Below the pieces are notes generated by a model. That model saw only the letters and a program-made list of their open reading frames with translations, ran no database searches and was not told where the DNA came from. A stretch of 64,000 nt of DNA from Ascochyta rabiei (taxonomy: Eukaryota; Ascomycota; Dothideomycetes; Pleosporales; Didymellaceae): assembly GCF_004011695.2 (NCBI RefSeq), contig NC_082417.1, positions 1,302,001 through 1,366,000 of the forward strand, given 5' to 3'. Both the position numbers and the translations under genes were made by a program. Positions 1 to 64,000 of the stretch are shown here, one piece after another. The stretch's first letter is position 1, and each line of letters starts with the position of its first letter.

Positions 1-1437
1 TGTGCCACATGCCGGCGCCTCTCGGCCTGACAGTAACAAGGAGAGTTGTGTAGTGCACAGACGTGGCTTGTCGGCGGCTCCCTGGTGCAATATACTCCAT
101 CACATAAAAATCAACCCTGCAGTGTCGTCTCAGCCTTTCTTGTATAGAGTCTGCCGGAGAAGCTAATTGATTAACTCGATCACCTCAAAGTCTTAGTTCG
201 AAATTCCAAAGTCCAGGGTGCGCAGCCTCCGCTCTTGTAAGCTTCTCATTTCCAGTCCGCTCTTACCTTGAAAATAGCTGGAATGTTCTCACAAAGGCTG
301 TCCAGAATATCTTCAGGGAAACCCTTGGATTTACGAACAGCGCTCAGGCTCGTCTGCTGTTCCACTCGTGTTCGTGGCGCTCGATGATCTGGATAAGTCT
401 CAGCTCCACACCAAATCTGGACGGACAAGCTGCCTATCTTGGCACAAATCCCTCTCGTGCAATATGGTTGCGCATCACACTGACATGATGGCGATGGCTT
501 GGCCAGACCTCGGCGTAGACGCCTGAACCGTGCGGTGTCAGGGCTCTTCGCTTGAGCCTCAAGCTGCGGGGCCGTTTCGCCGAGAGATGACGGGCCTTTC
601 CTCTGCATCCTTTCAGGAGGACGAGCGAATCAGGAGCGTCGCTGTTCTTATCCTCCCCCTTGTGTTGTTTGAGGCTGTGTGGCATTGACAGCAGGGGCAA
701 TGCAACAGTGGACACTCCCAAGATCTTCCGCCAATCCCCGTTGCCACCGGTCCTCGCTTCCGAGGTTTCGGTCTCCCACCAGGGCCACCACGAGGGCCAG
801 CCACCCCGAACATCACGTCAACGCTCCTCTTGCTCCATTCGGCCCTAGGCCCGACGCAACGACAGCACGAAACACAACGAAACAAAACATTAGGTGCAAA
901 CGACGAAGGATCATGTCTTGAGAGCCCCCCGTGGAGGCCTTCATTTCCGATTTGCAGTAATGAGTTCACGCACGAATTAATAACGTGCTCATAAGCTCGC
1001 TGATGCATGCTCGCACGGTAGTTTGTGGTGTGGAGAAGATACGCAAAACTCTACACGGAGGAACGTCAACGCGCTAGTCGGCGTCAGATAGAATGCTCCG
1101 AAATTCTCAGGACAGTGCGGGAATTGCAGCAACATGGCCGTTGGCAATCTATCATAGGAATCATACGCAGATGAGGTTGTTTGCGCTTCAAAGAGAAGTG
1201 ATGTATATATTTCGAGGCTGCCGCTCAACACATGGAGTATTTCCTTCTTTGAGTCGCATCAATTCCATTCACATCACCGCAAGTCTGGTGCAGTCGTTCG
1301 TTTGCCTGGCCTGAGGCTTTACATTCATTTACATATTTCTTCATTCTTCACGACAGAGCTGAGCTCCGTCAGATTCAGTCCTTCTTTTTCGACAGCTTTG
1401 TAAATCTCGCATCGGACCGTTCTACGACTACACCAAC
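1..1437. other. Upstream intergenic region of the CDH-like gene
   Basis: No convincing gene was found. The open frames here lie on both strands, overlap each other, and carry no recognisable domain or plausible splice structure. The last 120 bases before the ATG at 1438 are pyrimidine-rich with CACCAAC just ahead of the start, as expected of a fungal 5' leader. A TATATAT stretch at 1204-1210 is a possible TATA-like element, but about 230 bases from the start codon is far for the usual spacing, so this is weak. Confidence 0.4.
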
Positions 1438-3879
1438 ATGCGTTCTACAATCGTAGGTTCGGCGGTGGCCCTTCTTGGGCTCTTCCACACGGTGACCGCA
1501 GCATCGACCACCCCTGTCGCATACACCGATCCAAACACCGGCATTGATTTCCAACTACTCAATGCCAATGGCAACTACACCGTCGCTATTGCTCTCCCTG
1601 AGACAATTGATACGGACTTGATCGCCCAGCTTGTTGTACCGATCAGCAAGACAGGAGCATGGGGAGCTGTTTCGCTTGGCGGAGGCATGCTGAACCATCT
1701 CTTGCTCGTGGCTTGGGCCAACGGCGAGGAGGTCGTCAGCACCTTCCGTATCGCGGGCGCATATGCTAACCCGCCTGTCTACGATGCCACTGCGGTCAGC
1801 GCATTGCCCATCGCGAACGGAACCTTTGTCAACAGCACTCACTTCTCCTACACCTTCCTCTGCAAGGGTTGCATCGTCGGCGGTACCACAACTTTCACAA
1901 AGACTGATGAGAACCCTGTGCTCGGATGGGCGCTCTCGTCCTCAAACCCTACCACTCCCTCTGATCCTGGCAGTGCACTTCCCTATCACGATGCTGGTTT
2001 TGGCCTGTACGGCCAGAAGGCCTCCGCTGCTCAGTCAGCAAGTTTCGAGACCTGGGCTTCGTGGGCCTCCGCGGCTACCGGTAATGGCACTGCTCCCGTC
2101 ACTCCGCCCACCGGTAACGGCACGAGTGTTGTGCCCACGATTTCGAACTCAACCTACGATGTTATTGTCGCTGGAGGTGGTCCTGCTGGTATCATCGCGG
2201 CTGAGCGTATTGCTGAGGCTGGCCTAAGCGTCCTTCTGGTCGAGCGTGGTCCCGCCAACACCGTCGCCCTGGGATCTTCCGAGGGTTTGGAATGGAACAA
2301 CACATTGACGCAATATGATGTCCCAGCTCTTGGAAGCAGCTTGTCTGCCATCCCTGGTACTAAGATATGTAGTGACACCGCCTCCATGGCTGGATGTCTT
2401 CTTGGAGGCTCAAGCTCTATCAACGGGGAGAACTTCATTCGCCCTCCTGAGCGCGATTTCAAGAACTGGCCTGCTGGCTGGTCCTGGAATGACGTGAGTG
2501 AAGCTGCAGATCGTTTGTACTCCCGGAACCCTGGCACTACTCAGCCTTCGGCTGACGGAAAGCACTACGATGACATGGCTTACACCACTGTGTCTTCCTA
2601 CCTAGGCGAACAAGGCTGGACCGAGCTCGACTCCATCAAGACCCCCAACGAGAAGCGCATGGTTTACTCTCGCCCAGCATGGTCTATCACCAACAATCTC
2701 CGTGCTGGTCCTGCCAGGACCTACATGCCCTTCGCCCAGGACCTTGAGAACTTCACCCTCAAGCTCGAGACTAAGGTTATCCAGGTTAAGCGCACAGGCA
2801 GCAGTGTCACTGGTGTTCTCGTTGAGCTTGCAGATGGCAGCCAGCAAATTATCAACCTGAAACAAGGTGGCAAGGTTGTCCTCGCTAGTGGAGCTCTTTC
2901 AACCCCTAGGATCCTATGGAACTCTGGAATTGGCAAGTCTGATGCTCTGAAGATCGTCCAGGGTGGTACTACTGGTGTTCAGCTCCCCGACGAAGCCGAT
3001 TGGATTGACCTTCCCGTGGGCCACGGCCTCAAGGATCACGCCCAGGCTCCTCTGCAGTTCAAAACTGCCGCAAACTACACTGCCTACAAGTATGATGACA
3101 TTGCATCCAACCCTGTTGAATCCGATGTAGACCTCTACTACAAAGGCTCCGGTATTTTGACCCAGGCTGCGCAGAGGATGCACCTGTGGACATCCGTGAA
3201 CGGTACTGATGGTAAGGAGCGCTTCCTTCAGGGAACCGTTAGCTCCATGAAGGATGACACCGTCACGATCAAGAGCTTCCTCACACACGGAAGTTCCTCC
3301 ACTGGTGAGCTTGGTATCACAGCTAGTGGCAACACTGTCCTCAGTGTGAAACCTTGGTTGGCCGACCCCGCTGACAAGGAGGCTCTCTCTGGCTTCATCC
3401 AGTGGTGGATCGACATTACCAGCCAGGGTAACAGCACTGTTGATGCGACCATGACTCTAGTCGGCACGCCTGAATCCATCCTCGCCAACGACTTGATCTC
3501 TGGTGACCATTGGGTCGGTACCACCAAGATGGGTATTGATGATGGACGCAGCAACGGCACTAGCGTTGTAGACACCGACACCAAGGTCTACGGCACTGAC
3601 AACCTATTCGTCGTTGACGCTTCCATCCACCCCGACCTGCCTACTGGCAACACCCAGGCTATCATCATGGTTGTCGCCGAGCACGCAGCCGAGAAAATTG
3701 CCGCGTTCAAGGTTGCTAATGGCACCGCCTCTGCCACCCCATTTGTTCCTTCCCCGTCGACCACGCCTGAAGCTGCCACACCCTCAGGTTCGGACGTTTC
3801 TTCGAATGCAGCTGACAAGGAGTACACTCTCAAAGAGTTCATCGCGTTCCTCGAGGATGTTACTGCAGGTACCCACTAG
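1438..3879 (+). CDS. Cellobiose dehydrogenase-like flavocytochrome, secreted
   Basis: Intronless 813-residue protein. Residues 1-21 form a signal peptide (hydrophobic core, cleavage near TAA/S). Residues about 25-205 match the CDH cytochrome (DOMON-like) domain; Met84 in GGGMLNHLLLVAW and His184 in LPYHDAGFGLYG sit where the haem b ligands Met and His are found in the family. A Ser/Thr/Gly/Pro-rich linker (about 210-237) leads to a GMC oxidoreductase domain with the FAD dinucleotide motif VAGGGPAG (244-251). His691 (GDHWVGTTKMG) and Asn738 (PTGNTQA) match the catalytic His/Asn pair. Known family role: extracellular oxidation of cellobiose and related sugars, passing electrons through the haem to lytic polysaccharide monooxygenases. 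No carbohydrate-binding module is seen; the C-terminus is a Ser/Thr/Pro-rich tail and an acidic helix. Many N-glycosylation sequons are present. The substrate is inferred; the architecture is clear. It converges on the transporter relic at 4266. Confidence 0.92.
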   Translation: MRSTIVGSAVALLGLFHTVTAASTTPVAYTDPNTGIDFQLLNANGNYTVAIALPETIDTDLIAQLVVPISKTGAWGAVSLGGGMLNHLLLVAWANGEEVVSTFRIAGAYANPPVYDATAVSALPIANGTFVNSTHFSYTFLCKGCIVGGTTTFTKTDENPVLGWALSSSNPTTPSDPGSALPYHDAGFGLYGQKASAAQSASFETWASWASAATGNGTAPVTPPTGNGTSVVPTISNSTYDVIVAGGGPAGIIAAERIAEAGLSVLLVERGPANTVALGSSEGLEWNNTLTQYDVPALGSSLSAIPGTKICSDTASMAGCLLGGSSSINGENFIRPPERDFKNWPAGWSWNDVSEAADRLYSRNPGTTQPSADGKHYDDMAYTTVSSYLGEQGWTELDSIKTPNEKRMVYSRPAWSITNNLRAGPARTYMPFAQDLENFTLKLETKVIQVKRTGSSVTGVLVELADGSQQIINLKQGGKVVLASGALSTPRILWNSGIGKSDALKIVQGGTTGVQLPDEADWIDLPVGHGLKDHAQAPLQFKTAANYTAYKYDDIASNPVESDVDLYYKGSGILTQAAQRMHLWTSVNGTDGKERFLQGTVSSMKDDTVTIKSFLTHGSSSTGELGITASGNTVLSVKPWLADPADKEALSGFIQWWIDITSQGNSTVDATMTLVGTPESILANDLISGDHWVGTTKMGIDDGRSNGTSVVDTDTKVYGTDNLFVVDASIHPDLPTGNTQAIIMVVAEHAAEKIAAFKVANGTASATPFVPSPSTTPEAATPSGSDVSSNAADKEYTLKEFIAFLEDVTAGTH

Positions 3880-4265
3880 AGCTACATTGTTCGCCTGTGT
3901 AAATAAGATGTTCAGCCTATTGTAGATAGACGATTACTTTCAGAATTCATTACTGCTCTTTACCCTCTATTGAACTCAAGATGAATATACTAAATGTTTT
4001 GATGACCAGTAGTAGGAATTATTCAATAGCAGCAAGGCGTCTTTTTAAACCAACGTAACATAAAAGCAAAGGCACAACTGCGACTTCAGTACTATCTTCT
4101 TTACTTACTATGGTCTTGAAAATCTAGATCGCAGACTTGAAGTCAAGCACCGCCTTCAATGTGCTCTACCTTAGTGGCCTCAGAGTTCGTTCTGACCACT
4201 CCATCCACACGGTCTTTGCCATTTGTTATCCCGTGAGAATCTTCGTCCATGTGGGAGCGGGGCAC
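3880..4265. other. Convergent intergenic region
   Basis: About 390 bases between the stop of the CDH-like gene and the end of the reverse-strand transporter relic. It should hold both 3' untranslated regions. It is AT-rich, with no ORF of note and no repeat seen. Confidence 0.5.
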
Positions 4266-5756
4266 TCATTTACTGCTGGGAAAGAAAGCCGGACTCTTGT
4301 AGAACATTTCATCCATGTCTTCCAGGCTGAGTCCTTTGGTTTCTGGCAAGACCGCCCAGAAGACTATTCCATTTGAAAAATCGCAAGCAATGAAGATCAC
4401 GTGGAATCTCCATCCGATGGCACTGATCGCGATGGGTGTGACCTGTCCTATCATAGTGTTGAATGCAAAACTCGTCATCGCGCCGACACTTACACCTTTC
4501 ATGCGCAGCGCCGTTCCGAACAGCCCGGCCGGGATCGCCCACGATAATGGCCCCGATGTGACGAAAAAGACAAAACTGAATACCCATGTCAAAGCAACAA
4601 AGGCCCAATGAGCCCCATAACTGGTTGCCGATGCCGGAAACTGTTAAAATCAGAATGGCGTTGATCATGAATGTGACACACATGACACCCGCTCCATAGA
4701 TCTCAAGTGGTCGCAGTTCGATTCGGTCTATGGCGAGGATGCATACAGACGAGCCGGCAAAAGCGATGATGGCGTTAACTCCATTGAATAGCAAAGATTG
4801 AGAAGCTGTGATGCCGATTTGAGCGTAGATCTGAGGTGAAAAGTATTGGATCGCGCTGACCCCCGTCATCTGACATTCGGCTTGAATGAAACATGCGAGC
4901 ATCGTTCGCCTGAGGTTTGGCCAATCGCAAACAAGGTCGAAGTATGTTTTCTTATTCTCCAAATGTTCCGTTCGGGTTTGTGCTTGGATGAGGTCGAACT
5001 CGGCTACCACATAAGGATCCGAGATGTCGCCATACGCATGGAGAAGAGCGATATTACGAAGACCCTCATCAGCTCGATCGTGGGCGCATAGCCACCGTGG
5101 ACTCTGCTGTAGTATCAGCAGTTTTCCAATAGGTAACTCTCTGGTTGTAAACATTCCTCGGGAAACATGTAGATTAAGCTACCCAAGAAGAGAGCAGGAA
5201 TGATCTGTACGGCGAGCGGTATGCGCCAGTCCCGGCTGTCACCTGTTCCTTCCCAGGTGAGGTAGCATCCGTAGCCCGTCCAGCTGGCAAAGATTTGCCC
5301 CACAGCATTGAAAGGTTGCTGGAGACTAGTGACCTTCCCACGAATGCGACGGTGGGTAATCTCTGCTTGGTAGATCGGGATGATCATGGTCAAGAACCCA
5401 ACACCGAGACCAGCAATGAATCGTCCAGCATACAGCATACCAATGACCACTCCAGCAGTCTGAATTATACCACCTACAACGAAAATGCATGAAGCCATCA
5501 GAATGGTACCTTGTCTACCGAGCTTGTCGGTGAAACCTACTCTAAAAGCGCCAAAGAAGCATCCTGCGGTAAAGAGTGCTACAACGGTACCGGATCGAGA
5601 ATCGGAATTCTGTTGCGAGAAAAGAGACTTGAAAGAGTCGGATGCCACCACTTCTGCGATCACGGCCAGATCGTATCCAAAGAGAAAGGACCCCAATGAT
5701 GCAAAACACCCAACGAAATATTGATACTATGGTCTCCGGCAAAAGTAGAGTCCCAT
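4266..5756 (-). pseudogene. MFS sugar transporter relic (hexose/quinate permease type)
   Basis: Pieces in different frames match a 12-helix sugar-porter protein in order. They are GSFLFGYDLAVIAEVVAS (helix 1), GRFIAGLGVG, RDWRIPLAVQIIPALFLG, SPRWL, TGVSAIQYFSPQIY (helix 7), then WVFSFVFFVTSGPLSWAIP and a final PETKGLSLEDMDEMF. Three lesions are visible. First, an ATG at 5756 gives nine codons and then TAG (5729-5727) directly before the conserved YQYFVG. Second, between FPE and SPRWL a 53-nt intron-like segment (5156-5104, acceptor CAGCAG, branch-like CTGAT) starts with GAATGT where GTATGT is expected, so the donor looks mutated. Third, one extra base at about 4608-4611 shifts the frame before WAFVALTW. 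An alternative 5' end is possible: start at 5877, exon 5877-5842, and a 115-nt intron ending in the same TAG, joining in phase. That would remove the first lesion but not the other two. A 42-bp inverted repeat covers the 5' end. Confidence 0.82.
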
Positions 5757-5950
5757 GGCCAGTGCAGACAGGGATTCGACAAGGGTTTCTGGAAGCCTCT
5801 ACCGAAATTAAGAACATGTCCCACACCAATAAGCAGGCTACCTTTGTCTTAGTAAGATAGAAATCGTCCATGCACATCTGTAATTAACAGTTCCGTATAC
5901 TAGCCTACGCACTGGCCATGGGACTCTACTTTTGCCGGAGACCATAGTAT
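5724..5950. repeat. 42-bp perfect inverted repeat with 143-bp spacer
   Basis: Arms 5724-5765 and 5909-5950 are perfect reverse complements, both beginning and ending with the same bases (ATACTATGG...CCAGTGC in the left arm). The left arm contains the candidate transporter start codon and its first nine codons; the right arm is an inverted copy of that same coding sequence, upstream. No target-site duplication is evident beside either arm, so a MITE is less likely than a local inverted duplication or inversion. Confidence 0.85.
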
Positions 5951-6065
5951 ACGCCCGGCTGCATGGCAAAAGAATTAATGTCTGAAGTGGAGTGCGAGAG
6001 CCCAATCTCTGGAGAGTGGCCTATCTCTTTACTGTAGCCCATGGTGACCCCTCACGCGTGTCCCT
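5951..6065. other. Intergenic stretch before the LINE insertion
   Basis: Short non-coding stretch between the inverted repeat and the LINE target duplication. No gene or motif was recognised. Confidence 0.4.
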
Positions 6066-6679
6066 AACGGTCATTTGACCAGCCAAAGCAATCCTAAGGA
6101 AAGCAGACACCTACGCAGCAAAATACTGGCTAGGACCAACAAACAGGATAAAACTACCTAAAAACACCAAACAAGAGGTAGCAAGTGCCTACTACCAACT
6201 AAAACTAGGACATAGATATAATAAAGCATACCTCTACAATATACAGAAGGTAGATAGCAATAGATGTATCTGCAGCTACACACAAACAACTTAACACCTC
6301 CTACTTAGCTATAAAGAATACAAATAAGTAAGAAAAATAATACAGGACAGCCTACAAGGACAATAACTCTTAATGCAACTACTACTGCACACAACCTAGG
6401 GAATTCTAGCTACTCTAGCTTTTATTTTAGACACTAGAATAGGCACCTGCAAGTAGTACCTACAACAAACAACAGATACCTAAAAAATGCTGTTAACCCC
6501 CTAGAGCATAGGCTCTCACTATAGGACTCTGAACCTATATTTACTATCTCCTTTTACAATCACGCTCCTTAAATTACTAGAGCAGCTTAACTGCTCTCGT
6601 CTTATATAGTCTTAGACTCACACAGGACGTTAAACTTATAAATCAAATCAAATCAAATCAAATCAACGGTCATTTGACC
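6066..6679 (+). mobile_element. 5'-truncated LINE (non-LTR retrotransposon), RIP-mutated
   Basis: The body is 6081-6664, bounded by a perfect 15-bp target-site duplication (AACGGTCATTTGACC at 6066-6080 and 6665-6679). The 3' end is a simple tail of five AAATC units (6640-6664), diagnostic of target-primed reverse transcription. From 6083 the + strand reads a C-terminal LINE reverse-transcriptase tail: residues KADTYAAKYWLGPTNRIKLP, then YYQLKLGHRYNKAYLY, then a cysteine cluster (NRCICSY) followed by an HLLL motif of the kind seen after CxC in Tad-type elements (QxPEHLLLxCPxY). Stops are TAA/TAG in places expected to be Gln, fitting RIP. The 3' UTR follows. It is a single insertion in otherwise GC-balanced DNA, so it was mutated because of copies elsewhere. 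Nothing 5' of the last domain was copied. Confidence 0.85.
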
Positions 6680-8556
6680 GAGTTGTTAGCCATTGGAGTA
6701 GATGCATGTCGGTGGTTCACCCACCTTGTCATCTCCGTAAGCCGTTTGTGCATATTTTCCGCGATGGTCTACCGGTACCCCACGCGCGGTGGCGTTGGTG
6801 CGGAGAAACAAGCTCTTGTATCGGGCCGTGTTACCACACTCTGGGAATTAACGTATCCAGACATTGAATCTCCGGTGTTCAACTTGACAACCACATCCTG
6901 TAGCACCAAGATAGGATAGTTTCTTCTTTTCCTGTGCATTGTTCTGGCTCTAGTCTGTTTTCGAAGAGTACCCATAAAGTCTGTTTCCAAAGCACAACAT
7001 TCATCCTGTTACCGAACTTCTTGCGAATTAGTCTCCGGAACCACATGTAGTTACACGAATTTCAGATACACTTACATGATTGTCCGTTCATAGTGGCGGT
7101 AGTAGCTATGGCGGCGAGGCAGCAAGTTCACTCACTAACCTCGTGTCACTACACGCCTAGCGGGGTCAGACTAGCCTAGTTGACATGTCTGTTTCCGAGG
7201 CCCAACAGGGAAGACGTGCACAGTTAGAACAGGTGGCGAGTTGTAGACGACTGACGATTGTCGATTGATGGAATGCGGTCTTCAGCGAAGCAAGCGTCCA
7301 ATTGCGGCGTTTATCATCTTCTCTCGGTAGTGTCTAAGCTTAGTTGATTTACGTTGTGCAGGGCACTTGAGAAATAGAAGCATGTGAGTTAGTAGAAAGG
7401 TTACCGGCAGCTTGCAAAATCTTGTTCGTTACACCTTCCTTCTCTGATGTAGCGATATAATAAAGAAACGTAGTATAATTCAACCAGCCAGATGCTAATG
7501 CTGGCTAACTTACTACTACTTCCATCTACTCTACCTCCACTACTGTCAGGAAAAATTAATAGCACATGTATAGAGGAAAATTCCATATTTTCAGCTCAAC
7601 AAGTACATAACTAGTCTTATATTACGATTATTTATTACACAATGCTTCTATATATAGAGAGGTGTGACATGATATAACCAACTAGGTGCTGACGTGGGTC
7701 GGCTTATCAATTTCCTTTTCCAATTTACCACCACTACAGCCAGGATCAATGGCACGTGTATCGGGAGGGCTTTTAGGAGATTTGTTGTTAACCGACCGAA
7801 TTCGATGTGTCCTGTAACTCACAAGTAGAGGCATTACTCAATTGCATAAGGAACATTGATTGTTGACCTCGCAAAGGCCGGCCATCCTGGTGAGTGGGAA
7901 CAAGGGCTTGTTAAGTAAGCTTATGCCGTACTAGAACTGCTAGAGGCAGATGTCTAGACCTATCTTGTAACTGAGACCACGCTTGCTATTCCCTACCCAA
8001 TCCATTTCCATGGACACAAATTCTCAGTGCTCGCTTAAAGCTCCGGCACTTATTCGTCATCTATTTCCCTCGACCTGAGCAACCCGCCTCGCAGAGATAG
8101 AGCTGTCTTGCCACCTAGCGGGCATCTTGTGCTTGGATTCAAGACTGACAATCCTGGCGCATGGCTTATGCACTGCCACATTGGGTGACACACGAGTGAG
8201 GATTTTGTGCTTCAGTTTATCGAGAGATATGATGATTGCTGCGCTGACCAACAAGACCCGCTTGACAAATGGAGGCGAGAACCGGACCAGCTTTACGGAA
8301 GAGGCGAGTATCGAGCAAGATGACTCTGGTGTTTGAACATGGACCTCCCTTGCGTCGTTCGTATGATCTTGCTTGTATCGGGCCCCCGCCCGGTGGTGTA
8401 TTGTCTTGGTACTGATAATGCTTCTTCAACCTCCTTTCTTTTTATGGGCTTACGCACGGTGACTTGTGAACAGATTCCGAAAGAGCAATCATGCATGACT
8501 ATCTACAGGACAGCAGAATCTGGTGCTCCCAAGCTACTGGTTGTTGAGGCTTATGT
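6680..8556. other. Gene-poor intergenic region
   Basis: About 1.9 kb without a supported gene. Short open frames (for example 6674-6919 +, 8057-8254 -) have no recognisable domain and no consistent intron structure. Two diverged direct repeats of about 50 bp (around 7515-7565 and 7705-7770, sharing blocks such as CCACTAC, CAGGA and CACGTGTAT-like ends) lie in a somewhat AT-rich patch (7400-7690) that may be an old decayed repeat. This patch is only weakly supported. Confidence 0.35.
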
Positions 8557-10363
8557 CTAGTCTTTAAACCTCCACTGTGCCTTCATGTCAACGCTGAGCT
8601 TCTCTCCCCTAAACATCGCCCTCAAAATCTCGATCGGGACGTTGTTCTCCCGCATGACAGCATCGTGGAAGCTTTTCTCCTTCCACCTCGGGCCTTCAGA
8701 ATCTTCAACAAGTTCCTTTCGCAGTCTCTGGAACTGAAACGCCCCTAGCAGATAGCCCGCTTGGTACAGAGGCGGATACTCGCCAGCGAAGGACCTTCGA
8801 ACTTCGCCTTCGGCCGTGGCACGCTCATGTCCTACCCTTGTCACTAACAAATCGATGCACTCTTGAGGCGTCATCTGTCCGAGATGAAACCTGATCGAAA
8901 ATATAATGCGAGCGCAACGGTGCATCCGCCAGAAGAGCATCCCAATGCGATTTGCGGCTTCGTTCGTTGCCCATTCCTGACTGATCTCTGATGGAAAGCC
9001 GCGCTGCCACAGCAGCAGTTCCCAGTATACAGACCAGCCTTCGATCCAGAAGGGTGTTTGGAAGACACTGCGGTGCGGATGATAGCGGTCCATGTAGTAG
9101 AATTGAAGATGGTGGCCCGGAATGAGCTCGTGGTGGACTGTGGAGCGAGAGAATGCAGGATTGTTGCCGCGCATGCTCATCAATTTATCTTCATGGCTCA
9201 TACTACTAGTTGGGTAGGAGACGATGATTTGCTCGCCACCGAGGAAGAAAGGATTGACTCTTTGGCGGGCGGACGTCATCATGGTCGTCTTCCAGTAGTC
9301 TTTAGCCACAGTCGGGACAGTTATGAGGTCGTGTCTCTCAACGTAGGCAGTTGCCTCGTCGGCGAGATCGCGGACAACCTGATACCCATATTAGCTATGA
9401 TCTCGAAAAGTTCTTCAGATGATTTGTTCTCACAAGAGTCTGTTCGCCGGGCTCTACAAACGTGTTTTTGACATGCTCCAAAGCCTCTTGACGTCGATCG
9501 AATCCTAACGCCGTGCTCGCTTTTTCCATCTCGTCCTCACACCACTTGAACTCTTCTTCAGCTATCCGCACAAGCTCCTCAGGGGTATAAGCGACCCACT
9601 CCGCCTCAAGCTCTTGCAGCAGTGCCTCACGACCAATTGGGTCACCGACGATATCATCTGCACTCCCAGATCCATCGATTCCAGTTTTCTTACCTAAAGC
9701 CAAAGTCAAAGCAGTCAGTTTGGTACTCAAGACCTCCCAAGGCTTCTCAATCCACCACGAGATGACAGGATCATAGCCTTGGTAAAACCCAACTGCTTCT
9801 TTTAGTGCCCTTTGCAACTCTTCGAATTTGGCAATCGTCCAGAACATGATGAACCGCTCCTTACTGTCTCCAAAACCACCTTTGGAATCGAGTAAGCATA
9901 GCAGCTGATCGACGCCTTGCTCAGCGCTTTGCAACGCAGTAGCAATCTGTCGTCCGCTCTGTCTGCCAACATTATGTCTCATTTCGACAAAGTTAATACA
10001 GACGTCGACCCAGTCTCCGAAAAAACCAAGTTCCTTGGCTGTGTGGACCTTCTCGGTTGTAACCTTGTGCAGATGGAGCAGTCTTCTGATGTGGGATTGC
10101 AGAAGAAGATAATCCACTTGCTCATTCTGACGAAGACGATCGAATTCGAAGCTTTTAGAAAGAGACGCAAGAGTTGATGTGAGGAATTCTTCGACTTTTT
10201 TGGCACGAGTTGGGCTAAACGAGATGCTCAGGAAGGACTGGATGTCGGCAAGGTCTGCTGTGAATGTTTGAATAGTGGTCTGGATCGTCTGGATCTCTTT
10301 TGGCTCCGGAAGCTGGAATGGCTTTGTCGCAGGTATTGGCGTTATGAGCTGTCTACGGGTCAT
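8557..10363 (-). CDS. DUF885 family protein (putative metal-dependent hydrolase), two exons
   Basis: Exon 1 runs 10363-9434 and exon 2 runs 9378-8557. The 55-nt intron (9433-9379; GTGAGA...TATCAG with branch-like GCTAAT) lies in phase 0 and joins EPGEQTL to VVRDLADE. The product is 583 residues. An in-frame GTG lies three codons upstream, but ATG at 10363 is the first ATG, and the upstream frame reaches a stop within about 40 bases. The diagnostic motif is HELIPGH at residues 393-399, followed by a FWIEGWSVYWE block, as in the DUF885 (PF05960) family, where an HExxPGH-like motif suggests a zinc site. No signal peptide or membrane segment is visible, so it is probably cytosolic. The substrate is unknown. 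It does not overlap its neighbours and lies between the transporter relic and the OPT gene; no functional link is evident. Confidence 0.88.
9379..9433 (-). other. Intron of the DUF885 gene
   Basis: 55 nt, donor GTGAGA, acceptor TATCAG, branch-like GCTAAT 15 nt before the acceptor, phase 0. Removing it restores one continuous 583-codon frame. Confidence 0.85.
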
Positions 10364-11851
10364 GATGTCCACGGCAAGGGCGAAGCAATTGATGCTGCGT
10401 AGTTATGAGTTTGATAGGAGCGATGACGAGCGGAGGTGATCAGGTGATAGGCAGCTAGCAAACGCCTTGGGAGCGTCGAAGTCAATGCACATCTTGTGCA
10501 ACCTCGGCACGCTTCCCGTGTTGCTTATCGTCCAAGGCAGGTGTCGCATGTAGGCGGTCACGTCGTTACACTGTGATAGATGCACGCTCGGTGCTTTCCA
10601 AGGTTGGGGTTTAGAGGTATTCCGTTATTTTTCGAGCTAAGGCACGCCGTAAAATCGCATTGGACGGAGATACGGATGAAGACGATCTTGCCTGTATTTG
10701 TTAGCTACATATGTTATCTGGTATACCTCTGTACTGTAATTTTTTTGAATTCTGTTACTGATAGAAAGAGGGGTATGCAGCAGTACAGCTTACCATGGAG
10801 GACCTTGGAGACATTATTCAACTCGTTATCGGGCCTGCAGTTGCTGCAATCGTCGATATCCTGTGCCGGACGTGGTTTCTGAGGTGCTGCCGATGATCGC
10901 TGACGAGCTCGGAGATGATGAGGAGGAGTACGGTGAAGGAGTGGAGGATGTCTTGCCGGATGGCTACTATTCACGCGTGCGGCAGCCGCTGCCATATTAT
11001 CAACACAACCTCTTTCTGCAAAGATCCAAGCGCATGGATGAGGTTTCCTGTAAATATCGTCACCGATTTCCTCTACCTCTTTTCTCCGTGTGCCCGTGCG
11101 TCCACTAAAGTGGCAGTAGCGCGGCACTAGTCACACCCTGTATCCACACGGCTTATCCCCAGTTCCTCACATCAACCTTGTGAACGATAGCTGGCAACTA
11201 ATCAGGTCTCATCCGATCTCGCTTTAAGTCTCTTACACACAGCTCCTCACTCTACTCGGGTGTATGGCATGGTCTTGATCCGACGGGCGACATGCGACTC
11301 AGGTCAAATCCTGCTAGGGAGCAGTCCTCATTGGCCGCCGATCCTTCAGGTAAACGCGCGGAGTACGCCCGAGGCAATAGATAGTAACCCCACCTTTCGT
11401 GGTACGGAACATACGGATGTTTGTGACCCATGCCTCGCGTCGCAGCAAGAATCAGACACAGCACATTGTCGCCAACCACGAGATTGATTACTCTCAAGGA
11501 ATGCGATAGCCCACTGTTTTCTGGAAACTAGAAGCTTGCTGCGACGTGGAAGCCATGCTGGAGTGTCCGGCTTTTTCGGTAAAATGATAAGTTATCACTT
11601 TGAGATGTGACCTTCTCTTTCACGCCAAGCGCCATGATAGCTAATGCCTGCATGCATGGATTGGGAGGAGCAACAGATATAACCACGCCACCATGGGACA
11701 TCGTTGTGGGTGTCCACATTCAACTTGAACCGTACAAGGTCGTCAAGGGGCCCGACACCTGTAATTTCGCGATCGTCTCCTTCGCCAAGCGCTGATGTTT
11801 GACTACTGCCAAACAGCAAGATCGTGACAATTGAGTCAAGGACGAAACATC
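10364..11851. other. Divergent intergenic region between DUF885 and OPT genes
   Basis: About 1.5 kb containing both promoters. One small ORF is worth noting: 10795-10896 (+), 33 codons, with a good start context (TACCATGG) and a hydrophobic middle (IIQLVIGPAVAAIVDIL). It could be an upstream peptide or the first exon of a small unrecognised gene continuing into the acidic frame at about 10863-11050, but no matching splice sites were found. The other frames are shadows. Nothing else is supported. Confidence 0.35.
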
Positions 11852-14215
11852 ATGGCCGAACACATCCGCTCCTTCGAGACGAGCGACGCTTTGGAAGCCC
11901 TAAACGAGAAGCAATCAGCCAAAGCTTCTGCGGGTGCAGTCTGCACTTCCACCCCTACAAACCAGTCCACCGAAGTTACGGACGAAGTTGCCATTGCGAG
12001 CGAATACGTGGAAGCCGCTGTTCGAATTGAAGATGGCGAAGATCCTGCCAACACACTTCGCGCATGGGTGCTTGGCTTTTTCTTCGTCACCGTCGCCGCC
12101 GGCGTGAACATGCTTCTTTCTATGCGATCACCTGCCATCACCATTCCAGTAGTCGCCATACTTCTCCTAGTCTATCCCGTTGGCTGCTTTTGGGCCCGGG
12201 TAATGCCTACTCGGACATTCAACACATTTGGTGTAGTCTGGTCGCTGAACCCAGGCCCGTTCAGCATTAAGGAGCACACCGTCATTACACTTATGGCATC
12301 TGTCACGTCTGGATATGCCTATTCCACCGACGCTCTATTGGCGCTTCAAGCCAAGTCACTCTACGATCACAACCTTGGTGTGGGCTTTCAGCTTTTGTTC
12401 ACTATCAGCAGCCAACTCATCGGTATCTGTCTTGCTGGACTTGGCCGCCGTTTCCTGGTTTGGCCTGCTGCTCTGACATGGCCATCCAACTTTTCCACCA
12501 CAACGCTGCTGTATGCCCTCCACGACAAGTCTAAGACAGATCCCGCGCAGGCCAATGGCTGGTCCATCTCTCACTATCGCTGGTTCGTCTACGTCGCGTC
12601 AGCCATGTTTGTCTACTACTGGTTTCCAGGCTTCATATGGCAAGGTCTATCGGTTTTCGACTTTCCGACGTGGATCGCGCCCGACAACGTCGTTGTTAAT
12701 CAACTGTTTGGAGGGTTTACTGGTCTCTCATTGATCCCTTTGACTTTTGACTGGTCAAATGTGATTCCGTATCTGGGGGATCCGCTTCTATCGCCAACTC
12801 TCTCACACGTGAACACTCTCATTGGTCTAATTGTGTTCTTCATTGTTCCAGCGCTCGGGATCTCATATTCGGGTGCTCTCTACTCTGCCTATCTGCCCAT
12901 GAACACCTCGACTCTCTTCGACAATACTCAAAACCCTTATGTTGTGCGCAATATCCTTGGAGCAAACTTCACCTTCGACGTCGAGAAGTACAAGGCCTAC
13001 TCACCCTTGTTCCTCGCGCCAACATTTGCGCTCAATTATGGTCTCAGCTTCGCGGCCTTAACCGCGTCTGTGGTTCATACCATCCTCCACCGTGGCAAGA
13101 TCCTGGTCCGACAGTTCCGAGAAGCCTCCTCTCAGACCGAGGATATTCATTTCAACATGATCAAGAAGTACAGATCAGCTCCGGATTGGTGGTATCTGGC
13201 TTTGCTGGTTGGTTCGCTTGCGATGGGCTTTGGCGTTGTGGCAGGCTATGACACTCAACTTCCATGGTGGGGATTTCTCGTCGCCTGTATTATTGCTGGA
13301 GTCTTCGTCATCCCCTGCTGTACTATTCTGGGTATGACGAACATCTTGCTCTCCTTAAACGTCATAAGCCCTTTTATTGGCGGATATCTCTTCCCGGGAA
13401 AGCCCATCGGTGTGATGATATTCAAGGTGTACAGCACGATCGTGTTAGGTCAAGCTCAGGTATGTGGTGGTTCTATGCATTTCTGTCTATGTTTTTTTTT
13501 AGCTAACACACTTGACTATTAGACGTTCTGCGGCGACCTCAAACTGGCCCAATACATGAAAGTCCCGCCGCGTATCACCTTCAGTTCACAGATAGCCGCA
13601 ACAATTTGGTGTTGTTTCGTACAGATTGCGACAATGGACTGGGCGTTGGCCAACATCGAGAATGCTTGTGAACCCATCCAAGCCAACCACTTTACCTGTC
13701 CGAACGGTCGGACATTTTTTTCATCGAGCGTTGTCTGGGGTGTCATTGGTCCCACACGTGCTTTCGGAAGCCACAGTATTTACAAGTACTTCAACTTATT
13801 CTGGCTTGTGGGCGGCGTCCTTCCGATCGCTCTGTGGGGACTTGCAAAGACGATGAAACATCGATACATCAGCAACCTCCACGCTCCGGTCATGCTTGGC
13901 GCAATGGCATGGCTGCCCCCAGCCACTCCTCTCAGCTTCTTCTCATGGATCATCTTTGGACTTATCTTCAACCTATGGATCAGGAAGCGATGGCATGAAT
14001 GGTGGCGCCAATACAACTACTTGACTGCTGCCGCTTTAGACACTGGTTTGATCTTGAGCACCGTGGTGATATTCTTCGCTATCACTCTGCCTGGAGTCAA
14101 TGCACCGCAATGGTGGGGCAACGTAGATGTTTTCAATACGTTGGACTATAACATGATGGCATTTCGCAAGACTGTGGCGAAGGGAGAGACGTTCGGACCC
14201 AAGGAGTGGCATTGA
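11852..14215 (+). CDS. OPT family oligopeptide transporter, two exons
   Basis: Exon 1 runs 11852-13459 and exon 2 runs 13523-14215. The 63-nt intron (13460-13522; GTATGT...CTATTAG, with CTTGACTATTAG at its 3' end) joins GQAQ to TFCGDLKLAQYM in phase 0. The product is 766 residues. The N-terminus to about residue 75 is hydrophilic and cytosolic. NPGPFSIKEH at 133-142 is the hallmark of the peptide-transporter (PT/Isp4-like) clade of the OPT family, and multiple hydrophobic segments follow. The late block with NACEPIQANHFTCPNGRTFF, VVWGVIGPTRAF and the C-terminal QWWGN also fits. Known role: proton-coupled uptake of small peptides such as tetra- to hexapeptides or glutathione at the plasma membrane; the exact substrate cannot be read. 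The start is ATG 11852 (CATCATGG). The gene appears intact and is the last intact gene before the AT-rich block. Confidence 0.93.
13460..13522 (+). other. Intron of the OPT transporter gene
   Basis: 63 nt with canonical donor GTATGT, a poly-T run, and acceptor TTAG preceded by TTGACTA. Phase 0. Without splicing, the frame stops inside it. Confidence 0.88.
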
Positions 14216-14789
14216 TTTGACAACTACGGCCAGCAAAATGATATCTGTCCACGCTCATGATTCGCACAAGACCTTCGCAGCTCCTGCGGTCAAAGATGTG
14301 ACTATCTCATTTAAAAGATGTTCCGCATAAGCCAGAATGCATAATCATTTTGCGACCTTAGAAGTCATTCGATGACTACGCAATCTGGAAGGGTGCCTTG
14401 CTAAATAGTCAAATAATGTCGCTAGATAATGCAGTTCCTCTTTTATATGCATCAGAATGCTTGGACGTCCCCGCGACGATGATGGAAATCAACCAGTGCA
14501 CTTCTGTGATCCCAATCAACTGATGGAAGACACGCAGTGAAGATCCAGCGTTTCTCAGCGTCAGGGTCTCCCCTCAGGCCCCATATGGTCTGAGCACGTT
14601 CGAGTCAGGACACATTAGTTGACGTCTGGGCAATCTCGCCACACTGTCCGTGTCCACATAAAGCAACTTCGACTCTTATGACATGCTGTGCAATGCAAAC
14701 CATAAGTGGACCATCCCACACTCCTTCCTGGCGACACAAGCCCAGTAGCTCAAGAGCGCGGCAAGCCGCTTTCGATGCTCTCTAAACTT
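14216..14789. other. Intergenic region after the OPT gene
   Basis: Non-coding: the OPT 3' region and the 3' flank of the P450 relic. No gene is supported. Confidence 0.4.
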
Positions 14790-15870
14790 TATAACGGTGA
14801 CGTAAAGCTGTTCGACAAGGCCCATATCCAACGTGAAGAGCAGATGTTGACCTTGACCTACCAGTGTCGCGGCATGGACGACTATGGCGTCGAAAGAGGC
14901 TCGAAGCTGTCGAAGACTGTCTCTCGTGGTTCTGGACAGAATGCCGAATGTCTCGTTTTCAGCACCAGGTAGTGGATGTGTAGGAGCCGACACTCTTTCA
15001 ATGCTTGAGCGCTCATCGAGCTCAACGTACAACACGGGCGGCTCACATAGTCCAAAACCGGGTAAAAAAGCTGAAACCAACCCTCGAAGTCCGTTAAAAG
15101 TGCAAGTCTTGTATGAGTGGCAGTTTTGCTGCGCTCAAGTAGTAAATGCTCTCCTGACATTACGGATACGGAGACCTTGCGATTTGCCTTCGTGAAAACG
15201 TGGTCAAAGACCGCGGTTGAGATCGTAGGGCTAAGAGCACCAGCAAAAAAGATCGCGCTGGCCTCCAGTTGCAAAAAAACTAGCTCCAGGTTTTCCAGTA
15301 ATGCCAAATCCTCAGGATCTGGACGTCTAGTCATCAAAAATCTTGAAAGAAGATGCCGTGCGCCTCGAAGATGTGCCAATGCAGCCGGACCGTTTCCTCG
15401 ATGTATCTCGTAGCCGATAATAAGTGACAGGGCAAAGAGCGTCTCGACTCGCCGTGCAGTTTTGCATATTGTGTTGCAATACTGTGTGCACCACGACCCG
15501 CTTCCTCGAGCTTGTCAACAAGCATGTCCACGGACTCTGCAATGAGAGGCTCCTGAGACTTGAGGGAACGGCCAGAGAAAGCGCTGCTGAGATAACGGCG
15601 CATTTCGGCATACCTCCTGGGATCACTCTCGCTCACGATAGAAAACAATCCTGCGGAAAGTTGCCTCCGTCGTAGATCTCACTCTTGACGAAAGGCTCTA
15701 CGCCCTTGCGGGGGCCGAAAGTATCACGCCACGAGGAAGATGAGCTGAAGCTTAGCATGTTGGGTGCGACGCGAACAACAGGTCCTGCTAATGATGAGTC
15801 GCGCTCTGGAAAGGACAGTAAGACGTTAAATTACCGGATTTTTCATGGAGTTCAAGTTTCAAAAAAGGCT
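14790..15870 (-). pseudogene. Cytochrome P450 relic (CYP65/isotrichodermin-hydroxylase-like)
   Basis: The reverse strand carries P450 blocks in order. LHEKSG joins to GPVVRVAPN across a 51-nt intron (15834-15784; GTAATT...TTAGCAG). Next come the block ending KSEIYDGGNF, SDPRRYAEMRRYLSSAFS and LKSQEPLIAESVDMLVDKLEE. Further along, IFFAGALSPTISTA resembles helix I, and LLFTLDMGLVEQ resembles the final strand region. The frame is broken at about 15655 (FSIVSESDP is in a different frame from GGNF) and again after 15500. The helix C-to-F stretch is largely missing, and no FxxGxRxCxG haem-binding motif could be found, so no active enzyme can be made. Base composition is balanced, so decay was by indels and deletion rather than heavy RIP. 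It diverges from the acyltransferase relic, a typical secondary-metabolite cluster arrangement. The family call rests on the GPVVRVAPN...YDGGNF...RRYLSSAFS pattern; the subfamily is uncertain. Confidence 0.72.
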
Positions 15871-16550
15871 GTCTGCCTGTCATATCCTTCCACGAGCACA
15901 GAATCTATGCCAGTTTTGTCAGAAGAGAGCTCTTTCAAGCTCCTGCATCATTCAATGTGGATCGTGAAGGACTTGCATTGCTGAACGATGCTGAAACCGG
16001 ACCTGGGGATTTCCACAAGGGATGATATCACAAAATTGAGAGCTTGTACAGCAGCCGGATGGCTAGCACTTGGGTTAAGTCAACATCTCATGCCGCAGTC
16101 AAAGGGGTTATGATTGGAAAACTCACCAAAATAACAATTTCGAGCATCATTCCAAATATCGATACCTTGAATTATTATTCAACAATTTCCAAAAAGGGAT
16201 GACAATTACGTAGGCCTTGATGAAATTCAATCATTTTCGGCGTGTGTTGGTTCAACCGGATTAAATCCATCATAGTAGTTCAGATAATTTCACAGTCGGT
16301 ACAGGCCGAGGCCCCACTTCCAGCCCATGCCTGGTGGGCGTCCTCTTGACGATATGATTGCGAACGATTTTATTGGACCTCTCGTTGGCGTTTCGACGCT
16401 GAAAGTGACTATTTCTTACCGGTCGGACCACTCAATGACGGCTGAGGGGCTTACATCATTAACACATCTCCTGAGCAACACCTAGAAGCTGCATTCTGAC
16501 CCTATCATGTCGTCCGCAACTATGCCGCCCGAGGTGGATATAAAATCACG
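15871..16550. other. Divergent region between the P450 and acyltransferase relics
   Basis: About 680 bases, presumably the former shared promoter. An N-terminal P450 anchor segment was looked for upstream of 15870 on the reverse strand and not found in any clean frame. No other gene was seen. Confidence 0.35.
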
Positions 16551-16870
16551 ATGACGGAGCGCTTATTTTCCTCTTAAGTCAACGCAGCATGAACACGCCA
16601 TCCCACTGTCGCTACCAGACGCGACCACTGCTAAATTTGCTCTTACAAACGCTATACGGCTCTTTGAGCATTTTAGTGAAAAGGATGTGGTGAACGTTGC
16701 CGTGCACCTACGCCAACCACTCGGCACTGCGCTTACTTCGTATCCCCAATGGGCCGGCCAGCTGAAGTCCATTAGGGAGTTTCCCAGATCGATTTCAAGT
16801 GCGCGATCTGAAGATTTCGCCCAAATTCTGGCAAGGGATAAACCTTTTCATCACAGCTCACTAAGTAGAG
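16551..16870 (+). pseudogene. BAHD/trichothecene acetyltransferase-like relic, truncated by a transposon
   Basis: ATG at 16551 begins MTERLF; an extra T in the run at 16566-16569 then shifts the frame to PLKSTQHEHAIPLSLPDATT, AKFALTNAIRLFEHFSEKDV, and VNVAVHLRQPLGTALTSYPQ followed by WAGQL. This N-terminal pattern resembles fungal transferase-family proteins (PF02458), which move acyl groups from CoA onto metabolite hydroxyls. Only about 105 residues remain, and the HxxxD active site is not present. The frame is cut where Pogo-A begins at 16873. The frame of the first block can also be read from an ATG at 16507, which meets a TGA. Beside the P450 relic it suggests a lost secondary-metabolite cluster. 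The family is a moderate-confidence call because the fragment is short. Confidence 0.55.
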
Positions 16871-16872
16871 TA

Positions 16873-17752
16873 ACGTACTCTACAAACGAGCCGCTCACCC
16901 AAGCGAACCGCCCACTCTTGCCAAGACTACACTAACACTACAACTACTTTGTAATATCACAGCATATAATAAAATTTATTATTTTGCATAGTATATTAGA
17001 CTAGTCTATAGTACTCTATATATCTTTACTCCATGTTTATGTGTTATACCCTGTCTTACTATATATAATACAGCGTCTTAAAAACTAAGTGCTCCTATTA
17101 ACACGCGCTCTCTTCTTTACCTTCTTCCTATTACTATAGGCCTTAAACTCCTTTAGAGTAGTTAGCTGTACTCCCTTACTAAATGTTAATGTTCCTTTAC
17201 GCTAAGTTTACTTTCTTTTATATAATATATAACGTATCGCAGCCTAATTAACTGCCTAAAGATTAGTAACCTATAGGGTGGTAAAAGGATAGAGTTTAAG
17301 TAGGGGTTAGGTACTTGTACTACTAGCCGCTTAAAGCGCAGATTAATTAAGGGTTATTTACGATAGAGGGGTAGGGTTATGTAACTAAGGTTACTTTACT
17401 AGCTATATAAGCTAAACCTGTTCTAGATTAAGCTAGAGCTATAATTACTTTTATAATTTAATACTTATAATACAATCCTAAGGTCCTAGATTTATAATAA
17501 AAATAGGGTAGTTATAGATCTTATACTTATTAAACATTAGGTGTAACTAAATAAACAAGCTTACTAGGGTTATGATCTAGTTTTAAAATCCTTTAACAGT
17601 AATCTTAGAAGGTATGTTGTAGATAGAAGTCCTAAGTGCTACTGTTAGGCGCTGGGCCTAGAGATACATCTGCTAGTCTTAGCAAGCTACTATAGGGCTA
17701 GTCAGCCTAGACTATATAAAGGTGTTAGAGGTTATTACTAATACACTAGTAA
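16873..17752 (-). mobile_element. Pogo-A: truncated pogo/Fot1-like DNA transposon
   Basis: It begins with ACGTACTCTACAAACGAGCC after a TA. Read on the reverse strand, the first few hundred bases give the C-terminus of a pogo/Fot1 transposase: a basic RKKVKKRARV-type stretch and a degraded zinc knuckle (CIIYSKTGYN, where CxxCxxxGH is expected). This matches the C-terminus of Pogo-B and Pogo-D in the opposite orientation. No matching right terminal repeat exists in the window; the element stops where Pogo-B starts (TA at 17753-17754). Either Pogo-B inserted into it and the rest was lost, or only 28 bases (26673-26700) survive beyond Pogo-B. Confidence 0.7.
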
Positions 17753-18149
17753 TAACGTACTCTACGGGTGAGCGGATCAAACGGGTAAGCGGATCACTCT
17801 GCCAAGACCACACTAAACCTCCACCTTACCACGCAATGCCTTAACAACAACATTAATCTACGCCCTTAAGAGAAGCTGTAATACAGCTTGCGCTCTAGGT
17901 AATTAAATAAGATATAACGCTTACCCTATAATACGCTACAGCTATATATAACACGCCTTACAGCACACTACACGCTTAATACACAGGATAACCTACATAA
18001 GCTAATTATACGCTAGTTTAACAGATTATAGACTAGACTAAGGAGGACGTAATTACTAAGTACATCCTTAAGCTAGATGCATAAGGATTTGCCCTTTAGC
18101 TGGCTGCTGTAGCTAATATAGCTAATTCTTTGTATACTAAGTGTAATAT

Positions 18150-18311
18150 TGTTAGATAACCAACCTTGCCGAGCCAAGTTAGGGGTTTAGGGTTAACCTC
18201 GGTTAACTTAGGGGCTAGCGGCACACACACATAAAATGAGCCATTAAGACAGATAATTATTAATTAATTACCTTTATTATTATCTTTGCATATTAAGCAT
18301 ATTATCTAATA
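18150..18311 (+). repeat. 5' LTR of Copia-1
   Basis: 162 bp. It starts TGTTAGATAACCAACC and ends TCTAATA, a mutated form of the TCTGACA end seen in Copia-2. It contains the GGGGCTAGCGGCACACACAC block common to all family members. Confidence 0.85.
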
Positions 18312-20280
18312 ATTAAGAGTCTTACTAATGCTACTAAAATACTCTTTTAATATATTACTATTAACTATACGTAATTTCATAATAATTCTTATAGATTATA
18401 TAACCTACACACCTTAGTTATATTAACTGTAGACCTACTACGCCTCTCTAGACGTATAGGAGAAGATAGACCTAAATTAGACTATCTCTCTAAGGACTAA
18501 GCTATAAGTGCCTAACGCTCTAGACATTACTAACTATAAGAGGAGGCTAGCCCTTAGCAATAATAAACAAGGAAACCCTTAGCTTCCTAAAATCCTATCT
18601 GAACTATCAGCTAACAGCCTAAAGGCATAGAAGGAAGATAATAACTATTAGAAGAGCTGCCTTAAATCCTATAAGATAGCAGATAGAGACTACTATAAGG
18701 AACAAACTAACCTAGACAAGGTAGTAATGTTTATCTAAAGCTTAGTATTACCTTACCTTATAAAGAACTGCTGCTAACTAGGTAAATTAATTTAAATTTA
18801 GCTTATTAGCCTTAAATACATAGTTAGTATTAATGCTAAAGAAGAACAATTATGCGTACGCTACTAATACCTAGCAGCCCTTAAACTAATAAGATAACCT
18901 AGGAGCTAGGACACCTAGCTTCTTAAGTATAATTATGCTGCAACTAATACTAAAATAGAGGGTATTACTAAAATATATAATATACAAGACACTATCTAAG
19001 ACTTCTTAGATTTAGTAATAAAGATAGCGCTAACCTAGGTAACAATATTCTAGGACTATAGCAGACAAGAATAAAATATAACTTATAAAGAAATAATAAA
19101 ATACTTCTAAGAGTATATAAGTAAGTATTACCCTAAAGGGAAACAGTAAAGGGGTGCCTTTACTGCAGGGAATAACTTAACTCTTACTGCTAGTAGTAAA
19201 TCTACCCTAGACACTAACAGGGACGCCTCTTATGTTATTAAAGACGTATTATCTACTCCTACTACATAGGGGAGTTACGGAAGACCTTGTTAAAAATAGA
19301 ACTTTAATTAAATAACTACATCTAAGCAGTCCCTAAGAGGGGATACAGTAGCAGCTAGAGGAGCAAAATACCCTGCTTGTAGACAACACTATAGACTAGA
19401 AGATTACTACTACGTCTACAAAGATAAAGTACTAGAATAGTTTACCTTATATAATAGAATTGCTAAAATAGTATAATTTAGGATAGAACAAAATGCTAAC
19501 CTTAAAGATTAGGTTAGATCTGCAAAACAAGCTTGCACTAAGACACTAGCTATTAAGACATCTTAAACACTAGAGGCACCTCTAAGATAACTATAAGTAC
19601 AAAAGATATTAATAATTAACATAAGTCTAGTTAAAGAATTATACAATATAGAGCTACTAAGCTACCCTTTTAGGAACTCCTTTATCCTTAACTTAGGATT
19701 AACAATCTACATTATAAATAACAAGAACTAAATATAAGACCTTACTCTACCTGTATTAAACAACTACTTATAGGTAGGAAACTTCTAAGTATAGATATAG
19801 GGATATAGCACTGTCTATCTCTATCTATTAAACACAAGCTAACTAACTACTCTTAAACTACATAATGTAGCATAGTGCCTAGACATACTTTACAACCTTA
19901 TCTCTTTCTAACAACTATGTTAATAGGGCATCTAGTAGGACATAAAAGGAGATCTAACGTAGCTTAGATAAGTAGACAACACAGCTATTACATCCTTAGA
20001 TAAATAATATAGATAATAGGTACTTAGGAAATAGCTATAGGCAGCATTTGCAATATAATTAACACAAGGCTAAACACCTAAGACTACTACTGCTCTGCTA
20101 TAGCATAAGCGAATAGGGCACCCTAGAGCTGCTACTATTAAACACCTTATCTAACAATCTTAGGGGGTAAGAGTTAGGGGTATTACTACAGTCTAATGTG
20201 ATGCTTGCAGACAAGCTAAGACTAAGAGGTAAATTAGTTAAACACTATAAATAAGTAATAAAGAACTAGGAGAACGTATA

Positions 20281-22132
20281 ACGTGTTTTATAAGCGAGCG
20301 CCGCGTACAAGCAAGCGCCCCAACCTACCAGGTTTGCACATATCTGTAAGCGTGTATCTCAACAACGTAATAATATAACAGTTAGACAATTATAGAGTAG
20401 ATTAAGCAGTATCTAAAGTATCTTTCTTACACGTGCGTGAGTTATAACCAGTCTCTCTGCACCTTGTACAGCGCGCAAGAGCCTGGTAGCTAAGGCCTAA
20501 TTGCTTGCCTCCTTAACGCTCTTCACGAGCAACCTGCTAATCAGCCTCACGTTAAGCAAGTATATCCTTGCTAGCTCCCTTTGTTAAGACTCCTTGCTTC
20601 TGTATACGCTTTTTCTTGCGTTATTTCCGCTCTAATACTGCCTTATTAGCCTTCTTAAGGCTAGCGATCTAATCGCTTATTAGCTCAGCAGAGAGCATTA
20701 TTACCTTAGCGCCCTTTTTAAGCTAATTAATTGCTTTAATAATTAAGGTAGGTAATAAGCTCTTATGCTGACGTACATAATTACGTATTAATGTTAATTA
20801 AGCATTAAGCTTACGTATATTGCTTGGCGTACAAGCCTCTAAGAGGGTCTTTATAAGAGCAGTAGAAGAAGGTGTACAGAGCTGTACGTCTAGCTTTAAT
20901 AGAACAGCATCTAGCTAGAGAGGAACAAGGCCTGCGCCTTAAAAAGCTGAGCAGATGTTAGCTAATGTGAATAATCGATTAAAGGCTGCCTTAAACGCTG
21001 GTAGAAACTTAAGCTTAGTAATGTGGTTAATGTGGTGGCAGATTAGGCTCTTAATCTCACGACTGTACGCGCGCTTCAACGGCAAGAAGCAGCCAACGTT
21101 AAGAGGCTGCAGTAGGTGTAATAAGTGAGGCGGCATACAGAGCGTGTAGATGTTGTTCTCCTTACAGAGCTGCTCAAATTTAAGAGAGTGGTGGCTCTTG
21201 TGGCTGTTAAGGATAAGCAGGCAACGTGCACCTACTACCTAAGCCTCCGTATGCTTAATAAAGTGCTTCAGCCACTCAACTCCAAGCTCGTTAGTTGTCC
21301 AGCCGTTGTTGCTAACTGCAATCGCCCAGTTGCGTGGGATCTCTGCCTCCTTATACCAGGCAGATAAGTAGTATTAGCCAGCAAAGATAAGGAAGGGTGG
21401 GATTGTCCAGCCAGCAGCGTTAATTGCAGCAATAACTGTCACCTACTCGCGATTGCCAGGCTAAACAGCTTTTGGCCTGCCTCTCCTCTCTAACCCTGTC
21501 ATAACAAGCTAAGTTGTGATCTTGCCTATTATAAAGCCAGCCTTGTTAAAGTTGTAGACGTTATTATTGCAGATACTGTACCTGGCCTTTGTCTGCTCCA
21601 CAAGCTTAAACCAGTGGCTAATTAAGACTAGATCCTTATAGAGGGCTCTCTGCCTATTATACGCTTAGTTGAAACGCGTTATAAGACTCTTAGTACGCTT
21701 AACAAAGTTGCGTAGCTAGTAGACGCCAACCTGACCTGCACTGCGCGCAGCTAGTAGCTTATTAGCTATATCACGTACAGCTGCGTACGTAGGCCTAAAT
21801 CTACGTTAGTCTAAGTCAAGTATATACTAGACTATCACCTCCTCTTCTATCTAGGTTAACTTCTTTAAGTTAGGTTAGCAATCACGTTAGGCAGGCTTGC
21901 TAGCGCGTTGGCGGCAGATTGTTCGTTCAGACATGTTATAGACAACAGCAGTATTGTAATTACTCTGTATTTAATAGGAATTAATAGATAAGATAGCAAG
22001 CTGGATATCTGCTCTATTTAAAGCTAATATAGTAGCGCTGCGTTAAGCCATTATACGTTAAGATAGGAGAGGTGCGTAAACTTGGTGGGGTGCGGCGCTT
22101 GCTTGTACGCGGCGCTCGCTTATAAAACACGT
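20281..22132 (-). mobile_element. Pogo-C: second pogo-family transposon, inserted in Copia-1
   Basis: 1852 bp with 39-bp perfect terminal inverted repeats (20281-20319 and 22094-22132; outer bases ACGTGTTTTATAAGCGAGCG), flanked by TA (20279-20280, 22133-22134). The transposase is on the reverse strand. The DDE domain reads YNFNKAGFIIGK (near 21540), AAGWTIPPFLIF, then [12 protein letters not shown] with D changed to N. It continues [20 protein letters not shown] and HINHITKLKFLPAFKAAF at 20939-21136, the longest open stretch. It is less AT-shifted than the Copia around it, suggesting a later arrival or fewer RIP rounds. Still inactivated: catalytic Asp lost and stops present. Confidence 0.88.
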
Positions 22133-25034
22133 TAGTAATTAACTTCTACTTATATAAAGAAGGAAGCTTTACTAAGGAAAAGAGCTAATTACTTGCTGTT
22201 AACAGGTAATCTAGCTTCCTCTAGGACTTCTATTTTGAAGATAATTAACTAGGAAAAATAATTATCTATTTCCTAGTCACTCTTACACAATTCCTGCTAA
22301 AATAATATAAGATCTAGGTTAAGGTAATTAAGTGTAATAGTAAAATTACTATAATAAAACTAGAAGTATTAAGATAGTGCGCTGTATAATTAATTAGGCT
22401 TAAGCCTTCTGCACTAGACACCTAAGTATAGAACAGAGGTGCTAAATGCTTAGGGGGTGTAATAAAAGATAAGGCACGCACTATAAGATTAGACGTAAAC
22501 CTACTATAGGAAATGTAGCTAGAGATTATAAGGGCAGTAGTGTACCTATACAACTAAACACTAAGGTTATTAAATAACTAGAAAATACCCTATAAAATGT
22601 TCTTCACCTATACAGCTTAACTAGCTAGCCTAAATATATAAAGTAGGAAACTAAACTAGGTATATCTAAAAGTATATAGATGTAAAGCCTTTACTCTTAT
22701 AAGTAACACCCTTTAAGGAAAGTTATAACTCTAGTAACTAGACCTAAGAGTATAGGTAGGATACCTAGTAGGATACTAATCCTTAAATATATATTAGATA
22801 TAGATTCTAACCTTAGTAAAAGTTATTAGCATAAGAGATGTAATCTTTAATAAGGATACTGTCTTTAGTAGCTAGACTTAGGACCTAATAGACAATCTTA
22901 TGCACAGTATTCTTAAAGAGATAGTAACATAGACAAGAAGCGTAGAGCTTCTGCCTCTACCCTAAAATAAGGCTAAAATCTAGTTATTCTATAAGGATAA
23001 CACTATTATATGCTTAAATACTACAGAAAATTAACTAGGTTATAATAATAGACAGAAAGCTAAATATATATATCTAACCCCTCCTCTTACTCTGCTACTA
23101 GTTGCGTTGTTAATAAATATGTTATTGTTATTCTAGTTAGCAAGAGGTGACAGCTAATTAGGAGTTAGCAGGTAGCACTAGTTAACTGCTAATTAGTTAG
23201 AATTAACGCTAGCGTAATCTTAAGGAACTTTACAAACTATCCTATAGAAAGCTGCATTTATAGCTAGCATATAAGGCAGATGCATAGGCATATACTAGGG
23301 CAACAATATTAATAAGGCTAGGTTAAAATAAATGCTAATAAAAGGGCTTAAGCCTTATTAAAGCTAACTTCTACTAGAGCTAACAGCACAATTAAACCTA
23401 GAGGACCACCTACTTTACTAATAGTTTAAAGAAGCTAAGTAAGAACATCTTAGCAGCTATTAGACTATAAAGTTATAGTCTAAAGTACCCCTAATAAAGA
23501 CTAAGGTAGTAGGACACTAGGTACTTAACTGTATGTAGGTATACACGTACAAGCTTAATAAGAACTACTACCTACTTAAATATAAGGCGTAACTAGTAGT
23601 CTAAGGTAACTAGTAATAAAACATTACTTCTAAAGATACCTACGCAGTAACACTAGCTAGTAGGTCCTTTAGAATGCTTATAGCAATTTTAGCAGCATAT
23701 AACCTAGAACTTAAGTAGTTTAATATTATAAACACCTTTATTTATATATTAATTAATAGAGAGGTCTATATAAGGAAACTATATAGGTATTAGAAACTAG
23801 GCATAGTTCTGTAGCTACACAAGGTACTATATAGACTAAGAATCTCTCTACTCCTCTAGTAGAAGGAATTTACATCTACTCTAACAAGCTATAGATTTGT
23901 AGTTGTTCCCTATAAACCCTGCTGCTTACTTAAGAATAGAGTTACTATCTTCTTCTATGTAGACAATATTATTATAGCTTATTACCTAACTAGAAGATAT
24001 AAGGCAGATAAGGCCCTTAGCTATATTACTAACAAATACTCTGTTACAGAAGGAAACAATCTGTAATAGTTCCTAGGAGTAGAGATAACCTAAGATTAAG
24101 ACAACCTAAGGATCCTCCTCTTACAGGCGTTATACATTAACAAAATTATCTCCCTAGAAGATAAGACAGACATACAACACAACATACTAATATTAAGTAT
24201 TAAGCTTCTACTAAATAAAGGGGAAGCTGCAGCATTACAAATTAACAGATACTAGAGAAAGATTAGATCTCTCCTCTTTACTGTAGTTACTACTAGGCCT
24301 AACATTGCCTTTGCTACATCTAGGCTGGCATAGTTTCTAACTAACCCTAGACAGCAGCACTATAACGCAGTAGATTAAGTACTATTATACCTATAAGGGA
24401 CATAAGACCTATCCCTTACCTTTAGAGGCAACAAGCACCTAGTAGTTGCTAGTAATGCATTATTTACTAATAATACTCTTAATAGGAAGAACTCCTAAGG
24501 ATATACTATTAAACTATGTAAAGGACTTATTACCTAGAGAGCTAATAAACAAGACACAGTTACTATATTAACAACTAAAGCAGAGCTACTTGCCCTAGCA
24601 CAGGTAGCTAAGGAAGCTATCTTTATCTTACAACTATTATTAGAACTTAGCATACACCTCTTATAATTAACAATTACTATTTAATATAATAATACCTAGA
24701 CTATCTAATTAATTAACAAGGAAGTCTTAAAACTCTAAACTAAACTATAACATGTAGACATTTATAACTACTAGCTATAATAAGAGGTAAATAAAGGTAC
24801 TATAACAGTAACCTATATCCTATCTACTAAGATGTTAGCTAACAGACTTACAAAGGCTCTGCCTACAAGCAAGTAGTTAACCTTTCTAAGGCAGCTAGGA
24901 CTAAAGAAACATACTAAACAAAGAAAGCTAGCTAACACCTAGATAGAATTACTTAGCTAAAAGCTCGCTAACCTAGAGGTATAATAAGAGCTAATTGTGT
25001 CTAGCTTTAAAAGGGCCTTAAAGCTAAGGGGGTG

Positions 25035-25197
25035 TGTTAGATAACTGACCTTGCTAAGCCAAGTTAGGGGGTTTAGGGTTAACCTTGGTCAACTTAGGGG
25101 CTAGCGGCACACACACATAAAATGAGCCATTAAGACAGATAATTATTAATCAATTACCTTTATTATTATCTTTGCACATTAAGCATATTATCTAATG
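25035..25197 (+). repeat. 3' LTR of Copia-1
   Basis: 163 bp, preceded by the polypurine tract at 25021-25034. It ends TCTAATG just before the second AATAT target duplication. Confidence 0.85.
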
Positions 25198-26700
25198 AAT
25201 ATAGGCTATATTAGTATAAACTAGCCTAACACGTTTATTAAGCACTGCCCTAACCTTAAAGTAAGGTTTAATTATAAGTACAACTACAAGAGAGCCCTCT
25301 GTAAGGATCTAGAGATTATTAGGGGCTAGTTTAGGCTTGTAGTAAATATTAAAGCTAAGTATAGTATCTAGGATAATAACACGTATAACTTTAATAAGAC
25401 AGGCTTTATAATAGGCTAGATATTAACAGGAGCAGTTATTATAGGCTTAGAGTGTTAAGGATAGCTAAAGGTAGTGTAGTAGGGTAACTGTAAGTAGACA
25501 ACAGTTATATAGGGCATTAAAAGCACAGGGTAGGCTATTCTACCCTTTATTATCTTTAAAGGCTGTAACTACCTCTCTGCCTAGTATAAAGAGGATAATC
25601 TGCCCTATAATTAGGTTATTAGAGTCTCTAAGAAAAGACAGACTACTAATAAGCTTAGTCTAGACTAGTTAAAGCACTTTAATGCCTATACAAAGACGCG
25701 CACCTAAGGAGTGTACTAGCTGCTCCTTATTAATAGCTATAAGAGCTATAACTCCCTTAACTTTAAATAATACTGTAAGGAAGCAAAGACTATTACACTG
25801 TGTATGCCTCTATACTTATTACACCTCTTATAGCTACTAGATATAGGCTGTTTTGCCCCTTTAAAGAAGGTGTATAGGCGCTAAGCTAAGGATCTTATAC
25901 ACAACTATATTACTTATATTACTAAAACTAAGTTCCTACTATACTTTATAGGCGCCTATAAGGAGACATTTACTTCTAGTAATATCTAAGGAGGCTTTTA
26001 AGGCGCTAGAATAGTCCCCTTTAACCTAGAACAGGTTATAATAGGTCTTAATGTCCGCCTACGTACCCTACTACTACCTCCTGTAGAAGATGCTCCCTAG
26101 CAGTCCTAAACCCTAAGTAATACCCTGTAATTAGGATTGCAATTAACGCTAGTTTAAGAGAGGATTTAAAGGCATGTAAGCAGCTTACTAACTTTAATAG
26201 TTAAGGCCTTTAAAAAGCTTGCTAAAGGCGTAGCTATTGTTACGTATAAGCTAGTGTTAGCTAAAAAGGAGATTACTAGGCTTTAAACAGTAAATAAGGC
26301 TGCTATGCGACGTAAATTAAATAAAAGAAAGTAGTTACAGGAGGAGGGGGTCCTAACAGCTAAGGAAGGCCTTTAATTAACTACTCTAACTAAGTTTAGG
26401 GCGCGTAGTAATAGTAAGAAGGCAAAGAAGTAAGTGCGCGCTAGAGGAGGGGAAGTAACCTAAAGATGCTGTATAAAGTGCTATAATATTAGATATAACT
26501 TACGTACATATAAGAAGGCTATAGAAGATGTTTCTAAATAATATTATGTTCTGCACTACTGTATATAAGGCTAAAGTGGGCTAATGCAAGCTATAATAGG
26601 GTAGAGGTTTAGTGTGGTCTTAGCAGAGTGATCCGCTCACCCGTTTGATCCGCTCACCTGTAGAGTACGTTAAGTCTTGTTAATATATGCTATGTACCTT

Positions 26701-26868
26701 TGTTAAATAAAAGGTATTAGAGGAACGAATTAGGCGATATACCTACCAAGAAACCGTGTAGGGGCCCCTACTAGAACCTGGACAAGACAAAAATCACCCT
26801 TATATAGAAAAAGAACAGAACATTAATACCTTATTATTAACTTATTACTATTACTATCTAATCTAATA
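26701..26868 (+). repeat. 5' LTR of Copia-F2
   Basis: 168 bp. It shares a GTGTAGGGGCCCCTAC core, itself palindromic, with the LTR at 63196-63361. Confidence 0.85.
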
Positions 26869-27842
26869 ATTAAGAGTCTTACTGCTGCTATAATAAGCGC
26901 TAACAACAAGCAAAATAGCAACTAGCCAAAGCCAGAGGGACGCGACGGTTATTCTTACTAACTTAAGCAAATAGGTCTCCTAGTACTGCTAACTTAGGAT
27001 TAAGTGCTAATTGTAAGATATATAGCTGCTAGCAGATTCTAAAAGAGTATAACTCTAACGTATACAACTAAAGGCGATACTACTTCTAGAAATTATGTAA
27101 TATAAACTAGTAATAAGTATAAGCAACACCTTAACTACGTTATTACAGACTATCTAAGTAGGTTAAAGCAGAGCTTGCAGAACAACACACAAAGTAATAG
27201 ACATGTTAATAACTATACTGCAAACACCTATAATCCTAATATAGGTATTAGACCTCTTAGAAAAGAGACAAGATACTTAAGAAAGACTATTAAGATAAGA
27301 AAAGTAATATATTAAGAACAGTTAAGTATATTCCTATAACAGTAACACTATATCTGTAGCTAAGCTACTACGCAGAAAATAGAACGCTGCGTAAATAGAT
27401 AACTATCCTCTAAGACACTGTTAGAGTAGATGTAGATAAAGAATAGGCGTAAGTATAAGATAGATACTATACTACACTTAGACTAATACAAATAACTACA
27501 AATTAGAAGACATAGCTAAGTAAATACAATTAGGTAGTAACTTAAGCTAAGACCCTTAAGGTAGCTAAGGTTATGCAAACACAAGCTGTTATTAATAATT
27601 TTCTAGGCTCTGTATCTAAGATAGCATTAACCTAGACTACAGCGTTCTAAGGGCTAGGATACAATAAGAAAGCTATAAATAGGAAAAGGATAATAAAACT
27701 CTTCTATGATTATATAAGCCTTTAATATCTACTAAAAAGGAAGCTGTTACGATCTACAGAACACAGGAAGGATGTAAGCCAATTACAGTCAATAGGGCAC
27801 AGTAAGTACGACAAGTCGTTAGGTTCAGCGTAAGCAAACATG

Positions 27843-28005
27843 TGTCAGATAATATGCTTGATGTGAAAGGATGATGATGAAGGTAATTGATTAATAATTA
27901 TCTGTCTTAATGGCTCATTTTATGTGTGTGTGCCGCTAGCCCCTAAGTTGACCAAGGTTAACCCTAAACCCCCTAACTTGGCTTAGCAAGGTCAGTTATC
28001 TAACA
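27843..28005 (-). repeat. 3' LTR of Copia-2
   Basis: 163 bp, TGTCAGATAATATG...TTATCTAACA when read on the + strand. It is among the least mutated LTRs of the family and shows the true ends (TGTTAGATAACTGACC...TCTGACA in element orientation). Confidence 0.87.
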
Positions 28006-31000
28006 CACCCCCTTAGCTTTAAGGCCCTTTTAAAGCTAGACACAATTAGCTCTTATTATACCTCTAGGTTAGCGAGCTTTTAGCTAAGTAATTCTATCTA
28101 GGTGTTAGCTAGCTTTCTTTGTTTAGTATGTTTCTTTAGTCCTAGCTGCCTTAGAAAGGTTAACTACTTGCTTGTAGGCAGAGCCTTTGTAAGTCTGTTA
28201 GCTAACATCTTAGTAGATAGGATATAGGTTACTGTTATAGTACCTTTATTTACCTCTTATTATAGCTAGTAGTTATAAATGTCTACATGTTATAGTTTAG
28301 TTTAGAGTTTTAAGACTTCCTTGTTAATTAATTAGATAGTCTAGGTATTATTATATTAAATAGTAATTGTTAATTATAAGAGGTGTATGCTAAGTTCTAA
28401 TAATAGTTGTAAGATAAAGATAGCTTCCTTAGCTACCTGTGCTAGGGCAAGTAGCTCTGCTTTAGTTGTTAATATAGTAACTGTGTCTTGTTTATTAGCT
28501 CTCTAGGTAATAAGTCCTTTACATAGTTTAATAGTATATCCTTAGGAGTTCTTCCTATTAAGAGTATTATTAGTAAATAATGCATTACTAGCAACTACTA
28601 GGTGCTTGTTGCCTCTAAAGGTAAGGGATAGGTCTTATGTCCCTTATAGGTATAATAGTACTTAATCTACTGCGTTATAGTGCTGCTGTCTAGGGTTAGT
28701 TAGAAACTATGCCAGCCTAGATGTAGCAAAGGCAATGTTAGGCCTAGTAGTAACTACAGTAAAGAGGAGAGATCTAATCTTTCTCTAGTATCTGTTAATT
28801 TGTAATGCTGCAGCTTCCCCTTTATTTAGTAGAAGCTTAATACTTAATATTAGTATGTTGTGTTGTATGTCTGTCTTATCTTCTAGGGAGATAATTTTGT
28901 TAATGTATAACGCCTGTAAGAGGAGGATCCTTAGGTTGTCTTAATCTTAGGTTATCTCTACTCCTAGGAACTATTACAGATTGTTTCCTTCTGTAACAGA
29001 GTATTTGTTAGTAATATAGCTAAGGGCCTTATCTGCCTTATATCTTCTAGTTAGGTAATAAGCTATAATAATATTGTCTACATAGAAGAAGATAGTAACT
29101 CTATTCTTAAGTAAGCAGCAGGGTTTATAGGGAACAACTACAAATCTATAGCTTGTTAGAGTAGATGTAAATTCCTTCTACTAGAGGAGTAGAGAGATTC
29201 TTAGTCTATATAGTACCTTGTGTAGCTACAGAACTATGCCTAGTTTCTAATACCTATATAGTTTCCTTATATAGACCTCTCTATTAATTAATATATAAAT
29301 AAAGGTGTTTATAATATTAAACTACTTAAGTTCTAGGTTATATGCTGCTAAAATTGCTATAAGCATTCTAAAGGACCTACTAGCTAGTGTTACTGCGTAG
29401 GTATCTTTAGAAGTAATGTTTTATTACTAGTTACCTTAGACTACTAGTTACGCCTTATATTTAAGTAGGTAGTAGTTCTTATTAAGCTTGTACGTGTATA
29501 CCTACATACAGTTAAGTACCTAGTGTCCTACTACCTTAGTCTTTATTAGGGGTACTTTAGACTATAACTTTATAGTCTAATAGCTGCTAAGATGTTCTTA
29601 CTTAGCTTCTTTAAACTATTAGTAAAGTAGGTGGTCCTCTAGGTTTAATTGTGCTGTTAGCTCTAGTAGAAGTTAGCTTTAATAAGGCTTAAGCCCTTTT
29701 ATTAGCATTTATTTTAACCTAGCCTTATTAATATTGTTGCCCTAGTATATGCCTATGCATCTGCCTTATATGCTAGCTATAAATGCAGCTTTCTATAGGA
29801 TAGTTTGTAAAGTTCCTTAAGATTACGCTAGCGTTAATTCTAACTAATTAGCAGTTAACTAGTGCTACCTGCTAACTCCTAATTAGCTGTCACCTCTTGC
29901 TAACTAGAATAACAATAACATATTTATTAACAACGCAACTAGTAGCAGAGTAAGAGGAGGGGTTAGATATATATATTTAGCTTTCTGTCTATTATTATAA
30001 CCTAGTTAATTTTCTGTAGTATTTAAGCATATAATAGTGTTATCCTTATAGAATAACTAGATTTTAGCCTTATTTTAGGGTAGAGGCAGAAGCTCTACGC
30101 TTCTTGTCTATGTTACTATCTCTTTAAGAATACTGTGCATAAGATTGTCTATTAGGTCCTAAGTCTAGCTACTAAAGACAGTATCCTTATTAAAGATTAC
30201 ATCTCTTATGCTAATAACTTTTACTAAGGTTAGAATCTATATCTAATATATATTTAAGGATTAGTATCCTACTAGGTATCCTACCTATACTCTTAGGTCT
30301 AGTTACTAGAGTTATAACTTTCCTTAAAGGGTGTTACTTATAAGAGTAAAGGCTTTACATCTATATACTTTTAGATATACCTAGTTTAGTTTCCTACTTT
30401 ATATATTTAGGCTAGCTAGTTAAGCTGTATAGGTGAAGAACATTTTATAGGGTATTTTCTAGTTATTTAATAACCTTAGTGTTTAGTTGTATAGGTACAC
30501 TACTGCCCTTATAATCTCTAGCTACATTTCCTATAGTAGGTTTACGTCTAATCTTATAGTGCGTGCCTTATCTTTTATTACACCCCCTAAGCGTTTAGCA
30601 CCTCTGTTCTGTGCTTAGGTGTCTAGTGCAGAAGGCTTAAGCCTAATTAATTATGCAGCGCACTATCTTAACACTTCTAGTTTTGTTATAGTAATTTTAC
30701 TATTACACTTAATTACCTTAACCTAGATCTTGTATTGTTTTAACAGGAATTGTGTAAGAGTGTCTAGGAAGTAGATAATTATCTTTCCTAGTTAATTATC
30801 TTTAAAATAGAAGTCTTACAGGAAGCTAGATTGCCTATTAATAGTAAGTAATTAGCTCTTTTTCTTAGTAAAGCTTCCTTCTTTATATAAGTAGAAGTTA
30901 ATTGCTATGCATTCTCCTAGTTCTTTATTGCTTATTTATAGTATTTAACTAACCTACCTCTTAGTCATAGCTTGTCTGCAAGCATTACATTAGACTGTAG

Positions 31001-31327
31001 TAATACCCTTAACTGTTACCCCCTAAGATTATTAGATAAGGTGTTTAATAGTAGTAGCTCTAGGGTGCCCTATTTGCTTATGCTATAGCAGAGCAGTAGC
31101 AGTCTTAGGTGTTTAGCTTTATGTTAATTATATTACAAATACTGTCTATAGCTGTTCCCTAAGTACCTATTATCTATATTATTTATCTAAAGATGTAATA
31201 GCTGTGTTGTCTACTTATCTAAGCTAAGTTAGATCTCTTTTTGTGTCCTACTAGATGCCCTGTTAATGTAGTTGTTAGAAAGAGACAAGGTTGTAAAGTA
31301 TGTCTGGGCACTATGCTACATTGTGTA

Positions 31328-33190
31328 ACGTACTCCACAGGTAAGCGGATTAAACGGGTGAGCGGATCACTCTGCCAAGACCACACCAAACCTCCACCTT
31401 ACCACGCAATGCCTCAACAACAACATTAATCTACGCCCTTAAGAGAAGCTGCGATAAAGCTTGCGCTCCAGGCAATTAAACAAGACGCAACGCTTACTCT
31501 GTAACGCGCTGCAGCTATATATAACGCGCCTTACAGCACACTACACGCTTAATACACAGGACAACCTGCACAAGCTAATTATACGCTAGTTTAACGGATT
31601 ATAGACTAGACTAAGGAGGACATGATTGCTAAATACATCCTAAAGCTAGATGCACAAGGATTTGCCCCTTAGCTGGCTGCTGTAGCTAATATAGCTAATT
31701 CTTTGCGTGCTAAGCGCAATATAGGCTATGTTAGCATAAACTAGCCTAACACGTTTGTTAAGCGCTGCCCTAACCTTAAAGTAAGGTTTAATTGCAAGTA
31801 CAACTACAAGAGAGCCCTCTGTAAGGATCTAGAGATTATTAGGGGCTGGTTTAGGCTTGTAGCGAATGTTAAAGCTAAGTATAGCATCTAGGACAATGAC
31901 ACGTACAACTTTAATAAGACAGGCTTTATAATAGGCTAGATATTAACAGGAGCAGTTATTACAGGCTGAGAGCGTTAAGGATAGCTAAAGGCAGTGTAGT
32001 AGAGTAATTAAGAGTAGACAATGGTTATATAGGGCATTAATGGCATAGGGTAGGCTATTCCACCCTTTATCATCTTTAAAGGCCGCAACCACCTCTCTGC
32101 CTGGTACAAAGAGGACAATCTGCCCTATAACTGGGTTATTAGAGTCTCTAAGAACAGATAGACTACTAACAAGCTTAGTCTAGACTGGTTAAAGCACTTT
32201 AATGCCTATACAAAGACGCGCACCTAAGGAGTGCACTAGCTACTCCTTATTAACAGCTATAAGAGCCATAACTCCCTTAACTTCTAACAATACTGTAAGG
32301 AAGTAAAGATTGTTATACTGTGTATGCCTCTACACTTATCTTACCTCTTATAACTACTAGATGTAGGTTATATTACCCCTCTAAAGAAGGTATATAGGCG
32401 CTAAGCTAAGAATCTTATACGCAACTACATTACTTATATTACTAAAACTAAGTTCCTACTATGCTTTATAGACGCCTATAAGGAGACATTTACTTCTAGC
32501 AATATCTAAGGAGGCTTCTAAGGTGCTGGAATAGTCCCCCTTGACCTAGAACGGGTCATAATGGGTCTTAATGTCCGCCTACGTACCCTACCGCTACCTA
32601 CTGTAGAAGATGAGCCCTGGCAGTCCCAAACCCTAAGCACTACCCTGCAATTAGGGTCGCAATTAACGCTGGTTTAAGAGAGGATTTAAAGGCATGCAAG
32701 CAGCTTACTAACTTTAATAGTTAAGGCCTTTAAAAAGCTTGCTAAAGGCGTAGCTATTGTTACGTATAAGCTAGTGTTAGCTAAAAAGGAGATTACTAGG
32801 CTTTAAACAGTAAATAAGGCTGCTATGCGACGTAAATTAAATAAAAGAAAGTAGTTACAGGAGGAGGGGGTCCTAACAGCTAAGGAAGGCCTTTAATTAA
32901 CTACTCTAACTAAGTTTAGGGCGCGTAGTAATAGTAAGAAGGCAAAGAAGTAAGTGCGCGCTAGAGGAGGGGAAGTAACCTAAAGATGCTGTATAAAGTG
33001 CTATAATATTAGATATAACTTACGTACATATAAGAAGGCTATAGAAGATGTTTCTAAATAATATTATGTACTGCACTACTGTATACAAGGCTAAAGTGGG
33101 CTAATGCGAGCTATAATAGGGTAGAAATTTGGTGTGGTCTTGGTAGAGTGATCTGCTTACCTGTTTAATCCGCTCACCTGTGGAGTACGT
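31328..33190 (+). mobile_element. Pogo-D: complete-length pogo/Fot1-like transposon in Copia-2
   Basis: 1863 bp, with TA flanks (31326-31327 and 33191-33192) and terminal repeats that start ACGTACTCCACAGG. The + strand transposase starts near MPQQQH (31411). A psq-type helix-turn-helix and CENP-B-like region follow, with the DDE domain after them. NFNKTGFIIG (about 31910) and LLLINSYKSHNS (about 32255) both have catalytic Asp changed to Asn. TPLKKVYRR-type and NVRLRTLPLPTVEDEPWQSQ blocks come next, then a basic tail and a degraded zinc-knuckle-like end near 33010. It is nearly identical to Pogo-B over long stretches but retains more CpA/TpG. The protein cannot function because of the stops and active-site changes. 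Confidence 0.9.
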
Positions 33191-34527
33191 TAGTTTAAGA
33201 GTAGTTATTTAGTTTGTGTTTAATAGATAGAGATAGATAGTGCTATATCCCTATATCTATACCTAGGAGTTTCCTGCCTATAGGTAGTTGTTTAATACAG
33301 GTAGAGTAAGGTCTTATTTCTAGTTCTTATTGTTTATAATGTAGATAGTTAATCCTAAATTAAGGATAAAGGAGTTCCTAAGAGGGTAGCTTAGTAGCTC
33401 TATATTATATAATTCTTTAACTAGACTTATATTAATTATTAATATCTTCTATCCCTATAGTTATTCTAGAGGTGCCTTTAGTATTTAGGATGTCTTAATA
33501 GCTAGTGTCTTAGTGCAAGCTTGTTTTGCAGATCTAACCTAATCTTTAAGGTTAGCATTTTGTTCTATTCTAAATTATACTATCTTAGTAATTCTATTAT
33601 ATAGAGTAAACTATTCTAGTGCTTTATCTTTATAGACGAAGTAGCAATCTTCTAGTCTATAGCGCTGTCTACAAGCAGGGTATTTTACTCCTCTAGCTGC
33701 TATTATATCCCCTCTTAGGGACTACTTAGATATAGTTATTTAACTAAAGTTCTGTTTTTAACAAGGTCTTCCCTAACTCCCCTATATAGTAGGAGTAGAT
33801 AATACATCTTTAACAATATAAGAGGCGTCCCTATTAGTGTCTAGGGTAGATTTACTACTAGTAGTAAGAGTTAAGTTGTTCCCTGCAGGAAAGGCGCCTC
33901 TTTACTGTCTCCCCTTAGGGTAGTACTTACTTATATGCTCTTAGAAGCGTTTTATTATTTCTTTATAAGTTATATTTTATTCTTGTCTGCTATAGTCCTA
34001 GAATATTGTTACCTAGGTTAGCGCTATCTTTATTACTAAATCTAAGAAGTCTTAGATAGTGTCTTGTATATTATATATTTTAGTAATACCCTCTATTTTA
34101 GTATTAGTTGCAGCATAATTATACTTAAGAAGCTAGGTGTCCTAGCTCCTAGGTTATCTTATTAGTTTAAGGGCTGCTAGGTATTAGTAGCGTACGCATA
34201 ATTGTTCTTCTTTAGCATTAATACTAACTATGTATTTAAGGCTAATAAGCTAAATTTAAATTAATTTACCTAGTTAGCAGCAGTTCTTTATAAGGTAAGG
34301 TAATACTAAGCTTTAGATAAACATTACTACCTTGTCTAGGTTAGCTTGTTCCTTATGGTAGTCTCTATCCGCTGTTATGGACTAGCCTTAGGGTAGGATG
34401 CAATAAGGGTTAATATGGTATTGTATCTCTTATAGAGGTAACACGTTGCGTGTCCTTCTAATATGTCTGTAGGGCACGTGATCGTCCTGTCTCGCTTAAG
34501 GCTTAGATAAGGTCTAAGCCTATAACA

Positions 34528-35196
34528 TACCTTCTTTCCCTATCCCTCCTAGGCTGTATATACTTTTTATTAGGTCCTTTTTATATTTAGTGTGGCCTAG
34601 GGGATACTAGTAGCAGGTGAACCCTAGGGCTAGGTGTAGTTGCGTAGGGGTCTAGCTCTTAGCAGTTAGCTGCTTGTCTAGTCTTTAGTTTACCTAGGGT
34701 GGTCCCTGCACGCACCTAGGTTGTTTTTGTTTTACCTAGCGCACCTGCCTAAGTTAGACACTTGTACTACTCTACGCTTCTGCCTAACCTACCTATAATG
34801 CACCTACCTACATTTTTGTATATGCCCTTACCCTACCTGCTATATCTGTTGTTACCTCTAGTTATAGCTATTAGGCCACTAGCTAAGGAGCTAGTAGTCC
34901 CTCTAGAGGGGGCGGTCGTAGTCTGCTACAGTCCTTCCCCTCTGCCTACAATATACCTGCAGTATTTCTTATCTATAGTTTCTAATCTAGTTATAGAGCC
35001 TAACTATATATATGGAAAGCTTACTACTGTTATATAGGTAACTATAAAGTTAAGGGCAACTTAGACAATAAGGACCTAGTCCCTATCTCTACTAGCGCTG
35101 TCCTGTGCCGCCCCTGCTACCTTCTTACTATTCTTACTAGCTAGTCTTATAAGTGTCTGTGTCTGTTATAGGTCTGCTTACTTACTAATTTCTTCT
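34528..35196. other. Gypsy-3 segment between 3' LTR and the antisense gene
   Basis: It begins with the pyrimidine-rich complement of the polypurine tract. A hydrophobic open frame (34762-35037, +) begins with a TTG codon and may be an upstream exon of the antisense gene or chance; no splice join was found. Nothing else is recognised. Confidence 0.4.
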
Positions 35197-36213
35197 ATGG
35201 CTAACTGTGTTCTAGGTGCTAGTAAGACCTATTATACCTACGCTAAGCATAAGCGTGTATGCGTTTATAATAATAACCTCTTTACTATAAACGCTAAGCT
35301 CTACTATACCTAGTGTAATTTTAAGCAGTATATTAACATACGTGTTCCTATTCTAGCCTCTTATCCCTAACTAATAGTAGCTAAGGTGTTAGTATGCGCT
35401 AGTAACGCCTATGTTAAGACGCCTAGCACCTAGGGTGTAGGCAGTAACAAGGCTAACTAGGGGCGTTAGCCTGTTTTCTACTGTAAGTTACCCCCTTGTT
35501 GCTGCTATAGGTTTTCCTTTCTAATGTAAAATTTTTACTAGGCGCCTACTATAAGCACTAGCAGGTGTACAAGGCTATACTTAACCTAGCCCTAGCTAAT
35601 CCTATACTAGCAAAGCAGTTAACCTCTACCTATACTGCCTGTTCCCCTACTAAGCCTAGTACCTAGGTTACTCTGCCTGCTACGCTGTTGTCTAGGCGTT
35701 GTGGTAGCAACTAACTAGATGCCTACCTCTAGCAGTTTGTAGCTGCTGTAGGGTTAGCCTTTTAGTTCTAGACTAAGCGCATAAACTATATAGAGGCAGT
35801 CTAGGCCTATACTACTATAAGAAGTTCTGTCTATATTAGGTACGTAGCTAACTAGATCTAAAGAATGCTATTAACTAAGTTAAGCGCCTGCTTACTATGC
35901 CCTACTGCTGCCTAGAGTACGCCCTTTTATCCTGCTTGTCCTGCTGCTACTGCTCTAACTCCTCTAACAAGCACTGCTTATCTGTCTACTAGCTCTGCTT
36001 GCTACCCTGCTATTACTGCTCTCCCTCTCCTGCAGAGTTGCCTACGCCCCTGTACTAGTGCTGCTCTCCCTCCCTTATAAGGTCCTCTACGCCCCCTTGC
36101 TGTTACTACTTCCCCTCCCCTATAGAGCTGCGCGCGCCTACCTGCTATTACTACTTACCTTCCTCTATAGAGCTGCGCACGCTTAACTACAACTTTAAGG
36201 AAATATTATAGTT
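35197..36213 (+). pseudogene. Antisense spliced gene of Gypsy-3, unknown function
   Basis: Opposite strand to gag-pol. The exons are 35197-35482 (start ATGGCTAACTG), 35542-35839 and 35885 to about 36213. Introns 35483-35541 (GTAAGT...TACTAG, with CTAATG branch) and 35840-35884 (GTACGT...TTAAG, with TAACTAA) join in consistent phase (1, then 2). Across about 300 codons every stop is TAA or TAG, as RIP of Gln/Trp codons would give. The first exon is Cys-rich and basic (KHKRVCVYNNNLFTINAKLY). The second has a helical stretch, and the third is Pro/Ala/Leu-rich with four in-frame 15-residue repeats. No known domain was recognised. The 5' end may lie further left. It is called a pseudogene because of its stops; whether undamaged copies encode a protein is an inference. 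Confidence 0.55.
36002..36181 (+). repeat. 45-bp tandem repeat, four units
   Basis: The units are 36002-36046, 36047-36091, 36092-36136 and 36137-36181. Each ends in a CTACG/GCGCG/GCACG-type pentamer and shares the pattern CCTGCTATTACT...CCTCTCCT...AGAGCTGC. The period is a multiple of 3, and the units translate to a 15-residue repeat (PAIT..LPLL.SC.R pattern) in the frame of the antisense exon 3. Confidence 0.85.
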
Positions 36214-39200
36214 AATATATAGTAGTACTATTAAGGTAGATGTAGAGGGTGGCAATAACAACTATATAGTTAACTGCTGCTGCTGCAACGCGTAAAACTA
36301 GGCCCTAGACATATCTACTGCTGCCTGTTATTCCTTATCTATAAATAATAACATCTTTTTTAAGTCTTAAGGCTTACTGCTAGTTGCTAGGTAGTGTGTA
36401 AGTAAGGCAGCGGTGTGCTATTGCTGTAAGGTCCCTAAGCTCTTCTGTGCTAGGCCTTATGCCCTATATAGTATCTCCTAATAGGACCCTATAAGGGTTA
36501 TTATAAATAATAAAAGTTTCTCCTTTTCTATATCTACTTCTTATATGCTGTGTGTATTACTATAAAGGCCTCTTAGGTCTTTATATCCTATAACGCTTCT
36601 AGTAGTTTCTATATTAGCTTTGTATATCCCTTCTATTTAACTAGAACCTATAACTTATTCTGCCTATAAGCCCTCTTTTCTTTTAAGATAGACTCTACCT
36701 CCTATTTAGCTAGGGTTAGGTTATCCTCTTCTAGGACAACTAGCAGGCCTAGTCTACTTTCCTGCAGGCGCTGTGTTAGTAACAGGTTAGAAGCTGCACG
36801 TTCTAGTAGGTCTATATACACTGTCTTGTAGAGGTTACCTAGCAAATCTAAGGTAACTATTAGAGGGGTAGGAACTGTAACTACTGTGTACTGGGCTTGT
36901 TACTAGTCTAGCTTCTAGCTTAGCCTATTAGTTTTTATATTATAGAAGGAAAACTACACCTTATCTTCTATATAGTACTACTCTACAGGCCTATAGCTAC
37001 AGTCTGTTATGTCCTAGGTATGTTGTTACACCTATGCTATAGCTGCCTAGGTAAGCTCTTTACCTTACTAGAGGTAGTCTAGGAAATAGACTACCTGTCC
37101 CTATAGTGTGTTCTAGCTAATAGTCAGTAGTACTGTTGTCTGCAGGAGGTCTACATTATACCTGTAGAGGAGCAGGTTAGAACTAACCCTAGTAACTAAA
37201 GAGTTGTAATTTTTAAGTGCTAGTTAGCAGGCTAGAAGATAGTTAGGCTAGTTATTCTGTTTAAAGTTAACTATAACCTGTAGGACTACCTACACCTCTT
37301 AGTTAGCACGCTCTGTCCCTCTGTCTGTCTAAAGGTAGTAGGCTGTAGAGAGCAGCTAGTCCACCCCTATAAGGCTACACAGCGTTATCTAAAAATGTCC
37401 TAGCTAGTCTAAGCTGCAGTCTAAGATTATAGAGCTAGGAAAGCCTTAGAACTACTACTACGTGTTGCAGAAGACCTTAGCGCAATATTCTGTAGTTATA
37501 GAAGTTATTGCCTTAAGCTGTACATACTTAGAAAGGTAATCTATAATAACTAAGAGATAGCGCAGTGCGTCCTTATTAGCCTAAGGGAGGTTAACTATAA
37601 AGTCTATAGAAATCTAGGACTAAAAATAGTTAGTAATAGGTAATAGCTAAAGTAAGCCCTACTGTTAGCGCTGCAATATATACGCGCTAAAATAGTAGTA
37701 GTTACAGATATAACACTAAACGTCCTATAACATCCCTTTCTAGTAGAAGTTACGTCTAATAATGTAGAATATAGCGTTAGCACCTAGATAGCCTATTAGG
37801 TTAGATTTGTGTGCCCTTTAGATTATTATAGTTGTAAGTAGCTTCTAACATAGAACCTATGTAACCCTACGCTATAGTAGTGTGCTGTAAGCACTAAGTA
37901 TACAATCTATAATTTACTAAGTAGTCTTAGCCTTAGGAGGGAACTAGCAGGCCCTATTATAGATAGTGGACAGGCGTACTATATACCCTACGTCCTGCTA
38001 AACACCTTTATTCTACAGTAATTATATATGTATATTAATAAAAAGTAGAAGTATACTAAAGTCTAGTGTACTAGTTACTAATACTAAAACTAGGGTTATT
38101 ATCCTATAAACCCCCCCTAACCTCCTATTATAGTCCTATTCCTAGCAGCTTAGCGCATCTAGTTAGGCTGCTAGGCGTCCTAGGTGGAAGCAAAGGTTGA
38201 AACAGAACTTTAATAGCTCCTCTGCCTATTAGTGCTGCCTCTTACTTAGCCTGCGTGCTGTAGTAAAGTACTAGAGGTTCTTATAGTTAGTTAGGATAGT
38301 AAACAGCCTAGCAACAGACCCTAATTTAGCTGCCTAGACCCCTAGGCACTTTATAACAGCAGTTAACTCCTTATTATAGATAGTATAGTTCTGTTATTCT
38401 ATTATAAGTATAGTAGAGTAGTACGCTACTAGGCAAAGCACCTTCCTATGCTATTAAGAAAGGCAGCTGCCTAGCGCCTTACTAGAGTAGTCTGCCTCTA
38501 ATAGTATTTCTTGCTTAGGGTCCTACTAGGCTAGGACTAGTTCTGTTATAAATGCGTTCTTTAGCTAGTAGAATGCTGCGTCTATCTCCTACCCCTACCT
38601 AAACAGGGTATCCTTCCCTGTAAGTTAATTAAGTAGAGCAGCAATATTAGAGAAGGCTGGGATAAAGTCCTAGTAGAAGTTAGTAAACCCTAGGAAACTG
38701 TAGACCCTGTGTAAAGACTGTAGGGCTTCCTAATTATAGATAGCCTTAACCTTCTTAGGGTTAGAATAAATGTCCTTTCTAGCTTCTATAATATATCTTA
38801 GGTAGTGTACTTCCTTTATTATAAATAAGCACTTCTTAGGATCTAAATACAGCTCTATATTGCGTAGGAGCATATAGACTCTGCTAACCTTCCCTAAGTA
38901 GTCTGTCCTAGACCTGCTACTGTAAACTAGGACATTATCTAGGTACGCAGTAGTATAGTTGCCTAATATCTCTTAAAGCGCGCTGTTAATGTAACGCTAG
39001 AAGGACGCTAGTGCCCTAGCCAGGCTAAACAGGCAGACTAGCTACTTAAAGAGCCTAAAACAGGTACAGAACGTAGTAAGGTGCTTGTCCCCTTCTATAA
39101 CACAAATCTAGTAAAATGCTAAACAGATATTAACCTTAGAGAACTAGTAGGCACCCCCTAGTGTATGCAAGGTCTCCTTAATAAGAGGGAGTAGGTACTA

Positions 39201-40145
39201 GTTAGTAATTATAATGCTATTAAGTGCGTAATAGTCTACGCACATACGCTACCTACTAGAGAACTTTTTAACTAGCAGGACTAGAGCCCCTGCTAGGGAA
39301 GAGGAGGTGTAGATCTACCCCTTGTCTATTAGTGCTAACACCTGTTTCTGTAGCTTAAGTAGCTAGTCTCTTAGTATGTTATACAGAGGGCCCTAGGGTA
39401 GAGGCTTCTCCTTTCTAGACTAGTTACGTTACAACTATATGTAGTAATCTATCTAGCCCCTATATAGAGAAAGGCTAGAGGCCTTACTCTTATTAAATAG
39501 GTTCTAAAACTAGACTACCTTAGGGGGAAGAGGGTCTACCTCCTCTGCCGTCCCTTACGCTCCTAGGGATTAAACTAAGAGGATCTTAGTAATGTTGTAG
39601 AGGCTTGTAGAGATAAACCAGTCCCTAGGCAGGCGCTTCTAGAGCCTATTAGCTAGGGTCTTGTTAAACTTAGTTACTAATAGGAGAGCTATATAAACGT
39701 TTGCTGTACACTGTAATAATTTATAGATAATAAGGTTCCCTGCCTGTTATATCCTTAGTGTGCCCTTTTCTGCATCTAATACTACGCCCTCTTATTAGAG
39801 CTAGGGTTTCCCTAAAATAATATCCTAGCTTAGACCTAGCACTACGTAGGCTATAGCCTGCAAGCACTACCTATCTAAGTTGTACCTAAACAGGACTAAA
39901 CAGGAGATTACAGACTTCCTACTAGTGCCTACTGCTTACGCTAAGTGTTATAGCAGCACCTTAATAAAGTCTCCTCCTAAGCGCGTAGTAAAGTTATTAC
40001 TTACTATACTAAAGTATTTACACCCTAAGTCTACTAGCGCGTTAGCCTAAATTACCCTATTAATAAATAACAGAACGTAGAATAGGGGCTTGTTTATAGA
40101 GTCTGTAATAGCTCCTCTAGCAGCCTATAATGCCCCTGTACTAGT

Positions 40146-40342
40146 TGTTAGGCCTACTCCTTCCGCTTGTTCCGCATAAGGAGCCAAGGGTCCAATTGCG
40201 TAGCAGGGGTGGCGTAACTATATAGCCTACGTAAATTGCTCTAATCCTTTTAGCAGCAATTTGTCTATCTATAACCTGCAAATACACACTCTATCTTTAA
40301 ATGCTTAATAACGTGCCACCCCTCTAAAAAGAGATCCTGATA
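40146..40342 (+). repeat. 5' LTR of Gypsy-4
   Basis: 197 bp, TGTTAGGCCTACTCC...GATCCTGATA. It matches 47302-47498 except at scattered transitions. Confidence 0.9.
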
Positions 40343-43300
40343 TTCGAATTGCTCCCCACTACACGTTATTAAAATGCAGACTAGACAACAGAGCCAACGT
40401 GCAGGTTGGTCTGAAAGCGGTCAACCCTCAGGTACACCAGTACCCTCCGGACTCATCGTCGAGGAAGACACTGCTACCGCTCGCATCTAAAGCCTACCTT
40501 CCTTAGTAGAAAGGGACGTCGCAGAAAACGCCAGACTAGTTGAAGATGGAGCAACCTAGCAGAGACCAGGAGGGCATCTAGTAAACCCTCCTAGGACACA
40601 AACACCTATAATGGTCTAGAACAATGCACCATTGTCTCTAATAGACCAGGAACTGGAAGACCTCCGCCTATAGCTAAGAAACGCCTAGAAGAAAAGCAAG
40701 ATTAATTAACTCTGTTAACTAAGGGCTAAGTACAAGTCGGGAGACACGTTAGTCCTCCCTCCAACTTTAACTCTACTAAGGACCCTCGCAACAACATCCT
40801 CAGGCCTATTAGCCAACCTTCTAAAGCCAGATCTACCCTAAAGATACAATAAGAAGTCAAGAGCAGAATACAACTGCTAGGAATACGACTGCAAATCGTA
40901 TTTCCTACGTTCTCTAATCAACTTTACAAAGGAGAACTAAAAGGTGGATTTTAAGGCAATGTACCTTTCTAAGCCACTAAAGACTCTATAGAAATCCTAT
41001 TGCACAACAGAACAGACTAGTTCTCTATCCTGGCGACTAACCTGGGAGATACTGAAAACTGTTATATTAAACGCCCTAGGAACGCTGTCAGAACAGAAAC
41101 AGCAAGCCTATAAGACTCTTAAGCGAATCTAGCAAAAGCCAAACCAGTCACCTACAGATCTGCTAGATGCCCTTCGACCCTTATAGGAGGAACTAGGCTC
41201 AGCCCAAACTCTAGAGCTTTAAGTGATAGAGTACATCTCGTCTCTGCGCAAAGACATTTAGAGAGACCTGTTCCTACTCCCAGTTAACAGACACAACACT
41301 CTTCTAATAGTAGAAGAACATGCCAACGTTATCTACTGCAGAAAAAATCTGGACAAGGAGGCAAAGGCTACTTCTGTAAAGAGGTGGCCACTAAAGGCTA
41401 GAAATAAGAGTAATAAGGCGGGGGAAGCAGAAAAACCCCTAAAGAAACAGAAATGGGCTGATAGGGGCTATAACGGACTGTCCGCACACAGAACCACCAG
41501 TACCTAAGACAAAGGCAAGGGTTAGACCTGTTATAATTGCGGAAAGTTCAGTTACACTACAGCTAAGTGCCAAAGCCCTCTAAAGGACAAGGGTGATACA
41601 GCTAACCAGAAAGAAACTACTACAGAATTAAAGGAAGGCTTAAACACCAATTTAGGAAAAGGGAAAGGGCAGAAAGACTAATCCCATACCTTTCCGCCTA
41701 CATTACGTTAAACTAGGAAACAAGGGACCTAGGGAAATTAAGGGAAGCCCTTTACCCCTATCCCTCTTAGTTATTAACTGTGCAATGCACAGTTTAATCC
41801 TCTAAGCCTATAGAGGCCATAATCGATAGAGGTTCCTAGCTGAACTTGATGTCAGCTACGCTAGCAAAGGAACATGATCTCTAAGTAGACCCCCTGCCTA
41901 AGCTGCTGGCTAAAGGCGTAGATAGGGGTAGATTGACAGTGTATAGTACCACGACAGTGGATATAACTATCACTAATTTACATAGTTATAAAGAGACCTA
42001 TCAAGTACCATTTGTGGTAACAGACCTTTAAAGATACTTAGTGTACTTAGGTCTTCCCTAGATTAATATGTTTTATCTAAGGATTAGCTACGTTACTAGA
42101 CGTATGCTCTTTTAGAGGAACAAGGACAACAGGTTTGTCCTGTTTACAAAGGTGGCTACAGAAGACGCTGAGCAGTTCAAGAGCAGTATAAGAGAACCTA
42201 ATACAGACGTCTATGCGTGCCTTGTTAACTTCGTAGGCTATAGAGGGTTAGAAGATAACACTATAGGTTATTTACCTCTAGAATATGTAGAGTTTGCAGA
42301 TATAGGCTTAGAGGAGGACTCTAAGAGTCTCCTAGAGCATAGCTACCACGATCTGTCTATAACTCTAACACCTAATAGTGTTCTACCTTACTAACTATTA
42401 TACAACCTCTTAGTAACTAAGCTAGAGATACTTTAAAACTATCTTTAGGAGTATATGGCAAGAGGATGGATACGTTGGTTAAAGTCTCCAGCAGGGGCAC
42501 CTATACTCTTTGTTAAGAAGAAAGATAGCAGCCTAAGACTTTGTGTTAACTATTAGGGCCTTAATAAGGTCACGGTTAAGAACCGACACCCACTACCCCT
42601 GATTACAGAGTCACTAGAGAGGCTCTCTTAGGCGAAGTATTTTACTAAGCTTAATGTAAGAGAGGCCTACTATAGGATTCGTATTGCAGAGGGAGATAAG
42701 TAGAAGACTGCTTTCTGTACTAGATACGGACACTATAAGTATACTGTCATGCCTTTTAGCCTAACTAACGCCCCTGCCTAGTTTTAAGCATATATTAACC
42801 ATGCTCTTATAGGACTAGTTAACATATGTTACATCGTCTATTTAGATAATATCCTAATCTATTTGGGCATAAAAGAAGATTATATACAGTATGTAAAGGA
42901 TATACTATAAAGACTGCGCGAGTCTAAGTTATATATTAAACTTAGCAAGTATAAGTAGCACACTTAACGCATAGAGTACCTTAGATACGTAATCAGCCCT
43001 AAAGGGGTCAGTATTAACCCAGAACGGGTGAAAACGATCCAGGAATGGCCACAACTACAAACAGTCTGTAATATTTAAGTGTTTATTAGTTTTATAAATT
43101 ACTATTAACAATTTATCTATAGTTTCTCTAAATTGGCCTTACTATTGACTGAAATGACCTATAAGACCCCAGGATCTGCTAGGGGGGGTCCGGCAATAAG
43201 AAGAGAGGAAGGCCAGAAAATGGACATCGGAGAAAAAGGCAGATCTGCCTTCCAGAAACTTAAGGACGTGTTCACCCAAGTTCCTATACTCTCCTACTTT

Positions 43301-45767
43301 AATCCTTGTTAGAAAACAAGAGTAGAGGTAGACGCGTTAGGAGGCGTAATCTTAGGCATTTTGAGCCAGTATGTGCCAGAAGGATCCGGAACAGGTTAAT
43401 AGAGGCCTATTAGTTTCTTTTCTTGTAAATTGATCCAAGCGGAATACAATTACGATACTTATAACAAGGAACTGCTTGCAATTATTAAGAGTTTAGAGTA
43501 CTAGCGTTACTACCTTAAAGGTATACACTTTGAAATCCTTACAGACTATAAGAACCTAAAGTAGTTTATAGAAACTAAGACTCTTAACTATTGCTAGATT
43601 TAGTCCTATCTGGCCTTGACTCAGTTTAATTTCACCCTTACCTACCAACCAGGGACTACTAATCCTGCAGATGGACCCTTAAGGCAACCAGATTATAAGG
43701 CAGAGACAGAGAAACCTTCACTAAAGTACAACGAAGCTTTTGTCCAGCCTCTTTAAGATTTGTTCTCCTCTAAAGGAAAGAACAACTTCCTTATGTCAGC
43801 TGTTACAACACAAGCATCTCTAAGGTCTAAAGAACAATCAGAAATTGTTAAAGCCCTCTAGAAGTTCCAAGCAAAGGAAAGTACTGCAACTAGGGATCCG
43901 CACAACTATAAGGAAGAATCTATAGTTAAACTAGACTTAGATACAACCTCTAATAGATATAACACTGAAACGGACTATAATAACCTAGAACAACTTGCTA
44001 CGGGCAACAAGGCCTTAAAGCACTTGACTACTCCAGAAGAGAAGTCTAAGGCTCTCTAAGAGTGCTATGACGATCCACTCGCAGGACACTTTAAGGTTAA
44101 GAAGACACTAGAGAAGCTTTAACAACGCTACAAGTAGAAGGGGATAAGGAAGGATGTAGAAGACTATTGTAATAACTGTTTAGTATGCAAGAAGGCAACG
44201 CTAGCACGTTACAAACTATATAGTCTTCTAGCACCTCTAACTCCTCTAAACGCAGCCTAGGAGAGCGTAACAATGGATTTTATTACAGAGTTACCTTCTA
44301 GCTGCCTAAACAATTAGGTATATAACGCTATCTTAGTAGTAGTATACAGACTTACTAAAATATCTTACTACATTCCAGCCAGGGCAGATTGGGATGGAAC
44401 GGACCTAGCCTAATCCTAGATAAGAGAAGTAATACGCTTACATGGTGTCCCTAAAATAATAATTTCAGATAGAGGACCACTTATGTCAGCTAAGCACTAG
44501 GATACTTTCTAACACTACTTAAATTTAAGAAGGGTGTTAACGTCCGCTTACTACCCACAAACGGATAGACAAACCAAAAGACAGAACCAGACACTTAAAC
44601 AATACCTAAGGTGCTACTGTTGCCTAGAACAAGACAATTAGAGCCTATAGATATTAGTTGCGGAGTTTGCGTATAACAATAGCATACATATAACTACAGG
44701 CACTACACCGTTTAGAGTATACCACAGCATAGACCCTATTAGTCCTAACTAGCCCAGTATGCCTTACGGGAGCGGGGAATCACCCCTAGGGCAACAAGTA
44801 GCTACAAAGGTTATCGCTTTATAACAGAAGTGTAAGAGGAAAATTATTACTGTAAATAAGTACTAAAAGTTATATGTAGATAAGAAACGCTTGCCGCATA
44901 CGTTTAAAATAGGGGATTAAGTTATAGTTTTAAATCAGCATATAAGATTAACAAGGCCTAAGAAAAAGCTAGACTGGAAATACTTAGGACCAGGCCACAT
45001 AGTGGACCAATATGGCCTAACAGCATTTAAAGTTAATCTTCCAGGCCTACAGAGCGTACATCTAGTCTTCTATGCGTCCTTACTAGAACTATATAATCTA
45101 AGGGGTCTTATTCCACACCTAGAGACTCTGATTGTAGACACATTGCGCAAACACAGCAATAATGTTTACAATGTGGACATAATTCTAGATAGGCGCAAAG
45201 GAGACAACAATTAGTAGGAGTATTTAGTAAAATAGACTAGCTATAGAGAAGAATAAAACTTATAGGAGCCTAGCCAAAATATCTCTAGTAACATACTTTA
45301 ACAATTTTAGAAATCTAAAGGCATTAAGCCTAAGAGAAATCCTAAGGGGAAAGAGACTACTAAGCGTTAAGGGCGACCCCCTAAAAAGAAGAGGGATAAG
45401 CAAAGGCAATAAGAGGATCCTAAGGAGACAACGTACCTTCACTAGTTTTCCTACAGGGTTTTTAGGGTGTTTAACGGCGTTAAACTCCAGGACTACCTTA
45501 GCCTACCTTGTAAGCCTAGGTAAAGGTCTATAATAGACCATAAGGAACCTATGCCATCTATAACACCTCTATAGAAATCTTATAAGGTTAAGGGAATTCT
45601 AACATTATAAGAAGAAAACATTTTACAAAAGTAAGTACTCTATTAAATTTAAGCCTAAGGCTTAGGTATGTCTAGGATTTCTAAGGGAAATCTAACTATA
45701 GAAATTGTTTACAGTTATAGTATTGTTAGTATTATAATAGTCTATAATAGACTATAATGCAGCACCC

Positions 45768-46637
45768 TTACTCCCTTCTAGCCGCATTGTGGTTATCTAG
45801 CTTCTTCTGAAGCGCCTTAATCTTCTTAGTCGCAGCCGTCTTCTTAGCGCTAGAAGAAGCCGCCTTCTTACTTAAGAGCACGGCCATCTGAGCAGTCAGG
45901 GCGTCGCTAAGCCTCTTAAACTCGCCAGCATGGTTAGGGACGTGCTTGCGGACCCTGGCCTATAAGGGGTCAGAATAGTCTATTAGGGAACAGAGGGAGT
46001 ATACATACCTTCTTACGAGAGGTATTAACCTCCTTAGCCAGCTTCTTAGTAATAGTGTTCTTAAGGGCGCGCTTACTAACCTTAGCCCAGGCCAACACAG
46101 ACTTCTTGCTGCGTTGGCGTTGATTAGGGCAAAACTCAGATTAAGGATCCTTATCCCTACTAATGGCAGCAGAGTGTAGGTAGAGATAAGCAGCGTAAGG
46201 GGTGTACAAACTACCTATAATGAGTTATAATAGACTAAAACAACACTAAGGGACAACTTACTAGGAATAGGCCTGCAAAATAGACTAAGAGTGCAACATA
46301 AGGTTATACTTGGCCGCCTTCTTCTTAGGAACAGTTATAGGGCGCAAAGGACGCACGCTATTGACCTTAGGGGCCTCTATGTTGAGGACGCCATCTTCCA
46401 AATTACAGAGGATGATGCGGATCTTACCAAGCTGGTTGTTATAGTCCTTATGGAGCTGTTAAAGTTAGTTATTACAACCTATAATAGATTATAGTTAGTC
46501 TAAAGAATAAAAATATATACAGCAATGCACTCTTAGTTAGCAGAGAAGCACCTAAAGCAGCGCATGACCTGTTCCTTGTTACTAGAAGCTGTCTCTAGCT
46601 GCCAGGACTTGTACAGGTTGCAATTGTCCTTAGTAAG
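45768..46637 (-). pseudogene. Antisense multi-exon gene of Gypsy-4, unknown function
   Basis: Opposite strand to gag-pol, between the chromodomain-like tail and the 3' LTR. The exons are 46637-46521, 46455-46262, 46210-46009 and 45959-45768 (117, 194, 202 and 192 nt). The introns are 65, 51 and 49 nt with donors GTATAT, GTAAGT and GTATGT; the first and third show CTAAC and CTGAC branch sites. All phases agree and give 234 residues plus stop, with only three internal stops (TAA, TAG, TAA). Exon A has Cys pairs (MRCFRCF; NCNLYKSW). Exon B contains LEDGVLNIEAPKVNSVRPLR and basic patches. Exons C and D are Lys/Ala-rich with a probable coiled coil or basic helix (KKIKALQKKLDNHNAARRE at the end). 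An upstream 5' exon is likely but not found. It is richer in GC than the flanks. No known family was recognised. Confidence 0.6.
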
Positions 46638-47301
46638 CTAGGCATAAACACAACTAACCCTGCCACAATGCTTAAATTAACTAGAAGTAAAGCTGCAAAT
46701 GCACTAAACGTAAAGCTAAATAGACTAGACGCTATTATAGGCTATATCGTTGCTAACTGCGTTTAAATCTATAGTTGCGTGTGGCCTTAACAGAGAAAGG
46801 GCTTAGTGGTGGTAGTGTGGTAGGCTTAGGGCTGGGAAATGCTTATATGGTGCGGTTTAATTCTAAAGAACTTAGTTAGCCACCTATAGGACCCTAACGA
46901 CCTACAATAACCTATAAGGACACATTCCAGAACAACAAAGGAAAATCTATTTAAGCTAATAGATATTATTAACTTACTAAAAAGAGGAGTAGAGTGTAGT
47001 AGTAATAGTCTAAAATAGGGAAGTACGATAGTTATACCTGGACCCTGAGCTAGCAGCACATAGACCCACTTATTTTGCAGGCAACTGCGCAAAATCAGAG
47101 GTGAGAGAAGAAGTGAAGTGAAGGTGAAGGTGGAGGAGGCCGAATCCCCCAACAGGTTCGAGGAAAATCCTTCCACCACTAAAACACGCACCTAGGGTAA
47201 CAGCAATGCCCTGTAGACCATAATGGTCCATAATTACTTACTTAATCTCAAAAGCCTACCATCTTGGTTACTTGGGACAAGCAACCCTAGAAGGGGGATA
47301 T
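46638..47301. other. Gypsy-4 segment between the antisense gene and the 3' LTR
   Basis: It would hold the promoter or first exon of the antisense gene. A reverse-strand open frame (47191-46826) is hydrophobic and not convincing as a protein. It ends with the polypurine tract of the retroelement. Confidence 0.35.
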
Positions 47302-47498
47302 TGTTAGGCCTACTCCTTCCGCTTGTTCCGCATGAGGAGCCAAGGGTCTGATTACGTAGCAGGGGTGGCGTAACTATATAGCCTACGTGAATTGCTCTGA
47401 TCCTTTTAGCAGCAATTTGTCTATCTATAACCTACAAATACACACTCTATCTTTAAATGCTTAATAACGTGCCACCCCTCTAAAAAGAGATCCTAACA
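47302..47498 (+). repeat. 3' LTR of Gypsy-4
   Basis: 197 bp, TGTTAGGCCTACTCC...GATCCTAACA. It shows the intact TG...CA ends. Confidence 0.9.
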
Positions 47499-49172
47499 CT
47501 AGTAGTCTCCCCTACTAATATACTTCTACAGTACTCCTAACTTAGACTTATATTAGGAGCAGCTAGTTTCCCCTATACAAACTAGCCTCTTCCTTACCTA
47601 AGATTATTACTGCCTGCACTATAGTTACTACTACATTAGCGCAATCCTAGTAAATATGTCCCTTTTTACTGCAACAGGTACATAGGTTAGCCTCCTAGTA
47701 TTGCTAAAATACCTTATTAGGAACCTACGTAGCCTAGTTAGGAGCAGACTGCTTCTAACCCCTACGCTTAGCACTACTGCTAGTGCAAACTGCAGACACA
47801 ACTGTTATCTTAATATTGCTATCCTTATTATGCTTAGGCGGCGCCTAAGTAGGGATATAGCGTAGCTGGTTTTCTATAGCTATAGTCTTAACGTCTATAG
47901 TAATAGACTTATACTCTATAATAGCTGCGTTATAATCTATATAAGTTACTTCTTAGTTTATTACTATATTATAGATGTTTATGTTTAGGGCCTAGCAGAG
48001 CTTTAATAGGTGTTGTTCTCTATCCTAGTAGAGGCCGCTACTTTGCACTAGTAGCTGCTTAAACTAGATTGAAAAGTCTAAGAACAACTTGTTAGACCCT
48101 TAACAGACGCTTTCTAGTTTTGCCTAGGCCTGTTTCTAGCTATAGTTATTGCTGTAGCAGAATTCTAGGTATACTAGGAAGTCCTCTAGGCTCTACCCAC
48201 CTTAGGTACCCCTAATCTTATAGAACAGAGCTATATCTTGTTGTATAGATATACTAAGCTAGGACTATATAAAGGTAAACATGTCCTATAGCCTACTAAT
48301 AAAGAATATGTCTGCCTGTAGCTTGTATTCTATTATAACCTACTATACCTTAAATAAGGATTTGTCCCTAGTAAAGGCCTTACCTATAGGAAGAGGTTTC
48401 CTATAGGCTGTAGACGTCTGCATAAGGGCATATAGGCCTAGGTTAGACGCTAGAAACAGCGCTTTATAAGGCAGGTTAGGGGCTAGGGTAGACGTTAATA
48501 GGTACAGTGTTACTCCTAAGAAGGACAAAAGGACTATAGACGCAGGTCTAGTACAGGCGTTAGCTGTTTATACTAGGGACTCTACAAACACACATATATT
48601 AGAGTTATTACGCTTAAGCAATACTATATACTTATTAGTAGCTAATAAGGCTTACTATAAGTTTGTTATAAACTGCAATATCTAGGCTATAAATTCCTAA
48701 AGGGTTAAGGGGACAGATTTGTCTAAGGGGTTATTCTAGGAGCTGGCTGACATAGTACAAGTGCTAGCTATTCTCCTAGAAGAAGAGATACAAATGTTAT
48801 AGACTAGCCTTAGGGTAGGATGTAATAAGGGTTAATATAGTATTATATCTCTTATAGAGGTAACACGTTGTATGTCCTTCTAATATGTCTGTAGGGCACG
48901 TAATTGTCCTGTCTTGCTTAAGGCTTAGACAAGGTCTAAGCCTATAACATCCGCTATCTTATAGGATTTAAGGCAGCTCTTCTAATAGTTATTATCTTCC
49001 TTCTATGCCTTTAGACTGTTAGCTGATAGTTCAGATAGGATTTTAGGAATCTAAGGGTTTCCCTGTTTATTATTACTAAGGGCTAGCCTCCTCTTATAGT
49101 TAGTGATGTCTAGGGCGTTAGGTACTTGTGGCTTAGTCCTTAGAGGGATAGTCTGGTTTAGGTCTATCTTCT

Positions 49173-52100
49173 TGTCAGATGATATGCTTAATGTGCAAAG
49201 ATAATAATGAAGGTGATTAAATGATAATTATCTGTCTTAATGGCTCATTTTATGTGTGTGTGCTGCTAGCCCCTAAGTTAACCAAGGTTAACCCTAAACC
49301 CCTAACTTGGCTCGGCAAGGTCGGTTATCTAACACACCCCCTCAGCTTTAAGGCCCTTTTAAAGCTAGACACAATTAGCTCTTATTGTACCTCTAGGTTA
49401 GCAAGCTTTTAGTTAAGTAATTCTATCTAGGTGTTAGCTAGCTTTCTTTGTTTAGTATGTTGCTTTAGTCCTAGCTACCTTAGAAAGGTTAACTACTTGC
49501 TTACAGGCAGAGCCTTTGTAAGTCTGTTAGCTAACATCTTAGTAGATAGGACATAGGTTACTGTTATAGTGCCTTTGTTTACCTCTTATTACAGCTAGTA
49601 GTTGTAAATGTCTACATGTTGTAGTTTAGTTTAGAGTTTTAAGACTTCCTTATTAATTAATTAGATAGTCTAGGTATTATTATATTAAATAGTAATTATT
49701 AATTATAAGAGGTGTATACTAAGTTCTAATAATAGTTCTAAGATAAAGATAGCTTCCTTAGCCACCTATGCTAGGGTAAGTAGCTCTGCTTTAGTTATTA
49801 ATGTAGTAACTATGTCTTGTTTATTAGCTCTCTAGGTAATAAGTCCTCTGTATAGTTTAATAGTATATCCTTAGGAGCTCTTCCTATTAAGAGTGTTATC
49901 AGCAAATAATACATTACTAGTAACTACTAGGTACTTGTTGCCTCTAAAGGTAAGGGATAGGTCTTGTGTTCCTTGTAGGTATAATAGTACTTAATCTGCT
50001 GCGTTATAGTGCTGCTGTCCAGGGTTAGTTAGAAATTGTGCCAGCCTAGATGTGGCAAAGGCAATGTTAGGCCTAGTAGTAACCGCAGCAAAGAGGAGAG
50101 ATCTAATCTTTCTCTAGTATTTGTTAATTGCTCATACTGCAGCTTCCCCTTTATTTAGTAGAAGCTTAATACTTAATATTAGTGTTGTGTTGTATGTCTG
50201 TCTTATCTGCTAAGGAGACAATTTTGTTCATGTATAACGCCTGTAAGAGGAGGATCCTTAGGTTATCTTAATCTTAGGTTATCTCTACTCCTAGGAACTA
50301 TTACAGATTGTTTCCTCCTGTAACAGAGTATTTATTAGTAATATAGCTAAGGGCCTTATCTGCCTTATGTCTTCTAGTTAGGTAATAGGCTATAATAATA
50401 TTGTCTATATAGAAGAAGATAGTAACTCTATTCTTAAGTAAGCAGCAGGGTTTATAGGGAACAATTGCGAATCTATAGCTTATTAAAGTAGATATAAATT
50501 CCTTCTGCTAGAGGAGTAGAGAGATTCTTAGTCTATATAGTGCCTTATGTACTTATAGGACTATGCCTAGTTTCTAATACCTACGTAGCATCCTTATATA
50601 GACTTCTCTGTTAATTAATGCATAAATAAAGGCATTTGTAATATTAAACTGCTTAAGTTCTAGGTTATGTGCTGCTGAAATTGCTATAAGCATTCTAAAG
50701 GACCTGCTAGCTAGTGTTGCTGCGTAGGTATCTTTAGAAGTAATGTTTTATTACTAGTTACCTTAGACTACTAGTTGCGCCTTATATTTAAGTAGGTAGT
50801 AGTTCTTATTAAGCTTATACGTGTATACCCACATATAGTTAAGTACCTAGTGTCCTACTACCTTAATCTTTGTTAGCGGTACTTTAGACTATAACTTTGT
50901 AGTCTAATAGCTGCTAAGGCGTTCTTACTTAGCTTCTTTAAACTATTAGTAAAGCAGGTGGTCCTCTAGGTTTAATTGTGCTGTTAGCTCTAGTATCAGT
51001 TAGCTTTAATAAGGCTTAAGCCCTTTTATTAGCATTTGTTTTAACCTAGCCTTATTAATATTATTGCCCTAGTATGTGCCTATGCATCTGCCTTATATTC
51101 CAGCTATAAATGCAGCTTTCTACAGCATAGTTTATAAAGTTCCTTAAGATTGCGCTAGCGTCAATTCTAACTAATCAGCAGTTAACTAGTGCCACCTGCT
51201 AACTCCTAATTAGCTGTTACCTCTTGCTAACTGGAATGACAACAACGTGTTTATTAACAACGCGACTAGTAGTAGAGTTAGAGGAGGGGTTAGATATATA
51301 TGTCTAGCTTTCTATCTATTATTATAACCTGGTTAATCTTCTGTAGTATTTAAGTGTGCAATAGTATTGTCCTTATAGAATAACTAGATTTTAGCCTTAT
51401 TTTAGGGTAGAGGCAGAAGCTCTACGCTTCTTGTCTATGTTACTATCTCTTTAAGAATACTGTGCATAAGATTGTCTATTAGGTCCTAAGTCTAGCTACT
51501 AAAGACAGTATCCTTATTAAAGATTACATCTCTTATGCTAATAACTTTTGCTAAGGTTAGAATCTATATCTAATATATATTTAAGGATTAGTATCCTACT
51601 AGGTATTCTACCTATACTCTTAGGTCTAGTTACTAGAGTTATAACTTTACTTAAAGGGTGTTACTTATAAGAGTAAAGCCTTTATATCTATATACTTTTA
51701 GATATGCCTAGTTTAGTTTCCTACTTTATATATTTAGGCTAGCTAGTTAAGCTGTATAGGTAAAGAACACATTATAGGGTGTTTTCTAGTTATTTAATAA
51801 CCTTAGTGTTTAGTTGTGTAGGTACACTGCTGCTCTTACAATCTCTAGCCACATTTCCTATAGTAGGTTTGCGTCTAATCTTATAGTGCGTGCCTTATCT
51901 TTTATTACACCCCGTAAGCGTTCAGCACCTCTGTTCTGTGCTTAGGTGTCTAGTGCAGAAGGCTTAAGCCTAATTAATTATGCAGCGCACCATCTTAATA
52001 CTTCTGGTTTTATTATAGTAATTTCACTATCACACTTAATTACCTTATCCTAGATCTTATATTATTTTAACAGAAATTGTGTAAGAGTGTCTAGAAAGTA

Positions 52101-54799
52101 GATAATTGTGTTTTCTAGTTAATTATCTTTAAAATAGAAGTCCTAGAGGAAGCTAGATTGCCTGTTAACAGCAAGCAATTAGCTCTTTTCCTTAGTAAAG
52201 CTTCCTTCTTTATATAAGTAGAAGTTAATTGCTATGCGTTCTTCTAGTTCTTTATCGCCTGTTTGTGGTATTTAACTAATTTGCTTCTTACTCTTAGCTT
52301 GTCTGCAAGTATCACATTAGACTGTAGTAATACCTCTAACTCTTACCCCCTAAGATTGTTAGATAAGGTGTTTAATAGTAGCAGCTCTAGGGTGTCCTAT
52401 TTGCTTGTGCTATAGTAGAGCAGTAGCAGTCTTAGGTGTTTAGCTTTGTGTTAATTGTATTGCAAATGCTGTCTGTGGCTGTTCCCTAAGTACCTATTAT
52501 CTATGTTGTTTATCTAAGGATGTAATAGCTGTGTTATCTACTTATCTAAGCTAAGTTAGATCTCTTTTTGTGTCCTACCAGATGCCCTATTAACATAGGT
52601 GTTAGAAAGAGACATGGTTGCAAAGTATGTCTAGGCACTATGCTATGTTGTGTAGTTTAAGAGTAGTTAGTTAGTTTATGTTTAATAGATAGAGATAGAC
52701 AGTGCTATATCCCTATATCTATACCTAGGGGTTTCCTGCCTATAGGTAGTTGTTTAATACAGGTAGAGTAAGGTCTTATATTTAGTCCTTATTATTTATA
52801 ATGTAGATTGTTAATCCTAAGTTAAGGATAAAGGAGTTCCTAAGAGGGTAGCTTAGTAGCTCTATATTATAAAATTCTTTAACTAGACTTATGTTAATTA
52901 ATAATATCTTTTGTCCCTATAGTTATCCTAGAGGTGCCTCTAGTGTTTAGGATGTCTTAATAGCTAGTGTCTTAGTGCAAGCTTGTTTTGCAGATCTAAC
53001 CTAATCTTAAAGGTTAGCATTTTATTCTATCCTAAATTGTACTATCTTAGCAATTCTATTATATAGGGTAAACTATTCTAGTGCTTTATCTTTATAGATG
53101 TAGTAGCAATCTTCTAGTCTATAGCGTTGTCTATAAGTAGGGTATTTTACTCCGCTAGCTACTGCTGTATCCCCTCTTAGGGACTGCTTAGATGTAGTTA
53201 TTTAACTAAAGTTCTGTTTTTAATAAGGTCTTCCCTAACTCCCCTATATAGTAGGAGTAGATAATACATCTTTAACAATATAAGAGGCGTCCCTATTAGT
53301 GTCTAGGGTAGATTTACTACTAGTAGCAAGAGTTAAGTTGTTCCCTACAGCAAAGGCGCCCCTTTACTGTCCCCCCTTAGGGTAGTACTTACTTATATAC
53401 TCTTAGAAGCGTTTTATTATTTCTTTATAAGTTATATTTTATTCTTGTCTGCTATAGTCCTAGAATGTCGTTGCCTAGGTTAGCGCTATCTTTATTACTA
53501 AATCTAAAAAGTCTTAGATAGTGTCTTGTATATTGTATATTTCAGCAAGAACTTCTATTTTAGCGTTAGTTACAGCATAATTATACTTAAGGAGCTAGGT
53601 ATCCTAGCTCCTAGGTTATCTTATTAGTTTAAGGGCTGCTAGATATTAGTAGCGTGCGCGTAATTGTTCTTCTTTAGTATTAATGCTAACTGTGTTTTTA
53701 AGACTAATAAGCTAACGTACTCCACGGGCGAGTCGGACACACAGGCGAGTCGGACACTCAAATTCACACCAAAAATCACAATTCTTAAACCTTAATATCT
53801 CCACAACTACACAATAAAATTATTTAAAAATTAATATACTACGCTGCATGTATATAAAGATAAAGACTATAGAAGCGCTTAGCTTTCCTCCTATTAATGT
53901 AGAAGTTAGTAAGTAAGATATAAAATACAGGAATTATTTTAGCGTACTTTTAAATACCTCTATGTGTATCTATAATAGAGCTTAGTGCTTCTAGACTCTT
54001 TATTTTTATATAGATGCAGCATAGATTTTAAATTTCTAGACAATTTTATTGTGTGGTTGTAGAGATATTAAGGTGTAAGAATTGTGAATTTTGGTGTGAA
54101 TTTGAGTGTCCGACTCGCCTGTGTGTCCGACTCGCCCGTGGAGTACGTTATATTTAAATTAATTTACCTAGTTAGCAGCAGTTCTTTATAAGGTAAGGTA
54201 ATACTAAGCTTTAGATAAACATTACTACCTTGTCTAGGTTAGTTTGTTCCTTGTAGTAGTCTCTATCCGCTATCTTGTAGGATTTAAGGCGGCTCTTCTA
54301 ATAGTTATTATCTTCCTTCTATACCTTTAGGCTATTGCCTGATAGTTTAGATAGGATTTCAGGAAGCTAAGGGTTTCCTTGTTTATTATTGCTAAGGGCT
54401 AGCCTCCTCTTATAGTTAGTAATGTCTAGGGCGTTAGGCACTTATGGCTTAGTCCTTAGAGGGATAGTCTGATTTAGGTCTATCTTCTCCTATACATCTA
54501 GAGAGGCGCAGTAGGTCTGTAGTTAATGCAACTAAGGTGTGTAGGTTGTGTAATCTATAAGAATTATTATTAAATTGCGTATAGGTAATAGCAACATATT
54601 AAAAGGGTATTTTAGTAGTGTTAGTAAGACTCGTAATTGTTAGATAATATGCTTAATGTGTAAAGATAATAATAAAGGTAATTAATTAATAATTATCTGT
54701 CTTAATGGCTCATTTTATGTGTGTGTGCCGCTAGCCCCTAAGTTAACCAAGGTTAACCCTAAACCCCTAACTTGGCTTGGTAAGGTTGGTTATCTAACA
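49173..54799 (-). mobile_element. Copia-3: Ty1/copia element (Copia-1 family), inserted in Copia-2
   Basis: The LTRs are 49173-49334 (3') and 54638-54799 (5'), 162 bp each, with TSD CTTCT at 49168-49172 and 54800-54804. Without the MITE and its TA it is 5191 bp. Reverse orientation; the polypurine tract appears as CACCCCCTCAGCTT at 49331-49344. Coding blocks follow the same order as Copia-2, for example the YVDN region in reverse complement near 50395. It inserted into a sister copy of itself, 5' of the gag region. Confidence 0.9.
53715..54148. mobile_element. MITE-1, 434 bp, inside Copia-3
   Basis: The terminal inverted repeats are about 110 bp with few mismatches and begin ACGTACTCCACGGGCGAGTC. 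TA flanks lie at 53713-53714 and 54149-54150. There is no coding capacity. The outer 11 bases match Pogo-B/D. The subterminal motif GGCGAGTCGGACA occurs twice at 17-bp spacing, as in the other pogo-type ends here. Confidence 0.9.
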
Positions 54800-55178
54800 C
54801 TTCTCCTATACGTCTAGAGAGGCGCAGCAGGTCTATAGTTAATGCAATTAAGGTGTGTAGGTTGTGTAATCTATAAGAATTATTATTAAATTGCGCATAG
54901 TTAATAGCGACATATTAAAAGGGTATTTTAGTAGTGTTAGTAAGACTCTTAATTGCCAGATAATATGCTTAATGTGCAAAGATGATAATAAAGGTAATTA
55001 ATTAATAATTATCTGTCTTAATGGCTCATTTTATGTGTGTGTGCCGCTAGCCACTAAGTTAACGAAGGTTAACCCTAAACCCCCTAACTTGGTTCGGCAA
55101 GGTCGGTTATCTGACAACATAACAGTGTTAACACTTAGTAAGAGGCTAAGGATCACGTGATATAATTAGGCTTAGCAT

Positions 55179-55247
55179 AATTAGTACAATTAGTAATTAG
55201 TACAATTAGTAATTAGTGTAATTAGTAATTAGTGTAATTAGTAATTA
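55179..55247 (+). repeat. 16-bp tandem repeat in the left LTR of Gypsy-1
   Basis: Four full units of AATTAGTACAATTAGT or AATTAGTGTAATTAGT, and a fifth split by MITE-2 (it resumes at 55684). Confidence 0.85.
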
Positions 55248-55681
55248 ACGTACTCTACGGTCGAGCGGATCACACGATCGAGCGGATCACTTAAAACCCC
55301 ACCAAAATTGTCCAAAACTACAACCCTTTATTTCAACAACCACGCAATAAAATCTTCTTAAAATTTCAGAATAGTATTGCATAGTTATTGGTAAGTACAT
55401 ATCTAGATTTCAGCTTTATAGCTATAATAGTTATAGAAATAGCCTGCAAATAGTGCTAAACACCCCTGTAAAACAGTAATCGCTCAATAACGTCTGTGTT
55501 ATAGATTCTAGCACTCTAAGACTTTTAAATACTCTTATTTATATTAGTGCAGCCCTGTCCTGAAAATTTTAGAAGATTTTATTGCGTGGTTGTTGAGATA
55601 AAGGGTTGTGGTTTTAGGCAATTTTGGTGGGGTTTTGAGTGATCCGCTCGATCGTGTGATCCGCTCGACCGTGGAGTACGT
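55248..55681. mobile_element. MITE-2, 434 bp, inside the left LTR of Gypsy-1
   Basis: The terminal inverted repeats are about 120 bp and begin ACGTACTCTACGGTCGAGCG. TA flanks lie at 55246-55247 and 55682-55683. It is non-coding and exactly as long as MITE-1, with a related inner end (ACAACCACGCAATAAAAT-like) but different subterminal bases. The motif TCGAGCGGATCA is doubled at 17-bp spacing. Confidence 0.9.
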
Positions 55682-58146
55682 TAGTATAATTAGAGGATCC
55701 TTAACACTAATTAGTCTACATTACTACTACTATTATTAAAGTATATAGTTAGTAGGAACACAACCCTTATAGTTTGTGTTTTTCCCTATTATTTAAGTAA
55801 GTCTTTAGAATCTTAACCTGCGCTTAAACTAGACAGTCTACTCTGTACTATTTAGTGCACCCTATCTTTACAAGCTTTGCTTAGTTAATAACCCTAACTA
55901 ATCTACTAGTACTTATCCCTAAGGACTAATAAGATTAGTGCTTACGGTCTTTAACTAAAGTACAGCTTCAACAGGTACATTGTAGGACGACATAGAGTTA
56001 AGATTGGTCTAATAAAGGTTGAAGTAGTTAAGACGTAGCAGACGCTAAAAACAGTTAAACAGATCTAGGAATTCTTAGGATTTGTCAACTTTAACTAACG
56101 CTTTATTAAGGACTACTCTAAAATTACAATCCTGCTAACAAAGCTCACGCACAAGGATACACTATTCAAGTAGGGATAAGAATAGAATAATGCGTTTAAG
56201 GCACTTAGGTAAGCCTATATTACACCTTCTACGTTAATTATATTTTGTAGTAGCAAACTAATGCGTATAGAGACTAATGCCTTAGATCTTATATTAGGCG
56301 CATGTATTACATAAGAAAAGGATAGACTATAGCACCTTATTACTTACTACTTATATAAGTTCTTAGGACCTAAAGAACGCTACAATGTGCATAACAAAGA
56401 ATTACTAATTATATTATTAGCCCTAAAACATTAGCAACTATATACAGAAAGCTGCTTAGAACTTACTATCTATACTAACTATAAGAACCTAGTATACTTT
56501 ACTACTACTAAGGTCTTAAATTAATAACAAGTACGTTAGTCTAAGATGCTTAGATAATATAAATTTAAGATATTGTATACGCTAGGTAAAGATGATAGTA
56601 GAGCTAACGCGCTTAGCAGATAACACAACCTTACTAGAGAAAAGACAATAAACTAGTTTGCAGTACTAGGAATTAACAATGATAGGTTACTTAGACTATT
56701 GCAGTAACTAAACAATATAATGAAAATTAAAAATACACAGCATATTATATTAGACGTACTAGAGAAACTTTAGGACAAAATTATAGCTAATTACTATAAT
56801 AACCTGCTATATAGATACCCTAGAATTACATGCATAACAGAACTTATTAAGTAACACTATAAGTTTAGTAATATAAAGGACAAGGTTACTAAATATATTA
56901 AGAACTATGTTAACTGTTAGTAAAATAAACATAGTACACACGCAAAATAGAGAGAAATACAGGTAATAGAGCTGCCTACAGTACTATAGACAAACATTAC
57001 AATAGATTTTATTACACAGCTACCTATCTTAAGAGACCTAGTAACTAGATATAACTACAACTTAATCTTTATTATAGTTAATAGATTTACTAAGTACGCT
57101 AAAATAATAATATTTTAATATTGCTATACTGCAGAGTAGCTTATATAAGTGTTCCTAGATTAATATATAAGGTATTATAGTATACTAGAATTAATTATTA
57201 GCAATTAAGACAAGCTCTTTACGTTAAATTATTAGACTACACTCTTAGCAGCTATTAGTACTAAGAAGAAGCTTTTAACAGCCTATTATCTGTAGACAGA
57301 CAGACAGACTAAAAGAACAAATTAGACTATAGAAACATACCTACAGATATACAGTAACTAGCAGTAAGATAACTAGGTTTTGCTGTTACCTATAGTACAA
57401 ATCGCATATAACAACAAATTATTAGAAGTAATAGGAGAATTACTATTCTTCCTCAATTACAGGATACACCTAAATCTCTTTACTAGAAGTCTAGACACGC
57501 TAATTTAGACTAAATCTGTAATATCCTTAGTAGTAAGACTAAAAGAAGTGCATAAGAAAGTACTAGAAAATATTAGTAAGGCTTAAGAACAAGCAATCTT
57601 ATATATTAACTAGAAAAGAAAAACAGCACCTTAGCTAAAAGAGGGGGATAAAGTATATCTCCTTACAAAAATTCTTCACACACAACAACTAACAAAAAAA
57701 CTAGACTACGTTATATTTAGACCCTTTTTTTTTAAAGCAGATAAGCCTAATTAACTATAGACTTGATCTGCTAAAGGATATAAAGATCTATCTAGTGTTC
57801 TACATATTGCTATTAGAACCAGCTAACTCTAGAACGCCTATCTAGAAGAACTTCTATTACTAAGCTAATAGTAAAGACTAATAGGAAGTTAAAAAAATAA
57901 TACAACACTAAAAGGAAGGTAGCTAGAATAAATATCTAGTTAAGTAGTTAGGATACTCTAACTTAGAAAACATATAGGAGCCAACTACACACCTTACAAA
58001 CTGCTAGCAGTTATTAAAGTAATTTAAAGAGACTTATTAGGCAGTGCTACGTTGCTTTCCTAGTACTCTAAGGGATAGCCTTTAAAGGCACCCTAGGTAC
58101 TAGGCAGTAACAAGAACTTATTAGGCAGATAAGTTAACTTAATAGT

Positions 58147-58359
58147 CCCTGCCTGTAACTGCTCCTGCTCTTCTATTTTGCGCTCCTCTACTGTAATAGC
58201 CTCCTTAGCACAATAGTCTAATAAATCTATTTATTGTTATAACTGCTCCTTGCGCATATAAGCTACACGCAAGTCCTCTATAGCTTTTTCTAATATTTAA
58301 AGTGCTTTAGTTTGTGCTTTATAACTCTCCTTTATACGTATACGCAATTTCTCTTTCTT
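58147..58359 (-). pseudogene. Antisense coiled-coil-like coding stretch of Gypsy-1
   Basis: 71 codons on the strand opposite integrase, between the end of integrase and the right LTR. The stretch begins KKEKLRIRIKESYKAQTKAL and later includes AIEDLRVAYMRKEQL, IDLLDYCAKEAITVEERKIE and QEQLQAG: a charged, heptad-like helix with three TAA stops. No domain was recognised. It may be the last exon of a gene like those in Gypsy-3 and Gypsy-4. The boundaries are only those of the convincing stretch. Confidence 0.45.
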
Positions 58360-58665
58360 AGACGTTAGCTAGGTAAACTTAGATTAAGCTACCTTTATAT
58401 TACAACGTTGCCTAAGGTAAATACACTTGCTGAACTTTCTAGATTATACGTAAACCTTGTATATGCAGTTATGCTTTATATAAGTTCTAAATTTTCACAC
58501 TATAATCTCTCTAAAGGACTTAACAAATTTGTATAGACAATAACAGCAAGCTAAACTTAAGATAGTTAGTTATTTTAGCATTATTAAACCTACCTACTAA
58601 TTAAGGATAGGCCCTGCATTATATAAATAAGCTTAAGAGACTAAGCTAAGATAGAAGGGGGATAG

Positions 58666-59179
58666 TTTTATAATCTACAGAATATAAGAAGGATGTAAGC
58701 TAATTATAGTGTATAGAGCATAGTAAGTATAATAAGTTATTAGGTTCAGCGTAAGCAAACATAACAGTGTTAACACTTAGTAAGAGGCTAAGGATCACGT
58801 AATATAATTAGGCTTGGCATAATTAGTACAATTAGTAATTAGTACGATTAGTGATTAGTTTAGTTAGTGATTAGTGTGATTAGTAATTAGTGTGATTAGA
58901 GGATCCTTAATACTAATTAGTCTATATTACTACTACTATTATTCAAGTATATAGTTAGTAGGAACACAAATCTTATAGTTTGTGTTTAACCTAGTTAATT
59001 AAGTTTGTCTTTAGAATCTTAACCTGCGCTTGAACTAGACAGTCTACTCTGTACTATTTAGTGCACCCTATCTTCACAAGCTTTGCTTAGTTGATAACCC
59101 CAACCGATCCACTAGTACTTATCCCTAAGAACCAATAGAATTAGTGCTTACGGTCTTTAACTAAAGTACGACTTCAACA
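58666..59179 (+). repeat. Right LTR of Gypsy-1
   Basis: 514 bp, ending ACTTCAACA before TSD GAAGC. It contains five 16-bp units (58821-58900), more diverged than those in the left LTR. It is otherwise the uninterrupted counterpart that proves the three-piece left LTR. Confidence 0.87.
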
Positions 59180-62100
59180 GAAGCCTAAGAGCACCTTTAT
59201 GGTAGAAGAGGTATTATACGTAGTAAGTAGTAAATCTAACTTAAACCTATAAAGGGACACCTTTAGTAGAAAACTAAAAGCGCTATCTAACAACTATTAT
59301 AAAGGCTAGGGAAATCCTAGGCAAAATAAAAGAAAGATATATAGCTAAAGTGCTTAAAGTAAGTAGTTTTTAGAGACGAATATAGTAAGAGCTAAAGATC
59401 TATGTCCTGCCTATAAACAGCGTTATAATATATCTAACTACTACTACATAAATATAGCTTAAACACCTAAGTAGCGTAAGCTAAATAGAGGCGTTATAAA
59501 TCTATTATAGTACAAGCTTAAGTATAACAGTAACTTATAAAAGAGAATACAGGAATTGTCTTAAGGGACTAAGTAACTGCAAATAAAAACAGCGTCTTAA
59601 TTAATTACTCTACACATTAAGACGTCTTAAACAACAGTTAAGATTAATTAGTAACTAGATAGCTAAGAAAATGCTTAGGTTAATGAAGGTAGTATAAAAG
59701 CAGCATATAGTGTAAGTAATTAAAGATATCTATTAAAGGAGGGATTTCTTTTAGATTCTAGCTTAACTACGCATATCTATAATAACCTCTTAAGACTTAG
59801 AGACGTATACCAGCCAGTAATAGGAGACTATATCTAGACTAGGAACTCTAAGGTCTAGATATAAGGATATAGTACTATTGATATATTAGTAGAGAGATCT
59901 TAAGGTTAATAAGTACTACGCTTAGACAATGTTGTATAGTGCCTAGATCTCCTCTGTAACCTAGTATTATTTAGGGTACTTAAAGATAAGGAATATAGTA
60001 GGATAACTAAGTAGATCTAACAACGCTATATTAAAGAAACAGTAACACTATAGCTATCCTAACAGGAAGCTTTAGACAGTAGGTTATTAAGTAGGAAATA
60101 TAGCTATAGTAGCACTCTATATACGTATAAATTACAATAGAAGTTTACTACAGAGAGTAATAGCTATAATATAGCATAAGAGACTTAGACATCTAGAACT
60201 ATCTACAATTAAGCACCTTATATATTAATCTAAGGGGGTAAAGATTAAAGGTATTATAATAGTGTAATATAACGTATGTAGATAATTAAAGTTAAAGTGT
60301 TAAATTTAAATAACCTTAGAGTTAAATAACAAAGGCCTAGGTAAATAAATAGCTATAGACTTCTATAAATATAAAGCAGGAAGCTTTAATAAGGAAAAGG
60401 GTTAAATAATTATTACCTGCTAACACTCTTAGTACGTGTGAACCTTCTACTTTAAGGGCAACAGGCCTATAAGATCTATTATCTGTCTACCTTGGATCTT
60501 TGTCTAGTTCTTAAAGAAACAGTTTAACATAACAGATAAGGTAATTAAGACAGACAAAAAAATTGTTATAGTTAAATAGGAGGTTAAAAGATAGTGCAAG
60601 TCCCTCTTAATATAAATTATGCCTTTAGCTCTAGATACATAAGCTTAAAATAGAGAACCTAAATGCTTAGGGAGGTTAATAAAAGAAAGAGTTTACGCAA
60701 TTTTACTAGACGTAAATCCACTATAGGAACTCTCGCTAAAAATTACTAGAGCGGCAGTATACCTATATAATTAGATACTAAATTATCTAAAAAAGTAGAG
60801 ATTACTATACAAAATATTCTTTACACACTTAGCTACTATAAAAAGCATAGTTACTAGATTTTAAAAACTATACTAGGTCTACCTAGGAGCATACAGATGC
60901 AAAGCATTTAGTATAACTAATAATACCTATTAAAGCAAATTAAGGCTATAAAGACTAGACCTAAAGGTATAAATTAGATACTTAGTAGGATATCAGTCTA
61001 CTAACATATACTAAATCCAGGTCCTATTAATAGCTAACATAATTAGAACCTGTAATGTAGTGTTCAATAAAGAAACACTATTTAAGAGCAAAATAGAGGA
61101 TATTTTAGATAACGTTATATATAATATATTAGAAGAGATTACAACTTAGATTAGTATAGTTAAACTCTTAGCTATATAGAGCTATATACCTAAAACTAAA
61201 ACATTTTATAGGAATATAATAACACAGGAGGATACTCTACGTGCTAAACAACCCTAATATTACCAAGGCACAAAGATTGTAGAGGCATACCTAACGCCTC
61301 TACTAACTCCTCTGCTAGCAGCATTCCTAACTAAATAGATAAGCTATAATAAGACAACAGACTAACTTAAACAAGACTAAGGAACGTCCGTAACAACGCT
61401 GTAGGCAGCTACATTTATAGCAGGCGCTAAGGCAGAACACCTTAGTTTATATAAAGGGAAACCACTTAATAAAGCTTAATTAAAAAGGATTATAGCAAAG
61501 GGAATTAAACTGTATTAGAATAAACTTCTACTATTACCTACAGTAAACTTAAAGCTAGAGGAGCACCCTCTATACAAGATATTTAAGTAGGCAGAAAAAG
61601 AACATCTGCAAAGCTAAAAACAAATTAAGTTTTAGAATAAGTTTCTAGCAGCTCTAGTTTAGGTGTCTAGACTTTAAATACCTAACTGTATGTAGGTTTA
61701 AAAAATATAAGTTTAATAAACTCTACTACCTTAATAAGTATAAAGTAAGGCTTGTAGTTAGAGGAGACTAATAATGTAATATTACGTTATAAGACATGTA
61801 TACAGCAACACTTATAGGTTAATTACTTAGAATGCTAATAGCAATGACTATAAAATACAATCTTAAACTAAAATAATAGGATGTTATAAATGCAATTAAT
61901 TGTCTATACGGCTATTAACTGCAAAAAAAACATAAGAATGATTAGAGGATACTAGAAGACAGGCACCTTACTAAAGGTATAGAAAGCCCTGTATAGACTC
62001 TGTTTCTCTCTTTTACTATAGTAGAAAAATTTACAGTAATACTAACTAGAATTAGACTTAAATAAGTACTATAAGAGCTATGCTGTATAATTAAGAATAG

Positions 62101-63195
62101 AATAATTATTATCCCTTACATAGACAACAATATAATTGCGTACCACCTAAAGCACAAATAAGAGGCAGATAATGCTATTAAATAGATATAGGAATAATAC
62201 CTATATACTAGAGGAGATAACCTTTAACAGTTCCTTAGTATAGAAGTATAACGTAATAGACAGTAATAGACAATTAAATTGTTACAAGCTGCATACGTTA
62301 ACAAGAATAGTTAATAAGTAACTAGACAGGACATAAGGCATAATATACTAATATCTAGAATTGAACTTAAGCCTAGGAACAGTCTAGCTAAACTACTAGA
62401 GATTAATTAGAATTACTAAAAGATTAGATCCCTGTTATTTATAGTAGTAACTACTTAACCTAATATACCATTTGCTACGTTGTAACTTACATGCTTTCTA
62501 GTTAACCTAAGTAATAAACACTAAGACGCTGCTAACTAAGTGCTCCTGTACCTATAGAAGATAAGAAATCTGTTACCTAACTTTAGATATAGTATAGGAC
62601 TTAAAGTTACAAGCAACGCATTATTTGCTAATAACACTGTAGACTAAAAGAGCTCCTAAGGATACGCTATTAAGCTATTTAGAGGAATTATTACCTAGAG
62701 AGTAAACAAACAAGATACTGTTATAACGTTAACTACTAAGGCTAAGCTCCTAGCACTGTCTTAAATAGCTAAGGAAGTAATATTTACTTCTTAACTGTTA
62801 AAAGAGCTTTAGGTAACCTTAAGTAACCTAATAATAACAATTAAATATAATAAGATACAGATAATATGTCTAGTTACTATAGATATTACTAAGATATAAA
62901 CTAAGCTTTAGTATATTAATATACATAACTACTAGCTGTAATAAGAAGATAACTGCAAAATGATTAAAGTAGAATATATCCTATCTAATAACATAATTGC
63001 AGATAGATTTATAAAGTTGTTGCTAATTAATAAATAGGCTAGATTTCTTAATTAGTTAGGACTTGTTAAGGGCTAGAAGGGTATATTAAGAGATATCCTG
63101 CTTAAGAAGATACAAGAGCAACTAGAGGACATTATGTTAAAGAGTTAATTAACTAGTTTACGCAGCTTATAATAGGATTCTAAGCTAAGGGGGTG

Positions 63196-63361
63196 TGTTA
63201 AAAAAAGGTATTAAAAAAAAGGTTAGGTAATATACCTGCTAAGAAACTGTGTAGGGGCCCCTACCAGAACCTAGATAAGACGAAAATCACCCTTACATAG
63301 AACAATAACAGAACATTAATACATCATCATCAACTCATTACCATTACCATCCAATCTGACA
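63196..63361 (+). repeat. 3' LTR of Copia-F2
   Basis: 166 bp, preceded by AAGCTAAGGGGGTG. It ends CCAATCTGACA. Confidence 0.87.
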
Positions 63362-64000
63362 CTAGGTAAGGTTATCCTCCTAGGCAGAACTGTTTCCATT
63401 AGGTATTAAGTCCTCCTTAAAATCTTCTTTAGCATTAACATATTCTTTAGTATCTACTTAGATTTCTTAAACTTAAGGACTAGTGCAATCTTTTGCAAAG
63501 TGACCTGCCTTACTACAGTTGTAGACTACAACTGTAGTAAGGCAGTAGTAGTTACCTAGGGTAAGCTCTCTTACAGGTGTGGCTAAGGGGATAGTCCTAG
63601 GTAGAGTTAGAGCGGATGTTAAAAGCTTCCAAATGCTAGGGGTAGGTTAGTTTAGAAGGCAGTTATTAGATTAAGGCTAAGCATTAACTGTTTAGGGTTA
63701 GGTCTAAGTAGGGATAGTATTAGGTAGTGTGTAGATAGGGTTCTGTTTTCTTCTATATTATACGCTGTTAAATACTCTACTATAAGTTTAAACAATTTAT
63801 TCTACTACCTCTTAAATCCTAGATTTAGGCTTTAGAGGGCTGGAGTAACCTTTGTCTACATCTAGTAAAACTATTTTAACTTAGGTACTTGTCCCTAATT
63901 AGCAGAACTTAGGAAGCGTGCTTCAAATGCTAGAAAGGTATTATCTTTTCCTATTTGTAGTTAGTTAAACACAGCCTTACTCTTATATTTCTTACTTCTA
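63362..64000 (-). mobile_element. Fragment of another retroelement: gag with zinc knuckle, cut by the window end
   Basis: The reverse strand reads a gag-like protein: ARFLSSANQGQVPKLKQFYQ, ALKSLNLGFKR and NKLFKLIVEYLTAYNIEENR. It ends in a zinc knuckle YNCSKAGHFAKDC near 63525-63487. The knuckle lacks its first Cys because of a palindromic duplication at 63505-63545. The element class (LTR or LINE) cannot be settled from gag alone. Confidence 0.6.
63505..63545. repeat. 41-nt near-perfect palindrome
   Basis: 20-nt arms (63505-63524 and 63526-63545, CTGCCTTACTACAGTTGTAG and its complement) with a 1-nt centre. It lies in the zinc knuckle of the gag fragment, whose first Cys position falls within the duplicated arm. 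Confidence 0.9.

What the first reader, a model, noticed from the sequence alone, without database searches (positions are those of the whole stretch)
45768..46637. A spliced gene on the antisense strand of a gypsy retrotransposon (Gypsy-4)
Four reverse-strand exons joined by three fungal-type introns (65, 51 and 49 nt) keep phase throughout and give 234 codons with only three stops, all TAA/TAG. Being antisense, the introns would not be removed from the genomic retroelement RNA, so an intron-bearing cargo gene could survive retrotransposition. The protein has Cys pairs and a Lys/Ala-rich coiled-coil-like end, with no recognised family. Antisense ORFs between pol and the 3' LTR are known in some plant gypsy elements; a multi-exon one in a fungal element would be notable.
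Basis: partly seen in the sequence, partly recalled or inferred. Interest (0 to 1): 0.88.

Follow-up and report, generated by a model that had tools for sequence, protein, structure and literature searches.

The report
Spliced antisense gene in fungal retrotransposon
A family of fungal jumping genes carries, on its reverse strand, a real protein-coding gene with three introns that has been kept across related families; antisense genes in such elements were already known, but this conserved spliced form, and undamaged counterparts elsewhere in the same genome, make its function testable.

Summary
In a full-length chromovirus-type gypsy element (40146-47498, 5-bp target duplication) the minus strand between pol and the 3' LTR carries a four-exon gene. 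Eighteen aligned copies in this genome (B and C groups 65-70% identical to the window copy there) keep the exon lengths (17 of 18 exactly), nearly all splice sites and the frame, while introns 1 and 2 change length. Amino-acid similarity clearly exceeds shuffles only in this frame (z 5.5, 6.3, 3.5), and exons hold no indels in three cross-group pairs. The conserved frame reaches further upstream than reported (46772, not 46637). All stops are TAA/TAG, as repeat-induced point mutation (RIP) would make them. A more distant gypsy family (RT about 50% identical) carries a dissimilar antisense gene at the same place, intact in three copies: three exons, 278 aa, a conserved TATA-like box, purifying selection at codon sites. 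Every copy examined keeps its introns, as expected if only sense RNA is reverse-transcribed. Antisense genes at this position are known (Boty brtn in Botrytis; Grande and Retand in plants), so this is a new, spliced variant of a known kind. Transcription was not tested. I infer a nuclear regulator acting in trans; that part is weak.

The parts
40146..47498 (+). full-length gypsy (chromovirus-type) element, 7353 bp, flanked by 5-bp target duplication CTAGT (40141-40145, 47499-47503)
   Evidence: LTR pair; ends and duplication read from sequence
40146..40342 (+). 5' LTR, 197 bp, TGTTAGG..
41708..45247 (+). pol stretch used in comparisons (RT, RNase H, integrase zinc finger, SH3-like), damaged by stops
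   Evidence: Pfam hits in the frame from 42002; aligned without gaps to 7 other copies of groups A, B and C
   Evidence: (upstream part alone z 2.3, 2.5, 2.0)
46456..46520 (-). intron 1, 65 nt, GTATAT..CTAAC..CAG; 6 nt shorter in groups B and C
46262..46455 (-). antisense gene exon 2
46211..46261 (-). intron 2, 51 nt, GTAAGT..TAG; 8 nt longer in groups B and C
46009..46210 (-). antisense gene exon 3 (fewest transversions of the four exons between groups)
45960..46008 (-). intron 3, 49 nt, GTATGT..TAG
45768..45959 (-). antisense gene exon 4 with terminal stop; Lys/Ala-rich, basic
46773..46860 (-). C/A-rich leader upstream of exon 1: either 5' UTR or, if CTATAG at 46774-46769 is a 3' splice site, part of a further intron; not resolved
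47302..47498 (+). 3' LTR, 197 bp, preceded by a polypurine tract AGAAGGGGGAT

Best explanation
The feature is a genuine resident gene of a lineage of fungal gypsy chromoviruses: a multi-exon protein gene lying tail-to-tail with pol, between pol and the 3' LTR, on the opposite strand. It would be transcribed from its own promoter inside the element and spliced, while the element's full-length RNA runs the other way and cannot have these introns removed, so the introns pass through reverse transcription in every generation. The protein (about 279 codons here, 278 aa in the intact counterpart) has a Cys-rich N-terminal part and a basic tail. The most likely role is a nuclear, nucleic-acid-binding accessory regulator of the element, able to act in trans. 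In this genome every copy of the window's family that I aligned is damaged by repeat-induced point mutation (RIP), so the window copy is a relic. Shown here: gene structure, conservation across groups, intron retention, RIP-type damage, an intact counterpart in a second lineage. Inferred: promoter use, splicing in vivo, nuclear regulatory role. The confidence below is for the gene being real, spliced and resident; for the regulatory role alone I would say 0.35.
For: Exon lengths fixed in 17 of 18 copies while introns change length; splice sites mostly kept. Frame-specific amino-acid conservation, z 5.5, 6.3, 3.5. No exon indels in three pairs. In 17 copies (L012 left out) the 294 in-frame stops are TAG or TAA, none TGA; the other five frames have 1 to 25 TGA. 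175 of 207 two-state polymorphic sites among 5 A copies fit the CpA/TpG context, 8 are transversions; TA/AT is 1.51-1.83 in three A copies against 0.72 in host DNA and 0.86-1.01 in three E copies. Family E element L033 has an intact three-exon antisense gene of 278 aa; L043 and L044 are open too; GTATATAAGGACT lies upstream of the start in 6 of 6 copies, intron 1 keeps GT..AG in 6 of 6 and intron 2 in 5 of 6. E against E': 28/112 four-fold, 37/501 zero-fold transversions, p 6.7e-7. Both gene types end exon 1 with C-x2-C-x6/7-C-x2 and a phase-0 intron. Protein of L005 pI 9.7, last 110 residues 32 basic to 6 acidic. Of 13 pol matches at 49-52% identity (E' left out), 3 have the complete gene, 2 exon 3 only and 8 no listed match (capped list), which suggests it is not needed in cis.
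Against: No transcript evidence. Transversion-based selection on the window's own gene is weak: zero-fold/four-fold ratio .62-.80 for A against B or C and .37-.43 for B against C, against .14-.19 in pol for the same pairs; four-fold sites are few (44-67). For E against E', introns (.075) and the upstream stretch (.103) are less divergent than four-fold sites (.25) and about as divergent as zero-fold sites (.074). No start codon is seen in the window family; 18 of 18 read ATA. At 8 of 30 stop positions no other copy holds CAA, CAG or TGG. No homologue in 5.8 billion proteins with the single sequence or the profile. The two antisense proteins show no sequence homology (hhalign probability about 1%). 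No DNA-binding domain is recognised. For E against E' one sense frame also scores z 4.2, although the gene frame scores 8.9. The E' copy L042 has one in-frame TGA.
Confidence: 0.88

Rival explanations
1. Chance open frames: RIP-altered AT-rich DNA with spurious GT..AG pairs that happen to leave few stops.
For: Single-copy evidence alone is modest: three internal stops, short splice consensus, stop deficit of only z -2.3 to -0.9.
Against: Cross-group frame conservation, fixed exon lengths, no exon indels, no TGA, and an intact spliced gene at the same place in a second lineage.
Confidence: 0.03
2. The antisense transcript itself, not the protein, is the functional product: it pairs with genomic RNA and feeds dsRNA silencing or blocks pol translation, and the open frame is incidental.
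For: The antisense unit would overlap genomic RNA completely; a dsRNA role is suggested for plant antisense ORFs (PMC7264820, passages). Protein-level constraint on the window's own gene is weak.
Against: Exon-specific absence of indels and amino-acid-level conservation; purifying selection at codon sites in E against E'. RNA function does not need codons or splice sites.
Confidence: 0.08
3. A host gene, or a gene of another mobile element, recently captured by one element (transduced cargo or nested insertion).
For: Retroelements can capture genes (recalled); the protein has no link to gag or pol.
Against: All 63 listed exon matches of the protein in the genome lie in the same 19 element copies. 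It is present in groups whose 3' regions are only 65-70% identical to the window copy.
Confidence: 0.06
4. An env-like sense gene lies in this region and the antisense signal is its mirror image.
For: Sense frame 0 is fairly open (17-28 stops against 28.6-32.1 expected across the two copies of a pair). Upstream of the gene one sense frame scores z 3.7 and 2.0 at 47120-47001.
Against: Inside the exons sense frames show no amino-acid conservation (z -2.6 to 2.0).
Confidence: 0.02

Closest known systems
brtn of Boty-like gypsy elements (Botrytis cinerea, Sclerotinia sclerotiorum; Zhao et al. 2011, paper not held, known to me here only from passages of PMC7264820, PMC8365987, PMC4227169, PMC5987419)
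   Same: Fungal gypsy element with gag, zinc knuckle, RT, IN and chromodomain; additional gene antisense to gag-pol, between pol and 3' LTR.
   Different: No sequence link found, but BRTN was not in hand for a direct comparison; whether brtn is spliced is not said in the passages I saw. The host here is near Ascochyta, and the gene has three introns.
Antisense ORFs of plant Grande (gene23), RIRE2, Retand
   Same: Position and orientation; Grande's protein is nuclear and has its own promoter (PMC7264820 passages; PMC11963269 passages).
   Different: Different protein (97% of Retand clusters encode domain TRP28/PF04195, not found here); 'intron' occurs 0 times in either paper's main text.
HBZ of HTLV-1
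   Same: Antisense gene with a spliced form in a retroelement, nuclear protein (PMC10186651 passages).
   Different: HTLV has its antisense promoter in the 3' LTR (PMC7264820 passage) and HBZ is a bZIP protein (recalled); here the second family has a TATA-like box inside the element and no bZIP domain is found.

Membership tests
Boty/brtn-type antisense gene | antisense to gag-pol, between pol and 3' LTR | tested here: met
Boty/brtn-type antisense gene | host element is a gypsy chromovirus (zinc knuckle gag, RT, IN, chromodomain) | tested here: inconclusive
   RT, RNase H, integrase zinc finger and SH3 by Pfam; zinc knuckle CYNCRKFGHTAAKC and a chromodomain-like end read by eye, not by Pfam
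Boty/brtn-type antisense gene | protein homologous to BRTN | tested here: inconclusive
   profile of 7 copies, 6465 candidates, none E<=10 in a database whose sources include nr; BRTN itself not compared
HBZ-like antisense genes | spliced antisense gene | tested here: inconclusive
   gene structure and conservation fit; splicing itself not shown by RNA
HBZ-like antisense genes | promoter in the 3' LTR | tested here: inconclusive
   in the second family a conserved GTATATAAGGACT lies about 100 nt (L033) upstream of the ATG, inside the element, not shown to be a promoter; the window family has no perfect TATA in the five copies scanned
HBZ-like antisense genes | bZIP domain | tested here: not met
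   Pfam: no family for the type-1 and E proteins scanned; 1 of 7 copies a weak Endonuclease_7 match, E .12
Plant Retand-type TRP28 antisense ORF | TRP28 domain PF04195 | tested here: not met
   Pfam
RIP-damaged retroelement | excess C-to-T at CpA on both strands, raised TA/AT | tested here: met

The most novel reading that the evidence does not exclude
Fungal chromoviruses of this clade have a dedicated antisense gene slot between pol and 3' LTR, with its own promoter and introns that survive because of their orientation, occupied by fast-evolving or replaceable nuclear regulators that act in trans (HBZ-like control or counter-defence in an organism that silences repeats), and deletion derivatives spread by shedding the gene and borrowing the protein.
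Probability: 0.25. Interest if true: 0.75.

Novelty: new variant of a known kind. Interest (0 to 1): 0.55.

Why it matters
[quoted passage not shown] Here intact, conserved, intron-bearing examples sit in a filamentous fungus beside natural deletion variants that lack them, so the function of such genes becomes directly testable. It also shows a way for introns to persist in a retroelement: they survive because they face the other way.

Tried and rejected
Homology search of the spliced protein: single sequence, 330 candidates, none E<=1; 7-row profile, 6465 candidates, none E<=10. The control query, a host GMC gene, found 504 proteins at E<=1e-50, and the named ones among the 120 listed are fungal, so the database holds fungal proteins. 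Pfam, NCBIfam, PHROGs and PDB gave nothing of weight. Rfam: 0 matches in 40100-47600. Type 1 against type 2 protein by hhalign: no homology. Upstream exons before 46772: a conserved 5' splice-like site at 46977, a branch site at 46879 and a 3' site at 46863 exist, but no antisense frame there scores consistently in both group pairs, so I did not extend the gene. Positive selection was considered, because zero-fold transversions between A and C (.143) exceed pol four-fold sites (.073). It was dropped because the flanks of the same module are as divergent (.126-.139; introns .041-.118) and the elements look mosaic. Family D was read on the antisense strand for a third gene type; suggestive, unresolved. 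The script used a wrong exon-end position for the Cys motif test of the A protein; one search corrects it.

Full report
What is there. The window lies in an unnamed 40.9 Mb genome of 23 contigs. A host gene in the window is 88% identical to Ascochyta clinopodiicola and 86% to A. lentis. Total size and contig C1 (3,374,210 bp) resemble the published A. rabiei assembly (40,927,385 bp, largest contig 3,373,759 bp; PMC7341154, passages), so the host is probably an Ascochyta, perhaps A. rabiei. The finding sits in a full-length gypsy element, 40146-47498, with 197-bp LTRs and a CTAGT duplication. Pol is on the plus strand (RT, RNase H, integrase zinc finger, SH3-like). By eye, one search shows a zinc-knuckle gag and a chromodomain-like end of pol in the related copy L022, as in a chromovirus.

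The observation. The four minus-strand exons, three introns and the stop count are as described. The same 870 bp has 23 DNA matches in the genome, a lower bound by the tool's note. I aligned 18 copies over 45200-47300, leaving out the split copy L006/L007 and the duplicate locus L009. They fall into group A (5 copies, 94-100% identical to the window), B (1) and C (12; L020 and L021 give identical readings); B and C are 65-70% identical to the window copy. Seventeen of 18 have exactly the same four exon lengths; L012 lacks 2 nt in exon 3. Intron 1 is 6 nt shorter and intron 2 is 8 nt longer in B and C. GT is kept in 17, 18 and 18 and AG in 17, 18 and 16 of 18 copies for introns 1, 2 and 3.

Coding test. 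Shuffling alignment columns inside the exons and scoring BLOSUM similarity gives z 5.5 (L005-L008, A-B), 6.3 (L005-L011, A-C) and 3.5 (L008-L011, B-C) for the antisense frame; two further pairs with L001 give 6.0 and 5.3. The five other frames lie between -2.8 and 2.0. The stop deficit in the frame is modest (z -2.3 to -0.9), and sense frame 0 is about as open. Exons have 0 indel events per 840 columns in each of three pairs; non-coding parts have 9/906, 7/903 and 7/900. At 46772 the codon reads ATA in 18 of 18 copies, inside the string CTATAG (46774-46769; TTATAG in L008). Either it is the slot of the start codon, altered by RIP as in damaged copies of the second family (G and H read ATA where E and E' have ATG), or CTATAG is a 3' splice site and a further exon lies upstream. 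I could not decide.

Why it has stops. In 17 copies (L012 left out) 294 stop codons in this frame, terminal ones included, are TAG (241) or TAA (53), never TGA; other frames have 1 to 25 TGA. At 22 of 30 stop positions at least one other copy holds CAG, CAA or TGG; at 8 none does, and codon 23 is TAG in all 17 (my count). Of 207 two-state polymorphic sites in group A, 175 are C/T before A or G/A after T and 8 are transversions; in 10 C copies the figures are 243 of 417 and 61. TA/AT is 1.82 in the window element against 0.72 in the host stretch 1-16000. This is RIP. The A pair L005-L002 has 0 transversions in 522 four-fold and 2 in 2611 zero-fold sites, pol and antisense gene together, so I infer that the group spread recently and was then damaged.

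Selection. Transversions only, to avoid RIP. Pol zero-fold/four-fold ratio is .14-.19 across groups; the antisense gene gives .62-.80 for A against B or C and .37-.43 for B against C, on few four-fold sites (44-67). So the protein is much less constrained than pol. Element-wide, the 3' module of A is more diverged from B and C than pol is, and B looks mosaic, so part of the excess may be recombination.

A second, intact example. An RT query finds other gypsy families in the genome; 129 of 618 candidates were scored. Family E (RT 49-52% identical) is hardly RIPped (TA/AT .86-1.01 in three copies), although pol of L033 is broken by stops. [quoted passage not shown] The protein has 163 exon matches in the genome. 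Six copies were compared (L033, L043, L044 of E; L042 of E'; L046 of G; L045 of H). Exon lengths are 270/294/272-273, or 270/294/278 in L042. GTATATAAGGACT lies upstream of the start in 6 of 6. Intron 1 keeps GT..AG in 6 of 6, intron 2 in 5 of 6 (G reads AT). L033, L043 and L044 are fully open; L042 has one in-frame TGA; G and H have many TAG/TAA. L045 and L046 hold pol 62% and 69% identical to E pol, with the gene beyond the end of pol on the opposite strand. By transversions G is a RIPped form of E (5 of 774) and H of E' (7 of 774). E against E', with the last 63 nt of exon 3 left out, shows 28/112 four-fold and 37/501 zero-fold transversions, Fisher p 6.7e-7, 77% amino-acid identity; introns (7/93) and the upstream stretch (16/156) are less divergent than the four-fold sites, which I cannot explain except by constraint there. 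The shuffle test gives z 8.9 in the gene frame; one sense frame also gives 4.2.

Are the two genes related? Profile comparison says no. They share place, orientation, length (about 279 codons and 278 aa) and the end of exon 1: C-x2-C-x6 or x7-C, two residues, then a phase-0 intron. Shuffling exon 1 residues reproduces that in 60 of 50000 (A) and 2 of 50000 (E). The motif was chosen after seeing it. I treat common descent as possible, not shown.

How it works. Shown: the introns are present in all 18 type-1 copies and all 6 type-2 copies compared; target duplications were read for the window, L022, L030 and L031. Inferred: genomic RNA is sense, so antisense introns cannot be spliced from it. 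The gene lies tail-to-tail with pol. The type-2 TATA-like box suggests a promoter inside the element; the five type-1 copies scanned have no perfect TATA. Both proteins are basic (pI 9.7 and 9.2), with a Cys motif and a basic tail or runs: compatible with nucleic-acid binding, not proof. Three of the four E elements first fetched lost all or part of the gene by separate deletions of 1045, 1611 and 754 nt with short repeats at the junctions. Of 13 pol matches at 49-52% identity (E' left out), 3 have the complete gene nearby, 2 exon 3 only and 8 no listed match (read off by position, capped list). So the gene seems dispensable in cis, which fits a trans-acting regulator, or a function only sometimes useful.

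Known or new. A review (PMC7264820: passages and section 5; [quoted passage not shown] PMC8365987 (passages) names brtn in BcGypsy1. PMC4227169 (passages) gives Boty-like domains. PMC5987419 (passage) reports a Monilinia transcript similar to BRTN. Zhao et al. 2011 is not held. In the listings of searches I saw no report of a multi-exon antisense gene in a fungal LTR element, but most subscription papers are missing from that library. Hence: new variant of a known kind.

Noticed in passing
L032, L034, L035 (family E elements): Three separate deletions (1045, 1611, 754 nt; short direct repeats at junctions) remove all or part of the antisense gene while pol stays; one such copy (L032) has a 1143-codon open pol frame.
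   Followed up: partly
L036-L039 (family D), region between pol and 3' LTR, minus strand: In L036, antisense frames contain a Lys/Glu/Ala-rich, coiled-coil-like stretch; possibly a third type of antisense gene in a heavily RIPped family.
   Followed up: partly
L026 (family B element): Looks mosaic: closer to A than to C through parts of gag and pol, closer to C from about element position 4200 onward (transversion profile).
   Followed up: partly
G000:C5:743428-746163 (L006/L007): A family A copy is split inside the antisense gene by an insert of about 1.9 kb.
   Followed up: no
L004, 3583-3252: A second, inverted copy of a 335-bp stretch (window 45200-45534, 80% identical) lies near this element.
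   Followed up: no
window 45730-47300, minus strand: The string TCTATTATAGACTA and close variants recurs in introns, leader and 3' flank of the antisense gene (seen by eye).
   Followed up: no
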